From: Verrucomicrobiia bacterium
GTDB lineage: Bacteria > Verrucomicrobiota > Verrucomicrobiia > JABWAM01
NCBI GenBank assembly: GCA_020849895.1
Contig: JADZFN010000003.1
Coordinates: 1 to 64,000, forward strand
DNA: 64,000 nucleotides
Reading direction: 5' to 3'
Below the pieces are notes generated by a model. It searched no databases. It was given only the letters and a program-made list of their open reading frames with translations, and was not told where the DNA came from. The translations under genes and the position numbers were made by a program. Numbering within the stretch: position 1 is the first letter of the stretch; each line of letters starts with the position of its first letter. Below are positions 1 through 64,000 of the stretch, in pieces.

Positions 1-1068
1 AAGGCCGCCGTGCCTGCGGCCAAGGACGCCCTCAACTGGTTCTTCCGGGCCGCCCGCGAACAGCCCGCTCCCGGGCTCACCGGCATCCCACCGCCCGCGG
101 CCGGGGACACCGGGCGGACCGACTGGGAGCGCCGGCTCATCCAGCGGTTGCGTGTCCTGCATTACCAGTGGCGCACGGAACAGACCTACCGGGGTTGGGC
201 GTGGCGTTTCGCGCGCGCGCTCGAGCCCCGCCCCCTCGAGGAAGCCACCACGGAAGACCTTCGCGACTTCCTCACCCGCCAGGCCACCGAGAAGCGCTCT
301 TCCGCCTCCTCCCAACACCAGGCCCTCAACGCCCTCGTCTTCCTGTTCCGGGAAGCGCTCGGGCGCGAGCCCGGCGACTTCAGCGACTTCGTCCGGGCCC
401 GAAAGTCGCGGAATGTCCCAACCGTCCTTTCGCGGGAGGAATGCCGGTGCCTGTTCGCCGCCCTCGAAGGGACCTCGCGCCTCATGGCCGAGCTCATGTA
501 CGGCAGCGGCCTGCGCCTGCTGGAACTGCTTCGCCTGCGCGTGAAGGACGTGGACCTCTACCGCCGCCAGATCGTCGTTCGCGCCGGCAAGGGCGACAAG
601 GATCGGGTCACGGTCCTCCCCATGAGCCTCGTGGAGCGGCTGCGCGCGCATCGGGATCGCGTGCGCGAACTCTTCGACCGCGACCGGAAGGAGAAGGCCC
701 CCGGGGCCTGGATTCCGGAGGGGCTCGACCGCAAGTATCCCTCGGCCGGCGTGTCGTGGGAGTGGCAGTGGTTCTTCCCCTCACGGCAGCTGTTGCGCGA
801 CCCGCGGACTGGGGAACGGCGGCGGCACCACGTGCTCACGGCCACCTTCCAGCACGCGGTCCGCCAGGCTGCGCGGAGGGCGGGGTTTTCCAAACGCGTG
901 ACTCCGCACGCCCTTCGTCACAGCTTCGCCACGCACCTTCTCGAATCGGGCGCGGACATCCGGACGGTGCAGGACCTGCTGGGCCACACCCTGGTGACCA
1001 CGACCCAAATTTATCTCCACGTGATGCAGAAGCCAGGGATCGGCGTGAAGAGCCCGCTGGATGGGTGA
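1..1068 (+). CDS. intI: Integron-type tyrosine recombinase, 5'-partial at window edge
   Basis: Site-specific tyrosine recombinase of the integron integrase type. Numbering from the first in-window start codon (GTG at 10), the catalytic set is visible: Arg169 (GSGLR), Lys194/197 (GKGDKDR), His300 and Arg303 (HALRH), His326 (GHT) and Tyr335 (QIYLHV). The IntI-specific insertion lies before the HALRH box at about residues 240-275 (RKYPSAG, WQWFFPS, then RRRHH); XerC/D lack it. A core-binding domain covers about 40-130. The frame is open to base 1, and residues 1-40 (ALNWFFRAA) look like part of a longer N-terminal extension, so the true start is probably outside the window. In a classical integron, attI and cassettes lie beyond the integrase 5' end, here off the left edge. 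No attC-like core was seen downstream. Family call firm; activity inferred from intact residues. Confidence 0.88.
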   Translation, partial: KAAVPAAKDALNWFFRAAREQPAPGLTGIPPPAAGDTGRTDWERRLIQRLRVLHYQWRTEQTYRGWAWRFARALEPRPLEEATTEDLRDFLTRQATEKRSSASSQHQALNALVFLFREALGREPGDFSDFVRARKSRNVPTVLSREECRCLFAALEGTSRLMAELMYGSGLRLLELLRLRVKDVDLYRRQIVVRAGKGDKDRVTVLPMSLVERLRAHRDRVRELFDRDRKEKAPGAWIPEGLDRKYPSAGVSWEWQWFFPSRQLLRDPRTGERRRHHVLTATFQHAVRQAARRAGFSKRVTPHALRHSFATHLLESGADIRTVQDLLGHTLVTTTQIYLHVMQKPGIGVKSPLDG

Positions 1069-1139
1069 TTGAAAACGGCGTGAAGAGGTCATGAAGGGGT
1101 CCATCCAGTTTTTCGAGGCAAGCGAGGCGTGAGCAGAGT

Positions 1140-1164
1140 GTGCGGAGCGGAGGTCGCTCCGCAC
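1140..1164. repeat. Perfect inverted repeat downstream of the integrase
   Basis: Two 10-base arms (GTGCGGAGCG / CGCTCCGCAC) flank a 5-base loop, about 70 bases after the integrase stop. No T-tract follows on either strand, so it is not a standard intrinsic terminator. The surrounding 1069-1248 holds no convincing gene. The stretch could be part of a dispersed genomic repeat or mobile-element end; this is inference, as no second copy was seen in the window. Confidence 0.6.
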
Positions 1165-1248
1165 GCGCTCCTCCTCGAGTTCCTCGCTCGCGGCATCGTT
1201 CCACGATTCGCGGTCCCTGGGGGTCGCGGAGAACCTCCATCGGCTCTC

Positions 1249-1326
1249 TCACCTCCCGTGCCGCCCCCCTCCCTGGCCCTCCTTCAGAATCCCGATGATC
1301 TGTTCCGGACGGAATCGCTTCTTCAT
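1249..1326 (-). pseudogene. Relic of IS3-family transposase OrfA (N-terminal fragment)
   Basis: Read on the minus strand from the ATG at 1326, the first residues are MKKRFRPEQIIGILKEGQ, the characteristic N-terminus of IS3-family OrfA (start of the helix-turn-helix). After that the reading becomes Gly/Arg-rich and stops 25 codons in. No OrfB or terminal inverted repeats were recognised nearby, so this is a broken remnant. Together with the integrase and the palindrome it marks the left end as a site of past mobile-element activity. Confidence 0.7.
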
Positions 1327-1347
1327 GCGCCTTGTGGCCGGCATCGC

Positions 1348-2394
1348 CTACGCGTCGAACGGCAGCCAGCGGCGGAAGAATCCGGCAACATCAGGATCGT
1401 AAAACTGATGGCCGGCATAGCCGAGATGGTGGGAAAGTTTTTCGGAGCAGCCGGCCGCAGCGTAGATTTTTTCGAGGCGGCGCAGGGCGGCGATCGAGTG
1501 TTCGATCGGAAATCCGTAATCGAATCCCCCCATCTCGATCATCAGGGCGCGCGGGGCGATCAGTCCGCAGATTTCCGCGTGGTCGCCGTATTTGAACATG
1601 CCGGGCAGGAACTGCGTGCCGCAGAAGTTGTCGATGCCGATCCCCCAGCCGCGATAGCTGTTCAACGCGCAGACCACATCGGTCGCCTGGATGCGCGCAT
1701 CGAGCGCCGCCAAGTGCATTGCGTGAGCGCCGCCGCCCGAAAGCCCGATGGCGCCGACGCCGTCCTTGAGCACGTCCTTCCGGGCCAGTATGAAGTCGAG
1801 GCATTTCATGAGGTCCCAAAGGTTGTAGGTGAGCAGGTTGAATCCGAGGAGCCAGCCCTTGATCGCGTGGACGTTGCACGGATCGCGCCTCTCGATGGAA
1901 CGCTCGCCCGGCATCCGGTCGCTCCGCTCGCCGAACGGGCGGCAGTCGGGAACGATCACAGCAAAACCCGCCTTTGCGAGGCGGGCACCGTAGTCATACT
2001 GGAAATAGGAGGTGTCCTGAACCGCCTCGGGATAGCGGGCGCCGGCGACGGGGTCCTTGCCGTGCGACCCGTGACCGTGGATCGCAACGATCGCGCGCTT
2101 CGGGCGCGCGTGATCGGGCGCGAGCACAATCGCGGGCACCGTGGTGTACGGCGCGGTGCTGAGGAGTACCTTCTGTTTCACGAGCCCTTCTTCGCGGACC
2201 TCCCACTGAATCTCATGGGTGAGAGGGACTTCTGCGGGAAAGGGGCCGAGGCATTCGCGGAACCGCTTTGCGAACGCCGCGCGCCAGCTCTCGAAATCGG
2301 CGCGCGTGGTGCCGCGAAACTCCAACTCGGCCGCGTGCTCCTGAAGAAGGTCGAGGAAAAACTTGCGGGTGGAGAGGAAGTCGGAGCGGCTCAT
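1348..2394 (-). CDS. Alpha/beta-hydrolase, dienelactone hydrolase / acetyl-esterase-like
   Basis: About 348 residues, alpha/beta-hydrolase fold. Visible features: the oxyanion region IHGHGSHG, the nucleophile elbow GLSGGG (Ser), a likely acid in the MGGFDYGF segment and the C-terminal catalytic His in YAGHQFYD. The layout resembles the acetyl xylan esterase / dienelactone hydrolase groups common in Verrucomicrobia and Planctomycetes, which act on carbohydrate esters or small carboxylic esters. No signal peptide is evident, so it is probably cytoplasmic. I chose the ATG at 2394 (MSRSDFLS); ATG 2403 and a TTG at 2442 in the same frame are alternatives. The gene follows the lipoprotein gene on the same strand, so co-transcription is possible. 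The substrate cannot be read from sequence. Confidence 0.72.
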   Translation of the reverse strand: MSRSDFLSTRKFFLDLLQEHAAELEFRGTTRADFESWRAAFAKRFRECLGPFPAEVPLTHEIQWEVREEGLVKQKVLLSTAPYTTVPAIVLAPDHARPKRAIVAIHGHGSHGKDPVAGARYPEAVQDTSYFQYDYGARLAKAGFAVIVPDCRPFGERSDRMPGERSIERRDPCNVHAIKGWLLGFNLLTYNLWDLMKCLDFILARKDVLKDGVGAIGLSGGGAHAMHLAALDARIQATDVVCALNSYRGWGIGIDNFCGTQFLPGMFKYGDHAEICGLIAPRALMIEMGGFDYGFPIEHSIAALRRLEKIYAAAGCSEKLSHHLGYAGHQFYDPDVAGFFRRWLPFDA

Positions 2395-2447
2395 GGCGCG
2401 CATCTTGGGAAGGGACGGCGCCGAGAGCAAGACGAAGAACAACCCCT

Positions 2448-2924
2448 TCAGCGGAGCGCGGGCGTGCCCGTCCGGACGCCGACCGGCAACAGGGCAGCGG
2501 CGATTTCGACGGCTTTCATAGGATCGGGTTCCTCGAGATCCTTGCGCTTCACGAGAACGGTCACCCCGGTCTTTCCGGTCAGCAAAGGCGTGATCCTCAC
2601 CGCAACGCGGGAAGCGCGGTCTTCTCCTTCGATCTGACGGATGGTGCTGTTGATGAAGGTGATGCGATACTCCCGTCGAAGGCGTTGGGAGACCTGCTCA
2701 AAGAGCAGGTCCGGCGAGGAGTCGAGTTCGGCAACGACCTCTCCTTGCTTGCTGATGCGAAGGCCCGCAGGGACGGGAATTTCGCGATATCGCGAGGCGC
2801 CCTTGCGGAAAGAGGTCGGCGCGGCGCAGCCTGTCGTCAAGAGGAGCCCCACCATCAAGATGAGGAAAAACGGAAAGATGCCTCCCGCTTTTTTTAACTT
2901 TTTTTGAACAAAACCGAGCTTCAT
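2448..2924 (-). CDS. Putative lipoprotein of unknown function
   Basis: A 158-residue protein with a basic N-terminus (QKKLKK), a hydrophobic stretch and a lipobox ending LLTTGC, so it should be processed by signal peptidase II and lipidated. The mature part is small and mixed alpha/beta; I recognise no domain. The ATG at 2924 puts the charged region directly before the hydrophobic core; an upstream in-frame start at 2999 would create an atypically long leader running into the nested inverted repeat. The next gene on the strand is the hydrolase. Confidence 0.6.
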   Translation of the reverse strand: MKLGFVQKKLKKAGGIFPFFLILMVGLLLTTGCAAPTSFRKGASRYREIPVPAGLRISKQGEVVAELDSSPDLLFEQVSQRLRREYRITFINSTIRQIEGEDRASRVAVRITPLLTGKTGVTVLVKRKDLEEPDPMKAVEIAAALLPVGVRTGTPALR

Positions 2925-2954
2925 CTTGTCTAAACCTATGAGCACTGCAAGTTT

Positions 2955-3020
2955 TGGGCGCCTCCACGTTTTTTTTGAGAGACCTCCCTTGTCTCTCACC
3001 TCCTTGGCGTGAGGCGCCCA
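2955..3020. repeat. Nested inverted repeat (two-level stem-loop)
   Basis: Outer arms TGGGCGCCTCCACG (2955-2968) and CGTGAGGCGCCCA (3008-3020) pair over 13 bp with a single unpaired C. Inside sits a second perfect stem, GAGAGAC (2977-2983) / GTCTCTC (2991-2997), with a 7-base loop. A run of eight T precedes the inner stem on the plus strand. It lies between the 3' end of the NicO gene and the 5' end of the lipoprotein gene. No T-tract follows the stem in the direction of either gene, so it is not a textbook terminator. Function unknown. Confidence 0.6.
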
Positions 3021-3068
3021 TTTCTTTGGCCTCGATCGTATTGGTTTTTCAGGAAAAACGGCGTCGGT

Positions 3069-3818
3069 TCAAGTTGGTTTTAGATATTGTTCTTGACTTT
3101 TCTTCTGCTCTTTAGGAGCTGTGGAGAGCGCACCGAACAAGACCCAGAGGCCAACTCCAAGGATGAGTCCCGCGCTGGCGACCGGCAGGAAACGCGTCCA
3201 GCGCGTGGCGCCCCGCCAGTAGCGCTCCATGGCTTGCGCCATTTGCCGCATGCCCAGACTGAGCGCAAGAACCACGATTCCAAGACCGAGGCTGAAAACA
3301 AAGACCTGCGCCATCCCACGTGCCGGTGTGGCGGTGCTCCAAGCCATGAGAAGGACGGCAACGCCCGTCAAGCAAGGGATGGACCCGCTGCAGAATCCCA
3401 GAACAAACGCTTGCCGGAGTGACGAAGGGGTCGCGTGGTGGTGTCCGTGGACATGGTGATGGAAAAAGTGTCCTTCCGCATCTCCGCAGCATCCGTTGCG
3501 ATGAAAGTCGGCGCGCCGCTCGCTCCAGAGCATCCAAACGCCAACGCCCACCATCAGGGCGCCACCCGCCATTTCGAATCCCCGCGCGAGGTTTTCTTTC
3601 ACGAGCGCAGGCCCCAAGGCGTAGCCGATCGCTGCGAGGACGTAGATGCTCAACGTGTGCGCGACCGTGATGGTCATCGCAAAGGCCATCGCTTCGGCGA
3701 CCGTGCGGCGGCGGTTGAGGAAGTAGGAGGCCAGTACGGCCTTCGCATGACTCGGTTCGAGACTGTGGAGCAATCCCAGAAGAAAAGCCGAAGTGAAGGG
3801 GAGTGCGGCGTCGTGCAT
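3069..3818 (-). CDS. NicO/RcnA-type nickel-cobalt transporter
   Basis: About 249 residues with roughly six hydrophobic segments. The first carries GLLHSLEPSHAKA, the family signature of NicO/RcnA/HupE-like permeases. A cytoplasmic or periplasmic loop in the middle is His-rich (FFHHHVHGHHH), as expected for Ni(II)/Co(II) handling. It acts in the inner membrane. Direction (uptake or efflux) cannot be told from sequence; the His loop is shared with RcnA exporters. ATG at 3818 starts just before the first membrane segment. It is divergent from nuoC, with about 110 bases between starts. No nickel enzyme is encoded nearby. Confidence 0.75.
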   Translation of the reverse strand: MHDAALPFTSAFLLGLLHSLEPSHAKAVLASYFLNRRRTVAEAMAFAMTITVAHTLSIYVLAAIGYALGPALVKENLARGFEMAGGALMVGVGVWMLWSERRADFHRNGCCGDAEGHFFHHHVHGHHHATPSSLRQAFVLGFCSGSIPCLTGVAVLLMAWSTATPARGMAQVFVFSLGLGIVVLALSLGMRQMAQAMERYWRGATRWTRFLPVASAGLILGVGLWVLFGALSTAPKEQKKSQEQYLKPT

Positions 3819-3929
3819 GGCCGGATCGAGTGTCTCGCAGGCGCGCGCTTCGCGCAATCGCGGACTACGTTCGAAGCGCGCGAAGGCATCCTTGACACGC
3901 CCCCCAAGCCCGTCGCATCGTGCCGTGCC

Positions 3930-4496
3930 ATGCCCAAGGCGAAGGAGTTGGCGAGCCGTTTGGCTGCGCATTTCCCGGGAACGGTTTCCGCCCCATCGGA
4001 ATTCCGGGGAGAAATTTCTGTGGCCGTCAGCGAGACCGCAAAGCTCGTCGAGATCATGGCTTACGCCAAACAGGACCTCGGTTTCGAGATGCTCCTCGAT
4101 GCGAGCGGCATAGACCACTTAGACCGCACCCCACGTTTTGAGATGGTTTACGAACTGTATTCGATGACGGCGGGCGCCCATTTGAGAGTTAAGGCGCCGG
4201 TTGCTGCGGACCCCCCCGAACTGCCTTCGGTGAGCGGCGTTTGGCGCGCGGCGGATTGGCACGAACGCGAAGCCTACGATTTGCTGGGAATTCGGTTTTC
4301 GGGGCATCCGGACTTGCGGCGGATCATGATGTGGGAAGGTTATCCGCATTATCCGCTGCGAAAAGATTTCCCTCTGGCCGGCCTGTCCACGGAGGACGGA
4401 CGCGCGGACGTGGCACCGCTTGAAGGAGGGCCTTTTGTCACCTCCACCGGCGTGAAGACCGCAGTGGACCGCGAGCCGCGGGCGAAAGATGGCTGA
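3930..4496 (+). CDS. nuoC: NADH-quinone oxidoreductase subunit C
   Basis: 188 residues, the 30-kDa subunit of the peripheral arm of complex I. The diagnostic C-terminal block is present: WHEREAYDLLGI, then FSGHPDLRRI and YPLRKDFPL. NuoC normally sits between nuoB and nuoD; here the next genes are yajC and secDF, and the divergent neighbour is a metal transporter, so this is a detached copy. Either the complex I genes are scattered or this is a second copy. No clear ribosome-binding site precedes the ATG at 3930, and the frame stays open upstream. About 190 bases without a recognisable gene follow. Confidence 0.9.
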   Translation: MPKAKELASRLAAHFPGTVSAPSEFRGEISVAVSETAKLVEIMAYAKQDLGFEMLLDASGIDHLDRTPRFEMVYELYSMTAGAHLRVKAPVAADPPELPSVSGVWRAADWHEREAYDLLGIRFSGHPDLRRIMMWEGYPHYPLRKDFPLAGLSTEDGRADVAPLEGGPFVTSTGVKTAVDREPRAKDG

Positions 4497-4688
4497 GAGC
4501 GCCCGACCCATACGGGGTTCCAACGCGGGCGACGCGGATCGCGCCGCATTCGTGCGCCGTTTCGGTTTGTTTCTTCTCCAGAATTTTGCGGCGGCCTGAA
4601 CATCTTCTCGACATCTCTCCCCTGCTTCTGCCAGCCTTCCTCCCCGCAATTCCGCGAAAACCAAGAAGGATCCACCCTCCGTTTCCCC

Positions 4689-5042
4689 ATGAATCTTCTG
4701 CCTGCCGTTCTCAGTCTTCCGCCGTTGCTCGCGATGGGCGCCCCGCCGCAGCCTGGAGAAAACCCGACCAAAAGCCTCCTCGGCGCCCTCGGGCCGATGA
4801 TCCTCATCTTCGTGGTTTTTTATCTCATCCTCATCCGCCCCCAGCAGAAGCAGCAGAAGGAAACGCGCAAAATGCTCGCGGCGATCAAGGTGGGCGACCG
4901 CGTCCTCGTCGCCGGCGGCATCTACGGCCTCATCGCCCAGATCAAAGACAAGTCTGTGATCGTGAAGATCGCCGAAAACACCCGGGTGGAGATGCTCCGC
5001 TCCGCCGTCCAACAGGTCCTCCCTGCGGAATCGAAATCCTGA
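4689..5042 (+). CDS. yajC: Sec translocon accessory protein YajC
   Basis: 117 residues. One membrane helix (about 36-50, GPMILIFVVFYLILI) is followed directly by the signature RPQQKQQKE and a small cytoplasmic beta domain with GDRVLVAGGIYG. YajC associates with SecDF and SecYEG at the inner membrane. The N-terminal 30 residues are a hydrophobic, Pro-rich extension. It is 81 bases upstream of secDF on the same strand, the usual yajC-secD order, so the two are probably one operon. Confidence 0.95.
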   Translation: MNLLPAVLSLPPLLAMGAPPQPGENPTKSLLGALGPMILIFVVFYLILIRPQQKQQKETRKMLAAIKVGDRVLVAGGIYGLIAQIKDKSVIVKIAENTRVEMLRSAVQQVLPAESKS

Positions 5043-5123
5043 CAGGAGGCCGGCGCGACGAACGAGGATCTCCGCGAACCTCCGTTTGCGTTTTCGCTTT
5101 TCCCTTTTCAGCCTCCTCCCGTC

Positions 5124-7394
5124 ATGCCCCGCCCTCTCCTGAAACGCTTTCTGCTGGTCGTCGCGGTCCTCGCCCTCGGCCTCTGGCATCTCTGGCCTCC
5201 GCAAAAGACGATCACGCTCGGCCTCGATCTCAAGGGAGGCACCTCCTACACTCTCGAGCTCGACCTCACGCGCCTGGAGAGCTGGCGCCACAAGCAGGCC
5301 CTCGAGAAGGCGATCGAGATCCTGCGCAAGCGCGTGGACCGCTTCGGCCTCAGCGAGCCGATCATCCAGCCCTCGGGCGACAACCGCATCATCGTCCAGA
5401 TTCCCGGGCTCAGCGAAGCCGACAAGGCCAGTGCCCGCTCCCAGCTCGAACGCGTCGCCTATCTCGAACTGCGCCTCGTCCACCCCCAGAACGCCGCCGA
5501 ACTCGCCCGCATGGAAAGCGTGCATGCCGGCCCGCCCCCCGGCTACGAGCTTTGTACGCTGACCGCAAAACGCGCGGGCCGTGCCGAGGTCGAGGAGAAG
5601 GTCCTCGTCAAGATCAAGCCCGAGCTGACCGGCAAACACCTCAGCCGCGCCGCGGCGATGAACGGCCCCGGCGGCTACGAGGTCGCCTTCGAGCTCAACG
5701 ACGCCGGGGCCGAAATCTTCCGCCGCGTGACGAAGGCCAACATCGGCAACCGCCTCGCGATCATCCTCGACAAGAAGCTCATCTCGGCGCCCGTCATCCA
5801 GAGCGAAATCGGCGCGCGCGGACAGATCACCGGTGACTTCGATTACCGCGAAGCGACGGACCTCGCCAACTCCCTCGAAAACCCTCTTGAGACCCCGCTC
5901 AAGGTCGTCGAGGAGCGCGGGGTGGATCCCTCCCTCGGCGCCGACTCCGTCCGAAGCGGCATCCGCGCCGGGATCGTCGGCCTCGCCGCCGTCGTCGTGT
6001 TCATGGGGATCTACTACCTGCGCGCCGGCCTGATCGCGAACTTGGCGCTATGCGTCAACATCGTGCTGCTTCTGAGCACGCTCGCAATCTTCAAGTTCAC
6101 GCTCACGCTCCCCGGCGTCGCCGGGATCATCCTCACCGTCGGCATCGCCGTGGACGCCAACGTCCTCATCTTCGAGCGCATTCGCGAGGAGCTTCGCAAG
6201 GGCAAGGCGTTCGCCGCCGCCGTGGACGCCGGCTTCAACCGCGCCTTCGGAACGATCATTGACGCGAACATGACCACGCTCATCACCGCGCTGGTCCTCG
6301 CCTGGCTCGGCACGGGGCCGATTCAAGGCTTCGGTTACACCCTCAGCGCGGGCGTCTGCACCAGCGTCTTCGCGGCGCTGGTTGTTTCCCGGTTGATCAT
6401 GGACGCCTGGCTTCGATGGGGACAGCCGCAAAAGCTGCGCATGCTCTCCATGGTGCTCGACACGAAGATCAACTTCCTCGGATTCAAATGGCCTGCCTAC
6501 CTCCTCTCGGGTGCGATCATCCTCGGCGGCGCTTTCAGCGCTTGGAAGAAGGGCAACGACATCTACGGCGTGGATTTCACGGGGGGCGATTCGCTCACCC
6601 TCCGCTTCACCGAGAAACAGGATCCCGGCGCCCTCCGACGGACGCTCGAAGGCCACGGCTTCCACGAGACTTTCATCCAATATCAACGCGAGGCGAAAGG
6701 CGGCGGCGAAGTCCTGGTCGTCCGGGTGCCCTTCGATCAGGGCGATCGCGCTCAAAAGGCGCTCGCCGAGGCGTTCCCGCAAGCCGGATTCAACCTCGCC
6801 AAGCTCGACAAGGTCGGCGGCACTGTCGGCCACGAGCTCCAGTGGAAGGCCATTCAGGGCCTCGCCGTCGCCTCCGTCTGCATCCTGATCTACATCACCG
6901 CGCGGTTCGAGTTCGCCTACGCCGTCGGCGCCGTCTTCTCCCTGCTTCACGACGCGGCCATCTGCCTCGCGTTCCTCTTCTTCACCGACCGCCAGCTCTC
7001 GCTTCCCGTCATCGGCGCGCTCCTCACCATCGCGGGTTATTCGCTCAACGACACCGTCGTCGTCTTCGACCGCATCCGCGAGGAGTTCCGCCTCCGCGGC
7101 GCCGCCATGCGCTTCGTGGACCTCATCAACCTGAGCGTGAACGCGACTCTGAGTCGCACACTCCTCACCTCGCTGACCACCCTCATCGCCGCAGGATCGC
7201 TCTATCTCTTCGGCGGCGGCGTGATCAACGACTTCGCCTTCATCCTCGTGATCGGCGTCCTGACAGGAACCTACTCCTCGGTCTTCATCGCCAGCCCGAT
7301 CCTCCTCCTCTGGCATCCCTCGAAGCTCGCGCCCCAGACGGAACTGAAGCCCTCCGCCAAACCCGGTTACGAGCGCGAAGCCCCCTCGCGCTGA
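5124..7394 (+). CDS. secDF: Fused protein translocase subunit SecDF
   Basis: 756 residues, one polypeptide covering SecD (about 1-440) and SecF (about 455-756). SecD hallmarks: GLDLKGGTSY after the first membrane helix, the large periplasmic P1 domain, and GVAGIILTVGIAVDANVLI in the TM4 region with the key Asp. The SecF half repeats this with YGVDFTGG and GYSLNDTVVVFDRIREE. It uses the proton gradient to pull exported proteins out of SecYEG. Fusion of SecD and SecF occurs in several phyla, including Bacillota and PVC bacteria. Continuous frame, no sign of damage. Confidence 0.95.
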   Translation: MPRPLLKRFLLVVAVLALGLWHLWPPQKTITLGLDLKGGTSYTLELDLTRLESWRHKQALEKAIEILRKRVDRFGLSEPIIQPSGDNRIIVQIPGLSEADKASARSQLERVAYLELRLVHPQNAAELARMESVHAGPPPGYELCTLTAKRAGRAEVEEKVLVKIKPELTGKHLSRAAAMNGPGGYEVAFELNDAGAEIFRRVTKANIGNRLAIILDKKLISAPVIQSEIGARGQITGDFDYREATDLANSLENPLETPLKVVEERGVDPSLGADSVRSGIRAGIVGLAAVVVFMGIYYLRAGLIANLALCVNIVLLLSTLAIFKFTLTLPGVAGIILTVGIAVDANVLIFERIREELRKGKAFAAAVDAGFNRAFGTIIDANMTTLITALVLAWLGTGPIQGFGYTLSAGVCTSVFAALVVSRLIMDAWLRWGQPQKLRMLSMVLDTKINFLGFKWPAYLLSGAIILGGAFSAWKKGNDIYGVDFTGGDSLTLRFTEKQDPGALRRTLEGHGFHETFIQYQREAKGGGEVLVVRVPFDQGDRAQKALAEAFPQAGFNLAKLDKVGGTVGHELQWKAIQGLAVASVCILIYITARFEFAYAVGAVFSLLHDAAICLAFLFFTDRQLSLPVIGALLTIAGYSLNDTVVVFDRIREEFRLRGAAMRFVDLINLSVNATLSRTLLTSLTTLIAAGSLYLFGGGVINDFAFILVIGVLTGTYSSVFIASPILLLWHPSKLAPQTELKPSAKPGYEREAPSR

Positions 7395-7460
7395 CCCCAA
7401 GGGTTTTTTACACCTCCTGAAACCCGCTTCCCTGCCCGCGGCCCGCCGCCGCCCGATCTC

Positions 7461-8150
7461 ATGCGCATCCTCGTCGTCGAAGACCAGCGCAAGACCGCTC
7501 AGTTCATCAAAAAGGGCCTCGCCGAGCACGGCCACGCCGTGGACCTCGCAGGCGACGGCCGCGACGCGGAGGCCGCGGCGCGCGTCACCGATTACGACCT
7601 TATCCTCCTCGACGTGATGCTCCCCGGACAGGACGGTCTGGAGGTCTGCAGGAACCTGCGCCGCCTCAAGGTGACCGCCCCGATCCTCATGCTCACCGCC
7701 CTCTCTTCCACCGAAGACAAGGTGCGCGGGCTCGACTACGGCGCCGATGACTACCTGGCGAAGCCGTTTGCGTTCGACGAACTCCTCGCGCGCGTGCGCG
7801 CGCTCGGGCGGCGCCCCCGGGCGACGAATCCGAAGCTCAAGATCGCCGATCTGGAGCTGGATCCCTCCATGCGCAAGGTCGTCCGGTCCGGCAAGACGGT
7901 CTCCCTGACCGCCCGCGAATTCGCGCTTCTGGAATTCCTCATGGAACGCGCCGGCCAGGTGATCACGCGCACCGCCATCGCCGAACGCGTCTGGGACATC
8001 CACTTCGACTCCGAAAGCAACGTGATTGACGTCTACGTCAACTTCCTCCGAAAAAAGGTGGACAAGGGCTTCGCCTTTCCCCTCATTCACACCGTCGTTG
8101 GCGTCGGCTATGTCCTGAAGGATCCTCGTTCTGGAAAAGCCGCGCGGTGA
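7461..8150 (+). CDS. OmpR/PhoB-family response regulator, orphan
   Basis: 229 residues. Receiver domain 1-115 with acidic pair Glu7/Asp8 (VVEDQ), phospho-acceptor Asp51 (LLDVMLPG), the Thr of LMLTALSS and Lys of YLAKPF. A winged-helix DNA-binding domain covers about 130-225 (LTAREFALLEFLM, NVIDVYVNFLRKKVD). Closest in style to the CopR/CusR heavy-metal group, where the partner kinase normally follows. Here the next gene is on the other strand and is not a kinase, so the regulator is orphan in this window. The only kinase in the window (14.3 kb) is of a different type. Confidence 0.88.
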   Translation: MRILVVEDQRKTAQFIKKGLAEHGHAVDLAGDGRDAEAAARVTDYDLILLDVMLPGQDGLEVCRNLRRLKVTAPILMLTALSSTEDKVRGLDYGADDYLAKPFAFDELLARVRALGRRPRATNPKLKIADLELDPSMRKVVRSGKTVSLTAREFALLEFLMERAGQVITRTAIAERVWDIHFDSESNVIDVYVNFLRKKVDKGFAFPLIHTVVGVGYVLKDPRSGKAAR

Positions 8151-8168
8151 CCTCCTTCCCCCGGAGGG

Positions 8169-9287
8169 TCAGGTCCGCACCGGCGAGGGGGAGATCTCCC
8201 GGTAGAGCGAATCGCGGAGGACGGGTTCGCATCCGGCTTCGCGGATGGCGCGGGCCAGTTCTCCGGCGCTCTGTTTCTCCGGAGTTTTCGCGCCGGCCAT
8301 GTGATAGATCGTCTCCTCGACCACTGTCCCGTCCAGATCGTCCACTCCATAGCTCAACGAGACTTGCGCCAGCTTGAGTCCGTGGTTGATCCAGTAGCAC
8401 TTGATGTGATCGAAGTTGTCGAGATACAGGCGCGCGATTGCAAGGTTGCGCAGGTTCTCGAATCCTGAAGGTTCGGGAATCCCCGAAAGCGCGTTGTTCG
8501 CGGGGTGGAACGGCAGAGGCACGAAGGCCGTGAATCCTCCGGTTTCGTCCTGCAGCTCCCGCAAGAGGCGCAGATGCTCAATCCGTTCAGGGATCGTCTC
8601 GACATGGCCGTAAAGCATCGTGCAGGTGCTCCGTCCTCCCGCGCGATGCCAGACGCGATGCACGTCCAGCCACTCCGCCGCCGTCTCTTTGCCGCGGCAG
8701 ATCAGGTCGCGCACGCGCTGGGCGAAAATCTCGGCGCCACCGCCCGGCAGCGAGTCCAGCCCCGCCGCGCGGAGGCGGTCGAGCGTCTGAGGCACACTCA
8801 TCCGACCCACCCAGGCGAGGTGAAGGATCTCGATGGCCGTGAAGGCCTTGAGATGGAGCGCGGGCGAAAGCGCCTTCAACTCCCGCAGCATCCGTTCGTA
8901 ATGCTCGAACTTCCACGAGGGATGCAGGCCGCCGACGATGTGGAGCTCGGTGATCCCCAACGCCAGCGACTCTCGCGCCTTGGCGACCATCTCCTCGATC
9001 GTGTACTCCCAGGCGTCCGCATCCCGTTTCTTCCGCGCGAACGAGCAAAAATCGCAGGAGAGGACGCAGACGTTCGAGTAGTTGATGTGCCGGTTGAGGA
9101 TGTAGTAGGCCCGATTCCCGTTTTTTCGCTCGCGGACCTGGTTTGCGAGCCAGCCCACCGCGTTCAGATCGGACGCGGCGTAGAGCGCCGCAGCGTCGCC
9201 GTCGTCGAGGCGCGTGCCAGCCGCAACCTTCTCGGCCACGACGCGCAACCCTGAGGCTTCCAGGCTTTTTGCGATCGCGGAGTTCAT
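8169..9287 (-). CDS. mqnE: Aminofutalosine synthase (radical SAM)
   Basis: 372 residues. Radical SAM cluster motif CVLSCDFC (CxxxCxxC) follows ILNRHINYSNVC, the usual MqnE/CofG-like context; HIVGGLHPSW, SLPGGGAEIF and the C-terminal HGLKLAQVSLSYGVDD box fit MqnE rather than MqnC. It joins SAM and 3-(1-carboxyvinyloxy)benzoate to make 6-amino-6-deoxyfutalosine in the futalosine route to menaquinone. Together with the MqnP-type prenyltransferase at 36.7 kb this indicates menaquinone by futalosine rather than MenFDHC. It converges with the response-regulator gene (18 bases between stops). Confidence 0.93.
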   Translation of the reverse strand: MNSAIAKSLEASGLRVVAEKVAAGTRLDDGDAAALYAASDLNAVGWLANQVRERKNGNRAYYILNRHINYSNVCVLSCDFCSFARKKRDADAWEYTIEEMVAKARESLALGITELHIVGGLHPSWKFEHYERMLRELKALSPALHLKAFTAIEILHLAWVGRMSVPQTLDRLRAAGLDSLPGGGAEIFAQRVRDLICRGKETAAEWLDVHRVWHRAGGRSTCTMLYGHVETIPERIEHLRLLRELQDETGGFTAFVPLPFHPANNALSGIPEPSGFENLRNLAIARLYLDNFDHIKCYWINHGLKLAQVSLSYGVDDLDGTVVEETIYHMAGAKTPEKQSAGELARAIREAGCEPVLRDSLYREISPSPVRT

Positions 9288-9338
9288 GCCGAACTACCAT
9301 AGGCATGGCGCGCAACGCCCGCAAGAACGGCCCGAATT

Positions 9339-9363
9339 CTCTCCAACGTGAAGGCTTGGAGAG
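9339..9363. repeat. Inverted repeat between mqnE and the ABC transporter operon
   Basis: CTCTCCAA (9339-9346) and TTGGAGAG (9356-9363) are perfect complements around a 9-base spacer. It sits in the 160-base divergent control region, about 85 bases before the binding-protein start. Size and place fit an operator for a dimeric regulator, but no regulator gene is adjacent. No riboswitch was recognised here. Confidence 0.4.
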
Positions 9364-9447
9364 GGCATGATCGTCTTGAATGCCGATTTTTCGTGACGCA
9401 GAATCCCCTCTCGCGAACCGGCGGGGAATCTCGCGACAAGACTCGAA

Positions 9448-10464
9448 ATGAAACCCTTTTTCCTGGCGGTGTTCCTCGGCGTCGGCCTGACGGCTCACGC
9501 CGAGAAAGTCGTGCTCCGCGTCGGGCATTTCCCGAATGTGACCCACGCCCAGGCCGTCATCGCCCATGGGCTCAGCCGGGCCGGGCGGGGATGGTTCGAG
9601 GAGCGCCTGGGGCCGGAGGTGGAGGTGCGGTGGATGGTTTTTAACGCCGGCCCGAGCACAATGGAGGCGATCTTCGCAAAGTCCATCGAGATGACCTACG
9701 TCGGTCCGAATCCGGCGCTCAACGCGCACCTGAAATCCCAAGGAGCGGAAATCCGCATCGTTGCCGGCGCGTGCAGCGGCGGGGCGGCGTTGGTCGTGCA
9801 ACCGGACGGCCGCTTCCGGACGGATGCGGATTTCCGGGGCAAGAAAATTGCCACGCCGCAACTGGGCAACACGCAGGATGTCGCCTGCCGGGCCTGGTTG
9901 CGATCGAAGGGCTTGAAAGTCACGATGACCGGCGGCGAGGCGTTTGTGATTCCCACGGCGAACCCCGACCAGTTGGCGTTGTTCCGTCGAGGCGCCCTCG
10001 ACGCGGTCTGGACCGTCGAGCCGTGGGTGACCCGTCTGGTCTTGGAAGCCGGAGGGCGGATCTATCTTGAAGAAAGCGAGATCTGGCCCGGCGGCCGGTA
10101 TGTGACCACGCACCTGGTGAGCCGTGTAAGGTTTCTCGAAGAACACCCGACGCTGCTCAAGAAATGGCTCGCCGCACACGTCGAACTGACGGACAAGATC
10201 AACCGCGACCCGGCGTGGGCAAAGCAAATCTTCAACGAGGAGCTCAAGGCCGAAACGACTCAAGCCCTGCCGAAGGCCTTGCTCGATCGCGTCTGGGCGC
10301 GCCTGCAGTTGACGCACGATCCGATCCGCGACTCCCTGCTCAAATCCGCCGAGGACGCTTACCGCATCGGATTTCTCCGCCGCCCGCCGGACCTCTCGCG
10401 CATTTACGACCTGCGCTTGCTGAACGCGGCCTTGCGCGACATGAACCGGCCGGAAGTCCCATGA
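9448..10464 (+). CDS. ABC transporter substrate-binding protein, SsuA/TauA/NrtA type
   Basis: 338 residues with a short signal peptide (MKPFFLAVFLGVGLTAHA). The mature protein has the NMT1/SsuA-like layout: RVGHFPNVTHA at the N-terminus, DFRGKKIATPQLGNTQD as the ligand-loop region, and DAVWTVEPWV. It should bind a small anion or heterocycle (sulfonate, nitrate/bicarbonate or thiamine precursor) in the periplasm. The exact ligand cannot be assigned. It overlaps the ATPase gene by four bases (ATGA), so the three genes are translationally coupled. Confidence 0.88.
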   Translation: MKPFFLAVFLGVGLTAHAEKVVLRVGHFPNVTHAQAVIAHGLSRAGRGWFEERLGPEVEVRWMVFNAGPSTMEAIFAKSIEMTYVGPNPALNAHLKSQGAEIRIVAGACSGGAALVVQPDGRFRTDADFRGKKIATPQLGNTQDVACRAWLRSKGLKVTMTGGEAFVIPTANPDQLALFRRGALDAVWTVEPWVTRLVLEAGGRIYLEESEIWPGGRYVTTHLVSRVRFLEEHPTLLKKWLAAHVELTDKINRDPAWAKQIFNEELKAETTQALPKALLDRVWARLQLTHDPIRDSLLKSAEDAYRIGFLRRPPDLSRIYDLRLLNAALRDMNRPEVP

Positions 10465-11261
10465 TCTGCGATTCCGAAGAAGTGGCCGCCAAGCTGACGC
10501 TCCAGGGCGTCACGAAAACCTATCGCGCCGCGCGCGGTTCGGTGGACGCTTTGCGAGAAGTCAGCCTGCAGATTACGGAAGGGCAATTCGTCTGCCTTGT
10601 TGGGCCCAGCGGATGCGGCAAGACGACGCTGCTCAACATCGTGGCCGGACTGGATGAGCCGACCGGCGGGAACGTGCTTGTGGACGGATGCCCGATCGCG
10701 GGTCCCGGACGCGACCGGATGGTGATGTTCCAGGAGCCGGCGCTGTTCCCCTGGCTCAACGTGCTCGACAACGTGTTGTTCGGTCTGAGGCTCAAGCCGA
10801 ACCTCGGCCGCCGGGAGCGCCGGGAGGTGGCGGAGTTTTACCTACAGTTGGTCGGCCTCCAGAAGTTCGCTCGCGCCGACGTCCACGAGTTGTCCGGCGG
10901 AATGAAACAGCGCGTCGCGCTGGCGCGGGCGCTGGCGCCCAATCCGCGCGTGCTGCTCATGGACGAACCTTTCGCCGCGCTCGATGCGCTCACTCGGGAA
11001 CAGCTCTACGGCGACATTCAGCGTATCTGGAAGGAACGCAGGAAGACCATTCTTTTCGTCACGCACAACATCCGCGAAGCCGCTTGCCTCGGCGACCGGG
11101 TGCTCTTGTTCTCCGCGCATCCGGGCCAGATCCGGGAGGAATTCCTCATCGAGTTACCCCGGCCGCGCGACATCAACAGCGTCCATCTTGCCGAACACTC
11201 GGCCCGGATCACTCGCGCGCTCAAGCGCCATCTCACCACGGAAACGGAGGCGGCTGCATGA
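10461..11261 (+). CDS. ABC transporter ATP-binding protein, SsuB/TauB type
   Basis: 266 residues. Walker A GPSGCGKTT, Q-loop FQEPALFPW, signature LSGGMKQR, Walker B VLLMDEPFAALD and switch His in FVTHNIREA are all intact. The FQEPALFPWL Q-loop is typical of SsuB/TauB/NrtD importers. Starts at 10461 by ATGA overlap with the binding protein and ends with the same kind of overlap into the permease. Confidence 0.93.
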   Translation: MICDSEEVAAKLTLQGVTKTYRAARGSVDALREVSLQITEGQFVCLVGPSGCGKTTLLNIVAGLDEPTGGNVLVDGCPIAGPGRDRMVMFQEPALFPWLNVLDNVLFGLRLKPNLGRRERREVAEFYLQLVGLQKFARADVHELSGGMKQRVALARALAPNPRVLLMDEPFAALDALTREQLYGDIQRIWKERRKTILFVTHNIREAACLGDRVLLFSAHPGQIREEFLIELPRPRDINSVHLAEHSARITRALKRHLTTETEAAA

Positions 11262-12025
11262 CTCGTCACCGTTGGCTGGTGTTCTCGTATTTCGCGGCGC
11301 TGGTCGCGCTCTGGGAGGCGTTGGCGCGCCTGGGGCTGTGGTCGCCGCTGGTCTTCCCTTCCCCGATGGCGGTGGGCGCCTACCTGGTGCACGCCCTCGC
11401 GGACGGTACGCTGGCGGACGCGACGCGCGTGACCTGCCGGCGTTTGTTCTCGGGCTACATCCTCGGCTTGATGTTCGGCGCGCCGGCGGGACTGCTCACG
11501 GCCCGTTTCAAAATTGTCCAGGATACGCTGGGGGTCATCGCGCTCGGGCTGCAAACCCTGCCGAGCGTCTGCTGGGTGCCCTTGGCGCTTCTGTGGTTCG
11601 GCCAGACGGAAACCGCGATGCTGTTCGTGGTGGTGATGGGAACGACCTGGTCCGTGCTGATCGCTGTGGACGCCGGTGTGCGCAACGTGCCTCCGATTTT
11701 CGCCCGGGCCGCGCGGACCATGGGCTCGCGGGGCCTGCACACATGGTTGAAGGTCATCCTGCCGGCGGCCTTGCCGCACGTCGTGGCCGGCATGAAACAA
11801 GGCTGGGCGTTCGCGTGGCGTTCGCTGATGGCCGCGGAAATTTACGTGACGATCCTGACGGGCTTCGGCCTCGGCCACCTGCTCCACTACGGCCGCGAAC
11901 TCCAGGCGATGGATCAGGTGGTCGGCGTCATGCTCGTGATCATCCTGATCGGTTTGCTCGTGGACAAACTGCTCTTCTCGCCGTGGGAACGTTATCTCCG
12001 CCGCCGCTGGGGGCTGGCGCTGTAG
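11258..12025 (+). CDS. ABC transporter permease, SsuC/TauC type
   Basis: 255 residues, about six membrane segments. The coupling loop is present as ARTMGSRGLHTWLKVILPAA, close to the EAA consensus. The N-terminus (WEALARLGLW, LVFPSP) is typical of SsuC/TauC/NrtB. Last gene of the three-gene importer operon; the downstream gene is convergent. Confidence 0.92.
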   Translation: MTRHRWLVFSYFAALVALWEALARLGLWSPLVFPSPMAVGAYLVHALADGTLADATRVTCRRLFSGYILGLMFGAPAGLLTARFKIVQDTLGVIALGLQTLPSVCWVPLALLWFGQTETAMLFVVVMGTTWSVLIAVDAGVRNVPPIFARAARTMGSRGLHTWLKVILPAALPHVVAGMKQGWAFAWRSLMAAEIYVTILTGFGLGHLLHYGRELQAMDQVVGVMLVIILIGLLVDKLLFSPWERYLRRRWGLAL

Positions 12026-12057
12026 CCCGTCGCGCGACGCGCTCCCGCGCCCGGCCC

Positions 12058-12354
12058 TCAATCGGCGAGGGCGCTGTAGAGTTCGCGGATGGAGTCGAGG
12101 GCTTCTCCTACCGAGGCGGAGGCGCGATGCTCCAGAAGGGCGCGGGCGAACGCGACGCATCGCGCGGCGACGAGATGATTTTCATTCCTGAACGCGTCGT
12201 GGGCGGCGAACCATGCGAACAAGTCGCGCGCGGCGGCGCGGGCGTCCTGGGCGGTGACGCTGCTCAGACGTGTGCGGAGCAGGTCGGCTCCGAACTCGAG
12301 GCACGCCTCGGCCACCTTCGCCCGCCGTTCCGCTTCGGTTGTGCGCGCGGCCAT
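12058..12354 (-). CDS. Small protein of unknown function (98 aa)
   Basis: Ala/Arg-rich, predicted mostly helical, with no recognisable domain or signal. It starts two bases after the stop of the S41-like gene (ATG at 12354), so translation is probably coupled. The coding call rests on this tight packing and on an uninterrupted frame with ordinary composition. It converges on the permease gene. Confidence 0.55.
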   Translation of the reverse strand: MAARTTEAERRAKVAEACLEFGADLLRTRLSSVTAQDARAAARDLFAWFAAHDAFRNENHLVAARCVAFARALLEHRASASVGEALDSIRELYSALAD

Positions 12355-12356
12355 GC

Positions 12357-13472
12357 TCAGGGGGCCGCCGGCGGCGGGGGAGGAGCGAGGTGGAGGGCAT
12401 GGATGCTCGTCAACAGGTCCATCGCCTGGAGGAGGACGAGATCGCATTGGATCGCCGGTTCGTCTTTCGGTTTTGCGGCCTTCGGATCGCGGACCGGAGG
12501 AGCGACCTCCCGTCCTGTCAGGATCGCTTCACTGTAGTAACGGGGTTCCGCCGGGATTTCCGGCGCACGAAAGGGCTGGGCGAAAATGTCCTGCTCGATT
12601 TTCGCGTCGAAGGCGATGGTCACGTCCGGCTTCACGCCGCGAAGGAAGAACGGTCCCGCTTCCGGCAGGATGAACTTGCCGCTCGCCAAGCGCAGGATTT
12701 TTCCGTTGGCCAGAGAAACGTCGGACGTTTCGAAGGCGTCGCCGGCGGAGGGTGCACTGCCGAAAACGACGGCGCGATGCTGGTCCTGCAGGACGGCGGC
12801 AAGGAGTTCGGCGACGCCGGAGGTAGCGCGGTTGACGAGCACCACGAGAGGAACGTCCACGGGCGCGCCGCTTCGAGGAGTTTCGATCGTCTCGGTGACG
12901 GCGCCCCGCGCGACGCGGACTACGACGCGTCCGCCCGGGAGAAAGACGCCCGCGAGATCAGGCAGTTCCGCCCAGGCCGCGCCCGAAGCGAACCGGAGAT
13001 CGAGGAGGAAACCCTGGATGTGTTCATCTTTGAGCTGGCGCTCGATTTCGGCGCGGAGGAGGCGGCCGGCGCCGGGTGCGACGCACGCCAGACGCACGTA
13101 GCCGAGGAAAGGATCGAGCACCGCCGTGGCGCCGAGAGAAGCGGACGTCGCGCGCACGGGCACGGCGTTGGTCTTGTCGAGAAGGCGCGCCGACGGGCCG
13201 AGCGACGCGAGCAGACCTTGGAGGGCGTCCTGCGCGACGCGCGAGCGAGAGACCAGGGAAGGGTCGGCGTAGCGTTGGGTCAGGGCATCCACGACCTCGT
13301 CGTAAAGGGCGGTTTCGGGTGCGGAAGGAAGGGCGGCCGAGGCCGGCACGGCGTTGCTCTTTGGCGGAGGCGACGTCTTCGGCGCACGGAAGCGATCGAA
13401 CCACCCGGCACGCGCGGAAGCGGCCAGGATCAGGCACGCCGCGGCGAGGACAAAGCGGGCGCGAAACGCCAT
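12357..13472 (-). CDS. S41 (C-terminal processing) peptidase homologue, probably inactive
   Basis: 371 residues with a signal peptide (about 1-22) and an S41/ClpP-like core. The region LVVLVNRATSGVAELL aligns with the family's NxGSASASE nucleophile motif, but counting from the Asn puts Gly219 at the catalytic Ser position (Ser218 is adjacent). The later TFGKG motif that supplies the general-base Lys reads SAPSAGDA, with no Lys. No clear PDZ domain is visible between 90 and 140. I infer a secreted pseudo-protease. Pro/Ala-rich linkers lie at 31-55 and at the C-terminus. It is 5 bases downstream of purE on the same strand. Confidence 0.72.
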   Translation of the reverse strand: MAFRARFVLAAACLILAASARAGWFDRFRAPKTSPPPKSNAVPASAALPSAPETALYDEVVDALTQRYADPSLVSRSRVAQDALQGLLASLGPSARLLDKTNAVPVRATSASLGATAVLDPFLGYVRLACVAPGAGRLLRAEIERQLKDEHIQGFLLDLRFASGAAWAELPDLAGVFLPGGRVVVRVARGAVTETIETPRSGAPVDVPLVVLVNRATSGVAELLAAVLQDQHRAVVFGSAPSAGDAFETSDVSLANGKILRLASGKFILPEAGPFFLRGVKPDVTIAFDAKIEQDIFAQPFRAPEIPAEPRYYSEAILTGREVAPPVRDPKAAKPKDEPAIQCDLVLLQAMDLLTSIHALHLAPPPPPAAP

Positions 13473-13477
13473 GAGAG

Positions 13478-13978
13478 TCAGAGCTTCGCTTGGAGCGTCC
13501 GATCGGCGGCTTCAACCTTGCGACGCAAGGCTTCGCGCCAAGCGACGAGCTTCTTCGCGAGCGCGGGATCGCTCGTCGCGAGAATCTGCGCGGCGAGCAC
13601 GGCGGCATTCGTCGCGCCGAATTTTCCGATCGCGACCGTGGCGACGGGAATGCCCGGGGGCATCTGAACGGTGGAGAGCAGAGCGTCGAGCCCTTTCATC
13701 TCAGTGGCGTCCAAGGGCACACCGATCACGGGAAGGGTCGTCTGGGCCGCAACGGCGCCCGCGAGGTGGGCGGCGCCACCGGCGGCGGCGATGAAGACGC
13801 GGATGCCGCGGGAGGGCGCTCCGCGAACGTACTCGGCGACGGTGTCGGGGGTGCGGTGGGCGGACATGACGCGCGTCTCGTGGACGATCCCGAATTCATC
13901 GAGGGTCTTGTGGCAGCGCTCCATGAGCTCGAAATCGGAATCGCTGCCCATGAGGATGGCGACGAGCGAGGAAGGCAT
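13478..13978 (-). CDS. purE: N5-carboxyaminoimidazole ribonucleotide mutase
   Basis: 166 residues. Class I PurE signature: [10 protein letters not shown] at the N-terminus, VMSAHRTPD with the catalytic His, [12 protein letters not shown] and PVIGVPL. It rearranges N5-CAIR to CAIR in purine synthesis and forms a cytoplasmic octamer in known members. No purK is adjacent; the usual purEK pair is broken here. Starts 52 bases from the tRNA-Tyr gene on the same strand. Confidence 0.95.
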
Positions 13979-14029
13979 GGCGGAGAGTCTCGCCGAGAGC
14001 GCGCGCCAATGTAAAACGGAAAACCGCCG

Positions 14030-14116
14030 TGGTGGGCAGGGATGGATTCGAACCATCGAAGGCCGAGGGCCAGCAGATTTACAGTCTGCCCCGTTTGACC
14101 GCTTCGGTACCTGCCC
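14030..14116 (-). tRNA. tRNA-Tyr (anticodon GTA), CCA encoded
   Basis: On the minus strand the acceptor arms GGGCAGG / CCTGCCC pair over 7 bp. The anticodon stem-loop is GCAGACTGTAAATCTGC with anticodon GTA. The T arm is GATGG-TTCGAAT-CCATC, and the variable arm is long, as expected for a class II bacterial tRNA-Tyr. Discriminator A and an encoded CCA end the gene. The 184 bases from here to the kinase start show no gene. Confidence 0.96.
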
Positions 14117-14300
14117 GTAACGGAGCGGCGGATCCGCCGCGAAGGGGCTCACTATCCTTCCAGAGGACGCACGCCGCAAGCGGAAAGCGCACGCCCGGGG
14201 ACAGCGATGCTTTGAGGTTGCGAGCTGAGGGAAAAAGCCGTTTCCTGACGCGCGCCTGGGGAAGGAATTCCCGCGAGGCCGAAACCAGGAGCGATCCATC

Positions 14301-15872
14301 TTGAAAAAGCGCATCATCGTGGAGACGGCGCCCGAAAGAGAGGAAAACGGGCTTCCCGAGGAATTCGAGCGCTTGCGGCTACTCGTCGAAGAGACGAGCG
14401 ACTGGATCTGGGAGGTGGATCCTGATTTGCGATACACTTACAGCAGCGCCCAGGTGCGAACGATCCTCAGGTATGAGCCCGAGGAAGTCCTCGGACGAAC
14501 CCCGTGGGATTTTATGTCACCCGAGGAAGCGACGCGGGTCCGGGCCGCGGTGGAACCGATCTTTTTCGCACGGCAGCCGATCGTTTTGTTCGAAAACGTG
14601 GTGCTTCATCGGGATGGCCACCGCGTGACGCTGGAAACCAGCGGCAAATCCATCTTCGATCAAAACGGGGTTTGGCGGGGATACATCGGGGTGAGCCGTG
14701 ACATCACCCGCCGGCGGCGGGCGGAAGACGCCCTGGACGAGAGTCGCCGCCGCTTTGCGACCTTGACGGACCGCTTGCACGGCATGGCCTACCGCCGCCT
14801 CCACGATTCGCGGGGAACGATGGAATACGTAAGCGCGGGGGCCGCCGCTTTGACCGGCTGTCCTTCCGAGGATTTTCTCGGCGACGCGAAATGCGCCCAT
14901 CGCGACTTCATCCATCCGGAGGATCGCGACGCGGTCTGGCGCGACGTTCAAAAAGCGCTCAAGCAGCAGACGCCTTTCCAATTGACCTATCGCCTCGTGT
15001 CCGCGCAGGGGAGGGAGAAGTGGGTTTGCGACCAGGGGTGCGGCGTGTTCGGAGAGAAAGGAGAAGTCCTGGCGGTCGAAGGATTTCTCATGGACATCAC
15101 CCATCACATCCGCACCGAACAGGACCACGCACGCGGCGATTCTCAGGCGCGCCGCCTCGCGCAACTGGAGAGCCTCAGCGTGCTTTCCGTCGGAGTCGCC
15201 CACGAGTTCAACAACCTCCTCACGGCGATCCTTGGCAACGCGGAGGTGGCGATAGCGAAAACACCCGACGCCTCGCCGGCGCGCAACCACATGGAGAAGG
15301 TTTGCCGAGCGGCGCTCCGCGCCTCGGAGCTGAGTCAACAAATGATGGCCTACTCGGGCCAGGGAGGCGTTTCCCTCGGCGAGATGGAACCCCATGACAT
15401 CATCGTGGAAGCCGCCCATCGCTTCGAAGCGGCGGCGCCGGCCGGGTGCCGTCTGGAATATCGGATCGCCGAAAATCTGCCTCGCCTGCGCGCGGATCCC
15501 GCGCAGCTCCGCCAGGCGCTCGTCAACCTCGTGATGAATGCCATCGAGGCGGTCGGCACAAAGGAAGGGCGGGTGACCGTGAGCGCGGGGAGCGAACGCC
15601 TGCATCGGGCGGATTTCGCGGCGATGGCGCTCGATGAAGGGCAAGCCGAAGGGCGCTACGTCTGGTTCGAGGTCGCCGACAACGGCCGGGGGATGGAGGC
15701 GGCGATGCGACAGCGGATTTTCGACCCGTTCTATTCCACGAAGTTCACCGGACGCGGGCTCGGGCTGTCGGCGGTGCTCGGCATTGTCCGCGCGCATCGC
15801 GGCGCGATCCGGGTGACCAGCGAACCGGGTCAAGGGAGTGCGTTCCGCCTGTATTTTCCCTGCGCGGAATAA
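14301..15872 (+). CDS. PAS-domain sensor histidine kinase, orphan
   Basis: 523 residues, no membrane segment, so cytoplasmic. Two PAS domains (about 22-140, with [15 protein letters not shown], and about 145-275, each ending in a PAC-like segment), then a HisKA domain with VAHEFNNLL (phospho-acceptor His), and an ATPase domain with N box [12 protein letters not shown]1 DNGRGM and G2 [11 protein letters not shown]. The HEFNN form of the H box is that of NtrB-like and hybrid kinases. No receiver domain follows, and no partner regulator is adjacent. Start is TTG at 14301, supported by AGGAG about ten bases upstream. Confidence 0.9.
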
Positions 15873-15887
15873 GGCGGAGCGAAACGT

Positions 15888-17171
15888 TCACCGGTCGGGA
15901 GGCGCAAGGAGGTCGCCATCCAGACGCATCTGGATCAACCCCTGCTGAAGGGCGTTTCGTCGAGGCGGCGGGATGCCGAGTTCGTACGCCATCTGCCGGC
16001 AGAGGAGATTGGGCGCCGGGACGGGCCAATCTGCCCACAAGGTCTGGAAGCGCGCGGCAACGCCTTCCGCGCCGCGGGCGACGGCGGCGGCGTGCGCCCA
16101 GGGGAGGATCACGTTGACGACGATTTCCCGCCAGCGGTCCGGGCCGACGAGCGCGACCGGACGCGGGAGAAGCGCGGCGCCGGCGCGGTAATGGCGCGAC
16201 CAGAACGCGTGTTCGAGCGCGGGCGGCCGCTTCAATCGTTCCGGCTGGGCGGCAAGCGCCCCGAACCATTCGCCGAGACGCGGGTGCGAGGACGCCATCA
16301 GCGCGAGCGCGGCGAGACGGCGTTCGGGATGATTGGCAGGACGCACCTGATGGACGCGAAGCGGCACGCTCCGCGCCGCGGCGAGAAGCACCTCGATCCG
16401 GCGGTCGGCGTCGGGGAGGAGCGCGACGGAAGCGAGAGGCGTCGCGATGGCGAGGCGGCGGAAGGCCCGGCGGTTGTGCTTGTAGCCGAGCGCCTCGGCG
16501 AGCGCCTCCCAGGCGGCCTGCTCGAAACCGACCGATTCGACGAGCGCCTCGAGACGGGCAGATTTCCGTTCAAAACGGAAAAGGCCCGCGGCTTCCACGC
16601 CCGCCAGCTTCCGGGCGGGTTCGAGACCGTCGAGCGGCGAAAGGATCGTGCGGAGGCGCGCCGGCGTGAGTGGATAGCGGTCCGGATCGAGCGATTCGGC
16701 AAGCTCGCCAAGCGATCCCTCGAGATGCGAGCTCAAGACGAGCTGCGGAACGCTCCCGCCTCCATGCCGCGCGAGCGGCGCGGGCGTTTCCTCCGCCCAG
16801 AGGCAGACGTCAAGGATGACACCCGAATAGGCAGGGTCGGCGCCGTGTCCGTGCTCGCGCCAGCCGCCGGCATGAAGATGGATCTCGACGTCCCCGCGGA
16901 AGATGACTCCGCCGATCTCCAGCCGCGCGCCGGTGAAATCGGGCCCGCCTTCGACGTTCCAGCGTCCGGGCAACAGGACGCGCACCGCGCGGCCGTCGCA
17001 GACGTGGAGGTGCTCTGCGTCGAAAAGCTGGTCGGCCCAGATCGCCTGCACGAGGCGTTCGGTCACGGGAATTGGCTCGTGAAAATCGGCCGGCTCGCGG
17101 AGCGAAAACAGCGCGTCGCGGCGCGCGGCGCGTGGGGCGGCGTCCTCGCGGGCGGAAGCGTTCCGCGTCAT
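15888..17171 (-). CDS. DUF2851 family protein
   Basis: 427 residues. The N-terminal block (WNVEGGPDFTGARL, RGDVEIHLHAGGW, then YSGVILDV) is the conserved core of the DUF2851 family, found in Bacteroidota and PVC bacteria; its acidic and His residues are laid out like a nuclease-type core, but no function is established. The remainder is helical. It converges on the kinase gene (15 bases between stops) and is divergent from the redoxin gene (84 bases between starts). Family assignment from memory of the conserved core. Confidence 0.72.
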   Translation of the reverse strand: MTRNASAREDAAPRAARRDALFSLREPADFHEPIPVTERLVQAIWADQLFDAEHLHVCDGRAVRVLLPGRWNVEGGPDFTGARLEIGGVIFRGDVEIHLHAGGWREHGHGADPAYSGVILDVCLWAEETPAPLARHGGGSVPQLVLSSHLEGSLGELAESLDPDRYPLTPARLRTILSPLDGLEPARKLAGVEAAGLFRFERKSARLEALVESVGFEQAAWEALAEALGYKHNRRAFRRLAIATPLASVALLPDADRRIEVLLAAARSVPLRVHQVRPANHPERRLAALALMASSHPRLGEWFGALAAQPERLKRPPALEHAFWSRHYRAGAALLPRPVALVGPDRWREIVVNVILPWAHAAAVARGAEGVAARFQTLWADWPVPAPNLLCRQMAYELGIPPPRRNALQQGLIQMRLDGDLLAPPDR

Positions 17172-17255
17172 GCGAAAAACCTGCGGAGCGGGAGGTCCCG
17201 ATGCAACCCGAAAGGGAGGGGTTGACTCCGCGTCGCCGCCTTGTAGCCTGCGGCC

Positions 17256-17858
17256 ATGAAAGCTTTCCTGGTCCCGGTTTTCGGATTTCTGGTCTTCGCC
17301 TTCACCGCACCCGCGCAGATAAAACTCGCCGCGCTCGCCCCGGATTTCTCGCTCGTCTCCTGCGAGAGGCAGACGGTGAAACTCTCCGCGTTCAAGGGCA
17401 AGACGGTCGTGCTCGAGTGGTTCAACTACGGCTGTCCCTTCGTCCACAACCATTACGCGACCGGCGCGCTGCCCGCACTGCAAACGGAACTGACGGGGCG
17501 TGGCGTCGTTTGGCTGACGATCGTCTCGACGCATCCGGGACACGAGAACTATCTCCCTGCGGAAAAGCTGGCCGCGCAGGCGAAGAAAATCGGAATGAAA
17601 TCCACCGCGCTGCTTCCGGATCCGGAGGGCGCCGTCGGCCGCCTCTACGGCGCGAAAACCACGCCGCATATGTTCGTGATAGACGCTGCCGGCCGCGTGG
17701 CGTACCAGGGCGCTCTTGACGATCGTCCTGCGACATCGGGCGATCCGAGCACAGCGAAGAACTACGTCCGCGCCGCCGTGGAAGAGCTCCTCGAGGGGAA
17801 GGCGGTCGCGCTTCCCCAAACGAAGGCCTACGGCTGCAGCGTGAAGTATGCGAAGTGA
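17256..17858 (+). CDS. Secreted AhpC/TSA-type redoxin
   Basis: 200 residues with a cleavable signal peptide (to about FAFTAPAQ). Thioredoxin/peroxiredoxin fold with APDFSLV, the segment VLEWFNYGCPFVHNHY carrying a single candidate active Cys, and the cis-Pro region KTTPHMFVID. This GCPFV-type motif is that of small peroxiredoxin-like proteins common in PVC genomes and differs from CxxC thioredoxins. It probably reduces peroxides or thiols in the periplasm. Followed 45 bases later by a ferritin-like gene, a plausible oxidative-stress pairing. Confidence 0.8.
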   Translation: MKAFLVPVFGFLVFAFTAPAQIKLAALAPDFSLVSCERQTVKLSAFKGKTVVLEWFNYGCPFVHNHYATGALPALQTELTGRGVVWLTIVSTHPGHENYLPAEKLAAQAKKIGMKSTALLPDPEGAVGRLYGAKTTPHMFVIDAAGRVAYQGALDDRPATSGDPSTAKNYVRAAVEELLEGKAVALPQTKAYGCSVKYAK

Positions 17859-17903
17859 ACCGCGTGCTTGTGTCGGCGCGCAAACGGGCCGATAGTTCTC
17901 CTC

Positions 17904-18371
17904 ATGAAATCCATGGATCCGAAGACGCAAAAACTTGTTCAGGAGCTTTCCGTCGCCTACGCGATGGAGCTTGAAACCGTGCAAAACTACATCGCGAATT
18001 CGATCAATCCGGACGGTATCCGTTCGGACGTGATCAAGAAGGCGCTGGCTTCCGACGTGGCGACCGAGGTGTCGCACGCCCAACAGCTCGGACAGCGCAT
18101 CAAAACCCTTGGAGGGCGCGTGCCGGGGTCGCTCGACAACCGCTGCAACCAGTCTTATCTGCAGCCGTTGAAGGACACCACCGACATCGTCAGCGTGATC
18201 AAAGGCGTCATCCGCGCGGAGGAGGGCGCCATCGCGCAATACAAGAAGATCATCCGCCTTTGCGAGGGGCACGATTATGTGACCCAGGATCTCGTCATCG
18301 AGATCCTCGGCGGCGAAGAGGAGCACCGGCGAGAATTCCTCGGCTTCCTCAAGGAATACGAAAAGGCCTGA
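17904..18371 (+). CDS. Ferritin-like / bacterioferritin-type diiron protein
   Basis: 155 residues, four-helix ferritin-like fold. Candidate iron ligands: Glu of YAMELETVQNY, Glu and His of EVSHAQQL, Glu of EEGAIAQY and Glu/His of GGEEEHRREF, which reproduces the ExxH plus ExxH pattern. Likely roles are iron storage or peroxide handling. I used the ATG at 17904 (MKSMDPK); an upstream in-frame start gives an unlikely MCRRAN leader. Same strand as the redoxin gene. Confidence 0.8.
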   Translation: MKSMDPKTQKLVQELSVAYAMELETVQNYIANSINPDGIRSDVIKKALASDVATEVSHAQQLGQRIKTLGGRVPGSLDNRCNQSYLQPLKDTTDIVSVIKGVIRAEEGAIAQYKKIIRLCEGHDYVTQDLVIEILGGEEEHRREFLGFLKEYEKA

Positions 18372-18444
18372 CCGTGGGCGCGGTCGCCCTGCGCGCGCAG
18401 GTTTCCGTCTTTTCACGGAGATGCCGGTGCGGTAAGCAGGTGTG

Positions 18445-19251
18445 ATGAAGCTCTTTGATCTTTCCGGCGAAGTCGCCACGGTGATTGGCGCCAGTGGCGT
18501 CATCGGAGGTGCGATCGCCGAAGGCTTGGCCGAAGCGGGCGCCAAAGTCGCGGTGATCGCCCGATCTCCGCAAAACGGCGAAGCGCGGACGAAATCCATC
18601 CGCGACAAGGGAGGCGCCGCCGCTTACTTCAAGGCCGACGCCACCGAGACCGCCCAGCTCCGCGAGGCCTGCGCGGCGATCGAAAAACAATTGGGACCGA
18701 CCAGCGTGCTCGTGAATTGCGCGGGAGGCAACGATTCGAAAACCACGATCACTCCCGAAAATCCCTTCGAAAAAATCCCGCTCGAGGCATGGAAGGCCAA
18801 CTACCATCTGAACCTTGTGGGCGGGGCGCTGCTCCCCTGCCAGATCTTCGGTCCGGGCATGCTCGCACGGAAAAAAGGCAGCATCATCAACATCGCCAGC
18901 GTCTCGGCGCACCTCCCGCTTTCCAGGGTGGCGAGCTATTCCGCAGCAAAGGCGTCCGTGGTCAACCTCTCCATGTTCCTCGCCCGCGAATGGGGATCGA
19001 GGGGCATTCGCGTGAACACGATCACTCCCGGTTTTTTTCCGGCTGACCAAAACAAGGCGCTTCTCTTCCAGGAAGATGGCGCCCCCACCGAACGCACGCG
19101 ATCCATCTGGCTCCATACACCTATGGGCCGTTTTGGAGACGCCTCGGAGCTCGTCGGCGCGGCGATCTTCCTCGCCAGCCCCAGGGCTTCGAGCTTCGTC
19201 ACGGGCGCCGACCTGCGCGTGGACGGCGGGTTCCTCTGTCAGACGATCTGA
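18445..19251 (+). CDS. SDR oxidoreductase, D-mannonate oxidoreductase-like
   Basis: 268 residues, classical short-chain dehydrogenase. Cofactor glycine motif GASGVIGG, NCAGG, active Ser in IASVSAHLP and the YSAAK catalytic pair. The long C-terminal signature (NTITPGFFPADQNK, HTPMGRFGD, SFVTGADLRVDGGF) is that of the SDR group that reduces D-fructuronate to D-mannonate in uronate catabolism; this finer call is from resemblance only. GTG at 18442 precedes ATG 18445; I chose the ATG. No uronate genes are adjacent. Confidence 0.82.
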   Translation: MKLFDLSGEVATVIGASGVIGGAIAEGLAEAGAKVAVIARSPQNGEARTKSIRDKGGAAAYFKADATETAQLREACAAIEKQLGPTSVLVNCAGGNDSKTTITPENPFEKIPLEAWKANYHLNLVGGALLPCQIFGPGMLARKKGSIINIASVSAHLPLSRVASYSAAKASVVNLSMFLAREWGSRGIRVNTITPGFFPADQNKALLFQEDGAPTERTRSIWLHTPMGRFGDASELVGAAIFLASPRASSFVTGADLRVDGGFLCQTI

Positions 19252-19281
19252 AAAGGCCCGGCCCGACGTCCCGCACGACCC

Positions 19282-20403
19282 TCATGCCGAAGCGGCTCGG
19301 ACGTCCTCCGCGTTTCCCCCGTGCGCCCCCTCGGATTTCGTCTCCTCGAAGAGCGCGAGGAAACGCGGCGCCAGCGCCTGGACACTGTGCTGTTCGAGCG
19401 CGAGGCGGCGCCCTTCGGCGATCAGCCGCCGGCGCAGCTCCCGGTCCCGAATGAGTCGGAGGATCTGCGCGCTCCACTCGGCGCGTCCTGAGGCCAGCAG
19501 CCCGTTCTCGCCGTGGCGGATGAGCCGCATGGCGACGCCCACGGGGGAAGCGACGACGGGCACCCCCGCCGCCCAGAACTGGACGAGGCGGAGCGCCGGC
19601 TGCGCACGATTCCACGGGGTGTCCTTGCGCGGAAGCAGACCGATGTCCAACTCCGCGAAATCCGAGGCCTCCCCCTCGGCGGAACGCGGCGTCCATTCGA
19701 TGGGACAACGCGCAGAAATCGCGTGGGGCGTCCCTCCGATCACGCGGAAGACGAACGGTGCGCGGGAGTGCAGATCGAAAAGCGAGGGCAGAAGCTCGCG
19801 CAAATCGGCGTCCGTCGCCCCGGCTGCAAACCAGCCGAGCACGGGGATTTTCAGCATTCGTCTTTCCTGGGCACCCTTCGCGAAGTAGCTCTCCGTGTCC
19901 ACCGCGGAGGGCAGAAGGACCGGCTCGACCCCCTGGCGGCGGACGAACGCTGCGAGCTCCTCGTTCTCGACGACGACTCGTTTCGCGCGCCGGCAAATGC
20001 CGCTCAGACGTCGCGCGCGCAGCCAGGCCAGCGAAGGAAATTTCACCTTGCCGCGTCCGAGGTAGAGCGGCGCGTCGAGATCGAAAATCATCCGCGTCTC
20101 GCGCGCGATGCGCGATTCGAGATCGAAAAGCGGCGGGGGAAGGATCGGGCGTTGCACGTGCACCCAATCGTAGTCCCGGATCTGATGCAGGTCCTGCACT
20201 CGCCGCGTGAACGTTCGAAACGCCTGATGCCCTCTCGCGCCAAAACCACCCCGATCCTCTCCGTCCACCGCTTCTCCCTCGCGAACCGCAGGCCGCACCA
20301 CGCACTCGTGCCCCGCCGCCTCGAGCGCGGGCAGATACTGAAGCGCCCGTCCACGGCTGGAAGGCGTGGAGCGGTTGCCCTGCGTGAGAAACAGGATGCG
20401 CAT
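19282..20403 (-). CDS. Glycosyltransferase, GT4-like
   Basis: 373 residues, GT-B fold. N-terminus MRILFLTQGNRS, acceptor region with YDWVHVQRPI, and donor-binding C-terminal half containing PALRLVQFWAAGVPVVASPVG followed by NGLLA. Probably transfers a sugar in envelope polysaccharide synthesis. Divergent from a GT2 gene with 61 bases between starts, which suggests a shared promoter region and a shared pathway. Acceptor and donor unknown. Confidence 0.82.
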   Translation of the reverse strand: MRILFLTQGNRSTPSSRGRALQYLPALEAAGHECVVRPAVREGEAVDGEDRGGFGARGHQAFRTFTRRVQDLHQIRDYDWVHVQRPILPPPLFDLESRIARETRMIFDLDAPLYLGRGKVKFPSLAWLRARRLSGICRRAKRVVVENEELAAFVRRQGVEPVLLPSAVDTESYFAKGAQERRMLKIPVLGWFAAGATDADLRELLPSLFDLHSRAPFVFRVIGGTPHAISARCPIEWTPRSAEGEASDFAELDIGLLPRKDTPWNRAQPALRLVQFWAAGVPVVASPVGVAMRLIRHGENGLLASGRAEWSAQILRLIRDRELRRRLIAEGRRLALEQHSVQALAPRFLALFEETKSEGAHGGNAEDVRAASA

Positions 20404-20464
20404 CAGCGGATAACGGGATTGTGAGAAGGGCGGACGGGCCTCAGGATGGCACCCCGCGAAGGTC

Positions 20465-21157
20465 ATGCGCATTATGACGGAGCTTTCTTCGACAGGCAAT
20501 GCCGCCGTCGCCATTCCGGCGCGCGACGAAGCCGCGCACCTCGGCGCGATCGTCCGCGGCTGCCGCGCACTCGGATTCGAAGTTTGGGTGGTAGACGACG
20601 GTTCCGACGACGACACTGGCGAAATCGCCCGGCGCGAAGGCGCCGAGGTCCTCCGCCACGCGACAAGCCTCGGGAAAGGGGCGGCGATCCGAACCGCGCT
20701 CCGCCGCTTCCTCGCCTCCAAGCGCGGGGCGCTCGTGCTCATGGACGCCGACGGCCAGCACGACCCGCGCTTCGCTCCGGAATTCCTGCGCGCGGCGGCG
20801 GTGGCCGACCTCGTCCTCGGCAACCGGATGGGCAACCCCGGCGCCATGCCGCCCGTGCGGCGGTGGACGAACCGTGCAATGTCGCTCTTCCTATCGCGCA
20901 TGTGCGGCGCGGCGATCCCCGACAGCCAATGCGGCTACCGCCTGCTCTCCCGTCGCTTCGCCGAAGCCTTCCGTCCGACGACCTCCCACTTCGAGCTGGA
21001 GAGCGAAATGCTCGTCCAAGCCGCGCGCTTCGGCTTCAAGATCACGTCCGTGCCCATCCCCGCCGTCTACGGTTCTTCCCCGAGCCATATCCGTCCGATC
21101 CGGGACACCTTGCGTTTTCTGGGCTTCCTTGCAAAAGCCCGTTTTTCCATCCGATAA
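20465..21157 (+). CDS. Glycosyltransferase family 2, polyprenyl-phosphate type
   Basis: 230 residues, GT-A fold. AVAIPARDEAAHL, VVDDGSDDDT, GKGAAIRTAL and the metal motif LMDADGQHDP are intact, followed by DSQCGYRLLSR. This set is that of dolichol/undecaprenyl-phosphate mannose or glucose synthases without C-terminal membrane helices. It should load a sugar onto a lipid carrier at the inner membrane. ATG at 20474 is an alternative start to 20465. Confidence 0.87.
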   Translation: MRIMTELSSTGNAAVAIPARDEAAHLGAIVRGCRALGFEVWVVDDGSDDDTGEIARREGAEVLRHATSLGKGAAIRTALRRFLASKRGALVLMDADGQHDPRFAPEFLRAAAVADLVLGNRMGNPGAMPPVRRWTNRAMSLFLSRMCGAAIPDSQCGYRLLSRRFAEAFRPTTSHFELESEMLVQAARFGFKITSVPIPAVYGSSPSHIRPIRDTLRFLGFLAKARFSIR

Positions 21158-21200
21158 TTATTCGCTCGCAGAAGGAAAGTTTTGGGGTAGTGTCGGTGCG

Positions 21201-22043
21201 ATGAGCGAGCTGCCCATCGCCGATGCCAAGGTCTTGACCTTCGACCTGAACCAGTGCTCTGACCGGGAGTTCTGCGAAGTGTTCGGAGCGGACGCCGGAC
21301 TTGCGCACAACCTCGTCGAGTACCGTCAAGAGGTCCTGCACGTCTTCAAGTTCGAACAGCTTCTCAAGCTGCGCGGCATGTCGCACGAACGGATCGCGGC
21401 ATGGACGGCACCGAAGCCGGACGAAAAACCGAATACGGAACTCCAGGGCGCGCTCGGTCTTCCGACCGAAAAACCCGAGCCGATCGAGAAACTCCTCGGC
21501 GCGCTCGCTCGCCGCGCCGGCGCCACGGTCTGCCTGGTGAACGCGCGCGAAGGCGCCCTCGTGCTCCATACCGCACCGGACGATTCCACCGAGGAAACGC
21601 TGGTGACGGCGGTCTCCGAATTGGTCCGTCCGACTCAGGAGGGCCTGGTTCAGATGCGACTCGGAGCGGCAGACGTTCAGGTGATCAGCTATGCAAAGCA
21701 CGACCTGATCGCTCTCCCTGCGGGTGCATTCTACCTTGTCGCGCTCCAACCTTCCGGCGGGACCACTGCGGAGAACTTAAAGCTCTGGAAGGCCCTGGCT
21801 GCCGAGGTCGCCCGTCGCGTCCCTCCGCGCATGATCATTGATAACCATGCGAAAGTCGGGGATTCCGACATCGCGTTCGACTGTCTGAAATGTCACCTTC
21901 GCCTCGTCGTGGACCGCGCAGGGATTGGCTTCAGCTTCCCGTGCCCCCGCTGCAAGACTCGAGTCACCGTCCCTCCCGAGACCACTTCTTTCTCCTCCTT
22001 CATCCAGCCGGAGGACCTGAGGATTGATCCCAAGGCGGCGTGA
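21201..22043 (+). CDS. HhH / roadblock-like / zinc-ribbon protein of unknown function
   Basis: 280 residues with three recognisable parts. Residues 10-66 read like a helix-hairpin-helix (FDLNQCSDREFCEVF, then EYRQEVLHVFKFEQLLKLRGM). Residues about 95-185 look like a roadblock/LC7-type alpha/beta domain. Residues 228-251 form a zinc ribbon, C228xxC231 and C248xxC251. The stop overlaps the start of the next gene (TGATG), so the two products are probably made together. I do not recognise the whole architecture; the roadblock assignment is by secondary-structure pattern and is weak. Confidence 0.6.
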   Translation: MSELPIADAKVLTFDLNQCSDREFCEVFGADAGLAHNLVEYRQEVLHVFKFEQLLKLRGMSHERIAAWTAPKPDEKPNTELQGALGLPTEKPEPIEKLLGALARRAGATVCLVNAREGALVLHTAPDDSTEETLVTAVSELVRPTQEGLVQMRLGAADVQVISYAKHDLIALPAGAFYLVALQPSGGTTAENLKLWKALAAEVARRVPPRMIIDNHAKVGDSDIAFDCLKCHLRLVVDRAGIGFSFPCPRCKTRVTVPPETTSFSSFIQPEDLRIDPKAA

Positions 22044-23512
22044 TGGCTGGGTCGTCTTCCTCCGCGCGCGCGCCGTCTCGTTTCGCCCGGTGGTACGGAA
22101 GCCTCCTCCTGTTGCTGGCGGCCACCGCGGTCGTCTGGCCCGCCTTCCGGGACGCGGGTTTTGCGGGAAGCGCCGCGGCCGCGGCGCCATTTCTGCGCCG
22201 CATCGGGATCGGGAAGGCGGCTGTCCCGCGCGCATCCACGCAACTCCTCGGCGATCCGGCGCCGTCCGATCGCCTCGCCGCGCTCGCGCGGCGGATGGAG
22301 TTCCGCCTCCGCCACTATCGCGTGACGCCGCAGCTCCTGCGGGATTGGTGCGCGGAATGGAACTGCAGCTCCTCGGAGAAGCTTCAACTCCTTCGCCTGA
22401 TGCTGGGACAGCTCCCCGAGGCGGCGGCGAAGGAGACGCCCGCCTCCCAGAGGCAGGACGTGCTCCAGGGCGTGTTGGACCTGAGCGCCGAACTCCGCCG
22501 CGCGGATCCGGGCAACGGCTTCCCCTGGTTGGCGGAAGCGCTCGCCCTGTTGCATTCCGGGCAGGATGCGCCGGCGAAGCTCGCCTTGGACGAGGCGTTG
22601 CGCGCCGCGCACGCGGACGCCGGCTTGCGCGCCGTGAACGTCTCCGAGCTCGCCGTCTGGGCCGCGCGCCTCGATCCGTGGGTCCTCTTCCCGCCGATGC
22701 CGCGGCGCTGGGGCCTCCAGGCCGAGCGCCCGCTCCTGAATCTCGGGCGCAGCCTTTCGCTCCAGCAGCGCGCTTTCCTGAAAAAATACAATCTCGAACG
22801 CGCCAACGACCTCGCCATGACGCAGCTCCGTCTCGCCGTTTTTCTCGCCGAGTGCGGATGGACTCCCGGCGATCTCGCCGCCGCCCGCGCCGCCGCCAAC
22901 CGCGCCATGCTCCCGCTCTGGCCTTCGCCGACGGTCGCGTTCTCCGACGAACTCCTCGAACGGCATTTCCTTTCCACCCTCGAAGACCAGGGCGACCGCG
23001 TCAACCTCGCGAAGGCGCGCGCCTGGCTGGCGGATCTTGGCCGCCGGGAAGACGCCTTGCGCCGGAACCTCCCGACGTGGCGCGCGATGCAACGACTCTC
23101 GGCATGGACCGCGCCGAGCGTGCTTGCCGCCCTTCTGGCGCAGGCGGTCCTCGCCCTCGGCGGCTGGCTCCTCCTTGCGGCGACGACGCGGCCCGCCACC
23201 GGGCCTGTGCGCGCGCGCTGGGCGATGGGCGTCCTCGCGTTCGCCCCCGCGCCGATCGTCTGGTCAATGCTCGGCTGGCCGCCGGGGGCTTCGTTGCTCG
23301 TTGTCGGGCTTGTCGGCGCCTTCACCCTTTGGGCCTGGTGGGCATCGGCGACGCCCGGCGGCTTTCGCGCCGCGCGCGCCAAGCTCGCCGTCGCCGCCCT
23401 GGGTACCCTCGCGGCATTCTTCACCCTGATCCTCCTCGCCGCCGCCGCGGTCCAGTATCAAAGAGCCGTCCTCCCTCCCTTGTTGAGAGACGGCCTCATC
23501 GCGCCAAGGTGA
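22043..23512 (+). CDS. Membrane protein of unknown function, partner of the zinc-ribbon gene
   Basis: 489 residues. One membrane segment near the N-terminus (about 18-37), a long soluble region (about 50-355) rich in Leu/Ala helices that resembles a tetratricopeptide-like solenoid, and about three membrane segments near the C-terminus (from about 362, e.g. LAALLAQAVLALGGWLLLAA). No catalytic motif seen. TGATG coupling to the preceding gene argues for a joint role. Very Ala-rich, as is common in GC-rich genomes. Confidence 0.6.
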   Translation: MAGSSSSARAPSRFARWYGSLLLLLAATAVVWPAFRDAGFAGSAAAAAPFLRRIGIGKAAVPRASTQLLGDPAPSDRLAALARRMEFRLRHYRVTPQLLRDWCAEWNCSSSEKLQLLRLMLGQLPEAAAKETPASQRQDVLQGVLDLSAELRRADPGNGFPWLAEALALLHSGQDAPAKLALDEALRAAHADAGLRAVNVSELAVWAARLDPWVLFPPMPRRWGLQAERPLLNLGRSLSLQQRAFLKKYNLERANDLAMTQLRLAVFLAECGWTPGDLAAARAAANRAMLPLWPSPTVAFSDELLERHFLSTLEDQGDRVNLAKARAWLADLGRREDALRRNLPTWRAMQRLSAWTAPSVLAALLAQAVLALGGWLLLAATTRPATGPVRARWAMGVLAFAPAPIVWSMLGWPPGASLLVVGLVGAFTLWAWWASATPGGFRAARAKLAVAALGTLAAFFTLILLAAAAVQYQRAVLPPLLRDGLIAPR

Positions 23513-23619
23513 TTCCCTGGCGGGGCTTCAAAAAGTGCGCAGGCGAGATTCCGAGCCTGATGGCACGTCGTGATCCCTCACACCATGCCGCTCGCGGGTT
23601 GTGAAAAATCCGCGTCAAC

Positions 23620-26310
23620 CTACGCGCCGTTCTCGACCTCTCCCTCGTCTTCGTCAGCGATGACGCGTGCAATGGCCTGAAGGCTGTCGCCATCTTCGAG
23701 ATTCACGAGGCGGACCCCCTGGGTGTTGCGTCCCGCGACGCGGATGTCTTTCACCTTGGTGCGGACCATCTGCCCCTTGACTGTGATCAGCATGATCTCG
23801 TCGGTCTCGGTGACCGTAAGGGCGCCGACGACGACGCCGGTCTTCTCGGTGGTCTTCATCGTGATGATCCCTTTACCGCCGCGCGACTGGCGGCGGTACT
23901 CGTCAAACGGGGTGCGCTTGCCGACGGCGTTTTCGCCGGCGACGAGGAGCGTGGCCTTCGGGTCCGCGACGGCGAGGGCGACCACCTTGTCCTTCTTGTC
24001 GAGGGAGATCCCGCGCACGCCGTAGGTGGCGCGGCCCATCGAGCGGGCGTCCTCTTCGTGGAAACGGATGCTCATCCCCTCGCGGGTGATCAGGACGACC
24101 TCGTCATGTCCGCCGGTGAGCTTCACGTCCATGAGGTCGTCGCCCGGCTCGATGTTGATCGCGATGATGCCGCCCTTTCGGATGTTGGCGAAATCGCAGA
24201 GCGCGGTCTTCTTGATCGTCCCTTTCGACGTGGCCATGAGCAGGAATTGATCCGCGCTCCAGGTTTCGTCCTTGTCGTCGGCGCCTTTCCTCCACGGGAT
24301 GCGGATGAGAGCGGCGATCGCCTCCTCGGGTTTGAGTTCGAGGAGGTTGGCGATGCTGCGTCCCTTGGCGGCGCGCCCCATGTCGGGGATTTCGTGGACG
24401 CGCTCCACATAGACCCTCCCGAGCGAGGTGAAGAAGCAGAGGTAATCGTGTGTCGAGGCGGTGAAAAGGTGTTCGATGAAGTCGGTCTCCTGCGGGGTCT
24501 CCCCTTCGCGGGTGGCCATGCCGATCACTCCTTTGCCGCCGCGGCGCTGGGAGCGGTAGGCGCTGATATTGGTGCGCTTGATCAGACCGGCGTGCGTGAT
24601 CGTGATGATCACGCCCTCGTTGGCGATGAGGTCCTCGATGGCGATTTCGCCTTCGTCGGGCACGAGCTCGGTGCGGCGCGGAGTGGCGTGCTTCGCCTTC
24701 ACCGTCTGAAGCTCCTGTTTGATGAGCTCGAGGACGCGCGCCTCGCGCGCGAGGATGTCGGCGAGGTCTTTGATGCGTTCGAGCAACTCGCGGTATTCCC
24801 TCTGGATCTTCTCGCGCTCAAGGCCGGTGAGCTGGTAGAGACGAAGCTCGAGGATGGCGTCGGCCTGCCTCTCGCTGAAGCCGTAGCGGTCGTTCGTGAG
24901 GCGCGCCGGGCTGCGGATGAGGAGGCCGAGCTTCTCCACCTGCCGGCGCGTGAACTCGAATCCGAGCAGCTTCACGCGCGCCTCATCGCGCGTGGCCGAT
25001 TCGCGGATGATCCGGATGAACTCGTCGAGGTTGGCAAGGGCGATGAGGTAGCCTTCGAGGATCTCGGCGCGCTCCTCCGCGTTGCGGAGCTGGAAGCGCG
25101 TGCGGCGCAGGACGACTTCGCGGCGGTGCTCGATGTAGCAAGCGATCAGCTCCTTGAGCGGCAGCGTCTTCGGCTTGCCGTGGTCAATCCCGAGCATGTT
25201 CACCGCGTAGGACGTCTCCAGTTGCGTGTGCTTGTAGAGGTTGTTGATCACCACCTTGGCGATCGCGTCGCGCTTGAGCTCGATCACCACGCGCGTGTTT
25301 TCGTCCGATTCGTCGCGGATGGCGGTGATGTCGGCGACCGTCTTCGTGTTCACCAGCTCGGCGATCTTCTCGACGAGCGTGGCGCGGTTGACGTTGAACG
25401 GGATCTCAGTGACGACGATCTGCTCCTTGCCGCCCTTGAGCTGCTCGACGCCGACGCGCCCGCGCACCTTGAGGCTGCCGCGGCCCGTTTCGAAATACTG
25501 GCGGACAGGCTCGACACCGCACACCATGCAGCCCGTGGGGAAGTCCGGCCCCTTCACGTGCTTCATCAGCTTCGCGAGCGGGATCTTCGGATCGTCAATC
25601 ACGGCGCAGATGCCGTCTACGAGCTCGCCGAGATTGTGCGGCGGGATGTTCGTCGCCATGCCGACGGCGATGCCGGTGGCGCCGTTGACAAGCAGGTTCG
25701 GGAACGCAGCGGGGAAAACGACCGGTTCGGTGCGCGTCTCGTCATAGTTCGGGACGAAATCCACCGTGTCCTGCTCCATATCCTCCATCAGGAGGGCGCC
25801 AAGGTGCGTCATCCGCGCCTCGGTGTATCGCATGGCGGCGGGAGGATCGCCTTCGACGGAGCCAAAGTTGCCCTGACCGTCCACGAGCGGATCGCGCATC
25901 GCCCACGGTTGGGCCATGTGGACGAGTGTGGGATAGATCACCGCTTCGCCGTGCGGATGGTAGTTGCCCGAGGTGTCGCCGCAGATTTTCGCGCATTTCC
26001 GATGCTGGCGGTTCGGGAAGAGCGACAGGTCGTGCATCGCGTAGAGGATGCGACGCTGGGACGGCTTCAGTCCGTCGCGCACGTCCGGCAGTGCGCGAGA
26101 GATGATCACCGACATCGAGTAATCAAGGAACGACCCCTTGATCTCCTCGGCCACGTTCACCTTGCCGATCCGTTCGTCCTTGGCGTAGAGCGAGGCGGCG
26201 GGCGGCGGCGCGCCGCCGGCGCTGGCGGGCGCCGGGGCGGCGTCCGCCGCTTCGGACGGCGTCGGATTCGCGGCTTCCGCGGGGGTCGAGGGCTTGGGCT
26301 TTCGGGCCAT
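23620..26310 (-). CDS. gyrA: DNA gyrase subunit A
   Basis: 896 residues. Catalytic Tyr162 (AMRYTEARM), breakage-reunion domain, then six-bladed C-terminal wrapping domain with the GyrA box QRRGGKG; a second related box is QSRGGKG. This identifies it as GyrA, not ParC. The N-terminus has a 40-residue Ala/Pro-rich extension before [17 protein letters not shown]. In the quinolone pocket the usual GDSAVYD is GEAVIYP: Ala123 at E. coli Ser83 and Pro127 at Asp87. gyrB is not adjacent. Confidence 0.97.
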
Positions 26311-26667
26311 GAGAAACCCGCATTGAAAACGAAAACCGGAGGAGGGTCAATCCAAGGAAGCCTCCGGAAGCCGTCGAAATTCATCCGCTCGAGTCTCCTC
26401 TCCTCCGTCGCGGAGAAGAACTGGGAGCGTCGCGCGGCCTTGACCTTGCGCCCCTCGCTTTTCGCTCATCGGCGCAGCCCGGGCAGAACCGTTTTCTGTC
26501 GAAATTCCGTCGCTGCGAATGTCGCGAATGGCGTGGAGGAGGCGTTGAAGGATCCCGGCGGTCGTCGGATGCAAAAGCGCCGGATGCGAAGGATGGCCGG
26601 CGCCGCCGCTCGCGAGAAGAAATCCGCAGGACGCGAATTCCTCCGCGCGCGGCGTACGGCCTCGGGA
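26311..26667. other. Intergenic region between gyrA and the BMC-operon 3' end
   Basis: 357 bases without a gene I can support. Open frames crossing it have no recognisable protein features. It should contain the gyrA promoter (transcription leftward from 26310) and the end of the BMC transcript. I see no convincing hairpin plus T-tract. Confidence 0.5.
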
Positions 26668-27945
26668 TCAACCGTATTTTTTCGCGAGGCGGAGGCGGTG
26701 ATAAGCAGCGCGCTGCGCGGCAGTCATCTTCGCGAAATCTGGCGCGCTGTTCGAAAGCGTCGGCCAGTCCGCCTTTGCGGCTGCCGCGGGCTTCGCGCCA
26801 CGCGTCGCGGCGGGCGCCGGCTTGCGGCCCGCGCTCGTGACACGCACCGCGTCGCTTCCGCCGCTGTAGCTCATCGTCGCATCGGTCGTTTCGAGGTCTT
26901 TCTCCAGCGGAAGCTTCGGCGCGATCCCCATCTTGCCGAGCAGGTCGTGATAGGCGCGCACCGCCTCCTCGGGCGTGATCCGCCCCTCGGTGATCAGGCG
27001 CAGCATCTCGATGAACCCGAGCTGGTGTTCGGCGCCGTTGATCTTTCGGCCGAAGAGCGCGACGCGCGCGCCGTACTTCTGCGCATCGTGAATGAGCTTG
27101 AAGGCGTCGTAGGTGGTCCCGGCGCCGCCGCCGAGGATGCCGACGACGAGGTTCGGGTCGTATTGCGCGAGCTCCTCCATGAAGCGCGGTCCGTGATAGA
27201 CGATCTTGAGGAAAAGCGGCCGCCCCGCTTCGGTGACGCCCGCGAGGCTGCGGATGATGTGATCGTTGATGAACTCGCCGAGCTTTTCGTCCGGGATGCC
27301 GCTGGGGACGTTCGGATCGAAGACCTCGAGAAAATAGCGAAACTTCTTCCGCTCGGCTTCCTCGCGGAACTCCTTGAAGGCGCGCAGGGTCGCCTTGTCT
27401 TCCTCGATGCGGTTGGTCAAGGTCATCGAGTACAGCCCGAGATTCGCGCCGGGGAACTCGCCGCCGGAGCGATCGCATTCGATCTTACCGCATTGGATAT
27501 GGTCAATCGTCGCTGAGCGGAAGGGTTGCGAGGGCGCCTGGGCATAGGCGCCGTTGCGGACCACCCAGATGTCGGTGGTGTCGTTGGCGCGCGACGCGGG
27601 CGTGATGCGCGATTCCTTGAAAAGCCCCTCCTGAATCGTGAGGCGTTCGTTGACGGAGGCGGACATCAACATGATATCCACGAGCCCCTGCTTCGTCACC
27701 TCGCGGATGATGTCGAGGAACTCGGGAAGATTGCGGTGGCCGTATTCCTCGCGCGTCCAGATCTCGGGAGAGAAGCGCGCGGGGTGCGCGCCCTTCGCGG
27801 AGAGGTAATGGCGCGGGCCAGTGGCCTGGATGCCGTACGCCATGTCGGCGTCCTTGGCGTCGGCGATGATGAACTCGCGCGACGCGGAGTTCGCACGGAT
27901 GGCTTTGAGTTTTTGATCGAGGGATTTGAGCATGAGATTAACCAT
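26668..27945 (-). CDS. Aldolase-like alpha/beta-barrel protein with candidate BMC-targeting tail
   Basis: 425 residues, last gene of the BMC cluster. Residues 1-350 read as a TIM-barrel of the class I aldolase kind: Lys247 in LFLKIVYHG is placed like a Schiff-base Lys, and VGILGGGAGTT (268-278) looks like a phosphate-binding loop. Residues about 370-392 are an Ala/Pro/Lys linker (KPAPAATRGAKPAAAA), and 393-425 form a separate tail ending KMTAAQRAAYHRLRLAKKYG, an amphipathic helix joined by a flexible linker, as in BMC encapsulation peptides. Position, linker and tail suggest it is a lumen enzyme or scaffold. The exact reaction is not known to me. About 240 bases separate it from the dehydrogenase gene. 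Start at 27945; Met at 27933 is an alternative. Confidence 0.68.
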   Translation of the reverse strand: MVNLMLKSLDQKLKAIRANSASREFIIADAKDADMAYGIQATGPRHYLSAKGAHPARFSPEIWTREEYGHRNLPEFLDIIREVTKQGLVDIMLMSASVNERLTIQEGLFKESRITPASRANDTTDIWVVRNGAYAQAPSQPFRSATIDHIQCGKIECDRSGGEFPGANLGLYSMTLTNRIEEDKATLRAFKEFREEAERKKFRYFLEVFDPNVPSGIPDEKLGEFINDHIIRSLAGVTEAGRPLFLKIVYHGPRFMEELAQYDPNLVVGILGGGAGTTYDAFKLIHDAQKYGARVALFGRKINGAEHQLGFIEMLRLITEGRITPEEAVRAYHDLLGKMGIAPKLPLEKDLETTDATMSYSGGSDAVRVTSAGRKPAPAATRGAKPAAAAKADWPTLSNSAPDFAKMTAAQRAAYHRLRLAKKYG

Positions 27946-28186
27946 GAAGACCCCAAGGGCTCGTTATTCAGAGAACGACGCGTCGAAGGTCTTCTTTTTG
28001 TACGGGAATGTTAAAGTGGATGAGCCGCGATAAACGCGAAGGCCCAAGGATCAGGGAATACGGGAATGACACCATGAACGGATGGGGTTCTCATGCGTCC
28101 TTTGCGCCGGAGCCCGATTCGGACTTGTGATCAGGAGGTTCGGCCATTGAGTCTTCCTTGGATATTGATCATTGGGCCTTGATCAT
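27946..28186. other. Intergenic spacer with short repeats inside the BMC cluster
   Basis: 241 bases without a gene, the longest gap in the cluster. TACGGGAATG occurs twice (28001-28010 and 28059-28068), and the palindrome TGATCA occurs at 28166-28171 and 28180-28185 around TTGGGCCT. AAGGCCCAA near 28040 is complementary to part of that block. It may hold a separate promoter for the 425-residue gene or an RNA-processing site; nothing decisive is visible. Confidence 0.4.
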
Positions 28187-29113
28187 TCAGCCCTTGACCT
28201 TCTGCAGCGTTTCCTGGAGCGCGCGGGCGGAGTTTTGGAGGGCGGTCTTTTCCTTGGGCCAGAGCGCGATCTCGACCTGATCGAGCACCCCCTTGCGCCC
28301 GATCACCGTCGGCACGCTGAGACAGATGTTCCGGATCCCATAGGCGCCCTGCTGGAGCGACGAGACCGGCTGGAGCCGGCGCTGGTCGAGCGCGATCGCA
28401 TGGATCGTGTCGCAGATGGCAAGGGCCACGGCCCATCCGGCGCCGCCCTTGCGCTGGATCACCTCGGCGCCGCTGCCGCGCGTACGCGCGAAAATCCGCG
28501 TCTGAATCGCGGGGTTGAAGCCGGGCAGCCCGGCGAGCGGCAGGCCGTTCACGGTGGCTGAAGACCAGATCGGCGCCATCGAGTCGCCGTGTTCGCCGAG
28601 GATGAGCGCACGCACTTGGGTGGGCGCGAGTTTCAGCTCGTCGGCGATGAGTGAACAGAAACGCGAGGTGTCGAGCTGCGTTCCCAACCCGATCACCTGT
28701 CTCCAACAGAGTCCGAGTTCCTTCGCCGCGAGCTGGGTAAGGATGTCCACGGGATTGGAAACGACGAAGACGATCGCGTCCTTACGGAATCCACCCGTCC
28801 GGATCCCCTCGAGGATCTGGCGGAAGAGGCCGACGTTGCGGTGGATGAGATCGAGTCGCGATTCGTCGGGCTTGCGCCGCAGGCCAGCGGTGATGAGGAA
28901 GATGTCGCTGTCCGCCGCGCGCGCGTAATCGCCCGCATAAATCCGCTGGTCCGCGGCGAACGCTGCCCCGTGGAGGAGATCGAGCGCCTCGCCTTCGGCC
29001 AGCGCCACGTTGGCATCGAGGAGTTGAATTTCGGAGACCGCGCCGCCGCACTGAAGCGCGAAGGCCGCGCAGGAACCGACGCGGCCGCCGCCGCCGATGA
29101 TGGATACCTTCAT
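28187..29113 (-). CDS. Lactate/malate dehydrogenase family protein of the BMC
   Basis: 308 residues. Glycine loop GGGGRVGS, Asp33 (LLDAN, favouring NAD over NADP), substrate Arg in LDTSRF and catalytic His175 (GEHGDS). The specificity loop reads TAGLRRKPDESR; Arg80 is at the position that is Gln in lactate and Arg in malate dehydrogenases, so the loop is malate-like. LDH/MDH homologues are a known component of PVM microcompartment loci, where a cofactor-recycling role has been proposed. The product here could oxidise or reduce a lactaldehyde-derived metabolite; that is inference. No terminal targeting helix is evident. Confidence 0.88.
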   Translation of the reverse strand: MKVSIIGGGGRVGSCAAFALQCGGAVSEIQLLDANVALAEGEALDLLHGAAFAADQRIYAGDYARAADSDIFLITAGLRRKPDESRLDLIHRNVGLFRQILEGIRTGGFRKDAIVFVVSNPVDILTQLAAKELGLCWRQVIGLGTQLDTSRFCSLIADELKLAPTQVRALILGEHGDSMAPIWSSATVNGLPLAGLPGFNPAIQTRIFARTRGSGAEVIQRKGGAGWAVALAICDTIHAIALDQRRLQPVSSLQQGAYGIRNICLSVPTVIGRKGVLDQVEIALWPKEKTALQNSARALQETLQKVKG

Positions 29114-29157
29114 GTCTATTTCGATCTTTGGATCTTCGTTGTTCGCCGTGATTTGAT

Positions 29158-30189
29158 TCAGCTCTTGCCTGCAAGGCGAATCAGGATCTGGTCGGTGATG
29201 CTCTGGACGATCTTTTCAATTTCCGGATCGGCCGAGGGCGCGACGGCTTCCGACGGCGTCACGCAGGTGACTCCGGGACGCCAGTCGCTGTTGTCACAAA
29301 GCTCGCATTCCTTGAGCCCGAGGCGCGGGTCGGGAATGCCGAGCTTCTGCTTGATTCGGAGGAGGTCGCCGAGCTGTTCGCCGCTGAACGTCTTGAGGTC
29401 GGTGCCGAGCTGGGCCGCAGCAAGCACCGTGCGGCAGTAGGCCTCCACGATCTCCATTTTGAAATAGGAGTCCTCGACGCCCAGATGGCTCCAGGACACG
29501 ACGCCGTGATTGGCCATGAGGATCGTGTTGTGCTGCTCGGTGAGGTCGGCGACGAGCTTGCCCATCTCGGGTGTGCCCGGCGTGCGATACGGGGCGATCG
29601 GCACTTTTCCGACGAACACCTCAATTTCGGGAATCATACAGGTGGGCGGTGTCACGCCCGCGATCGCAAAGGCCGTGGCATGCGGCGGATGACAATGCAC
29701 CACCGCCTTCGCCTTCGGCTGGCGCTTCATGATTTGGAGATGCATCAGGATCTCGCTTGTGCGCCGTTTGACGCCGGCAAGCTGCCGGCCTTCCATATCC
29801 ACGAAACAAAGGTCTTCGGGCTTCATGAACCCTTTGGAAACAAGCGTCGGTGTGCAGAGCACGACGTTTTCGTTGATCCGGATCGAGAGGTTCCCGCCGT
29901 TGCCATCCACATACTCGCGCGCCCAGAGGCGGCGGCCGATGTCGCAAATCTGCTCCTTGAACGCTTGCACCTCGAGGGAATGGAAAAGGGTTTCGAGAGC
30001 GCTTGCGCCTTTCGGCGTTCCGGCCGACGCGCCCGGCGCCGGCGCCCCGCGCGCGACGCCCCCCGCCTGGATTTCGTTCAGGCGGTCCTTCGCCGAAGGC
30101 GTCAGCAGCGCCCCGTCGGGGAGCGTCACTTGGCCGCCGCCCTGGCGGGCGAGCCGTTCGATGTCCCGGACGCTGAGAAGAGTCTTCAT
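29158..30189 (-). CDS. Class II aldolase (fuculose/rhamnulose-phosphate type), BMC cargo
   Basis: 343 residues. Zn-binding His165 and His167 (VVHCHPPH) and His228 (ANHGVV); GNGGNLS and GSAG-like substrate loops are typical of class II aldolase/adducin enzymes that split fuculose-1-P or rhamnulose-1-P to L-lactaldehyde and DHAP. The protein is longer than free aldolases: residues 1-40 (SVRDIERLAR, then LPDGALLTPSAKDR) form an extra N-terminal module after which a Gly/Ala linker runs to about 62, and residues 321-343 (DPEIEKIVQSITDQILIRLA) make an amphipathic C-terminal helix like known encapsulation peptides. A Cys cluster (C295xxC298) precedes it. Overlaps the upstream BMC-P gene by four bases. 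Confidence 0.9.
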   Translation of the reverse strand: MKTLLSVRDIERLARQGGGQVTLPDGALLTPSAKDRLNEIQAGGVARGAPAPGASAGTPKGASALETLFHSLEVQAFKEQICDIGRRLWAREYVDGNGGNLSIRINENVVLCTPTLVSKGFMKPEDLCFVDMEGRQLAGVKRRTSEILMHLQIMKRQPKAKAVVHCHPPHATAFAIAGVTPPTCMIPEIEVFVGKVPIAPYRTPGTPEMGKLVADLTEQHNTILMANHGVVSWSHLGVEDSYFKMEIVEAYCRTVLAAAQLGTDLKTFSGEQLGDLLRIKQKLGIPDPRLGLKECELCDNSDWRPGVTCVTPSEAVAPSADPEIEKIVQSITDQILIRLAGKS

Positions 30190-30485
30190 AGGGGCGAGTA
30201 GTGGATGGCGTCCACGAGGGCGACGTTGATCGCGTCAATTGGTGTGGGCTTCTGGAATGGCATGGCGGCCTCGCGTCCTTCCTCGATCGCGACGACGTCG
30301 CCCACTCCGCCACCCAGTTGATCGTAGGCGACCACGCTCGGCTCGGCGCCGAGAACCGGCGGGCGGACGGCGAGCGAAGGGAAGCCTTCGCGGGTGGCCG
30401 GGCTGACGATCAGCCAGCGGCCGCCTTCGAGGGCGGGCACAGAGCGGCTCAGGATCACACGACCGATGACAGTTCCGAAGCGCAT
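30186..30485 (-). CDS. BMC shell vertex protein, EutN/CcmL (BMC-P)
   Basis: 99 residues, OB-fold pentamer family. MRFGTVIGRVILSR at the N-terminus, VAYDQLGGGVGDVVAIEEG and the C-terminal PIDAINVALVDAI are the standard BMC-P blocks. It caps one kind of shell vertex. Third of three BMC-P paralogues in this operon, coupled by ATGA to the aldolase. Confidence 0.93.
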   Translation of the reverse strand: MRFGTVIGRVILSRSVPALEGGRWLIVSPATREGFPSLAVRPPVLGAEPSVVAYDQLGGGVGDVVAIEEGREAAMPFQKPTPIDAINVALVDAIHYSPL

Positions 30486-30510
30486 GGAAGTTTGGAGCCG
30501 GAAGGCGCGT

Positions 30511-30774
30511 TCAACGGGTTTCGTCCATGATCGCGACGATCATGTCGCGCACGGGGCTCAAGGGATCTTTGACGGCGAGGCGGGCGGCCGCGCCGTCGCT
30601 GGACACGATCACCGTCTGATGGAGCGCGGCGCCGCACGGATCGATCGCGGCGCGCGGCGCGCCGTTCGGGACGCCCGCGCCGTCCACGGGCTGACAGATG
30701 AGGAGGCGCCAGCCGAGGTAGCTGGGGTGTTTCCGCGTGGAGGTCAGGCTGCCTTCGATCCGGGCGAGGAGCAT
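30511..30774 (-). CDS. BMC shell vertex protein, EutN/CcmL (BMC-P)
   Basis: 87 residues. MLLARIEGSLTSTRKHPS start, LLICQPV, TVIVSSDGAAARL and a short C-terminus. ATG at 30774 lies two bases after the aldehyde dehydrogenase stop; the six-base upstream TTG is unlikely. A divergent BMC-P: the usual D-x-VGAGxGE loop is replaced by CGAALHQTVIV, so its pentamer centre should differ from the other two. Confidence 0.88.
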   Translation of the reverse strand: MLLARIEGSLTSTRKHPSYLGWRLLICQPVDGAGVPNGAPRAAIDPCGAALHQTVIVSSDGAAARLAVKDPLSPVRDMIVAIMDETR

Positions 30775-30776
30775 GG

Positions 30777-32267
30777 TCAATAAATTCTCAGGTTATCCAC
30801 CATCACGCAGCGGCGGACGCGGGTGAAGGTGCGCGGGTTGGTGATCCCTTCTCCGGTCGGCGTGGCGATCGAGTAGCTGAGATATCCTTCGCCACCGAGG
30901 CCGAGCCCCGCCATACAGGGACCGTTCTTGACGAAGAGCGTCGTGTCGAGCGCGCGAGCCATGGCGGTCATGCGGTCCACGTTCTTCGAATGGATGATGG
31001 CGGTGTGGCGATACCCGTGCTCCGCCTCTTTCGCGGCGGCGATCCCCTCCTCGATTGAGCGCACACGCACGATCGGGATGAAGGGAGTCATTTGTTCCTC
31101 GACGACAAACGGATGCGCAGCGTCCGTTTCCGCAAAGAGGAGCGGCGTGCTCTCGGAGACGGCGACGCCCACGGCTTTCGCGAGGACGGAGGCGTCTTTG
31201 CCGACGAAATCCTTGTTGAGCACGGGATGCGGACAACCCGCGCCCTGGCCTTCGGAGAAGCTGAACACCGCCTTCGTGAGGCGTTCCAATTGGGCGGCGT
31301 CGAGGCGGGCGGCGCCGTGCTTCGCCAGCGCCGACATGAGGGCGTCGGCGATCGTGTCGAGGACGAAGATCTCCTTTTCCCCGATGCAGAGGAGGTTGTT
31401 GTCGAATGCAGCACCCTGGATGATGTGCTGGGCGGCCTTGTCGAGGTCGGCGGTGTCGTCCACGAGGACGGGGGGGTTGCCCGGGCCCGCGCAGACGGCC
31501 CGCTTGCCCGTCTGCATGGCGGCCTTCACCACGCCGGGCCCTCCCGTAACGCAAAGGAGGCGGACGCCCTCATTCGCGCACATCGCCTTGAACGACTCGA
31601 TCGTGGGCCGCTCGATGAGGCAGACGAGGTCGGCGATGCCGGTCTCGCGTTCGATCGCCGCGTTGAAGGCGCGCACCGCTGTCGCCGCGCAGCGCGTGGC
31701 GCTCGGATGGGGGTTGAAGACCACGGCGTTGCCCGCGGCGACCATGCTCACGATGTTGCCGCTGATCGTCGGGATCGAGTGCGTCGAGGGCGTCACGGCG
31801 CCGATCACGCCGAACGGCGTATATTCCTCGTGGGTGATCCCGTGATCGCCGCTGAGCGCATAGGGGCGGAGGAACTCGAGCCCCGGCACCAGCTTGATGA
31901 TCTGGAGCTTGGCGATCTTGTGGTCGAGGCGGCCGATCTTGGTTTCCTCGAGCTCGAGGCGCCCCCATTCGGCAGCGTGGGCCTCGGCGAGGCCTTTGAC
32001 GATCTCGATCACCTTTGCGCGCGCGGCAAGGCCTTTCTCCTGAAGGCGGAGCGAGGCGGCGGCGGCGGCTTCGCAAGCCGCATCGGCGGTGGAGAACACG
32101 CCGAGCGCGCGTCCCCCGCGGACGGCGCGAGGCGGAGGCGCGAGCGCCGCAGGCTTTTCCGTGGATGCGGACGGCGGAGCTTTTCGGGAGGCGTGGCCGA
32201 GACGGCCGAGGACCTCCTCGACGACGGTGCGGATGACGGCGTCATCCAGCGCGGGTTTCGAGCTCAT
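30777..32267 (-). CDS. CoA-acylating aldehyde dehydrogenase of the BMC (PduP/EutE-like)
   Basis: 496 residues. Residues 7-24 (LDDAVIRTVVEEVLGRLG) are a classic N-terminal encapsulation peptide, followed by an Ala/Pro/Ser linker to about 47 and the ALDH catalytic domain with Cys294 (DNNLLCIGEKE). In PVM compartments this enzyme oxidises lactaldehyde to lactyl-CoA with NAD. The enzyme provides the aldehyde-consuming step that the shell is thought to confine. PduL and AckA in the same operon take the acyl-CoA onward. Start at 32267 is fixed by the targeting helix. Confidence 0.95.
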   Translation of the reverse strand: MSSKPALDDAVIRTVVEEVLGRLGHASRKAPPSASTEKPAALAPPPRAVRGGRALGVFSTADAACEAAAAASLRLQEKGLAARAKVIEIVKGLAEAHAAEWGRLELEETKIGRLDHKIAKLQIIKLVPGLEFLRPYALSGDHGITHEEYTPFGVIGAVTPSTHSIPTISGNIVSMVAAGNAVVFNPHPSATRCAATAVRAFNAAIERETGIADLVCLIERPTIESFKAMCANEGVRLLCVTGGPGVVKAAMQTGKRAVCAGPGNPPVLVDDTADLDKAAQHIIQGAAFDNNLLCIGEKEIFVLDTIADALMSALAKHGAARLDAAQLERLTKAVFSFSEGQGAGCPHPVLNKDFVGKDASVLAKAVGVAVSESTPLLFAETDAAHPFVVEEQMTPFIPIVRVRSIEEGIAAAKEAEHGYRHTAIIHSKNVDRMTAMARALDTTLFVKNGPCMAGLGLGGEGYLSYSIATPTGEGITNPRTFTRVRRCVMVDNLRIY

Positions 32268-32352
32268 GATTCTTGAGGGGACGGCGGGGTTTTGTGTCTG
32301 ACGCCAGCGCGCCGGCGGAGCAGCGATCCTCCGTCAGGCGATGCCGGTGAAT

Positions 32353-32670
32353 TCATCGGGCGTTGCGGGCGTTGAAGATCTCCTTCCCGAGCACGTCCAC
32401 GGTGTCCACGATGCCGATGACGACGGCGTCCACGGGGGCCTCCTTGAGGCCGGGTGCGAGGCGGGCGGAGCTGCCTTGGCAGAACAGCACCATTTCCCCC
32501 TCGCCGGCGCCGACGCTGTCCACGGCGACGATTGTGTTGCTGCCGGGCTTGAAGCGGGACGGGTCCTTGTCGTCCACGAGCATGGGGCGCAGGAGGAGCA
32601 GCTTGCGGCCGCCCATCGAGGCATCCTTCTTCGTGGAGACCACGGATCCCTCAACCTTGGCGAGGAACAT
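32353..32670 (-). CDS. BMC shell vertex protein, EutN/CcmL (BMC-P)
   Basis: 105 residues. MFLAKVEGSVVSTKKDASMGG, LLLLRPMLVDD, VAVDSVGAGEGEMVLFCQGSSAR and the C-terminal VDAVVIGIVDTVDV are the canonical BMC-P pattern; this is the most conserved of the three. Four bases downstream of a BMC-H gene, so both are made together. The 85 bases between it and the aldehyde dehydrogenase gene carry a weak inverted repeat (CTGACG/CGTCAG). Confidence 0.96.
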   Translation of the reverse strand: MFLAKVEGSVVSTKKDASMGGRKLLLLRPMLVDDKDPSRFKPGSNTIVAVDSVGAGEGEMVLFCQGSSARLAPGLKEAPVDAVVIGIVDTVDVLGKEIFNARNAR

Positions 32671-32674
32671 GGCC

Positions 32675-32965
32675 TTACTTGGCGGCGGCCTTGCGGGGCA
32701 GCACCGCCTCGATGTCGCCGTGGGGGCGAGCGATCACATGGACGCTGACGACCTCGCCGAGGGCCTTGGCGGCCTGGGCGCCGGCGTCGGTCGCGGCCTT
32801 GACGGCGGCGACGTCGCCCACGACCACGGAGGTCACGAGCGCGTTGCCAACCTGCATCATGGGGCCGGCGAGCTCCACGTTCGCGGCTTTGAGCATGGCG
32901 TCGGTTCCTTCGACGAGGGCGATCAGCCCCCGCGTTTCGAGCATTCCTACGGCTTGATGGTTCAT
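32675..32965 (-). CDS. BMC shell hexamer protein (BMC-H), variant pore
   Basis: 96 residues, Pfam BMC fold. MNHQAVGMLETRGLIALVEGTDAM is the family start and [20 protein letters not shown] the second half. The pore-lining segment usually reads KIGSG or similar; here it is MQVGNA, with an Asn at the narrowest point, which should change selectivity. The C-terminus has an extra KAAAK stretch. Located between ackA and BMC-P. Confidence 0.95.
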   Translation of the reverse strand: MNHQAVGMLETRGLIALVEGTDAMLKAANVELAGPMMQVGNALVTSVVVGDVAAVKAATDAGAQAAKALGEVVSVHVIARPHGDIEAVLPRKAAAK

Positions 32966-33001
32966 ATGTGTTGAGGTTTGGGGTTTCGGAAAAGAGAAAG
33001 G

Positions 33002-34207
33002 TCAGGATCGGAGGGAGGGATTTTTTTTGAGGAGGAGGCGACGCGCCTCGCGAGCAACGACGAGCTCTTCGTTGGTGGGGATGACGAGCGTCTTCGCGCG
33101 GGCGGAGGAGACGCCGAGAGAGGCTTCGGCGCCGCGGGCGGCCTTCGCGTTGGCGTCCGGATCGAGCGCGAGGCCGAGCGCATCGAGGTCGCGGCAGATC
33201 ATCTCGCGGACGTTCGCCTGGTTTTCGCCGATGCCGCCGGTGAAGACGAGCGCGTCGAGGCCGTTCAGCTCGGCGAAGAACGCACCGATCCAATGGCGGG
33301 TTTGGTGGACGAACATCTCGAGGGCGAGCTTCGCGCGCGCGTCGCCTTTCGCCGCGGCTTCGCTGAGGTCGCGCATGTCGCTGTGGCCGCCGGAGACGCC
33401 CTTGAGGCCGGAGTCCTTGCAGAGAATGCGCTCAGCCTCCGCCATCGTCATCCCGGTGGCGCGCATCACGTACGGCAGCGCGAAGGCGTCGAGATCGCCG
33501 ACGCGGTTGTTGTGCAGGACGCCCGATTGCGGGCTCATGCCGAGGCTGTTCCCGATCGCGAGGCCGTTGCGGATGCCGGAGATCGAGGTGCTGCCGCCGA
33601 GGTGACAGGAGATCACGCGGAGCGCGGGCTCGCGGACGGGGTTCGTCTCACCGTCCACGTAGAGGTCGCGGACGCGGGCGGCCACATCCTCGCGTCCGAG
33701 GATTTCGGCGGAGCGTTCGGCGATGAACTTGTGGCTCGCGCCGTGGAAACCCCAGCGGCGCACGCCGAGGTCATGCCATTCCTCGGGAATCCCGTAGCGC
33801 ATCGCCGCTTCGGGCGTCCACTGATAGAAGGCGGTCTCGAAGAGGCCGATGAGCGGCGTCTTCGGCATCCGCCTCGCGAACTTGCGGATGCCGTTCACAT
33901 AGGGCGGATTATGGGCGGGGGCGACCGCGTTGAACGCCTCCATCGCCTCGATCGCAGCGGCGTCCAGCCGCACGCAACCGTTGAGACCGCGCGCCATCAC
34001 CACCTTGAAGCCCACCGCCGCAAGATCGGATGCATCGCGCATCCAGCCGCCTGCGCGGAGTTCGGCGAGACAGGCTTCGATGGCCGGGCCATGGTCGGTC
34101 AGGCGCTCGAACCCGCCGCGCGCGAGCATCCGCTCGCGCCCGTCCGAGAAATCGAACAGGCGGTATTTGAGCGAAGTCGAGCCGAGGTTGGCGACGAGGA
34201 TCTTCAT
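33002..34207 (-). CDS. ackA: Acetate kinase family protein of the BMC operon
   Basis: 401 residues. MKILVANLGSTSLKYRLFDF at the start, SHKFIAERSA, CHLGGSTSI, MSPQSGVLHNNRVGDLD, and VFTGGIGEN are the acetokinase signatures. In PVM compartments this step converts the acyl-phosphate from PduL to the acid and makes ATP; lactyl-phosphate is the expected substrate by inference. No targeting peptide is seen, so it may act outside the shell. Variants from canonical AckA: NLGSTSLK in place of NAGSSSLK. ATG at 34207. Confidence 0.93.
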   Translation of the reverse strand: MKILVANLGSTSLKYRLFDFSDGRERMLARGGFERLTDHGPAIEACLAELRAGGWMRDASDLAAVGFKVVMARGLNGCVRLDAAAIEAMEAFNAVAPAHNPPYVNGIRKFARRMPKTPLIGLFETAFYQWTPEAAMRYGIPEEWHDLGVRRWGFHGASHKFIAERSAEILGREDVAARVRDLYVDGETNPVREPALRVISCHLGGSTSISGIRNGLAIGNSLGMSPQSGVLHNNRVGDLDAFALPYVMRATGMTMAEAERILCKDSGLKGVSGGHSDMRDLSEAAAKGDARAKLALEMFVHQTRHWIGAFFAELNGLDALVFTGGIGENQANVREMICRDLDALGLALDPDANAKAARGAEASLGVSSARAKTLVIPTNEELVVAREARRLLLKKNPSLRS

Positions 34208-34248
34208 TTCGGAGGAGTCCGGAGCGGAGGATTGCGGCGCGATGCCGT

Positions 34249-34292
34249 GGCGCGGTTCCATCCCGGGCCGGCAGCGACCCGCCAACCGCGCC
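34249..34292. repeat. Inverted repeat between BMC-H and ackA
   Basis: GGCGCGGTT (34249-34257) and AACCGCGCC (34284-34292) are perfect 9-base complements with a 26-base loop that can form a smaller inner stem. In the transcript (minus strand) it lies between the stop of a BMC-H gene and the ackA start. No U-tract follows, so full termination is unlikely; it may stabilise the upstream shell-gene mRNA or attenuate readthrough. Confidence 0.5.
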
Positions 34293-34344
34293 GTTCCTCC
34301 TGCGTTTCCACGAAGGGGAATCGGGCGGCGGCGGGGCGAGCGGC

Positions 34345-34623
34345 CTACTGGAGCCAGCGGCCGAGGGCGGGCAGGCCGTCGTGCGGTCGCGGAATCACGT
34401 GGACGCTCACCACTTCGCCCACCTGAGCGGCGGCAGCGGCTCCGGCGTCGGTCGCGGCCTTCACCGCGGCGACGTCGCCGCGGAAGAAGGAGGTCACGAA
34501 CCCGCTGCCGATTTTCTCCCATCCGACGAGGATGACGTTCGCGGCCTTCAGCGCCGCGTCGCTCGCTTCGAGGAGCGCGCAGAGGCCTTTGGTTTCGATC
34601 ATGCCGATTGCTTGTTGTGCCAT
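34345..34623 (-). CDS. BMC shell hexamer protein (BMC-H)
   Basis: 92 residues. [23 protein letters not shown], then the pore segment [14 protein letters not shown], which has the common KIGSG pore. The C-terminus ([12 protein letters not shown]) is a little longer than the next paralogue. Separated from the neighbouring BMC-H by 27 bases. Confidence 0.96.
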
Positions 34624-34650
34624 GGTCTTTGTGGAGGTTGAGGGTTGGAG

Positions 34651-34920
34651 TTACTTCGCGAACGCCTTGATCAGGTCCTCGTGGGGACGGGCGATGATGT
34701 GCGAGCTGACGAGCTCACCCACCTTGCCGGCCGCCTTTGCGCCGGCGTCCACGGCAGCCTTCACGCTGCCGACGTCACCGCGCGCGAGCACGGTGATCAG
34801 TCCGCCGCCAATGGGCACGGTTTTGATGAGGGTGACGTTCGCGGCCTTGACCATGGCATCGCTGGCTTCCACGCTGCCAACGTAGCCCTTGGTCTCGACC
34901 ATTCCGATGGCTTCACTCAT
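34651..34920 (-). CDS. BMC shell hexamer protein (BMC-H)
   Basis: 89 residues, compact canonical BMC-H: MSEAIGMVETKGYVGSVEASDAM, pore segment PIGGGLITVLARGD, and VSSHIIARPHEDLIKAF at the end. Second gene of the operon after pduL. Likely the main facet protein given its canonical form and promoter-proximal place (inference). Confidence 0.96.
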   Translation of the reverse strand: MSEAIGMVETKGYVGSVEASDAMVKAANVTLIKTVPIGGGLITVLARGDVGSVKAAVDAGAKAAGKVGELVSSHIIARPHEDLIKAFAK

Positions 34921-35028
34921 GGGTTTCTCCTGGGTTTGGGGTTGCTGAAAATAGGAGGGACGATGTTCGGAGCGGGAGAGGCCTAGGAGAGGCGGGGATT
35001 CGGGATTCCAATGTCACACCTCGGATCC

Positions 35029-35709
35029 TCATTCCTTCACCAGCTCGCACGAGGTGTCGGGCTGGAGGTTGCAGGCGTTGCCCTCGTCGGTATCCATATG
35101 CACCTCGAGCTTGAAGCTCGGGTCCACGCGCGCGACGAGTTTGTCGAGCGCGATCGCGCAGTCGCCACCGATCCGCAGCTTCATCAGATCGCCCGTTTTC
35201 ACGCGATAAAATGCCGCGTCGTCCGGATGCATGTGGACGTGGCGCAACGCGCGAATGACGCCCTGTTTCATCTCGAAAAAACCGGCCGGGCCCATGAGCA
35301 TGCAGCCGGGCGTATCCTTGATGTTTCCCGACATGCGAAGGGGGATGTCGAACCCGAGAGCGATCGCGTCGGTGTAGGCGAGCTCGACCTGATTGAGCGT
35401 CCGACACGGCCCGAGAATGCGAAGGTTCGAGATCACCCGGCTCCGCGGGCCGATCAGGGTCACCGTTTCTTTCGCGGCAAACTGCCCCTCTTGATAAAGC
35501 GGCTTGAAGACGCCCAGCGAATGCCCCTTTCCGAAAAGGACTTCGACCGCTTCCTGCGTGAGATGGCAATGCCGCGCACTCACATTGACGACCAGCGGAT
35601 TGGGTCCTCTGGCTTGGGCGGGCAGCGGCCGCGCCAGCTGTGCATACAACGTTTGTCGCACAAGGTGCTCGATCACGGCGCGATGCGGAGGCAGAACAGG
35701 AGGCGGCAT
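35029..35709 (-). CDS. pduL: Phosphotransacylase PduL (BMC type)
   Basis: 226 residues. Two PduL metal-binding clusters are visible: VSARHCHLTQE and LRHVHMHPDDA, plus GPRSRVISNLRILGP. The first 20 residues (HRAVIEHLVRQTLYAQL) make an amphipathic helix like an encapsulation peptide, so the enzyme is probably inside the shell. It exchanges CoA for phosphate on the acyl-CoA made by the aldehyde dehydrogenase, regenerating CoA in the lumen. First gene of the BMC operon, divergent from the DeoR-family gene. Confidence 0.95.
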   Translation of the reverse strand: MPPPVLPPHRAVIEHLVRQTLYAQLARPLPAQARGPNPLVVNVSARHCHLTQEAVEVLFGKGHSLGVFKPLYQEGQFAAKETVTLIGPRSRVISNLRILGPCRTLNQVELAYTDAIALGFDIPLRMSGNIKDTPGCMLMGPAGFFEMKQGVIRALRHVHMHPDDAAFYRVKTGDLMKLRIGGDCAIALDKLVARVDPSFKLEVHMDTDEGNACNLQPDTSCELVKE

Positions 35710-35726
35710 GAGGGGTCGTTGCGCGA

Positions 35727-35754
35727 ATCATGCCGTATTTTTTTCAATCGTCAA
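35727..35754 (-). promoter_or_regulatory. Putative sigma-70-type promoter of the BMC operon
   Basis: On the minus strand TTGACG (35754-35749) and CATGAT (35732-35727) are spaced by 16 bases, 18 bases before the pduL start. The -35 matches consensus at five of six positions, the -10 at four of six. The surrounding 35736-35790 is strikingly A/T-rich for this genome. Prediction only. Confidence 0.4.
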
Positions 35755-35765
35755 ACATTTTCTTG

Positions 35766-35785
35766 CAAAATCTTCCAAAATCTTC
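35766..35785. promoter_or_regulatory. Tandem 10-bp repeats, candidate DeoR-family operator
   Basis: CAAAATCTTC occurs twice in direct tandem (35766-35775, 35776-35785) and is followed by a partial third copy, CAGACTCTCA. It is in the 103-base divergent region between pduL and the regulator gene, 28 bases before the regulator start. DeoR-family repressors often bind tandem repeats at one-turn spacing, so autoregulation and control of the BMC operon are plausible. Confidence 0.5.
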
Positions 35786-35812
35786 CAGACTCTCAACATC
35801 TTCAGAGAAGCG

Positions 35813-36598
35813 ATGCAAGCCGAAGAGCGACAGCAGCGGATCGAAGAGCATCTCCAAAAGGTGGAGTTTGCGTCGCTCGATGAACTCGCGGAACTCGTGG
35901 ATGTTTCGGTTTCCACAATTCGTCGCGACCTCGACGCGCTCGAACAAACCGGAAGTGTGCGCCGTACGCATGGCGGCGCGCGGCTCGCAGCCCCACGTTC
36001 GGAGGAATGGGTTTTCTCGGCGCGCGACACGCATCAAGTGGAGGAAAAGGAGGCGATCGGGGCCGCCGCCGCCGGGCTGATCGCACCCGGGCAAACCGTG
36101 ATCCTCGACGCCGGCACTACGGTGTATCACATCGCGAAACATCTCACCGACAAGAAGCCGCAGATCATCACCAACTCGTTGCCCGTGGCGAACCTGCTTG
36201 CCGGCGAGAACGCGGTGGAGGTCGTCGTCACAGGCGGCGTGGTCTATCACCGCTTGGGCGTCCTCATGGGGCCGCCCGCAGTGGAGGCCTTCGCGAAAAT
36301 CCACGCCGACGTCGCCGTGATGAGTTCAAGCGGGATCACCCTCGAAGGCGTGACGAACTCCCACGGCCTGCTCATCGAGATCCAACGCGAGATGCTGCGC
36401 GCCGCGCAAAAAGTGCTCCTTTGCATGGACCACACCAAACTCGGCCGAAAATCCATGTCCCCGCTCTGCGGCCTCGACGAGATTGACGTGCTCGTCACGG
36501 ACTCCCGCGCCCCGGCGGAAATTGTCGAAGCCTTCCGCGCCCGGGGTCTCGACGTTCTCCTCGCCCCTCCCTCTTCCTCCTCGGCGAACGGGAAATAG
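35813..36598 (+). CDS. DeoR-family transcriptional regulator of the BMC operon
   Basis: 261 residues. N-terminal winged helix-turn-helix (about 5-58: RQQRIEEHLQK, VDVSVSTIRRDLDALEQTGSV, RRTHGGA) and a C-terminal sugar-phosphate sensor domain with VILDAGTTVYHIA, TNSLPVANLLA and MDHTKLGRKSM. DeoR members are usually repressors released by a sugar phosphate or its aldolase product. Divergence from pduL and presence in PVM loci elsewhere support control of the BMC genes. Start ATG at 35813; the longer open frame upstream runs through pduL's 5' region and is not used. Confidence 0.92.
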   Translation: MQAEERQQRIEEHLQKVEFASLDELAELVDVSVSTIRRDLDALEQTGSVRRTHGGARLAAPRSEEWVFSARDTHQVEEKEAIGAAAAGLIAPGQTVILDAGTTVYHIAKHLTDKKPQIITNSLPVANLLAGENAVEVVVTGGVVYHRLGVLMGPPAVEAFAKIHADVAVMSSSGITLEGVTNSHGLLIEIQREMLRAAQKVLLCMDHTKLGRKSMSPLCGLDEIDVLVTDSRAPAEIVEAFRARGLDVLLAPPSSSSANGK

Positions 36599-36681
36599 CG
36601 GACCTGTCGCTCTGCGCGCACGGCCTGCCGCCGGGTTTTCGCATCGCGCCGAATCGCTTCTCTCGGCATCATGCCTCCGTC

Positions 36682-37554
36682 ATGCCGCTGCCGCGATTTT
36701 TCGCCGAACTCCGCCACCTGCCGGGGCTGGTGCGGCTTTCCCATTCCGTTTTCGCGCTGCCGTTTGCGCTCGCCGCGCTCGCGCTCGCCTGCGGAGGGAT
36801 GCCCTCGCTCCATCTCCTCGGGCTCGTCGTCGCGGCCGTCGTTTTTGCGCGGACCGCCGGCATGGCCTTCAACCGCCTCGCCGACGCCGCGTTCGACGCG
36901 CGCAACCCGCGCACTGCGGCGCGCCATCTCCCTTCCGGCCGCGTCTCGCGCTACACGGCGTGGGGAATCGTGCTCCTTTCGTGCGCGGCCTTCGTCGGCG
37001 TCTGCGCGCGGCTCAACGGCCTTGCGCTCGCGCTCGCGCCGGCGGCGCTGGCAGTCGTTCTCGGCTACTCGCTCACCAAGCGCTTCACGCGCTGGAGCCA
37101 TTTCGTGCTCGGCATGGCGCTGGGAATCGCGCCGCTCGGCGCCTGGGTCGCCGCGCGGGCAACGCTCGCCGACGCCGCTCCGTGGCTCCTCGCTTGCGCA
37201 GTGGTCTTCTGGGTCGCCGGCTTCGACATCGTCTATGCCACGCAGGACGCGGACTTCGACCGCGCGTCGGGGCTTCACTCGCTCGCGACGGCGCTCGGCG
37301 TCGAGCGAGCGCTGCGCCTCGTGCCGTGGCTTCACGGGGCGATGCTCGCCGCGCTCGCGACCGTCGGGCCGGTCTCCGGGCTGGGCTGGGCGTACTATGC
37401 GGGCCTGATCAGCGTGCTCATCTCGATCCTCTGGGAGACGCGGCTCGTGGCCCGCCGCGAAGACCGCGAAATACAGGCCGCCTTTCTGCGCGCGAACGCC
37501 CTTGCGAGCTTCGGATATCTGGGCGCGGTTCTCCTCGGTCTCGCCACGCGCTGA
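36682..37554 (+). CDS. mqnP: UbiA-family prenyltransferase, MqnP type
   Basis: 290 residues, about eight to nine membrane segments. First Asp motif NRLADAAFDARNPRTAAR and second DIVYATQDADFD are the UbiA prenyl-diphosphate/Mg sites; the NPRTxxRxLPSG continuation is that of MqnP, which prenylates the naphthoate intermediate in the futalosine pathway. The pathway fits mqnE at 8.2 kb. Genes for MqnA, C and D are not in the window. The 220 bases that follow show no gene. Confidence 0.9.
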   Translation: MPLPRFFAELRHLPGLVRLSHSVFALPFALAALALACGGMPSLHLLGLVVAAVVFARTAGMAFNRLADAAFDARNPRTAARHLPSGRVSRYTAWGIVLLSCAAFVGVCARLNGLALALAPAALAVVLGYSLTKRFTRWSHFVLGMALGIAPLGAWVAARATLADAAPWLLACAVVFWVAGFDIVYATQDADFDRASGLHSLATALGVERALRLVPWLHGAMLAALATVGPVSGLGWAYYAGLISVLISILWETRLVARREDREIQAAFLRANALASFGYLGAVLLGLATR

Positions 37555-37774
37555 CCTCGTCCTGGCCGGGTGTCCGGAAATCGGCGGGCACGCGACAAAA
37601 ATCGTTCTTGGGCATCCTGGTCGTTTCGGACAATCTGCCGGCGTCCGCAGGCGAAACGCGAAACTGAAGGGAACGCCGCGCGCAGAGAAAAAAGGGAGAC
37701 GAAAATCGAAGGACGGCTCTCGTTTTTGAGGAGAGTTCTCGCTTGCGTCAGGAACGTCGGAAATCCCGCTTCAC

Positions 37775-38344
37775 ATGAAAATCCCGACCTCAAGATCCGC
37801 AGGCGACCGTCGGCCTTCGTCCGACGCCCTCCCCACTCCGCCGCCGTTCCACGTCGTCCTCGTCGAGCCGGAGATTCCCGCGAACACCGGCACGATCGTG
37901 CGGCTCTGCGCCGCGACACGCAGCGCGCTGCATCTCGTGCATCCCCTCGGATTCCGTCTCGACGACGCCGCGTTGCGCCGTGCGGGAATGGACTACCTCG
38001 ATCTCGCCGTGATCCGCGAACACCGATCGCTCGCCGAAGCCCTGCCGCCCGGCGCGTCCGCGTGGTTCTTCAGCACAAAGGCGACCCGCACGCTTTGGGA
38101 AGCGAAATTCGCGTCTGGCGATTTTCTCGTCTTCGGCCGCGAAACGAAAGGTCTCCCGGAAGATCTCCTCGCGCGCCACCCGGACCGCGGCCTCTGCATC
38201 CCGATGCTCGAGCCGAAGGCCCGAAGCCTCAATCTCGCCCTTTCCGCCGGCATCGTTCTCTACGAAGCTCTGAGACAGACGCGCGCCGCGACAGGAAACC
38301 GTGTTTCATCGAATCCCGGAACATGCTACGCTCTCCTTCCATGA
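37775..38344 (+). CDS. trmL: tRNA (cytidine/uridine-34-2'-O)-methyltransferase, SPOUT family
   Basis: 189 residues. FHVVLVEPEIPANTGTIVRLCAA near the start, LVFGRETKGLP, and CIPMLEPKARSLNLALSAGIVLYE are the trefoil-knot SAM site of TrmL. It methylates the wobble ribose of tRNA-Leu isoacceptors. The first 24 residues (RSAGDRRPSSDALPTPP) are a low-complexity leader before the core. Overlaps the cupin gene by ATGA. Confidence 0.93.
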   Translation: MKIPTSRSAGDRRPSSDALPTPPPFHVVLVEPEIPANTGTIVRLCAATRSALHLVHPLGFRLDDAALRRAGMDYLDLAVIREHRSLAEALPPGASAWFFSTKATRTLWEAKFASGDFLVFGRETKGLPEDLLARHPDRGLCIPMLEPKARSLNLALSAGIVLYEALRQTRAATGNRVSSNPGTCYALLP

Positions 38345-38685
38345 GCGAACCCGTTTTCAAATCCGACGCCCACGCCGTCCTCGACCTCAGGACGGAGACT
38401 CAGTATGCCGCCAACGGCATCGTCAGCCGCACGCTTTTCCAGGGGGCGACCGGCCGCGTGATCCTCTTCGGGTTCGACAAGGGGCAGGAGCTCAGCGAGC
38501 ACACCTCGCCCTATCGCGCATTCGTTCAGATCCTCGAAGGCGAGTGCGAGTTCCTCCTCGGCGCGACGTGGCACAAGCTCAAAGCGGGTGATCTGGCCCA
38601 TATGACGCCCGGCCTGCCGCATGCCATTCGCGCCGTCGAGCGTTTCTCCATGCTCCTCACGCTCTTTCCCGAAAAGACGACCTGA
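38341..38685 (+). CDS. Small cupin-domain protein
   Basis: 114 residues, single cupin barrel. Motif 1 reads ELSEHTSPYRAFVQILEGE, with only one of the two usual metal His; motif 2 is GDLAHMTPGLPHAIRA. The fold is typical of stand-alone cupins involved in small-molecule binding or regulation; function unknown. Coupled to trmL by a four-base overlap. Confidence 0.82.
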   Translation: MSEPVFKSDAHAVLDLRTETQYAANGIVSRTLFQGATGRVILFGFDKGQELSEHTSPYRAFVQILEGECEFLLGATWHKLKAGDLAHMTPGLPHAIRAVERFSMLLTLFPEKTT

Positions 38686-38711
38686 CCGTCCGCCCGTTCC
38701 TGAAATCCGCG

Positions 38712-39959
38712 TCAGCGCTTCACACAGCCGGCGTAGATCTCGAAGAGGGCTTTGAAAACCGTCTTCCACGGGTAGCGGCGGATAACCGCTTCGCGCGCAT
38801 GCGCGCCGATCTCGCGAAGATCGCCTTGCGCGACGCGGAGCACGGCGCGCGCAAGGGATTCGGCTGTCATCTCGGGCGCGAGAAATTCCGGCCCTCCGAA
38901 GATAAGGTCATCCATCCCGCTGCCGCGGAAGGCGAGGGCGGGGATGCCGCAGGCCTGCGCCTCGAGCGCGACGAGGCCGAAGGTTTCGCACGGGCTCGGA
39001 TGGACGAGCAGGTCGGCGGAGGCGTAGATCGAAGCGAGCTTCCGGGCGTCGCCCTCGTAAGGAAGCCAGTGGAGATCAGGGTTGGCGCCGCGCGCCTCCT
39101 CGACGCGGGCGCGTTCGGCGCCTTCGCCGACGACGAGGAGGGCGAAGCGGTCGCCGGCATAGCGCCGGATGATGGAGAACGCCTCGAGGAGGAGGTCCAT
39201 GCGCTTCTCGCGCGACAGCCGGCCGACGAAGAGCAGGAGGGCCTGGCGCTCCTGCACGCCGAGCCGTCGCCGGAGGAGAGGATCGCGCGCGGAAGGCTCG
39301 AAGACGTCGGTCTCCACTCCGAGCGGGACGAGGCGGGTATTGCCGACGCCGTAGCCCTGCAGGACCCGCTCGAGTTTCGGGGAGGCGACGAGCGTGAGAT
39401 CGAAGCGGTTGTAGAGGCGGCGGATATACCTTCGGGAGAGGCCGTCCACCAGCGCGCCGGCGGGGCGGCCGCCGAAACGACGGAAGGTGCGGAAGTAGCT
39501 TTCAGGAAAATGAGAATGATAAAAGCCGACGACGGGTACGCCGAGGGCGCGTCCCGCGCGGAGGCAGGCCCAGGCGAGTTGATAGGGTTCGCCCGCTTCG
39601 ATGAGGTCGGGTTTCGCCTCGCGGATCAGCGTTTCGACACGGCGGACGTTCCAGACGAAGCGGTAATGAGAGCTGAACGAGACGCGCGGCGAAGCGATCT
39701 CGATCTGCGTGCAGCGCCCCTCCGTCCGCGCGGCGTGGCGCGGCCCCGGCACGAGGAGGACATGCTCATCGGCGGTGTGGCGCGCGAGGTAGTCGCGTTT
39801 CTCGGTGAGATAGCGTTTCACGCCGCCGCTCACCGGCGAATAGAATTGGGTGACGTCGCAGAGGCGCAAGGGAGGAGGAGTGAAGCGCGACGCGGGAGTC
39901 AGGCTTCCGAAGGGCAAAGACGCGAAAACCCCGCCGCGCGAGGGGCGCATCCGCACCAC
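38712..39959 (-). CDS. Glycosyltransferase family 4
   Basis: 415 residues. CDVTQFYSPVSGGVKRYL at the N-terminal acceptor end; donor half with LLLFVGRLSREKRMDLLLEA, YASADLLVHPSPCETFGLVALEAQACGIP carrying the EX7E motif. This group includes alpha-mannosyl- and glucosyl-transferases of envelope glycolipids. The first 25 residues are uncertain; later starts would remove the Pro-rich leader (TPASRFTPPPLR). Donor unknown. Confidence 0.85.
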   Translation of the reverse strand: MVRMRPSRGGVFASLPFGSLTPASRFTPPPLRLCDVTQFYSPVSGGVKRYLTEKRDYLARHTADEHVLLVPGPRHAARTEGRCTQIEIASPRVSFSSHYRFVWNVRRVETLIREAKPDLIEAGEPYQLAWACLRAGRALGVPVVGFYHSHFPESYFRTFRRFGGRPAGALVDGLSRRYIRRLYNRFDLTLVASPKLERVLQGYGVGNTRLVPLGVETDVFEPSARDPLLRRRLGVQERQALLLFVGRLSREKRMDLLLEAFSIIRRYAGDRFALLVVGEGAERARVEEARGANPDLHWLPYEGDARKLASIYASADLLVHPSPCETFGLVALEAQACGIPALAFRGSGMDDLIFGGPEFLAPEMTAESLARAVLRVAQGDLREIGAHAREAVIRRYPWKTVFKALFEIYAGCVKR

Positions 39960-40017
39960 CGGAGCGTTCTTCGATGAAGCCCGTTCATCAAAACTCGCGA
40001 ACGTTGGTCCGCAAGAC

Positions 40018-41619
40018 CTAGAGTTTTACCACCTTGACCCAGTGGATGGTGGGATGGGTGGAAACCTCCTTGAGCACTTCGGCACTGGGTTCGGAATCGA
40101 GGTTGAGCGCGGTGACTGCGGGGCCGCCGAGCTTTTCTCGGGAAAGCGTCATGCTCGCGATGTTGATCTTGTGGTGGCCGAGGATGGTCCCGATGTGGCC
40201 GATGATGCCGGGGCGGTCGTCGTTGGCGAAGAGGAGGAGGACGCCTTCGGGGGCGGCCTCGACGGTGCGATCGTTGATGCGCACGATGCGCGGGTTGTCT
40301 GCGGAGCCGAAGAAGGTGGCGGTCATGCAGGCCGAATCCTTGCCGCGCTGGGCGCTCACCTGGAGAATCTCGGAGTAGCTGCCGAGGGCGCAGACGCGGT
40401 TCTCAACGATGCGGATGCCGAGAGCCGCCGCAGTGACCATGGCGTTGACGGGGTTGACGTCGCAGCCCGAGATGCGTTCGAGGAAACCCTTCACAACGAG
40501 GCGGGTGATCGGCTGGGTGTTCACCTCGCCGATGGCGCCGCTGTAGCTTACGGCGAGGTCCTCGACGCGGTCGGGGGCGAGTTGGGAGACCCCGCGCCCG
40601 AGGCGTTCGGCGAGCCGGAGCCAGGGGCGGATGACGGCGAGGGTCCGGGCGTCCACATTCGGAACGTTGACGGCGTTGTGGACCTCGCCGCTGAGGAGGA
40701 AGTCGCGGATGGCCTCGGCGATCTCGATCCCGACGCTTTCCTGGGCCTCGTTGGTGGACGCGCCGAGGTGCGGGGTCATCACGACCTGCGGAAAGGCGCG
40801 GAGCGGGTGGTCGGCGGGTGGAGGCTCCTGCTCGAACACGTCGAGGGCGGCGGCAGCGACTTTGCCTTCGCGGAGCGCGTCGGCGAGCGCCGCCTCGTCC
40901 ACGATCCCGCCTCGGGCGCAGTTGATGACGCGGACGCCCTTTTTCATCTTCGCAAAAGCGTCGCGCCCGACCATGGCCTTGGTGCGTTCGGAAAGCGGCA
41001 TGTGGACGGTGATCACGTCGGCGCGCGCGAAGAGGTCGTCGAGCTCGACCATTTCGACCTGGAGACTGCGCGCCCGGGAGAGCGAAGTGAAGGGGTCGTG
41101 GGCGAGGACGCGCATCCCGAAGGCGATGGCGCGGCGGGCGAACTCGCTGCCGATGCGCCCGAGGCCGATGATGCCGAGAGTCTTGTTGTAGATCTCGACA
41201 CCGGTGAAGCTCTTGCGGTCCCATTTTCCATCGCGCATCGAGGCGTGCGCCTGCGGGATGCAGCGCGCCATCGAGAGCATGAGGGAGAAGGCGTGCTCGG
41301 CGGTGGAGATCGTGTTGCCGCCCGGGGTGTTCATCACGATCACCCCGCGTTCGGTGGCGGCGTCCACGTCCACGTTATCCACGCCGACGCCGGCGCGGCC
41401 GATCACCTTCAGACGCGGCGCGGCGGCGATGGCGGCGCGACCCACCTTCGTCTGGCTGCGCACGACGAGCGCGTCGAACCCGGAAATCTCGGCGACGAGC
41501 TCGGTCTCTTTCATGGGCGGCTTCACCACGATCTCGAAGGAAGGCTCGGCGCTCATCACCTCCACGCCCCGGGGAGAGACGTGGTCGAGGACCAAGATGC
41601 GAGATTTTTTGGCGCTCAT
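40018..41619 (-). CDS. serA: D-3-phosphoglycerate dehydrogenase, long (ACT) form
   Basis: 533 residues, first enzyme of serine synthesis. Substrate domain (LVLDHVSPRGVE, VVRSQTKV), NAD domain with LGIIGLGRIGSEFARRA, catalytic NCARGGIVDE and PHLGASTNEAQ, then the ASB domain and the C-terminal ACT domain (FANDDRPGIIGHIG). Long form suggests serine feedback. No serB or serC adjacent. Confidence 0.96.
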   Translation of the reverse strand: MSAKKSRILVLDHVSPRGVEVMSAEPSFEIVVKPPMKETELVAEISGFDALVVRSQTKVGRAAIAAAPRLKVIGRAGVGVDNVDVDAATERGVIVMNTPGGNTISTAEHAFSLMLSMARCIPQAHASMRDGKWDRKSFTGVEIYNKTLGIIGLGRIGSEFARRAIAFGMRVLAHDPFTSLSRARSLQVEMVELDDLFARADVITVHMPLSERTKAMVGRDAFAKMKKGVRVINCARGGIVDEAALADALREGKVAAAALDVFEQEPPPADHPLRAFPQVVMTPHLGASTNEAQESVGIEIAEAIRDFLLSGEVHNAVNVPNVDARTLAVIRPWLRLAERLGRGVSQLAPDRVEDLAVSYSGAIGEVNTQPITRLVVKGFLERISGCDVNPVNAMVTAAALGIRIVENRVCALGSYSEILQVSAQRGKDSACMTATFFGSADNPRIVRINDRTVEAAPEGVLLLFANDDRPGIIGHIGTILGHHKINIASMTLSREKLGGPAVTALNLDSEPSAEVLKEVSTHPTIHWVKVVKL

Positions 41620-41710
41620 AGGACCACTATGCTATTTCAGGAATGCCGCCTTCCGCCAGCTTCGTTTTGAGATCGGCGAACCGACGCGAACGAGCCTGCC
41701 GAAGGCGGAA

Positions 41711-42880
41711 TCAGGACCTCATCCGCGACCGTGACGATCGCGTACTCCCCTCTTCACGCGCGACGCGCACGCCGATCCCGCAGAGGACCTCATAGGAGAT
41801 CGTTCCGATTTGCTCCGCAATTTCGCGCGCGGTGATTTCCTCTCCGCCCTGCCGCCCGATGAGGACCGCTTCGTCGCCCCAGCGCGCGTCCGGAACGCGG
41901 GAGAGATCCACCATGGTCATGTCCATCGTCACCCGCCCGAGGATCGGACAGCGAAAACCCCCGACGAGAACCGATCCGAGATTGGAAAGCTTCCGAGACA
42001 CTCCGTCGGCGTAGCCCGCGGCGAGCACACCGACGCGCATCCGCCTCGGCGCGCGGAAGGTCCCTCCGTAGCTGATCGCTGTTCCTTTCGGCACGTCGCG
42101 GATTAGCGCCACGCGCGTTTTCCACACGAGCGCCGGCCGGAGCGCCTCCCCTCCCAGCCGCCGCCGCCATGCGGCGGCGGGTTCGCCCAGTCCATAGAGC
42201 GCAAGGCCGGGGCGCGCGTAAGTGAGACGGCCGTTCGGATCAAGGTTCGCCACCGCGGCGCTGTTGTGGATATGGAGCGCGCCGACGTCCAACCCTTGCC
42301 GCTCCAACTCCTCGACGGGCTGCAGCAGACGCGCGAGCTGACGCCGGCATTCGGCGGGATCCGCTTCCGCCCGGGCCATGTGCGAGAAAAGCCCCGCGGC
42401 GCACACCCGATGCGAACGGGCAACCTCCATGAAGAGTTGTACGGCTTCCTCCGTCCGGCAACCGATCCGGCCCATCCCCGTGTCCACCTTGAGGTGAATG
42501 GTCGCTGTCGCGCCCGCCCGCGCCGCAGCACGTTCGATCCGCTGCAATTCCTCGCGGTCGGAAAGCGCGAAAATCACTCCCCGCCGCCGAACCGCCCATT
42601 CGATTTCTCCGGGCACGGTCGGCCCTGCGAGAAGCGCCATCGCCCGGGGCACGGCGCGGAGCAACGCCTCCGCTTCGGTCGCATTCGCCACGAGGAATAT
42701 TCGCACCCCCCGCGTCGCAAGAAAACGCGAGGTTTCGGCGAGGCCGTGTCCGTAGGCGTTCGCCTTGACCACCCCCATGATCTCACACCCGCGCGGCAGG
42801 AGCGAACGGATCCTCGACAGATTATGTCGAAACGCCGAGAGGTCCACCTCCGTCCAGCAGCGTAACGCGGGAGGTTTCAT
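41711..42880 (-). CDS. alr: Alanine racemase
   Basis: 389 residues. PLP Lys in VVKANAYGHG, second catalytic Tyr in ISYGGTFRA region, GYADGVSRKL, and the C-terminal beta domain ending QIGTISYEVLCGIG. It supplies D-Ala for peptidoglycan. ATG at 42880 (MKPPALRCW) is followed directly by TEVDLSAFRHN, the normal Alr start. The longer upstream frame is not needed. Confidence 0.95.
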   Translation of the reverse strand: MKPPALRCWTEVDLSAFRHNLSRIRSLLPRGCEIMGVVKANAYGHGLAETSRFLATRGVRIFLVANATEAEALLRAVPRAMALLAGPTVPGEIEWAVRRRGVIFALSDREELQRIERAAARAGATATIHLKVDTGMGRIGCRTEEAVQLFMEVARSHRVCAAGLFSHMARAEADPAECRRQLARLLQPVEELERQGLDVGALHIHNSAAVANLDPNGRLTYARPGLALYGLGEPAAAWRRRLGGEALRPALVWKTRVALIRDVPKGTAISYGGTFRAPRRMRVGVLAAGYADGVSRKLSNLGSVLVGGFRCPILGRVTMDMTMVDLSRVPDARWGDEAVLIGRQGGEEITAREIAEQIGTISYEVLCGIGVRVAREEGSTRSSRSRMRS

Positions 42881-42997
42881 CGGAATCCGGCCGGCGGCGC
42901 GACTCGGACGCTTCCATTGGCGCCTCGAGTTTCCTGACGCCACCGGGCGCATTCGGTCCGCATTTTTTGAAGCTGCGAAGGGCCCATGTTTTTCCGG

Positions 42998-44089
42998 CTA
43001 ATCTCCAAGGCTGATCCCGAGGTCTCTGGCCGTTTGGACTAGGTCGCCGTCCACGGGAACCGTCTTCAGCCGCCCCACCGCCTGTTCGATCGGCACGGAA
43101 ACCGTGGTGGGAGGTTTCAACGCCACCATCCGCCCGAAACCGCCCTCAGCGATGAGGCGCACGGCCGCCGCGCCGAAACGCGTGCAGAGGAGCCGGTCGA
43201 AACACGTCGGGCCCCCGCCGCGTTGGAGATGACCGAGCACGCAAACGCGCGCCTCCTTCCCTGTCCGCTTTGCGATCTCCTCCGCGACGACGGCGCCGAT
43301 TCCGCCGAGGCGCGTTTCTCGGTCGCCGCACGGGGCGTCCTGCGTGACGAATTCGCCGCCCGCCTCGCGCGCGCCTTCCGCCGCGACGACCAGCGTGAAG
43401 CGTTTGCCCGACTTTTCCCGAGACGCCACCTGCGCGCAAATCCGGTCGTAGCGGAACGGAATCTCCGGGATCAGGATCACGTCGCCTCCTCCGGCGATCC
43501 CCGCGCTGATCGCGATCCAACCCGCGTAACGCCCCATCACCTCGAGCACCATCACCCGGTCGTGGCTCTTCGCGGTGGTGTGGAGGCGGTCGAGCGCGTC
43601 GGTCGCGCACGCCACCGCCGAGTCGAAACCAAACGTGATCACGGTCGCTTCGAGGTCGTTGTCAATGGTCTTGGGCACCCCCACGACCGGCATCCCGTGC
43701 CGGAAAAGCTGGAGCGCGATGCTGAGCGTCCCGTCTCCGCCGACGACCACGAGCGCCTTGAGGCCGAGGGCTTCGAAAGACGCCTTCGCGGCCGCGATCA
43801 CTTCCGCCGGGATCTCGTGCGCGTTGCCAAGCCCCGTCTTCGCCGCGAACGGCCCGCGATTCGACGTCCCGAGGATCGTTCCGCCCGAGGTGAGCAGGCC
43901 GTCCATTTTCTGGTAATCGAGCGGCATCGTACGAACCGGCGCGAGCATCCCGTTGAAGCCGCCGAGGATGCCGAGCGTTTCCCAACCGCGTTTCGCGGCC
44001 GCCTTGACCACCGCTCGGACCACGGCGTTGAGCCCGGGGCAGTCTCCGCCTCCAGTCAGAATTCCGATGCGCGTCCTGGGGGCGTTCAT
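42998..44089 (-). CDS. pfkA: 6-phosphofructokinase, group III type
   Basis: 363 residues. GILTGGGDCPGLNA, VVGGDGTLSIA, GVPKTIDNDLEAT and EVMGRYAGW. The residue at E. coli position 104 is Gly (GGDG), the ATP form, whereas position 124 is Lys (PKTIDND), the form seen in PPi and mixed-substrate enzymes. This Gly/Lys combination is found in ATP-dependent group III PFKs. Probably ATP-dependent glycolytic enzyme. Divergent from the methyltransferase gene. Confidence 0.92.
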   Translation of the reverse strand: MNAPRTRIGILTGGGDCPGLNAVVRAVVKAAAKRGWETLGILGGFNGMLAPVRTMPLDYQKMDGLLTSGGTILGTSNRGPFAAKTGLGNAHEIPAEVIAAAKASFEALGLKALVVVGGDGTLSIALQLFRHGMPVVGVPKTIDNDLEATVITFGFDSAVACATDALDRLHTTAKSHDRVMVLEVMGRYAGWIAISAGIAGGGDVILIPEIPFRYDRICAQVASREKSGKRFTLVVAAEGAREAGGEFVTQDAPCGDRETRLGGIGAVVAEEIAKRTGKEARVCVLGHLQRGGGPTCFDRLLCTRFGAAAVRLIAEGGFGRMVALKPPTTVSVPIEQAVGRLKTVPVDGDLVQTARDLGISLGD

Positions 44090-44226
44090 GCGTGCCTTTT
44101 CCGTGCGCATTTCACTCCGGTATCTCCGCCGACGCAAGAACGGTCCCGCCCCGACCCTTCGTCCGCGTCTTTCCTCGACAGCACTTTTTCGTCCCGTTAT
44201 TTTCTCCGCGCCACGCGCCATCCGCC

Positions 44227-45111
44227 ATGCGCGCCCGTCCCAAAATTCTCGATTTTCCTCCCCCCCGCATGGAGGGGGATTGGTGGAAGGACCGCATCCT
44301 GTGCGGCAACGCCCTCGACATCCTCCGCGCGATGCCCGCGGCGTCGGTCCATCTCGCGATCACGTCGCCCCCTTACAACGTCGGCCTCGATTACGACCGC
44401 CATGACGACCGCCGGCCGTACGAGGAATATTTGAGGTGGCTCGCGCCGTTTTGGGCCGAACTCAAGCGGGTGCTGGTTTCCGGCGGCCGCTTCGCCCTCA
44501 ACGTCGCGCCCACCAGCATCAAGGACTTCCGTCCCATCCATTACGACATGGCCGCCCAGCTCCGCGGACTCGGTTTCCTCATGCGCACGGAGATCCTCTG
44601 GTACAAGCAAACCATGCGGAGGCGCACGGCGTGGGGCTCCTTTCGCAGGCCCAGCAACCCGCACATCGTTCCCAGCTGGGAGTACGTCCTCGTTTTCTCC
44701 AAGGACTCGTGGGTCCTCCCCGGCGACAAAGCGAACGCCGACATCACCGGCGAGGAGTTCATCGCGTTCTCCGACGGCTTCTGGCCGATCTCACCCGAAA
44801 AGCGCGGACGTCAACCGTTTCTCGACGGCCTCTACCCTTCCCGCAGGGGGCGGAAAAATCCGAAAAAGAAAAAAGAGGGCCATCCCGCGCCGTTTCCCGA
44901 GGAGCTCATCTATCGGCTGGTAAAATTCTACAGTTGGCGTGGGAACGTGGTGCTCGACCCGTTCGGCGGCACCGGCACGGTCGCCGCCGTCGCCGCGCGA
45001 ACCGGCCGTCACTACGTGCATCTCGACCTCTCCAAAAAATACTGTGAAATCGCTGCCGCCCGCCTCGGAGGCGGAGTCAGTCGGCGAGACGGAAGTCCAC
45101 TTGCTTCTTGA
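44227..45111 (+). CDS. Orphan beta-class DNA methyltransferase
   Basis: 294 residues. Catalytic motif IV is TSPPYNVGLDY (Ser47-Tyr50) and the SAM motif I is DPFGGTGTVAAVA near the C-terminus, so the order is that of the beta class. SPPY is common in N4-cytosine methylases but also occurs in adenine ones; the base is uncertain. There is no restriction gene or specificity subunit nearby, so it is probably a solitary regulatory methylase. Its last 35 bases overlap the 3' end of the convergent rnr gene. Confidence 0.85.
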   Translation: MRARPKILDFPPPRMEGDWWKDRILCGNALDILRAMPAASVHLAITSPPYNVGLDYDRHDDRRPYEEYLRWLAPFWAELKRVLVSGGRFALNVAPTSIKDFRPIHYDMAAQLRGLGFLMRTEILWYKQTMRRRTAWGSFRRPSNPHIVPSWEYVLVFSKDSWVLPGDKANADITGEEFIAFSDGFWPISPEKRGRQPFLDGLYPSRRGRKNPKKKKEGHPAPFPEELIYRLVKFYSWRGNVVLDPFGGTGTVAAVAARTGRHYVHLDLSKKYCEIAAARLGGGVSRRDGSPLAS

Positions 45112-47278
45112 AGCGGTCCACGCGGACGACGGTGACGCGGACGGGCTGCCCCGCGTGGAGGACGCGTCGGGTGCGGCGGCCGGTCATGCGCTGACGCGCG
45201 GCGTCGAACCGGTAGAAATCGTTCTCCATGGCGGAGACGCGAATGAGGCCTGAGACCATGAACTCGGGGAGCTCGACGAAAAGCCCGAAGTTGCGGACGT
45301 CGGTGATCACGGCGGCGAAGGTCTCGAAGCGGCGCTCGGAAAGCTGACGCTCGAAGAACTCGATGATCTTCATGCGTACGACCTCTTTTTCCGCCTCGTC
45401 GGCGACGCGTTCGGCGGCGGAACAATGCTCGGCGATCTCGCCGAGCGCGCCGCTGCCGGAGCCAGTGCCCTTCGCGCCGAGCGCGCGGCGCAGAGCGCGG
45501 TGGACGACGAGGTCGGCGTAGCGACGGATGGGGCTGGTGAAGTGGGCGTAGTCGGACTTGGCGAGGCCGTAATGGCCCAGCGGCCGGACGTCGTAGCGCG
45601 CACGTTTGAGCGAACGCAGCAGGTTCATCTTGATCAGAGATTCCTCCGGCGCGCCCGCGATGCGCTTGAGGAGCTTCTGGATCTCGCCGCGGACGTTCGG
45701 GTCGCCGAGGGGATGCCCGCAGGCGCGCGCGAGCTCGCGCCAGTCTTCCAGCTTCTCGGGATCGGGGTCCTCATGGACGCGGTGGACGCAGGGCGCCTCG
45801 CGTCGGCGCGCTTCGGAGGCAACCGCCTCGTTCGCGAGAAGCATGAACTCCTCGACAAGCTGGTGGGAGGCGTCGTTCTCCACCTTCTCAATCTTCACGG
45901 GGACGCCGCGCGCGTCGCAGCGGACCTTGACCTCGGGGAAATCGAGGTCGAGCGATCCTTCGGCGAAACGCCGAGCGCGCAGCCGGGAGGCGAGGCCCCA
46001 GAGGTCCCGGATCAGTTGGACGGTCGCCGGCGGAAGCCCGACGGGCGGCGCCGTCCTTTTCGGATCGAGCGCGGCATAGGCCTGGCGATAGGTGAGCCGC
46101 GCGGACGAGCGGATGATCGAAGGTTCGAAACGCCGCGCGAGGACGCGTGCGGCGTCATCCATCTCGAAGAAGACGCTGAACGCAAGGCGGTCCTCGCGCT
46201 CGACAAGCGAACAGATCCCGTTCGAGAGGCGCGGAGGCAGCATCGGAATCACGCGGTCCGGGAGATAGACGCTGTTGCCGCGGAGACGGGCTTCGCGATC
46301 GAGCGGGCTGCCCGGCGTCACGTAGTGGCTGACGTCGGCGATATGGACGCCCGCGAGCCAGCGGCCGTTCGAGAGGCGCTTGAGCGACAGCGCATCGTCG
46401 TGGTCGCGCGCGTCGTCGGGATCAATGGTCACGACCTGCTCGCGACGCCAGTCGGTCCGGCGCGCGATTTCTTCGGGAGCCACGCGATCGGGCGCCGCGT
46501 CGGCCTGACGAACCGCTTCGGCGGGGAATTCGGTGCGGAGGCCGTATTTACGCAGCACGGCGACGCTGTCAAGGCGCGGATCGTCCGAGGGGCCGATCAC
46601 CTCGGCGATCACGCCTTCGGGATTGACGTGACGGTTGGTCCATTCGCTGAGGCGGACAACGACGCGGTCGCCCGCCTTGGCGCGAGCGCGGGATTTCTGG
46701 AGGTCCACGTAGATGTCGCGACCGAGACGGGGATCGTCGGGAACGACGTGGTGGAACCTCGGACCGCGCTGGAGGACGCCGAGGACCTCGGCATTGGCGC
46801 GTTCAAGGATGCGGATGACGTGCCCGCGGCGGCGCGGCCCGCGCGTGTCGTCGCGCGCGGCGCTGCCGGCCTCGGCGTGGAGGCGGGCCACGACGCGGTC
46901 GCCGTGCATGGCCGTACCGGTGTCCTCGGCGGACACGAAGACGTCTCCAGCGGGCGCCGCGCCGGCGGCGGGTTCGGGAACGACGAAGCCGAAGCCGCGC
47001 TCGTTCATCTCGATGCAGCCGGTGACGAGATCGGCCTGGGAGGGGAGGACGAGGCGGTCGCGCCGGACGCGGACGATGACGCCTTCCCGGACGAGGGCGT
47101 CCACGGCGCGGCGCGCGCCTTCGCGTTCAGGAGGAGGGATGCGGAGGCGTTCGACGAGCTCGCTCACGCGGAGCGGCGGGCATCCCGGGCGGGCGAGGTG
47201 TTGTTGGATTCGCGCCTTGAGGCGGGTAAGCTTGGGATTCAAACGACGCGGCGAAAAAATGCGCCGCCACGGATTCAT
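45077..47278 (-). CDS. rnr: Ribonuclease R
   Basis: 733 residues. N-terminal winged-helix region (about 10-70), cold-shock domains with ERGFGFVVPE and DVFVSAEDT, RNB catalytic domain with TIDPDDARDHDDALSL (metal Asp cluster), SPLDREARLRGNSVYLPDRVIPM and HFTSPIRRYADLVVHR, then a C-terminal S1 domain (GLFVELPEFMVSGLIRV). 3'-5' exoribonuclease that degrades structured RNA. ATG at 47278 has GGAGGG eight bases upstream. Its start is only 5 bases from the divergent metallopeptidase start. Confidence 0.95.
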   Translation of the reverse strand: MNPWRRIFSPRRLNPKLTRLKARIQQHLARPGCPPLRVSELVERLRIPPPEREGARRAVDALVREGVIVRVRRDRLVLPSQADLVTGCIEMNERGFGFVVPEPAAGAAPAGDVFVSAEDTGTAMHGDRVVARLHAEAGSAARDDTRGPRRRGHVIRILERANAEVLGVLQRGPRFHHVVPDDPRLGRDIYVDLQKSRARAKAGDRVVVRLSEWTNRHVNPEGVIAEVIGPSDDPRLDSVAVLRKYGLRTEFPAEAVRQADAAPDRVAPEEIARRTDWRREQVVTIDPDDARDHDDALSLKRLSNGRWLAGVHIADVSHYVTPGSPLDREARLRGNSVYLPDRVIPMLPPRLSNGICSLVEREDRLAFSVFFEMDDAARVLARRFEPSIIRSSARLTYRQAYAALDPKRTAPPVGLPPATVQLIRDLWGLASRLRARRFAEGSLDLDFPEVKVRCDARGVPVKIEKVENDASHQLVEEFMLLANEAVASEARRREAPCVHRVHEDPDPEKLEDWRELARACGHPLGDPNVRGEIQKLLKRIAGAPEESLIKMNLLRSLKRARYDVRPLGHYGLAKSDYAHFTSPIRRYADLVVHRALRRALGAKGTGSGSGALGEIAEHCSAAERVADEAEKEVVRMKIIEFFERQLSERRFETFAAVITDVRNFGLFVELPEFMVSGLIRVSAMENDFYRFDAARQRMTGRRTRRVLHAGQPVRVTVVRVDRFKKQVDFRLAD

Positions 47279-47283
47279 ACGCC

Positions 47284-48717
47284 ATGCCCTCCCCTTTCCC
47301 AAGAGGATTCCTTCGCCGTGCGATAATCCTGACGGTGTTCATCCTCTCGGTCGTGGCAGCGTGGCACGCGTGGCGGACGGAGATGCTCGCGCTTTGGAGG
47401 CAGCAGGAAGCGGAGCTCGCGCGGGATCTGGACCATCTCGCGCGCCGCAATCGGGCGATGCGCGAGCGGCTGGAGCGGGAACACGCGGCGAAAACCGCTC
47501 CGCAGATCTTCGCGCTGATCGAGGAAACCATGTCGGAAATCCGCGGCCTGCCCCTGAAGCGGCCGATGGCCTATCGTTCCACGTCGCGTCGGATGCTGCG
47601 CGAGGAGATCGCTGCGAGAATGAGCGCCCAATACGGAGATGACGCGTTGCGCGATTACCAGAGCGCACTCGTCCGCATGCGGCTACTCCCCGACGGGATC
47701 CATCTCTCCGGCATGATCGTCGAACTGCTTTCGGAACAGATCGCCGCCTTCTACGACACCGAGAGCCACGAGCTCCGCGTGTTTGAAGGATTGAACCTGA
47801 ATCGCGCCTCGGAACGGATGATCGTGGCGCACGAGACGATTCACGCCCTGCAGGACCAGAACTTCAACCTCGCCGCCCTCGCCCTGCGTCACAAGGGCCA
47901 CGACGATCTCACCCTCGCGGCTGCCGCGCTCGTCGAGGGGGATGCCAACTACCACATGCGGGTCTATCAGCGCGCGCGCTTCCGCGCGCGAAATCTCCTG
48001 GAAGATTTGGGATTCCTGTTCAGCCGCCAAATGGGCAAGCTGCTTTCCGCCCCCGAGTTCCTCCGTCAGACGCTGCTGTTTCCTTATCAGGAGGGGCAGA
48101 AGTTTGTCGCTGCGCTGTATGCCTCCGGCGGCGTCGAGGCGGTCAACCGGGCTTACGCGCATCCGCCGCAGAGCACGGAACAGGTGTTGCATCCGGAAAA
48201 ATATCTTTCCGGCAACGATCCTCCGAAACCGGTGGCGGTGGACCTCGCGCCCGGCGTCGGCTGGCGTTGGCTCCATGAAAACACGGTCGGAGAGCTCGGC
48301 CTCCGCGCGTTCTTCACGCCGCTCCTCGGTGTCGAACGCGCCGCGCGCGTGGCGGAAGGCTGGGGAGGCGATCGCTACGTCGTCTACGATGTGCGGACGC
48401 CCGCCGGCGGCTGGGTGCTCGTCTGGAAGACGGTCTGGGACACGCCCGCCGACGCGCATGAGTTTTTTGACGCCATGGAAGCCGATTTCCGCGACCGCTT
48501 CGGCGCGCCTGAAACGGAAAAGGCGGCGACCGCGAAGCGCGCCTCTTCCGCAGCGCTTTTCTATTCGTTCGCCAGCCAGAAGCAGGCGCTCGTGCTGCGG
48601 GAGGACGCCGTGATTCTGATGGACGCCCCCGACAGCGCCACCCTGCGCGGCGTGATGGCGCGCGCCGCCGGCGACCCGATGCCCGCTCCCGCTGTCGGGA
48701 GAAAGCCGCCCCTCTGA
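47284..48717 (+). CDS. Membrane-anchored HExxH metallopeptidase-like protein
   Basis: 477 residues. One membrane helix at 12-28, then a coiled-coil-like Arg/Glu-rich stretch (38-70) and a soluble domain. H183-E184-T-I-H187 (VAHETIHALQDQNF) followed 31 residues later by Glu218 (LVEGDANY) is a gluzincin-type zinc site. The remainder resembles no named family I know. It should act at the outer face of the membrane. The start nearly abuts that of divergent rnr. Confidence 0.72.
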   Translation: MPSPFPRGFLRRAIILTVFILSVVAAWHAWRTEMLALWRQQEAELARDLDHLARRNRAMRERLEREHAAKTAPQIFALIEETMSEIRGLPLKRPMAYRSTSRRMLREEIAARMSAQYGDDALRDYQSALVRMRLLPDGIHLSGMIVELLSEQIAAFYDTESHELRVFEGLNLNRASERMIVAHETIHALQDQNFNLAALALRHKGHDDLTLAAAALVEGDANYHMRVYQRARFRARNLLEDLGFLFSRQMGKLLSAPEFLRQTLLFPYQEGQKFVAALYASGGVEAVNRAYAHPPQSTEQVLHPEKYLSGNDPPKPVAVDLAPGVGWRWLHENTVGELGLRAFFTPLLGVERAARVAEGWGGDRYVVYDVRTPAGGWVLVWKTVWDTPADAHEFFDAMEADFRDRFGAPETEKAATAKRASSAALFYSFASQKQALVLREDAVILMDAPDSATLRGVMARAAGDPMPAPAVGRKPPL

Positions 48718-48735
48718 AGGCGCAAGACCCGGCGA

Positions 48736-49527
48736 TCAGGCGGCGGCGAGAGGCCACACGCCGTCCGCGCGCAAGGCGGGATGCGCGAAGGCGGGAGGCT
48801 TGAGTCGCGCGTCTATGCAGGGGTTCGGCGAACAGTCGTAGTCGCAGATGATCGCGCAACGGTTTTTGTCGGAGAGGTTTTTCTTCGACATGTGGAGCAC
48901 GAGCGAGTGGAAGATGAGAAGTCCGCCCGGCTTCACGGGTACGGCGACGGCCTTGGACATATCTATGCGGGATTCCTCGACCTGAAGTTCGCGCGCCACG
49001 TGGGGGATGAGGCCGAGGCGGTGCGAACCGGGGACCGCCCAGATGCAGCCGTTTGCCTCCGTCGCGTCGTCGAGCGCCAGCCAGACGGTGACTTGGTTCG
49101 GCTCGTAGTTTCGCCAATAGGCGGCGTCCTGATGCCAGGGTTTGGCGGCGCCGCCGTTCGCCGGTTTAAACATCACCTTCGAAGAATGGAGATAGACCCC
49201 CGTGCCCATGACGTCCTGCATGCACTTCACCATTTTCGGAGAGGTGAAGACCTCGAGCACTTCAGGGACGTGAAAGACCGCGCCCTGGATCTTGCGGAAA
49301 ACGCCCGCCTCCTTGGCCGCCGCCTCCGCGTTGAAGCTGTCGCCTCCGACCTTTTCGAGGTTGAAGCCGTCCGCGTCTTTGGTCATCGAGCCGCGCGCGG
49401 CGCAAACACGCGCGATGCCGTCCTGGGTTCGGCGGATCTCGTCGGGAGCGAGGAAGCCGTTGAGGAGGAGATAGCCGTCACGGTCGTAGGCGGCGCGCTG
49501 TTCGGGAAGGAGGAAGGAGAGTTTCAT
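48736..49527 (-). CDS. Phytanoyl-CoA dioxygenase (PhyH) family protein
   Basis: 263 residues, Fe(II)/2-oxoglutarate oxygenase fold. Facial triad: His132 and Asp134 (WHQDAAYW), distal His212 (LHMSKKN), and the 2-OG-binding Arg223. PhyH proteins paired with a divergent AraC regulator are frequent in Verrucomicrobia, Lentisphaerae and Planctomycetes, and are thought to act on sugars or other small molecules; the substrate is unknown. Divergent from the AraC gene by 96 bases. Confidence 0.9.
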   Translation of the reverse strand: MKLSFLLPEQRAAYDRDGYLLLNGFLAPDEIRRTQDGIARVCAARGSMTKDADGFNLEKVGGDSFNAEAAAKEAGVFRKIQGAVFHVPEVLEVFTSPKMVKCMQDVMGTGVYLHSSKVMFKPANGGAAKPWHQDAAYWRNYEPNQVTVWLALDDATEANGCIWAVPGSHRLGLIPHVARELQVEESRIDMSKAVAVPVKPGGLLIFHSLVLHMSKKNLSDKNRCAIICDYDCSPNPCIDARLKPPAFAHPALRADGVWPLAAA

Positions 49528-49623
49528 GTGGAAGCCAACCTCCCCGAGATCGCCGTGCGGCGCACCTTTTCCACCGCTCTTTGAGCTGTCTTTTTCGATC
49601 ATCTTTTTTAAGAATGATCGGCG

Positions 49624-50532
49624 ATGCCGCCGACGGAAAACCACACGCATCCGACCAGCGCGACGCGGAAGAATTATTCGCCTTTCGCGGACCCCGGCGC
49701 CGCGCGTGCATGGCTCGAAGCCGTCCTGGACCAGCTCGGGGTCGAGCGAGTGACGGCCCTTCATCACGTCTGCACGTCGGAGTGGGCGATGGCGCCGCGA
49801 CGCGTGGGCGACGACATGTTTTTTTACGTCACGGCGGGGAGCGGCTGGGCGGAGATCGAAGGGCGTCGGATCGCGCTTGCGGCGGGGACGTGCGCGCATT
49901 TTCGCCGAGGAGTTCCTCACGCGGCGGGGCATGACCCACGGCGCCCGCTGCGCGTGGTGGCCCTGCATTATACGGCGCGGCTGTTCGATTCGCTCACGGC
50001 GCCGCAGGCCCTCGGATTTCCAGACGCGTTCGACCTGCGGGGCGACCGAGTCGCAGACACCCTGTTCCGCGAGGCGTGCCGCGAGCACGTCCTACGCCCG
50101 CCGGGCCACACGCGGGCGGTCGAGGCGATCGTGCTTCGTCTCCTCCTGCATCTGGTACGCACGCACGGCCAGGCGCTGGCGCTGCCCGGACAACGCCCGA
50201 AAGTCGGTGACCTCGGACGGCTGTTCCCCGCGCTCGACGCGATGCAGCGTCGGCACGCGGAACCGGTGACGGTGGCGGCCTACGCGCGGTGCGCGGGCCT
50301 GTCGGAACCGCAGTTTCGCAGGGTGTTCGGAAGGGCGATGGGACTTTCGCCCGTGCGGCATCTTGCGCGTCTGCGGATGGAGCGGGCGTGCTGGCTGCTC
50401 CGCCACACCTCGCGCACGATCGAGGCGATCGCGGACGACGTAGGCTATGCCGAACCGGCTTTTTTCGCGCGCCTGTTTCGCCGCGAGATGAAAGCGAGCC
50501 CAGGCGCCTACCGTCTGCTGCGCGGCCCTTGA
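49624..50532 (+). CDS. AraC-family regulator with cupin sensor domain
   Basis: 302 residues. Cupin-type N-terminal sensor (about 50-125, YVTAGSGWAEIEGRR, RRGVPHAAGH) and the double helix-turn-helix at about 205-300 (VTVAAYARCAGLSEPQFRRVF, TIEAIADDVGYAEPAFFARLFRRE). Probably controls the divergent phyH gene. Some bases in the 96-base gap are A/T-rich, but no clear operator repeat was found. Confidence 0.92.
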   Translation: MPPTENHTHPTSATRKNYSPFADPGAARAWLEAVLDQLGVERVTALHHVCTSEWAMAPRRVGDDMFFYVTAGSGWAEIEGRRIALAAGTCAHFRRGVPHAAGHDPRRPLRVVALHYTARLFDSLTAPQALGFPDAFDLRGDRVADTLFREACREHVLRPPGHTRAVEAIVLRLLLHLVRTHGQALALPGQRPKVGDLGRLFPALDAMQRRHAEPVTVAAYARCAGLSEPQFRRVFGRAMGLSPVRHLARLRMERACWLLRHTSRTIEAIADDVGYAEPAFFARLFRREMKASPGAYRLLRGP

Positions 50533-50624
50533 GCGTTCATCCGCCGCCGGCCTCTGTCGCGGCGTGGTTTCCTGCCTCTCCGATTCCCGCGTCGCGCGAC
50601 GGCGTTCCGACTTTCGGGAAAACT

Positions 50625-51380
50625 TCAGGAACCTCCGAACTTCCGGCCCTCCCGGCATCCGCCAAGCGCGTCGAGGGCGGCGCGGAGTTCCGCGGGCAGC
50701 GGCGCCTCGATTCGTACGGGTGCGCCGTCGCGCGGATGGGGGAACTCCAGGCGCAGGGCATGAAGGAAAAGGCGGCGGAGGTCCGCATGCGCGCGGAGTG
50801 CGCGGTTCCACGTGAAGTCGCCGTAGAGGCGGTCGCCTGCGACGGGATGGCCGCGCGCAGCGGCCTGCACGCGGATCTGATGGGTGCGGCCGGTGATCAA
50901 CACGATCTGGAGGAGGCTGCAATGCGCGGCGGCCAGGTTTTTCCCGATCCGGTAGGCAAGCTCCGCATTGGGCGTACCGCCCCGTCCGACGGCGGAACGG
51001 ACGGCGCCTTTTTCGGCCCGCTTGACGAGCCGGTCCTGCCATCGCCCTTGCGCCGGACGCGGCAGGTCTCGAACCAGCGCAAGATACGACTTGCGGACGC
51101 GGCGCTGTTCGAAAAAGGCGCGGCAGGCGGCGGCGGTTTCCTCCCGCCGAACGGCGAGGAGCACGCCCGAGGTGTCCTGATCGAGCCGGTGGACGAGCCA
51201 GATCGCGCCGGCGGGACCGTCGAAGCGGCGGACGGCGGGATCGTAGCGCCCCTCGAAAGCGCATGCGGCGCGCGCACCGCCGGGGTTGGGATGGGAAAGG
51301 ACGCCGTCGGGCTTGGCAACGGCGAGGAGGACGCCGTCATCGAGCAGGACGGGACAACGCGTGAGGAGCGGGGCGGCCAC
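50625..51380 (-). CDS. RluA-family pseudouridine synthase
   Basis: About 251 residues. Catalytic motif WLVHRLDQDTSGVLL with the active Asp, RVRKSYLALV, and LITGRTHQIRVQAAARGHPVAGDRLYGD. No N-terminal S4 domain. RluA-type enzymes modify U in rRNA or tRNA; the exact target cannot be assigned. The start is uncertain; I used GTG at 51380 because the protein then begins just before the core (CPVLLDDGVLLAVAKP). Upstream is a vapC relic on the other strand. Confidence 0.85.
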   Translation of the reverse strand: MAAPLLTRCPVLLDDGVLLAVAKPDGVLSHPNPGGARAACAFEGRYDPAVRRFDGPAGAIWLVHRLDQDTSGVLLAVRREETAAACRAFFEQRRVRKSYLALVRDLPRPAQGRWQDRLVKRAEKGAVRSAVGRGGTPNAELAYRIGKNLAAAHCSLLQIVLITGRTHQIRVQAAARGHPVAGDRLYGDFTWNRALRAHADLRRLFLHALRLEFPHPRDGAPVRIEAPLPAELRAALDALGGCREGRKFGGS

Positions 51381-51410
51381 GGCCGAGAGTGACGAGAAAA
51401 GAGGCGGCGG

Positions 51411-51735
51411 ATCAAGGAGGTCCTTCTCGACCTCCTCGTCTACACGCACGATACGCGGGCGGCGTTCCACGCATCCGCGCGCGCATGGCGGGAAAAGGTC
51501 CTTTCCAGAGAGGAGACTGTAGGGATTGCCCCGCCGGTGATCTTTGGTTTCGTGCGTCTGACCACCCACCCCAGGGTCTTTGCGCAACCGCTCCCGGTCG
51601 GCGAAGCGTTCGGCCAAGTCTGCGCCAGGACAGGCTGCGATGGCTCGACGCGCACCAGATCGAGAGCGGTCCGAAAAATGCGGATTGAAGGCCCCGCGAT
51701 TCCGAAGCAGTCTTCGGTGGTTCGCGCTCCATCGG
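51411..51735 (+). pseudogene. VapC-like PIN-domain toxin, degraded
   Basis: In one frame from about 51411 the sequence reads KEVLLDLLVYTHDTRAA, then later APPVIFGFVRLTTHPRVF and PLPVGEAF, clear VapC/PIN homology. The start position is ATC, and the D-x-N-x-L start of the active site (usually LLDVNVLVY) is shortened to LLDLLVY, a loss of two codons. Near 51612 the homology leaves this frame and RLRWLD-type sequence continues in another, indicating a frameshift. No antitoxin gene is adjacent. Boundaries approximate. Confidence 0.68.
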
Positions 51736-51737
51736 GC

Positions 51738-52019
51738 ATGAATCCCCTCGCCTGCCATACTGCCAAACTCTCGGACGCCCAAGCCCGTCTCGTCGAGTGG
51801 CGCCTGCGCAAAAGCGGGTTCATTCCTCATCCCACGCCTCACGCGTGCTTCGCGGGCCGAAAGGACGGCCTCACGGCGGTCTTTCCCGAGAGCGACAAGG
51901 GCGACTTCTTCGGTCCGATGGTCATCCGCGCCGTCTTCGCCGACGCCGACGCGATCCGCGCCTTCCGCGAGGCCGGAGTCAGGGATCCCAAGAACCCCTC
52001 CTTGGCCGCGCGCGCCTGA
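51738..52019 (+). CDS. Small protein of unknown function (93 aa)
   Basis: Frame from ATG 51738 with ordinary amino-acid balance: LSDAQARLVEWRLRKSGFIPH, then DGLTAVFPESDKGDFFGPMVIRAVF. No known domain. The frame is continuous with the end of the vapC relic, so part of it could be read-through of that pseudogene, but the body does not resemble a PIN domain. Confidence 0.5.
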   Translation: MNPLACHTAKLSDAQARLVEWRLRKSGFIPHPTPHACFAGRKDGLTAVFPESDKGDFFGPMVIRAVFADADAIRAFREAGVRDPKNPSLAARA

Positions 52020-52085
52020 AGCTCAAGCGGCGAGGTTTTCAACTCCTCGAATTTCTTTCGAGTCTCGCGATCCGGATTTCCCTCC

Positions 52086-53177
52086 GTGAACCTCCTTCTC
52101 CTCCGGCCAAACACTGCGAATTTCGCGGTGCCGATGATTCTCAACGGACTGAGGAACGACCCGCGCGTCGGCAAGATCTGGCAGTTTCCAGGTGGCATCC
52201 GGGAATACGAGGACCGTTCAGGGATGCTCCCGAACCTCGCCTCCCCTCATTACGACGAGAATGTGGTTCCCTCGGAGCGCGAGGCCCGCGCCCTCCTTCG
52301 ATCCGGATCGGTCCACGCCATCGTAGCCACGAACCGCTATTTCGATCTGCGCCCGCGCGCCGGCCGTCGTTTCCGCGACGCGCTCCAGCACCTCGCCAAG
52401 CATGCCTTCCCGTTTTCGAGCCACCGCCACGAGTTGGGCGCCACGTTCCTTCTCCTGTGGCGCCGTGAAATCCGGGAGATCCCGGTGGCCATCGTGGATT
52501 GCCGCGACAACAACACCATCCGCGAGGAGGACGTGGAACTTCTCCGCCTCTGCAAAGCCTATTTCAAGCGCGAACTCCCGTTCAACCGTTTCAATCTTTT
52601 CCGTCCTTACGCCGGCCGTCTCCCTCGATCGGAGATGCTCAGCCTCCTCCCCAAGGTTCACCCTATTCCGCTGGGCATTGACGACGCCCAGTTCGAGGCT
52701 TGGTCGCGAGAGCGCGCCTCCAAAACGCACGATGTCTTCTGGAGCGGACGCCCCAACGCGAGCCAGCGTCTGGACCTGCCCGTTCGCCTCCGAGAAATTG
52801 CCGCAAGGCGCGGATACCGCCTCGATCTCGGCGACGGCCGCGTGCCCCATGGGGAATACCGCCGGCGCATCGCCGCCGCGAGAGTGTGCGTCTCCGTCGA
52901 GGGCGCGGGATGGGACTGCTATCGCCACTGCGAAGCCATCGCCCTCGGCGCGGTCCCCCTCATCAACGAACCGACGGTGGACGCGGTCGCCTGGGCGGAC
53001 GCCCCGAGAGAAATCCTTTTCCGCAACGACTTCTCGGATTTCGAAGGAAAACTGGAGACACTCCTGTCCGAAGAGCCTCTCCGGAACGACGTGCAACGAC
53101 GGCTCGACGCCCTGGTCCGCGCCCGCTTGACGTGGTCGGTACAAGCCCGCCGCGTGCTCGACGCGCTCCTCGACTGA
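52086..53177 (+). CDS. Glycosyltransferase-like protein, exostosin/GT-B type
   Basis: 363 residues. NLLLLRPNTANF start, a central VFWSGRPNASQR, and a C-terminal donor-site-like segment CVSVEGAGWDCYRHCEAIALGAVPLINEP, which is the pattern of exostosin-like and related sugar transferases. GTG at 52086 is used. The gene abuts the convergent membrane-protein gene (stops in adjacent bases). Assignment moderate; no catalytic residue can be named. Confidence 0.65.
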   Translation: MNLLLLRPNTANFAVPMILNGLRNDPRVGKIWQFPGGIREYEDRSGMLPNLASPHYDENVVPSEREARALLRSGSVHAIVATNRYFDLRPRAGRRFRDALQHLAKHAFPFSSHRHELGATFLLLWRREIREIPVAIVDCRDNNTIREEDVELLRLCKAYFKRELPFNRFNLFRPYAGRLPRSEMLSLLPKVHPIPLGIDDAQFEAWSRERASKTHDVFWSGRPNASQRLDLPVRLREIAARRGYRLDLGDGRVPHGEYRRRIAAARVCVSVEGAGWDCYRHCEAIALGAVPLINEPTVDAVAWADAPREILFRNDFSDFEGKLETLLSEEPLRNDVQRRLDALVRARLTWSVQARRVLDALLD

Positions 53178-54812
53178 TCAACGACGCGTTCCTCGCAGAT
53201 CCCAGACGCGAACCATGGGCAGAGGCGAGTCTCCGGCATCGGGCACGATGAGTGGTCCGAGAAGCGCTCCGCCCTCATCGGCCGCCAGGGGCAGACTGAG
53301 ACTCGTCCCATCGTAGAAATTCGTCGTGAACGCGCCAGGTGCGGTCGTGCGCAGCGCCGCCTCGACGTGGGCCAAGGTCCGCGCCGAGGGCTTGTGGAGC
53401 ACGACAAGGTCGCAAACCTCGGGAAGGTCGGGCCTCTGGAGATAGACACGGCGCGATGGGTCCGCGAGATGGGCCGGAACGTGGTCCGCCTGCGCGGCGC
53501 CCCCCACATGCCAGAAGCGATCCGATTGCTCCCGCGTGTCCGCGGGAGGCTGAGATCTCCATCCGAAAAAGACCGGTGGAAGATGCGGGGTGCCTGCGTA
53601 GATCGCCATTTTCTTGGTGGGATGCGCGCGCAACCACCGTCCGAGCGCGGCATTGGCCGAGTCGGTGCGGGCCGCCATGGCGAGATGACCGCCCTGGACG
53701 GCCAAAGCGCCTGCAAAGAGCAGGATTGCCATCACCCAGCCCCTTCTCGCGCCTCCTGCGGACGCCGCGCGTTCCGCCACGCGCCCGACGGCCCCGCCCA
53801 GCAGGAGCCAGAGGAACGGCAGCACGAACACGTAGAGACGGGGAAAGCTCAGCATCCCGGCGGAGGCGCGGGCCGCGACCAGAAGCCCGCCGAGCAGGGG
53901 AACCCCCACCACAGCAAGCAGCCGATCACGCTCCCCGCGGTCCACGACGATGCCCCGCACCCCCCATGCGAGTGCAGCGAGGTAGAGGAGGAGGAGCGCT
54001 CCCTCCCATGACGCGGCAGCCAGGAGACTCGGATCCAACCCCGCCCAGTGGATCCCCCGGCCCCGGACCTGGTTCTCCATCATGTGGTTGCCCACCAGCT
54101 TGAAGTAGCGTTTCCAGTTGCCACCGTAACTGAGGAGGCCAAGCAGGCCAACCGTCGCGTAGGCCACACCCGCCCCGATCAAAAGGCAGACGGCCACCCT
54201 TCCGATGCGGCGCTCCGAAAGCCAGCGACGCAGACCTTCCAGGGCCAGCATGATCGCCAACGCCGCGATCGTGTTGAAGTGAGAGAGAAAGACAAGACCC
54301 GCGGCAAACCCGCACATCGCCCAGCGGCTCCATCCTCCACGGCGCAGGAAGTTGGCGTAGGCAAGCAGTGCCAGCGGGATCGTGAACAGAAGGCTGGAGA
54401 GGTGTTGACGCCCGTAGTTCACGCCCAGAAAGCTGCAGGCCGAGACCGCAGCGACGCCAAGCGGCGCCCATGGGGAAGCGGGAAAGAACCACCGGACCGC
54501 GAGGATCAGCCAAAGCTCGCCGAAGGAGCGCAGGAGCGTGAACGCCAGGCCGGTGTTCGCCACGTCCACCCCACGGAGGAGATGAAGGGCGGCGACCCAC
54601 CAGGAAGCGAACGGACGCCAACAGTCTCCCCAGTAACCATGCCCCTCCTCGATCATCTCCTTGCCGGAGGTTGCGTAGGCAGCGTCGTCGTAACTCAACC
54701 CCGAACATCCCTCGAAGTGCGAGAGGCGCAGGAGGCTGGCGCTGGCCCAGAGGACGAGGGCCGCGACAAGCAGCGCGCGGGAGGAGGGGGACGCGGAACG
54801 TCCGGAAGCCAT
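53178..54812 (-). CDS. Membrane glycosyltransferase, GT-C (PMT/ArnT-like)
   Basis: 544 residues with about ten membrane helices. Early in the first loop is SYDDAAYATSGKEMI, the DD/DE motif expected for the catalytic Asp of GT-C enzymes that use polyprenyl-linked sugars. The C-terminal third is periplasmic. It would pair functionally with a lipid-sugar synthase such as the GT2 protein at 20.5 kb. ATG at 54812 gives a normal membrane-insertion start. Confidence 0.8.
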   Translation of the reverse strand: MASGRSASPSSRALLVAALVLWASASLLRLSHFEGCSGLSYDDAAYATSGKEMIEEGHGYWGDCWRPFASWWVAALHLLRGVDVANTGLAFTLLRSFGELWLILAVRWFFPASPWAPLGVAAVSACSFLGVNYGRQHLSSLLFTIPLALLAYANFLRRGGWSRWAMCGFAAGLVFLSHFNTIAALAIMLALEGLRRWLSERRIGRVAVCLLIGAGVAYATVGLLGLLSYGGNWKRYFKLVGNHMMENQVRGRGIHWAGLDPSLLAAASWEGALLLLYLAALAWGVRGIVVDRGERDRLLAVVGVPLLGGLLVAARASAGMLSFPRLYVFVLPFLWLLLGGAVGRVAERAASAGGARRGWVMAILLFAGALAVQGGHLAMAARTDSANAALGRWLRAHPTKKMAIYAGTPHLPPVFFGWRSQPPADTREQSDRFWHVGGAAQADHVPAHLADPSRRVYLQRPDLPEVCDLVVLHKPSARTLAHVEAALRTTAPGAFTTNFYDGTSLSLPLAADEGGALLGPLIVPDAGDSPLPMVRVWDLRGTRR

Positions 54813-55074
54813 CCCCGCCACGCTAAACGGGAACCTTTCCCCGCTCAAAGAAAAAAGTCTCTCCTCGGAATGCTGGGGGTTCACGAGCGAGCGGGTGAGA
54901 TTCGCCGATTCAACCTTTCACGGACTCTTCAGCCCAGGGATGCCTTCGCAAGGTTCTTTGCTCGTCATCACCCAGCAACCGTGCCGTCCTCCCCACTCTC
55001 AACCCACAGAAAACCGGGGAGAGCCCTTTTTGCCGGGCTGGCGTCGCGCACCGCGCCTGATACACTGCGCGGCA

Positions 55075-55923
55075 GTGACGATCCTCGAGCTGATTCAAAA
55101 AACCACAGCGTTCTTCGAAAAGGCCGGCGTCCCCACCCCGCGGCTCGACGTGGAGCTGCTGCTCGCCCATATCCTCGGCCTGCGTCGCATGGACCTTTAC
55201 GTGCAGTTCGAACGCATCCTGACCGACTCCGAACTCGACCGCCTCCGTCCGCTCGTCAAACGCCGCGCCGCGCGCGAACCGCTCCAACATCTTGTCGGCA
55301 CGGTCGAGTTCTGCGGAGTGACGCTCGCCGCGGACCGTCGAGCGCTCATCCCTCGGCCCGAGACGGAAATTCTCGTGGAGCGCGCGCTTGCGCTTCGACC
55401 CGGCGAGGGGGCCGCCGCGGTGTTCGACGTGGGGACCGGTGGCGGGGCGATCGTGCTGGCGCTCCTCGCCGCGCGGCCGGCCTGGCGCGCCGTGGCCGCC
55501 GATCTTTCCCGCGAAGCGCTTGCGTTGGCGCGCGAAAACGCGGCCAGCACGGCGCTGGCCGACCGCGTCGAGTTTCGGGAGGGCGACCTTCTCGCCCCGT
55601 TGCGGGAGGGGGAACGGTTCGACCTCGTCGTCTCCAATCCGCCCTACGTCCCGACGGCGACGCTCGCGCACCTGCAGCCGGAAGTGCGCGACCATGACCC
55701 AAAAGCGGCGCTCGATGGCGGGACGGACGGACTCGACCTCATCCGCCGTCTCGCCACGGAAACGCCGCGGGCGCTGAAACCCGACGGGCATCTCCTCCTC
55801 GAGATCGGATCCGACCAGGCGGAAGCCGTCGAAGCCCTCTTCGAGGCCGCCGGCTGGTCGGGCCTCGCCTTTACGGCGGACCTTCAAGGACACCGGCGCA
55901 TCGTCGAAGCGCGCCGCGCGTAA
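55075..55923 (+). CDS. prmC: Release factor glutamine methyltransferase
   Basis: 282 residues. N-terminal helical domain (FFEKAGVPTPRLDVELLLAHILGL), SAM motif FDVGTGGGAIVLAL and the catalytic VVSNPPYVP, followed by EVRDHDPKAALDGGTDGL, are the PrmC/HemK signatures. It methylates Gln in the GGQ loop of RF1 and RF2. Usually linked to prfA; here it is not. GTG at 55075 (VTILELIQKT) chosen. The 262 bases upstream of it contain no supported gene. Confidence 0.94.
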   Translation: MTILELIQKTTAFFEKAGVPTPRLDVELLLAHILGLRRMDLYVQFERILTDSELDRLRPLVKRRAAREPLQHLVGTVEFCGVTLAADRRALIPRPETEILVERALALRPGEGAAAVFDVGTGGGAIVLALLAARPAWRAVAADLSREALALARENAASTALADRVEFREGDLLAPLREGERFDLVVSNPPYVPTATLAHLQPEVRDHDPKAALDGGTDGLDLIRRLATETPRALKPDGHLLLEIGSDQAEAVEALFEAAGWSGLAFTADLQGHRRIVEARRA

Positions 55924-55993
55924 AAAATCGGAGCGACCCCTCCTTCGTGCGCGTTGCGCCGTGTGCGCGGAGCTGCTAGAGTGACGGTTGTTC

Positions 55994-57079
55994 ATGAGCG
56001 CCGAAGGTCCGCCGCCAATCCCGCCTGTGCCCGTTCCCGTTCCGTCACCGAGAGCGCCGCCGCCCCGCCCTTTGACATCGAATCCGCCGTCTGCCGTAAC
56101 GAAGCGCCGCTCCTCAGGATGGCTCCGCCTCTTCCTCATCCTGAGCCTGCTCGTGAACGCGGGGCTTTTTTTCTATTTCAAGGCGATCCGCACCCGGGGC
56201 GGCCTCGACGGCTCGCCCTTTTACGAACGCCATCTCAGCGGGGAGCGCGACGCAAAACTGCGCATCGCGGTGATCCGCGTCGAAGGCCTGATTGCCACGG
56301 AGATTGACGGACATGTCGGTCACGACGGCATGGTCGGCGACCTGCGGGAAGAGCTGCGCCTTGCGCTCGAAGACGACACGGTGAAGGCGATCCTGCTGCG
56401 CGTGGACTCGCCCGGGGGCGAAGTGCTCGCCTCGGACGAAATCTATCGCGCCGTGCGCGAGGCGCGACAAAAGAAACCCGTCGTTTGCAGCATGGGCTCC
56501 ATCGCCGCAAGCGGCGGATTTTATGCTGCGATGGGCTCGAACTGGATCGTCGCGGACAACCTGACGATCACCGGCTCGATCGGCGTCGTGCTCCAGGCGT
56601 TCAATTACAAGGGCCTCTTCGATAAGATCGGGTTGAAGTCGGTCACCCTGAAAAGCGGCAAGTTCAAGGACCTCCTCAACGGCGGCCGCGACCCCACGGA
56701 GGAGGAAATCCAGCTCGTGCAATCCCTGATCATGGAGTCGTATGAACAGTTTCTGGGAGTCGTGGCCTCGGAGCGCAAACTCGATCCCGAAGCGCTGCGG
56801 AACGGCATCGCCGACGGACGCGTCCTTTCGGGAAGGCAGGCGCTCGCCGCGAAACTCGTGGATCAGATCGGCACCTTCCAGGACGCTGTGAAAAAAGCCG
56901 AGGAACTGGGAAAAGCCCCGAATGCAGAGGTTTTCGACTACGTGATTCCCTTCTCGTTGAGAAACTTGTTCTCCCTTCTCGCGGAGGCGCGTGTCCCGAA
57001 GGTGGATCTGGGCCTTGCGCCGCTTTCGATGCGGCTGCGTCCCGGAAAACTCTACTACATCTCGCTGCACCTGTATTGA
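55994..57079 (+). CDS. sppA: Signal peptide peptidase SppA, short form
   Basis: 361 residues. Pro-rich cytoplasmic leader, one membrane helix (about 44-62, LFLILSLLVNAGLFFYF), and the S49 domain with VDSPGGEVLAS, nucleophile Ser in MGSIAASGGFY and general-base Lys in KSVTLKSGKFKD. Cleaves leftover signal peptides in the membrane. ATG at 55994; the leader of about 35 residues with PPIPPVPVPVPSP is unusual. Confidence 0.93.
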   Translation: MSAEGPPPIPPVPVPVPSPRAPPPRPLTSNPPSAVTKRRSSGWLRLFLILSLLVNAGLFFYFKAIRTRGGLDGSPFYERHLSGERDAKLRIAVIRVEGLIATEIDGHVGHDGMVGDLREELRLALEDDTVKAILLRVDSPGGEVLASDEIYRAVREARQKKPVVCSMGSIAASGGFYAAMGSNWIVADNLTITGSIGVVLQAFNYKGLFDKIGLKSVTLKSGKFKDLLNGGRDPTEEEIQLVQSLIMESYEQFLGVVASERKLDPEALRNGIADGRVLSGRQALAAKLVDQIGTFQDAVKKAEELGKAPNAEVFDYVIPFSLRNLFSLLAEARVPKVDLGLAPLSMRLRPGKLYYISLHLY

Positions 57080-57131
57080 ACTCCAAAACGCTGCGGCCTT
57101 CCCGGGCCGCGCGCGGCGAGCCGGCCCAGGA

Positions 57132-57557
57132 TCAGACCAGCGTCACCCGACGTTGCGCGCTGCCCGCGTCGTCGAAACGCACCCGGCGCGTCCGCCTCTC
57201 CGGCAGCAGGCCCTCGGCGAGCCGCGGCCACTCGATCGCCACCACGCCGCCCTCTTCCATCACGTCGTCGAGGTCGAGCAGTTCGAGATCTCCTGGACTT
57301 TTGAGGCGATAGAGGTCGAAGTGCGCGAGCGCGAGGCGTCCGCCCAGGTAGCGGTGCACAAGATTGAACGTCGGACTCGTCACCGTATCGAGGAAACCCA
57401 ATCCCCGCGCGAGCCCTCGAACGAAAGTCGTCTTCCCGCTCCCGAGTTCGCCCTCGAGCGCGAAGACTTCGCCCCCTTGGAGCGCCCGTCCGATCTCCCT
57501 CCCGAGCCGCTCCGTGTCTTCCGCCCCCGCGCACATCACCGTCCTCGCGACGCTCAT
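57132..57557 (-). CDS. tsaE: tRNA threonylcarbamoyladenosine biosynthesis ATPase
   Basis: 141 residues. Walker A GELGSGKTTFVRGLA, SPTFNLVHRY, HFDLYRL and a Walker B-like VVAIEWPRL. Works with TsaB, TsaC and TsaD in t6A37 synthesis. Starts four bases before the end of thiL (ATGA), so the two are coupled. Confidence 0.95.
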   Translation of the reverse strand: MSVARTVMCAGAEDTERLGREIGRALQGGEVFALEGELGSGKTTFVRGLARGLGFLDTVTSPTFNLVHRYLGGRLALAHFDLYRLKSPGDLELLDLDDVMEEGGVVAIEWPRLAEGLLPERRTRRVRFDDAGSAQRRVTLV

Positions 57558-58651
57558 CGTCCGGCCCTTCTTCCGGCTCGCCTGCGCGCGTTTTGCCGCA
57601 GCTCGCCCGGCCTCACTCTCGTGTTCCTCGAACCTCGCGCCGCACCACCGCTCTTTCCCGCCGCGGACTGAGGAACGAGGAAATGATCGTAGGCCGCTCG
57701 AATCGTCCCTGGGAAAAGAGACGCCGCGCGCCATCCGGGCGCCAACGCCCTCCGGATCCCGAACTTCTTCTCCCGCACCACGCCGATTTCCGTGAGGCGG
57801 AGACGAAACCGTCGCGCCCATTCCCGCCGCAGCCGCGCCACCTTCGACCGTGGCGTCGTGAACACCAGTTCATAGTCTTCGCCATCCTCCATCGCGCGCC
57901 GCACCCGGCCGGCGCGCGACACCTCCGCACGGCGCGCCGCCGCCGAGACCGGCAGCTTCTCGAAGAAAATCTCGAAACCCACTTCGCTCCGCTCGCGCAA
58001 CCGTTCGAGGTCGCCGGCGAGACCGTCGCTCAGGTCCATCATCGCGCTCGCGAAACCGCGCGACGCCAGAAACCGTGCCTCGGTCACCCGCGGCACGAAC
58101 GTCCGATGCTTCCTCTGCCGGCTGCCTCCAAGCGAGCCCGTCACGAACAAGGCGTGTCCCGGACGCGCGCCCGCGCGGGTCGTCACCTCCCGTGCCGGCG
58201 CCTCGCCGAGCGCCGTCACCGTGATCTGGAGGGCGCCCCGGCGGCGCGCGGTGTCGCCGCCGACAATCGTCACGCCGAAACGGCGCGCCGCCCGGTCGAG
58301 CCCGCGCTGGATCGCGAGCGCGCGACGCAACGGAAAATCGCGAGGGAGCGCCGCCGAAACCAGCGCCCAACGCGGTTCGCCCCCCATCGCGGCGAGATCG
58401 CTCACGTTGCGCATCATCGCCTTCCATCCGATCTGTTCATCCGTCGCGGTCGAATCGAAATGCACGCCTTCGATCACGGGATCGCATGTGATGAGGAGCC
58501 GTTTTTTTCCTCCGGATGGGCGGACGACCGCCGCATCGTCGCCGATGCCGAGAACGACTCCGCGGCCCGCGCGCCGACCCCGCGCGATGCGCCGGATCCA
58601 TCCGAACTCGCCGATCTCGGAAAGCCTCACGGCCTCATCCTGCTTCTCCAT
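57554..58651 (-). CDS. thiL: Thiamine-monophosphate kinase
   Basis: 365 residues. GIGDDAAVV, TCDPVIEGVHFD, RNVSDLAAMGGEP, IVGGDTARR and MMDLSDGLAGDLERL are the ThiL signatures. It phosphorylates ThMP to ThDP. The C-terminus has an extra Arg/Ala-rich segment of about 30 residues. Divergent from metG by 129 bases. Confidence 0.94.
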   Translation of the reverse strand: MEKQDEAVRLSEIGEFGWIRRIARGRRAGRGVVLGIGDDAAVVRPSGGKKRLLITCDPVIEGVHFDSTATDEQIGWKAMMRNVSDLAAMGGEPRWALVSAALPRDFPLRRALAIQRGLDRAARRFGVTIVGGDTARRRGALQITVTALGEAPAREVTTRAGARPGHALFVTGSLGGSRQRKHRTFVPRVTEARFLASRGFASAMMDLSDGLAGDLERLRERSEVGFEIFFEKLPVSAAARRAEVSRAGRVRRAMEDGEDYELVFTTPRSKVARLRREWARRFRLRLTEIGVVREKKFGIRRALAPGWRAASLFPGTIRAAYDHFLVPQSAAGKSGGAARGSRNTRVRPGELRQNARRRAGRRAGR

Positions 58652-58780
58652 TTCCGCCTCCGCAAGCTTCCCGTGCGCCGCCTCGATTTCCACGCCGCCG
58701 GCACCGGGAGGCGCAAGGGGCCACGGAAGGCAGGCGGAGGTTGCATCGCTTCCGGCCGCATGCTGCAATTGCGGCTTCTC

Positions 58781-60322
58781 ATGCCAAAGGGCTTTTTCAT
58801 CACCACGCCGATCTATTACGTGAACGATCGTCCGCACCTCGGGCACGCGTCCACGACGATCTGGGCGGACGTTCAGGCGCGCTTCCGCCGCCGGCGCGGG
58901 GAGAAGGTTTTTTTTCTCACCGGTCTCGACGAGCACGGGATCAAGGTCCAGCAAGCGGCGCAACGGCGCGGCGTGGAACCGCTCGCTCACTGCGACGAGA
59001 TGGCGGGGCATTACTGCGATCTGTGGAAGGCCCTCGACATTCGCTGCGACGATTTCATCCGCACTACCGAGCCGCGGCACATGAAGGTGGTGCAGGCCGT
59101 TCTCCAGAAGCTTTGCGACACGGGGCAGCTTTACCGCAAGCCGTATCGCGGATGGTACAGCAAGTCGGCCGAGCAGTTCGTCACCGAGAAGGATCGGGTC
59201 GAGGGAAAATGGCCCGCGCACTTTGGCGAAGTCCTCGAGTTGGAGGAGGAAAACTGGTTCTTCCGGATGAGCGATCATCAGGAGTGGCTCCGGCGGTATA
59301 TTCAGGAAAATCCGCGCTGGATCCGTCCCGAGAACCGCCGCAACCAGATCCTTGCCATTCTCGATCGACCGCTCGACGACCTCTGCATCTCGCGCCCGAA
59401 GGCGCGCCTGGCCTGGGGCATCCCGCTGCCGTTCGATCCCGAATACGTGACCTACGTCTGGTTCGACGCGCTCGTGAACTACATCACCGCGCCCGGCTTC
59501 GGAGAGGCGCGCTTCAAGGAGTGGTGGCCGACGGACTGCCATCTCATCGCGAAAGACATCCTGGTCCCGCACTGCATCTACTGGCCAACGATGCTCCACG
59601 CCGCGGGGATCGAGCAACCGAAGTGCATCCTCGCGCACGGCTGGTGGCTCATGGGGCGCGACAAGATGAGCAAATCGCTCGGCAACATCGTGGACCCGCG
59701 CGATTATGCAGCCCGTTTCGGAACCGACGCCGTCCGCTACTTTGTCTGCCGCGAGCTCCTCCTCGCGGACGACACCGACTTCACCGAGGAACGGTTTCTC
59801 GCGCGCTTCAACGCCGATCTCGCCAACGACCTGGGCAATCTCGTGAACCGCGCGATCTCGATGGTGCATCGCTATCGCGGAGGCGTCGTCCCCGCCACGG
59901 GAGAACCGACGCCCGCCGACGCGGACCTCGCGAAGGTCGCGCGAGAGACCCGCGACGATTACCACGCGCGCCACATGCCGAACGTCGAGTACGGAAAGGC
60001 GCTCGAAGCGGTGTGGGCGCTCGTCACCCGCGCGAACCGTTATGTGGACGAAAACGCCCCGTGGAAACTCGCGAAGGACCCCGCTGCTGCAGCGCGGCTC
60101 GACGGCGTCCTCGCCCGGCTGATCGAGACGATCGCCCTGCTCGGGAGCCTCCTCGAACCGTTCATGCCTTCGACCGCCGCAAAAATCGCGGCTCAGCTCA
60201 ACGTCCCGGAGTTCCCTTGCAGCGATGAGCGCTGGGTGAATCCCGCCGGCGCCGGTCACGCCCTCGGTCGGGCTTCGCCCATCTTCCCCCGCGCCGTCGC
60301 CGGGGAAAAATCCGCGCCATGA
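58781..60322 (+). CDS. metG: Methionyl-tRNA synthetase
   Basis: 513 residues. PHLGHAS (HIGH-like), KMSKSLGN and FDALVNY. The Cys-knuckle insert is absent: the connecting peptide has GWYSKSAEQFVTEKD, so this is the short, zinc-free form like MetG2. No C-terminal EMAP domain. ATG at 58781 (MPKGFFITTP) chosen over the ATG at 58760. Confidence 0.95.
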   Translation: MPKGFFITTPIYYVNDRPHLGHASTTIWADVQARFRRRRGEKVFFLTGLDEHGIKVQQAAQRRGVEPLAHCDEMAGHYCDLWKALDIRCDDFIRTTEPRHMKVVQAVLQKLCDTGQLYRKPYRGWYSKSAEQFVTEKDRVEGKWPAHFGEVLELEEENWFFRMSDHQEWLRRYIQENPRWIRPENRRNQILAILDRPLDDLCISRPKARLAWGIPLPFDPEYVTYVWFDALVNYITAPGFGEARFKEWWPTDCHLIAKDILVPHCIYWPTMLHAAGIEQPKCILAHGWWLMGRDKMSKSLGNIVDPRDYAARFGTDAVRYFVCRELLLADDTDFTEERFLARFNADLANDLGNLVNRAISMVHRYRGGVVPATGEPTPADADLAKVARETRDDYHARHMPNVEYGKALEAVWALVTRANRYVDENAPWKLAKDPAAAARLDGVLARLIETIALLGSLLEPFMPSTAAKIAAQLNVPEFPCSDERWVNPAGAGHALGRASPIFPRAVAGEKSAP

Positions 60323-61158
60323 AACGCGAGCCGCTCTGGTTTCTCGACGGACGCGTACTCCCCGCTTCGGAGGCGCGGCTCCCGCTCTCGGATCTCGCGG
60401 TGATGCGCGGGTTCGCGCTCTTCGAGTCGCTCCGCACCTACGCGCGGAAACCCTTTCTCCTCGACCGTCATCTCGATCGCCTTTTCCGCGAGGCGCGCCA
60501 CGTCGGGTTCGAAAATCCGTATTCGCGCGCCGCCATCGAGCGGATCGTGACTCGCCTCCTCCGCCACAACCCGTTCCCCGAAGCGATCATCCGCCTCCTC
60601 CTCACCGGCGGACCATCGTCCAAGCTCGTGCCGTCGGGGCGCTCGACGTTCGCGGTGCTCGTGGAGCCGCTCCCTACATTCCCCGTGCGGCAATACGAGA
60701 AAGGCGTGGCGCTGATGAGCATCCCGTTCGAACGGGCGTATCCCGAAATGAAAACGACGAACTATTTCGCCGCCGTCTGGGGCACGATGCGCGCGCTGAG
60801 GAAAGGCTTCGATGAAATCGTCTATGCGCGCGAGAACGGCGACCTCCTCGAAGGGAGCACCTTCAACCTCTTCGCCGTCCTTCCCGGCCCGCGGCTCGTC
60901 ACGCCGAAAAAGGACGTGCTGGCGGGAGTCACTGCGGGCGTCGTGCTCGAACTGGCGCGCGCCCGGCGAATTCCCGTGGAACGGCGCGCGATCCGTCCCG
61001 CCGACCTGCGCCGCGCACGGGAGATCTTCATCACCTCAAGCAACCGGGAGATCATCCCCGTTCGCCGGGTGGACCGCCGCCGGATCGGAAACGGGGCGCC
61101 GGGGCGCGTCACCCGCTGCCTTCACGCGGCGTATCAAGCTTTCGCCCGAACGGCATGA
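60319..61158 (+). CDS. Class IV aminotransferase (BCAT / D-AAT / ADC lyase type)
   Basis: 279 residues, fold-type IV PLP enzyme. RGFALFESLRTY, PLP Lys in PEMKTTNYFAA, LLEGSTFNLFAV and LAGVTAGVVLELAR. These do not separate branched-chain aminotransferase, D-amino-acid aminotransferase and aminodeoxychorismate lyase. Starts within metG by four-base overlap, so it is translated with metG; a functional link is not obvious. Confidence 0.88.
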   Translation: MKREPLWFLDGRVLPASEARLPLSDLAVMRGFALFESLRTYARKPFLLDRHLDRLFREARHVGFENPYSRAAIERIVTRLLRHNPFPEAIIRLLLTGGPSSKLVPSGRSTFAVLVEPLPTFPVRQYEKGVALMSIPFERAYPEMKTTNYFAAVWGTMRALRKGFDEIVYARENGDLLEGSTFNLFAVLPGPRLVTPKKDVLAGVTAGVVLELARARRIPVERRAIRPADLRRAREIFITSSNREIIPVRRVDRRRIGNGAPGRVTRCLHAAYQAFARTA

Positions 61159-61195
61159 TGCGGACACCGTCGTCGGCCGCCCGACTGCGCGGTCT

Positions 61196-63661
61196 TCAGG
61201 CGGCGCCGGTGGGGAGTGACCAGAAATCCTCGAACGCGCGCTCCCAAGTGCGCCGCCCCATGCTGAGCCGCGCCGCTTCCCCCATTTTCCGGCGAAGCGC
61301 CGGATCGGCTGCCAAGCGGCGCATCGCGTCGAGCAGCGCCGCGGCGTCCTGTCCAGGCACCACCAGCCCCGTCTCGCCGTCGCGCACCAGTTCGCGCGGG
61401 CCGCCGACATTCGTGACGATCGTCGGCAGACCCGAGGCCTGCGCCTCGAGAACGACGTTGCCGAAGGTGTCGGTGGTGCTGGGGAAGACGAAGGCGTCCG
61501 CCGAAGCGTAGGCGCGCGAGAGCGCCTCGCCCGAAAGAAAGCCCGTGAAAACCGCGCCCGCCCCCGCGAGGCGGCGGCGCATCTCGGTGCGCCAGGGACC
61601 GTCTCCCACAAGCGCGAGCGAGGCGTCGGGGAGCTCCGCGCGGAGCTTCGCCCACGCCTCGGCCAGCGTATCGAGATTCTTCTCCTTCGAGATGCGGCCC
61701 ACGTAAAGGAAGCGGACGCCGCCGCCGGCGCCGAACATCTCCCAGAAACGCGGGTCGCGTTTCTCCGGGGAAAATCCCCGACAATCAATCCCGCGCGGCA
61801 TGAGGCGCAGCTTTTTCGCGGGCAACCCCCGCTCGAGCAGAAGCAGGCGGTAGGCCTCGCTCGGTACATAGACCGTGTCCACGAGGCCGTAGAACCATTC
61901 CATGTATTTCCCCGTGAGGGCGCCCATCGCTTCATCTTCGGTGAGGACGCGCACGTACTGAGGGAAATCGGTGTGGTAAATCCCGGCGGTGCGCAGGCCG
62001 AGGAGTTTGCCCGCCAGGACGCCCGCAAGGCCGACCGGCCCAGGCGTGCTCGCCACGATTTCCGTAAACTCGCCGCGCCAGCAGTGCTCCAGGATGTCGA
62101 GCAGCGGCGGAAAGGAGATTTCGAGCCCCGCGTATTCCTTCAGCGGGAACTCACCCATCGGCGGGAAGTTACGCAGGGGGAAGGCGGCCGGAGCGAGGCG
62201 CGACTTCGACACGATCACCTCGATGTCGGCGCCAGCGGCGGCGGCAACTCCGCAGATCTTCTCGATCGTGTGCGAAACGCCGTTCACGTCCTGCAGCGTG
62301 TCTGTGAACCATGCGCGGCGGCGACGCGCGAGCTCTCCGGGCGCGCGTCCGAGGAAGCGCCGCCCCGCCTCGACCATCAGGCTGCGGTTTTTCGAGTGAT
62401 GCTTGAAGGCGACGAAATAGGGGGCGGCACCGAGCGCGATGGGCCCGAGAGCGCTCGCCGCCTGGAGGCAGTCCACGACGTTCCCTTCGGCGGCCTTCTC
62501 GATCACGCGACGGAGGAAGGTGTAGCTGAGACGGTTCACGATCCGGCTCGCGATTCGGAAGGAGCGGACCTCGACCTCCTCGCGTTCCGAGAGGTCGCCG
62601 GCGAGCGCCCGCCGGAAGGCGTCCTCGCGGAAGAGACCCGAGAGCTGCGCGCTGAGCGAAAGCTCCTTCTCCCGCGCGTTCCTGCGGCGGCGGCCCATCT
62701 TGCGCGCGACATAGCGCAGCCGTTCGCCAAGCGAGAAGCGCGTGGGGTCCTGACCGGTCACGAAGTTCTCGAAGACCTTCACCATCAGCTCGTTGCCGCC
62801 GCGCGAACCGCGCTTCAGTTTGTCCGAGTAATACAGGTAGGCGATGTTGTAGATGCCGTGCGAAAGCGTGAGCGGCGAGCCGGCGCGTCCGCCGAAGCCG
62901 CAGCGGCCGTTGCGCACATGCTCAAGAAAGACCGCCGGGCTGTCCGCAGCGGGAGTCTCCGTCCACGCCCGTGCGATGAAGACGCTCGAGTGATCATCCG
63001 AGCCGCCCGTAAAAAACTTCACGTGGGGCTCGGGGACCGCTGGAGCGATCCCGTGGCGGTCGGCAAGCTGCGCGATCGTTTCCGGCGTGAGCGTACGAAG
63101 GACGTCCACGGCAAGAGAGCTCAGGAGCGCTTCACGCGAACCGTTCAGGCCCTCGAAATGGCGGAACAGGAGGATGAGCTTCTCGAACTGGTCGAGGGTG
63201 AGACGCGCGTTGTTCTGGTAGAATGGATGCGCCACCGCGTGAAGGATGCCCTTCGCCCGGAGCCAGGCGGCCAGTTCGACGAGGTCGCCACGGACTTCTT
63301 GAATCTCCCGGTGGAGCGCTTCGGTAAGCCCCCACGCGAGGAGGTGCATCTTGCAACCGTTTTCGGGGAACCAGGTGGTGATCTCTTCGCCGACGATCAC
63401 CTCTCCGGGATGGCGCGCCTGAAGCTCGAGCGCGCCCTTCACCTCGTTGTGGTCGGTGACCGCGACGAACCGCATCCCCGCAGCCCGCGCCCGCTCCCAG
63501 ATGACCTCGGGTTCCGTGTAGCACTCCGGTGCGCCGACGCGGCGCAGGATCCATTCCGACGGGCGATCAGAATGGCGCGAATGCACGTGGAGGTCCACGC
63601 GGGTGGCGGCATCGGCGCCGCTCCCCGACGCAACCGGACAGATGGAATCCCCGTGGGCCAT
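61196..63661 (-). CDS. PHP-domain / GT4 glycosyltransferase fusion
   Basis: 821 residues. N-terminal PHP metallo-hydrolase domain: VDLHVHSRHSD (His25, His27), VTDHNEVKG, HAVAHPFYQ and GGSDDHSSV. A helical middle part (about 280-450) has no known domain. The C-terminal half (about 460-821) is a GT4 enzyme with FLYVGRISKEKNLDTLAEAW and FPSTTDTFGNVVLEAQASG. The combination suggests one protein that both hydrolyses a phosphoester and transfers a sugar, perhaps in glycolipid synthesis. ATG at 63661 lies just before the PHP motif. Confidence 0.85.
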   Translation of the reverse strand: MAHGDSICPVASGSGADAATRVDLHVHSRHSDRPSEWILRRVGAPECYTEPEVIWERARAAGMRFVAVTDHNEVKGALELQARHPGEVIVGEEITTWFPENGCKMHLLAWGLTEALHREIQEVRGDLVELAAWLRAKGILHAVAHPFYQNNARLTLDQFEKLILLFRHFEGLNGSREALLSSLAVDVLRTLTPETIAQLADRHGIAPAVPEPHVKFFTGGSDDHSSVFIARAWTETPAADSPAVFLEHVRNGRCGFGGRAGSPLTLSHGIYNIAYLYYSDKLKRGSRGGNELMVKVFENFVTGQDPTRFSLGERLRYVARKMGRRRRNAREKELSLSAQLSGLFREDAFRRALAGDLSEREEVEVRSFRIASRIVNRLSYTFLRRVIEKAAEGNVVDCLQAASALGPIALGAAPYFVAFKHHSKNRSLMVEAGRRFLGRAPGELARRRRAWFTDTLQDVNGVSHTIEKICGVAAAAGADIEVIVSKSRLAPAAFPLRNFPPMGEFPLKEYAGLEISFPPLLDILEHCWRGEFTEIVASTPGPVGLAGVLAGKLLGLRTAGIYHTDFPQYVRVLTEDEAMGALTGKYMEWFYGLVDTVYVPSEAYRLLLLERGLPAKKLRLMPRGIDCRGFSPEKRDPRFWEMFGAGGGVRFLYVGRISKEKNLDTLAEAWAKLRAELPDASLALVGDGPWRTEMRRRLAGAGAVFTGFLSGEALSRAYASADAFVFPSTTDTFGNVVLEAQASGLPTIVTNVGGPRELVRDGETGLVVPGQDAAALLDAMRRLAADPALRRKMGEAARLSMGRRTWERAFEDFWSLPTGAA

Positions 63662-63812
63662 GACGCGAGACGGGAAAATTAGCCTCCGCGTTCTCCCGCG
63701 GCAAGCCGCGGATGAAAACTGCGCCGCCGGCTTCCGTTTTCTTTCACGGCGAACGGATGGCACGGGCGCCCGCCGTGCGTCAAGTCCGCGGAACCGATTC
63801 CTGCGGAAAACG

Positions 63813-64000
63813 TCACATCCGGCCGAGCAACCGGCCGCGAAGCATTTCGATGCGACGCGCAGCAGGCGGAGAGAGCGCCATCGCGATCGCACGGCGAGCC
63901 ATCTCCTCCAGAGGTTGCTCCACCGAAAAAAAGGCCGCGCCGAGATTCCTCAGCCACGACAGACCGTCAAAACTCCCGAGCGCGAAATCTCGTCCGGCAT
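63813..64000 (-). CDS. C-terminal part of an unidentified protein, truncated by window end
   Basis: A frame open at base 64000 on the minus strand reads LGSFDGLSWLRNLGAAF, then EEMARRAIAMALSP and RRIEMLRGRLLGRM before the stop at 63813. About 61 codons are visible. Composition and the absence of stops are like a real C-terminus, possibly of another glycosyltransferase given the neighbour, but no motif proves it. Between it and the PHP-GT gene are about 150 bases without a gene. Confidence 0.5.
   Translation of the reverse strand, partial: AGRDFALGSFDGLSWLRNLGAAFFSVEQPLEEMARRAIAMALSPPAARRIEMLRGRLLGRM

Follow-up and report, generated by a model that had tools for sequence, protein, structure and literature searches.

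What does the last gene of a PVM-type BMC cluster encode, and does its product belong to the organelle? The question is raised by the window, a stretch of 64,000 nucleotides from a Verrucomicrobiia bacterium (contig JADZFN010000003.1), in which an uncharacterised gene, here called X, follows the shell and enzyme genes of such a cluster. A preliminary description made from the letters of the DNA had proposed that X is a Schiff-base-type aldolase carried as cargo beside a class II aldolase, or else a scaffold or regulatory protein. Below, loci of X relatives carry L numbers and genomes G numbers.

The PVM locus and gene X

The cluster runs in the order PduL, two BMC-H, acetate kinase, BMC-H, BMC-P, CoA-acylating aldehyde dehydrogenase (AldDH), two BMC-P, class II aldolase, lactate dehydrogenase (LDH) family protein and X. 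The locus is a complete PVM locus, with shell genes, class II aldolase, AldDH, PduL, AckA and a DeoR regulator all together:

26668..27945, minus strand: X, closing gene of the PVM BMC cluster; its 425-aa product is class I aldolase-like and uncharacterised
28187..29113, minus strand: lactate/malate dehydrogenase family protein (pvmO-like)
29158..30189, minus strand: class II aldolase (PF00596), known PVM signature enzyme
30186..30485, minus strand: BMC-P shell protein (PF03319)
30511..30780, minus strand: BMC-P shell protein (PF03319)
30777..32267, minus strand: CoA-acylating aldehyde dehydrogenase
32353..32670, minus strand: BMC-P shell protein (PF03319)
32675..32965, minus strand: BMC-H shell protein (PF00936)
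33002..34207, minus strand: acetate kinase family protein (PF00871)
34345..34623, minus strand: BMC-H shell protein (PF00936 at C3:34384-34611)
34651..34920, minus strand: BMC-H shell protein (PF00936 at C3:34684-34911)
35029..35709, minus strand: PduL-type phosphotransacylase (PF06130)
35813..36598, plus strand: divergent DeoR-family regulator (pvmA-like)

As first described, X closes the cluster: the LDH, class II aldolase, shell protein, AldDH, acetate kinase and PduL genes lie upstream, and the next gene is gyrA. The likely start of X is the second ATG (MLKSLD, 27933), and the plus strand of 26668-27945 holds a shadow frame only. X is separated from the LDH gene by 241 nt without a terminator-like site on that strand, and co-transcription of the two in the window's genome is assumed. 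A 1152-aa frame on the plus strand at 24058-27516, antisense to gyrA and X, is a GC-rich coding shadow and no gene. Outside the window and at a great distance from the main locus, the same genome carries a satellite shell gene of the tandem-BMC kind (G000:C51:40944-41453; a 305-aa frame with two BMC domains).

PVM organelles are described as acting on fucose and rhamnose, with the class II aldolase as signature enzyme, in the available text of PMC4207490, PMC8217296, PMC8156839 and PMC11958385. The pvm cluster of Planctopirus limnophila, as presented in the available parts of PMC4207490, PMC11958385 and PMC8156839, has the same shell set, class II aldolase, CoA-acylating AldDH, PduL, acetate kinase, LDH-family dehydrogenase and DeoR regulator as the window. 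The pvmA to pvmO genes described there include no named class I aldolase, and X is an additional gene in the window's cluster. The accessible portions of the PVM/BMC literature likewise make no mention of a class I aldolase in PVM loci, where X may earlier have been drawn as a hypothetical protein.

Fold and active site

The following elements of X bear on its proposed chemistry:

26881..27933, minus strand: TIM-barrel domain, about residues 5-355, eight strands (AlphaFold2 model, Foldseek)
27205..27207, minus strand: Lys247 codon, predicted Schiff-base lysine on strand 6 (from invariance and alignment to Lys189 of PF01791 aldolases)
27115..27132, minus strand: GGGAGT loop (residues 272-277) after strand 7, predicted phosphate-binding by analogy with the class I aldolase family
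27043..27051, minus strand: GRK (residues 299-301) after strand 8, aligning with GRN, by which class I aldolases bind phosphate

Translated X has Lys247 within FLKIVYHG, in agreement with the first reading; the GGGAGT loop is also present, at residues 272-277 and not at 271-276 as had been given. The AlphaFold2 model, built from 45 homologues, has a mean pLDDT of 80, with 245 residues at 90 or above. It bears out the TIM barrel claimed at the outset, with eight strands in TIM order and Lys247 in strand 6 (245-248). A lysine on strand 6 occupies the Schiff-base position of class I aldolases. A Foldseek search of the PDB returned 121 matches at E 0.001 or better, and the best 50 of the 121 are all Schiff-base aldolase-superfamily enzymes. 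The top match is ADH synthase with bound F1,6P (E 6.6e-10); LsrF, LacD, archaeal FBP aldolase and sulfohexulose-1-phosphate aldolase are among the others.

An hhalign comparison made independently of the model aligned X with DhnA-type PF01791 proteins of related genomes (probability 95, E 2-3e-8), pairing K247 with K189, the invariant lysine of PF01791 proteins, and GRK with GRN. The controls (DeoC, FbaB-type, enolase, URO-D and a reversed profile) gave a probability of 0.5 or less. Lys247 is invariant in both alignments of the family (19 and 45 rows) and falls on the invariant lysine of recognised class I aldolases, so that its conservation, on which the original proposal depended, holds. In the 45 rows D29, K31, E207, K247, G272, G273, G276, G299, R300 and K301 are all invariant. 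The invariance of the lysine and the loops spans Verrucomicrobia, Planctomycetes and a tail-less clade described below; that of the acidic residues is reported for Verrucomicrobia and Planctomycetes.

Fold matches, profile alignment and invariant residues thus identify X, at the level of sequence and model, as a remote relative of class I aldolases that is not a PF01791 member as curated, and the aldolase half of the earlier reading is well supported. The DhnA/ADH synthase/LsrF/archaeal FBP aldolase group (PF01791) shares with X the TIM barrel, the strand-6 lysine and the GG and GR phosphate loops, but X is only about 15% identical to it and has about 100 extra residues, with a long linker and tail. 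LacD and the sulfohexulose-1-phosphate aldolases, which match X in Foldseek at E 1e-8 to 1e-6, act on ketose phosphates; their TM-scores with X are below that of ADH synthase, they have no such tail and they are not known from BMCs. E207 of X, a glutamate on strand 5, presumably resembles the acid of LacD.

Recognition and spread of the family

No Pfam model matches X at a useful level, and no NCBIfam model does so above cut-off; a weak NCBIfam match below cut-off is to ADH synthase. Searches of PDB sequences with X, alone or as a profile, found no credible relative, and none of 19 members of the family reaches the curated PF01791 cut-off. Two identities were ruled out by profile comparison, namely a DeoC of the SPU type (hhalign probability 0.5) and an FbaB-type FBP aldolase (no profile similarity).

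Relatives of X occur in 19 of 57 related genomes and in at least 515 stretches of a species-genome collection, from Verrucomicrobia, Phycisphaerae, Planctomycetaceae and a few other groups. The gene is single copy in 19 of 20 genomes checked, the 20th having an extra fragment at a contig end. This spread, the invariant Lys247 and the stronger conservation of the tail compared with the linker before it mark X as a family beyond chance.

Two observations concern the records themselves. L021 (IMGVR_UViG_3300048838_000939, 375-1064), on a contig classed as viral, holds a truncated, tail-less X with about the first 210 residues intact. Its neighbours look phage-structural by eye, and the site may mark the edge of a prophage within X or a join made in assembly. 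The titles of L041, L045, L069 and L070 say Klebsiella pneumoniae or Akkermansia muciniphila; their PVM clusters resemble those of other Verrucomicrobia and the titles look mislabelled.

Linker and C-terminal tail

Beyond the barrel, X continues with three elements:

26776..26874, minus strand: disordered Ala/Pro-rich linker, residues 358-390, poorly conserved (pLDDT below 50 at 358-388; column identity 0.31)
26671..26766, minus strand: conserved tail, residues 394-425, WPxLx(N/D)GxPDFxxM(T/S/N)xx(Q/E)RxAY(H/D)xxRLxRxFG
26674..26721, minus strand: predicted tail helix, residues 409-424 (AlphaFold2 pLDDT about 90)

Both the Ala/Pro linker, at about 358-390, and a tail that ends in AAQRAAYHRLRLAKKYG bear out the original description. 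Mean column identity is 0.59 in the tail versus 0.31 in the linker, and M407, R412, Y415, R419 and L420 are 87-93% conserved against the linker mean of 31%. A scan of the best 80 relatives found the motif in 69 of the 73 that are full length; in the other four it carries a substitution (L054), is replaced by a different tail (L086, L101) or gives way to an altered C-terminus (L077). No other protein of the 57 genomes bears the tail, which rules it out as a signal common to several cargo proteins.

The layout of X is that of an encapsulation peptide, a terminal helix of ~18 residues after a disordered, poorly conserved linker. The preliminary description had gone further and called the helix amphipathic. 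The helix at 409-424 is indeed predicted, but its amphipathicity is not clear (permutation p about 0.18): with a moment of 0.44 and a mean hydrophobicity of -0.38 it is hydrophilic and basic, and it lacks the hydrophobic face expected of an encapsulation peptide. The tail helices of the 69 relatives have a mean moment of 0.37 and a median p of 0.19. Known encapsulation peptides such as those of PduP and PduD are likewise short terminal helices after poorly conserved disordered linkers, but the X motif is basic and sequence-specific, without their defining hydrophobic face. The helix is also unlike encapsulation peptides as the available text of PMC12339742 defines them.

In a quick tree of the barrel alone, in which one row is cut by a contig end, tail-bearing X proteins form one supported clade, belonging to PVM loci of Verrucomicrobia and Planctomycetes. 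The tail-less clade falls outside it. This sister clade comprises 11 rows, 10 of them in one supported group, and lies outside PVM operons. Most tail-less copies come from genomes that do carry a PVM locus or BMC genes, and two of them (L102, L104) are accompanied by a non-acylating aldehyde dehydrogenase.

Six tail-bearing copies are found away from the PVM locus (L022, L035, L047, L055, L071, L087), nested at several places in the tail-bearing clade. Each relocated X is the only complete copy in its genome, which has BMC-H genes elsewhere. The retention of the tail after X has left the PVM locus argues that it may act in trans.

Association with BMC genes

BMC-H genes are present in 18 of 19 X-positive relatives versus 11 of 38 X-negative ones (Fisher p 2e-6, shared ancestry ignored). 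Among 145 near-complete genomes of the phylum, BMC-P accompanies X in 8 of 10 cases against 17 of 135 other genomes (p 1e-5, shared ancestry again ignored). X is absent from 11 of 29 BMC-positive relatives. The cargo reading of X would sit badly with homologues lying mainly outside BMC loci and lacking the tail. For the nearest relatives the opposite holds, with X in the company of PVM genes in 63 of the best 80 and several of the remaining 17 cut by contig ends; the tail-less sister clade, in contrast, does lie outside PVM operons, and such relatives are under-represented in the 80 because these are the best matches. On this point the outcome is mixed, and the cargo half of the earlier reading has indirect support.

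Gene neighbourhoods outside PVM operons

Where X stands apart from the PVM operon, its neighbours are repeatedly genes of sugar metabolism. A D-lyxose-isomerase-like gene (LyxI), a ketohexokinase-like gene (Khk) and X follow one another in that order in L047 and L086; Khk adjoins X in L035 and L198, and LyxI does so in L193, L194, L195, L196 and L103. The order in L102 is DeoR, X, aldehyde dehydrogenase, LyxI and ketohexokinase, with lactate-utilisation (Lut) genes beyond. L104 has a sugar-isomerase-like protein (no Pfam match, FucI-like by eye), a PfkB kinase, X and an aldehyde dehydrogenase, plus an enolase. An arrangement of isomerase, kinase, X and aldehyde dehydrogenase is what would be expected of a pathway in which X cleaves a ketose-1-phosphate to give DHAP and an aldehyde.

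These partners are not general ones. LyxI is present with certainty in only 5 of 19 X-positive relatives, so it is ruled out as a general partner of X and its pathway cannot be the general substrate source. Khk occurs in 19 of 19 genomes with X versus 16 of 38 others, but most of these kinases are distant stand-alone paralogues (34-38% identity); the co-occurrence was therefore set aside as evidence, and only the copies adjacent to X count.

In a side observation, ALDH, a gene resembling phosphotransferases and an additional enolase come after the tail-less X of L104 (11340-13830), an arrangement that suggests a glyceraldehyde-glycerate-2-phosphoglycerate-PEP route in that genome.

Replacement by recognised aldolases and the Phycisphaerae locus L095

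In the Opitutaceae loci L151 and L152, X clusters with a class III aminotransferase, a NagA-like amidohydrolase and a Gfo/Idh oxidoreductase. That aminotransferase recurs in G018 (85% identity), where a PF01791 aldolase and a NagB-like gene come after it, and in G010 a PF01791 aldolase precedes an oxidoreductase and LyxI. Both genomes have BMC genes and no X; a recognised class I aldolase displaces X in them. A PF01791 gene beside LyxI in G003 looks LsrF-like and was left out as a displacement case.

L151, L152 and L164 also exemplify a conserved verrucomicrobial cluster of DeoR, class III aminotransferase, Gfo/Idh oxidoreductase, NagA-/NagB-like and FGGY kinase genes, in which X and the PF01791 aldolase are interchangeable. 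It looks like an undescribed amino-sugar pathway.

L095, from Phycisphaerae, is the only locus with AldDH and X but without a class II aldolase. Here X comes directly after BMC-P (CALGJV010000029.1, about 3678-11161), and a search of the genome, a MAG of unstated completeness, for the class II aldolase of the window gave no homologue. An RpiB-like gene (weak match) lies near X between the BMC-P genes, so the substrate may differ at this locus. SPU microcompartments, whose signature enzyme is a DeoC-type class I aldolase, are similar in having a class I aldolase and, as regards L095, in this RpiB-like gene, but X has no DeoC match, and the loci in which it is found are of PVM type, with an acetate kinase and in most cases a class II aldolase. 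L095 may represent a separate BMC subtype, intermediate between PVM and SPU.

Proposed function and alternatives

On the combined evidence of sequence and model, we regard X as a new family of class I (Schiff-base) aldolases distantly related to the DhnA/ADH-synthase/LacD group. Its reaction rests on fold, context and remote homology, since neither PF01791 nor any other curated model recognises it. X is probably a ketose-1-phosphate (DHAP) aldolase that the PVM organelle carries in addition to its class II enzyme; we infer the reaction, the substrate and the encapsulation. Lys247 would form an imine with the C2 ketone of a ketose-1-phosphate while the GG and GR loops hold the DHAP phosphate, and retro-aldol cleavage would release DHAP and a short aldehyde (lactaldehyde, glycolaldehyde or glyceraldehyde). 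The linker and conserved tail would, in PVM genomes, direct X to the organelle, where the aldehyde would be passed to the shared AldDH-PduL-AckA core inside the shell. The organelle would then hold two mechanistically unrelated aldolases, the class II enzyme (PF00596) and X. As substrates, 6-deoxyhexulose-1-phosphates suit the PVM setting, and pentulose- or hexulose-1-phosphates suit the isomerase and ketohexokinase neighbours.

That X is a catalytically dead scaffold or regulator, the alternative initially left beside the aldolase, is highly improbable. The gene is dispensable in BMC-positive relatives, but its lysine, its phosphate loops and its acidic residues do not vary, and in G018 and G010 a recognised aldolase stands in for it; on these two grounds the identity is rejected. 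A Schiff-base enzyme with another reaction deserves more attention, although we consider it unlikely: a transaldolase or condensation like that of ADH synthase (6-deoxy-5-ketofructose-1-phosphate chemistry), or a thiolase-like cleavage of the LsrF type. ADH synthase is the best structural match, followed by LsrF, as well as the weak NCBIfam match, and catalytic diversity is known in this superfamily. However, the recurrent isomerase-kinase-X-ALDH order points to sugar-phosphate cleavage, and in L095 X occupies the place of the aldehyde-generating aldolase.

If X is a ketose-1-phosphate aldolase, it may still work in the cytosol, with a tail made for oligomerisation, self-docking or binding of a partner enzyme and a PVM location that ensures co-regulation. 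We find this rather doubtful. The basic, non-amphipathic character of the tail, its confident prediction even without a partner and the occurrence of tail-less relatives in BMC-positive genomes all agree with it; against it, the tail comes after a long disordered linker, is confined to one PVM-locus clade and persists in copies that have moved to another site of a BMC-positive genome, whereas the tail-less L102 and L104 have a non-acylating aldehyde dehydrogenase of their own. Within the preferred reading of X as an organellar ketose-1-phosphate aldolase, a sub-case concerns the substrate: X might duplicate the class II aldolase on L-fuculose-1-phosphate and L-rhamnulose-1-phosphate, either as a backup that needs no metal or to handle the other stereoisomer. 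In favour of this, loose stereochemistry is a known trait of LacD-type aldolases, and L095 has X alone. According to the available text of PMC11958385, the pvm operon responds to rhamnose and serves both 6-deoxyhexoses. Satellite copies, on the other hand, stand beside LyxI and ketohexokinase-like genes and not beside recognised fucose or rhamnose isomerases, and we hold duplication to be a minority possibility.

Significance

These data suggest two unrelated sugar-splitting enzymes in the PVM organelle instead of the one known so far. A broader view, which we put forward tentatively as a real possibility, is that PVM organelles are two-aldolase multi-sugar metabolosomes, that X is the sole signature enzyme in some Phycisphaerae and that its tail is a new, non-canonical C-terminal tag (PDFxxM..QRxAYHxxRL) acting in trans from satellite loci. 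Among degraders of algal polysaccharides PVM organelles are abundant; if the proposal is true, another aldolase, unrelated to the first, would broaden the range of their substrates, and a function would be provided for a large family covered by no Pfam or NCBIfam model. The tail-bearing and tail-less orthologues of X would constitute a natural set for studying the sorting of cargo into organelles.
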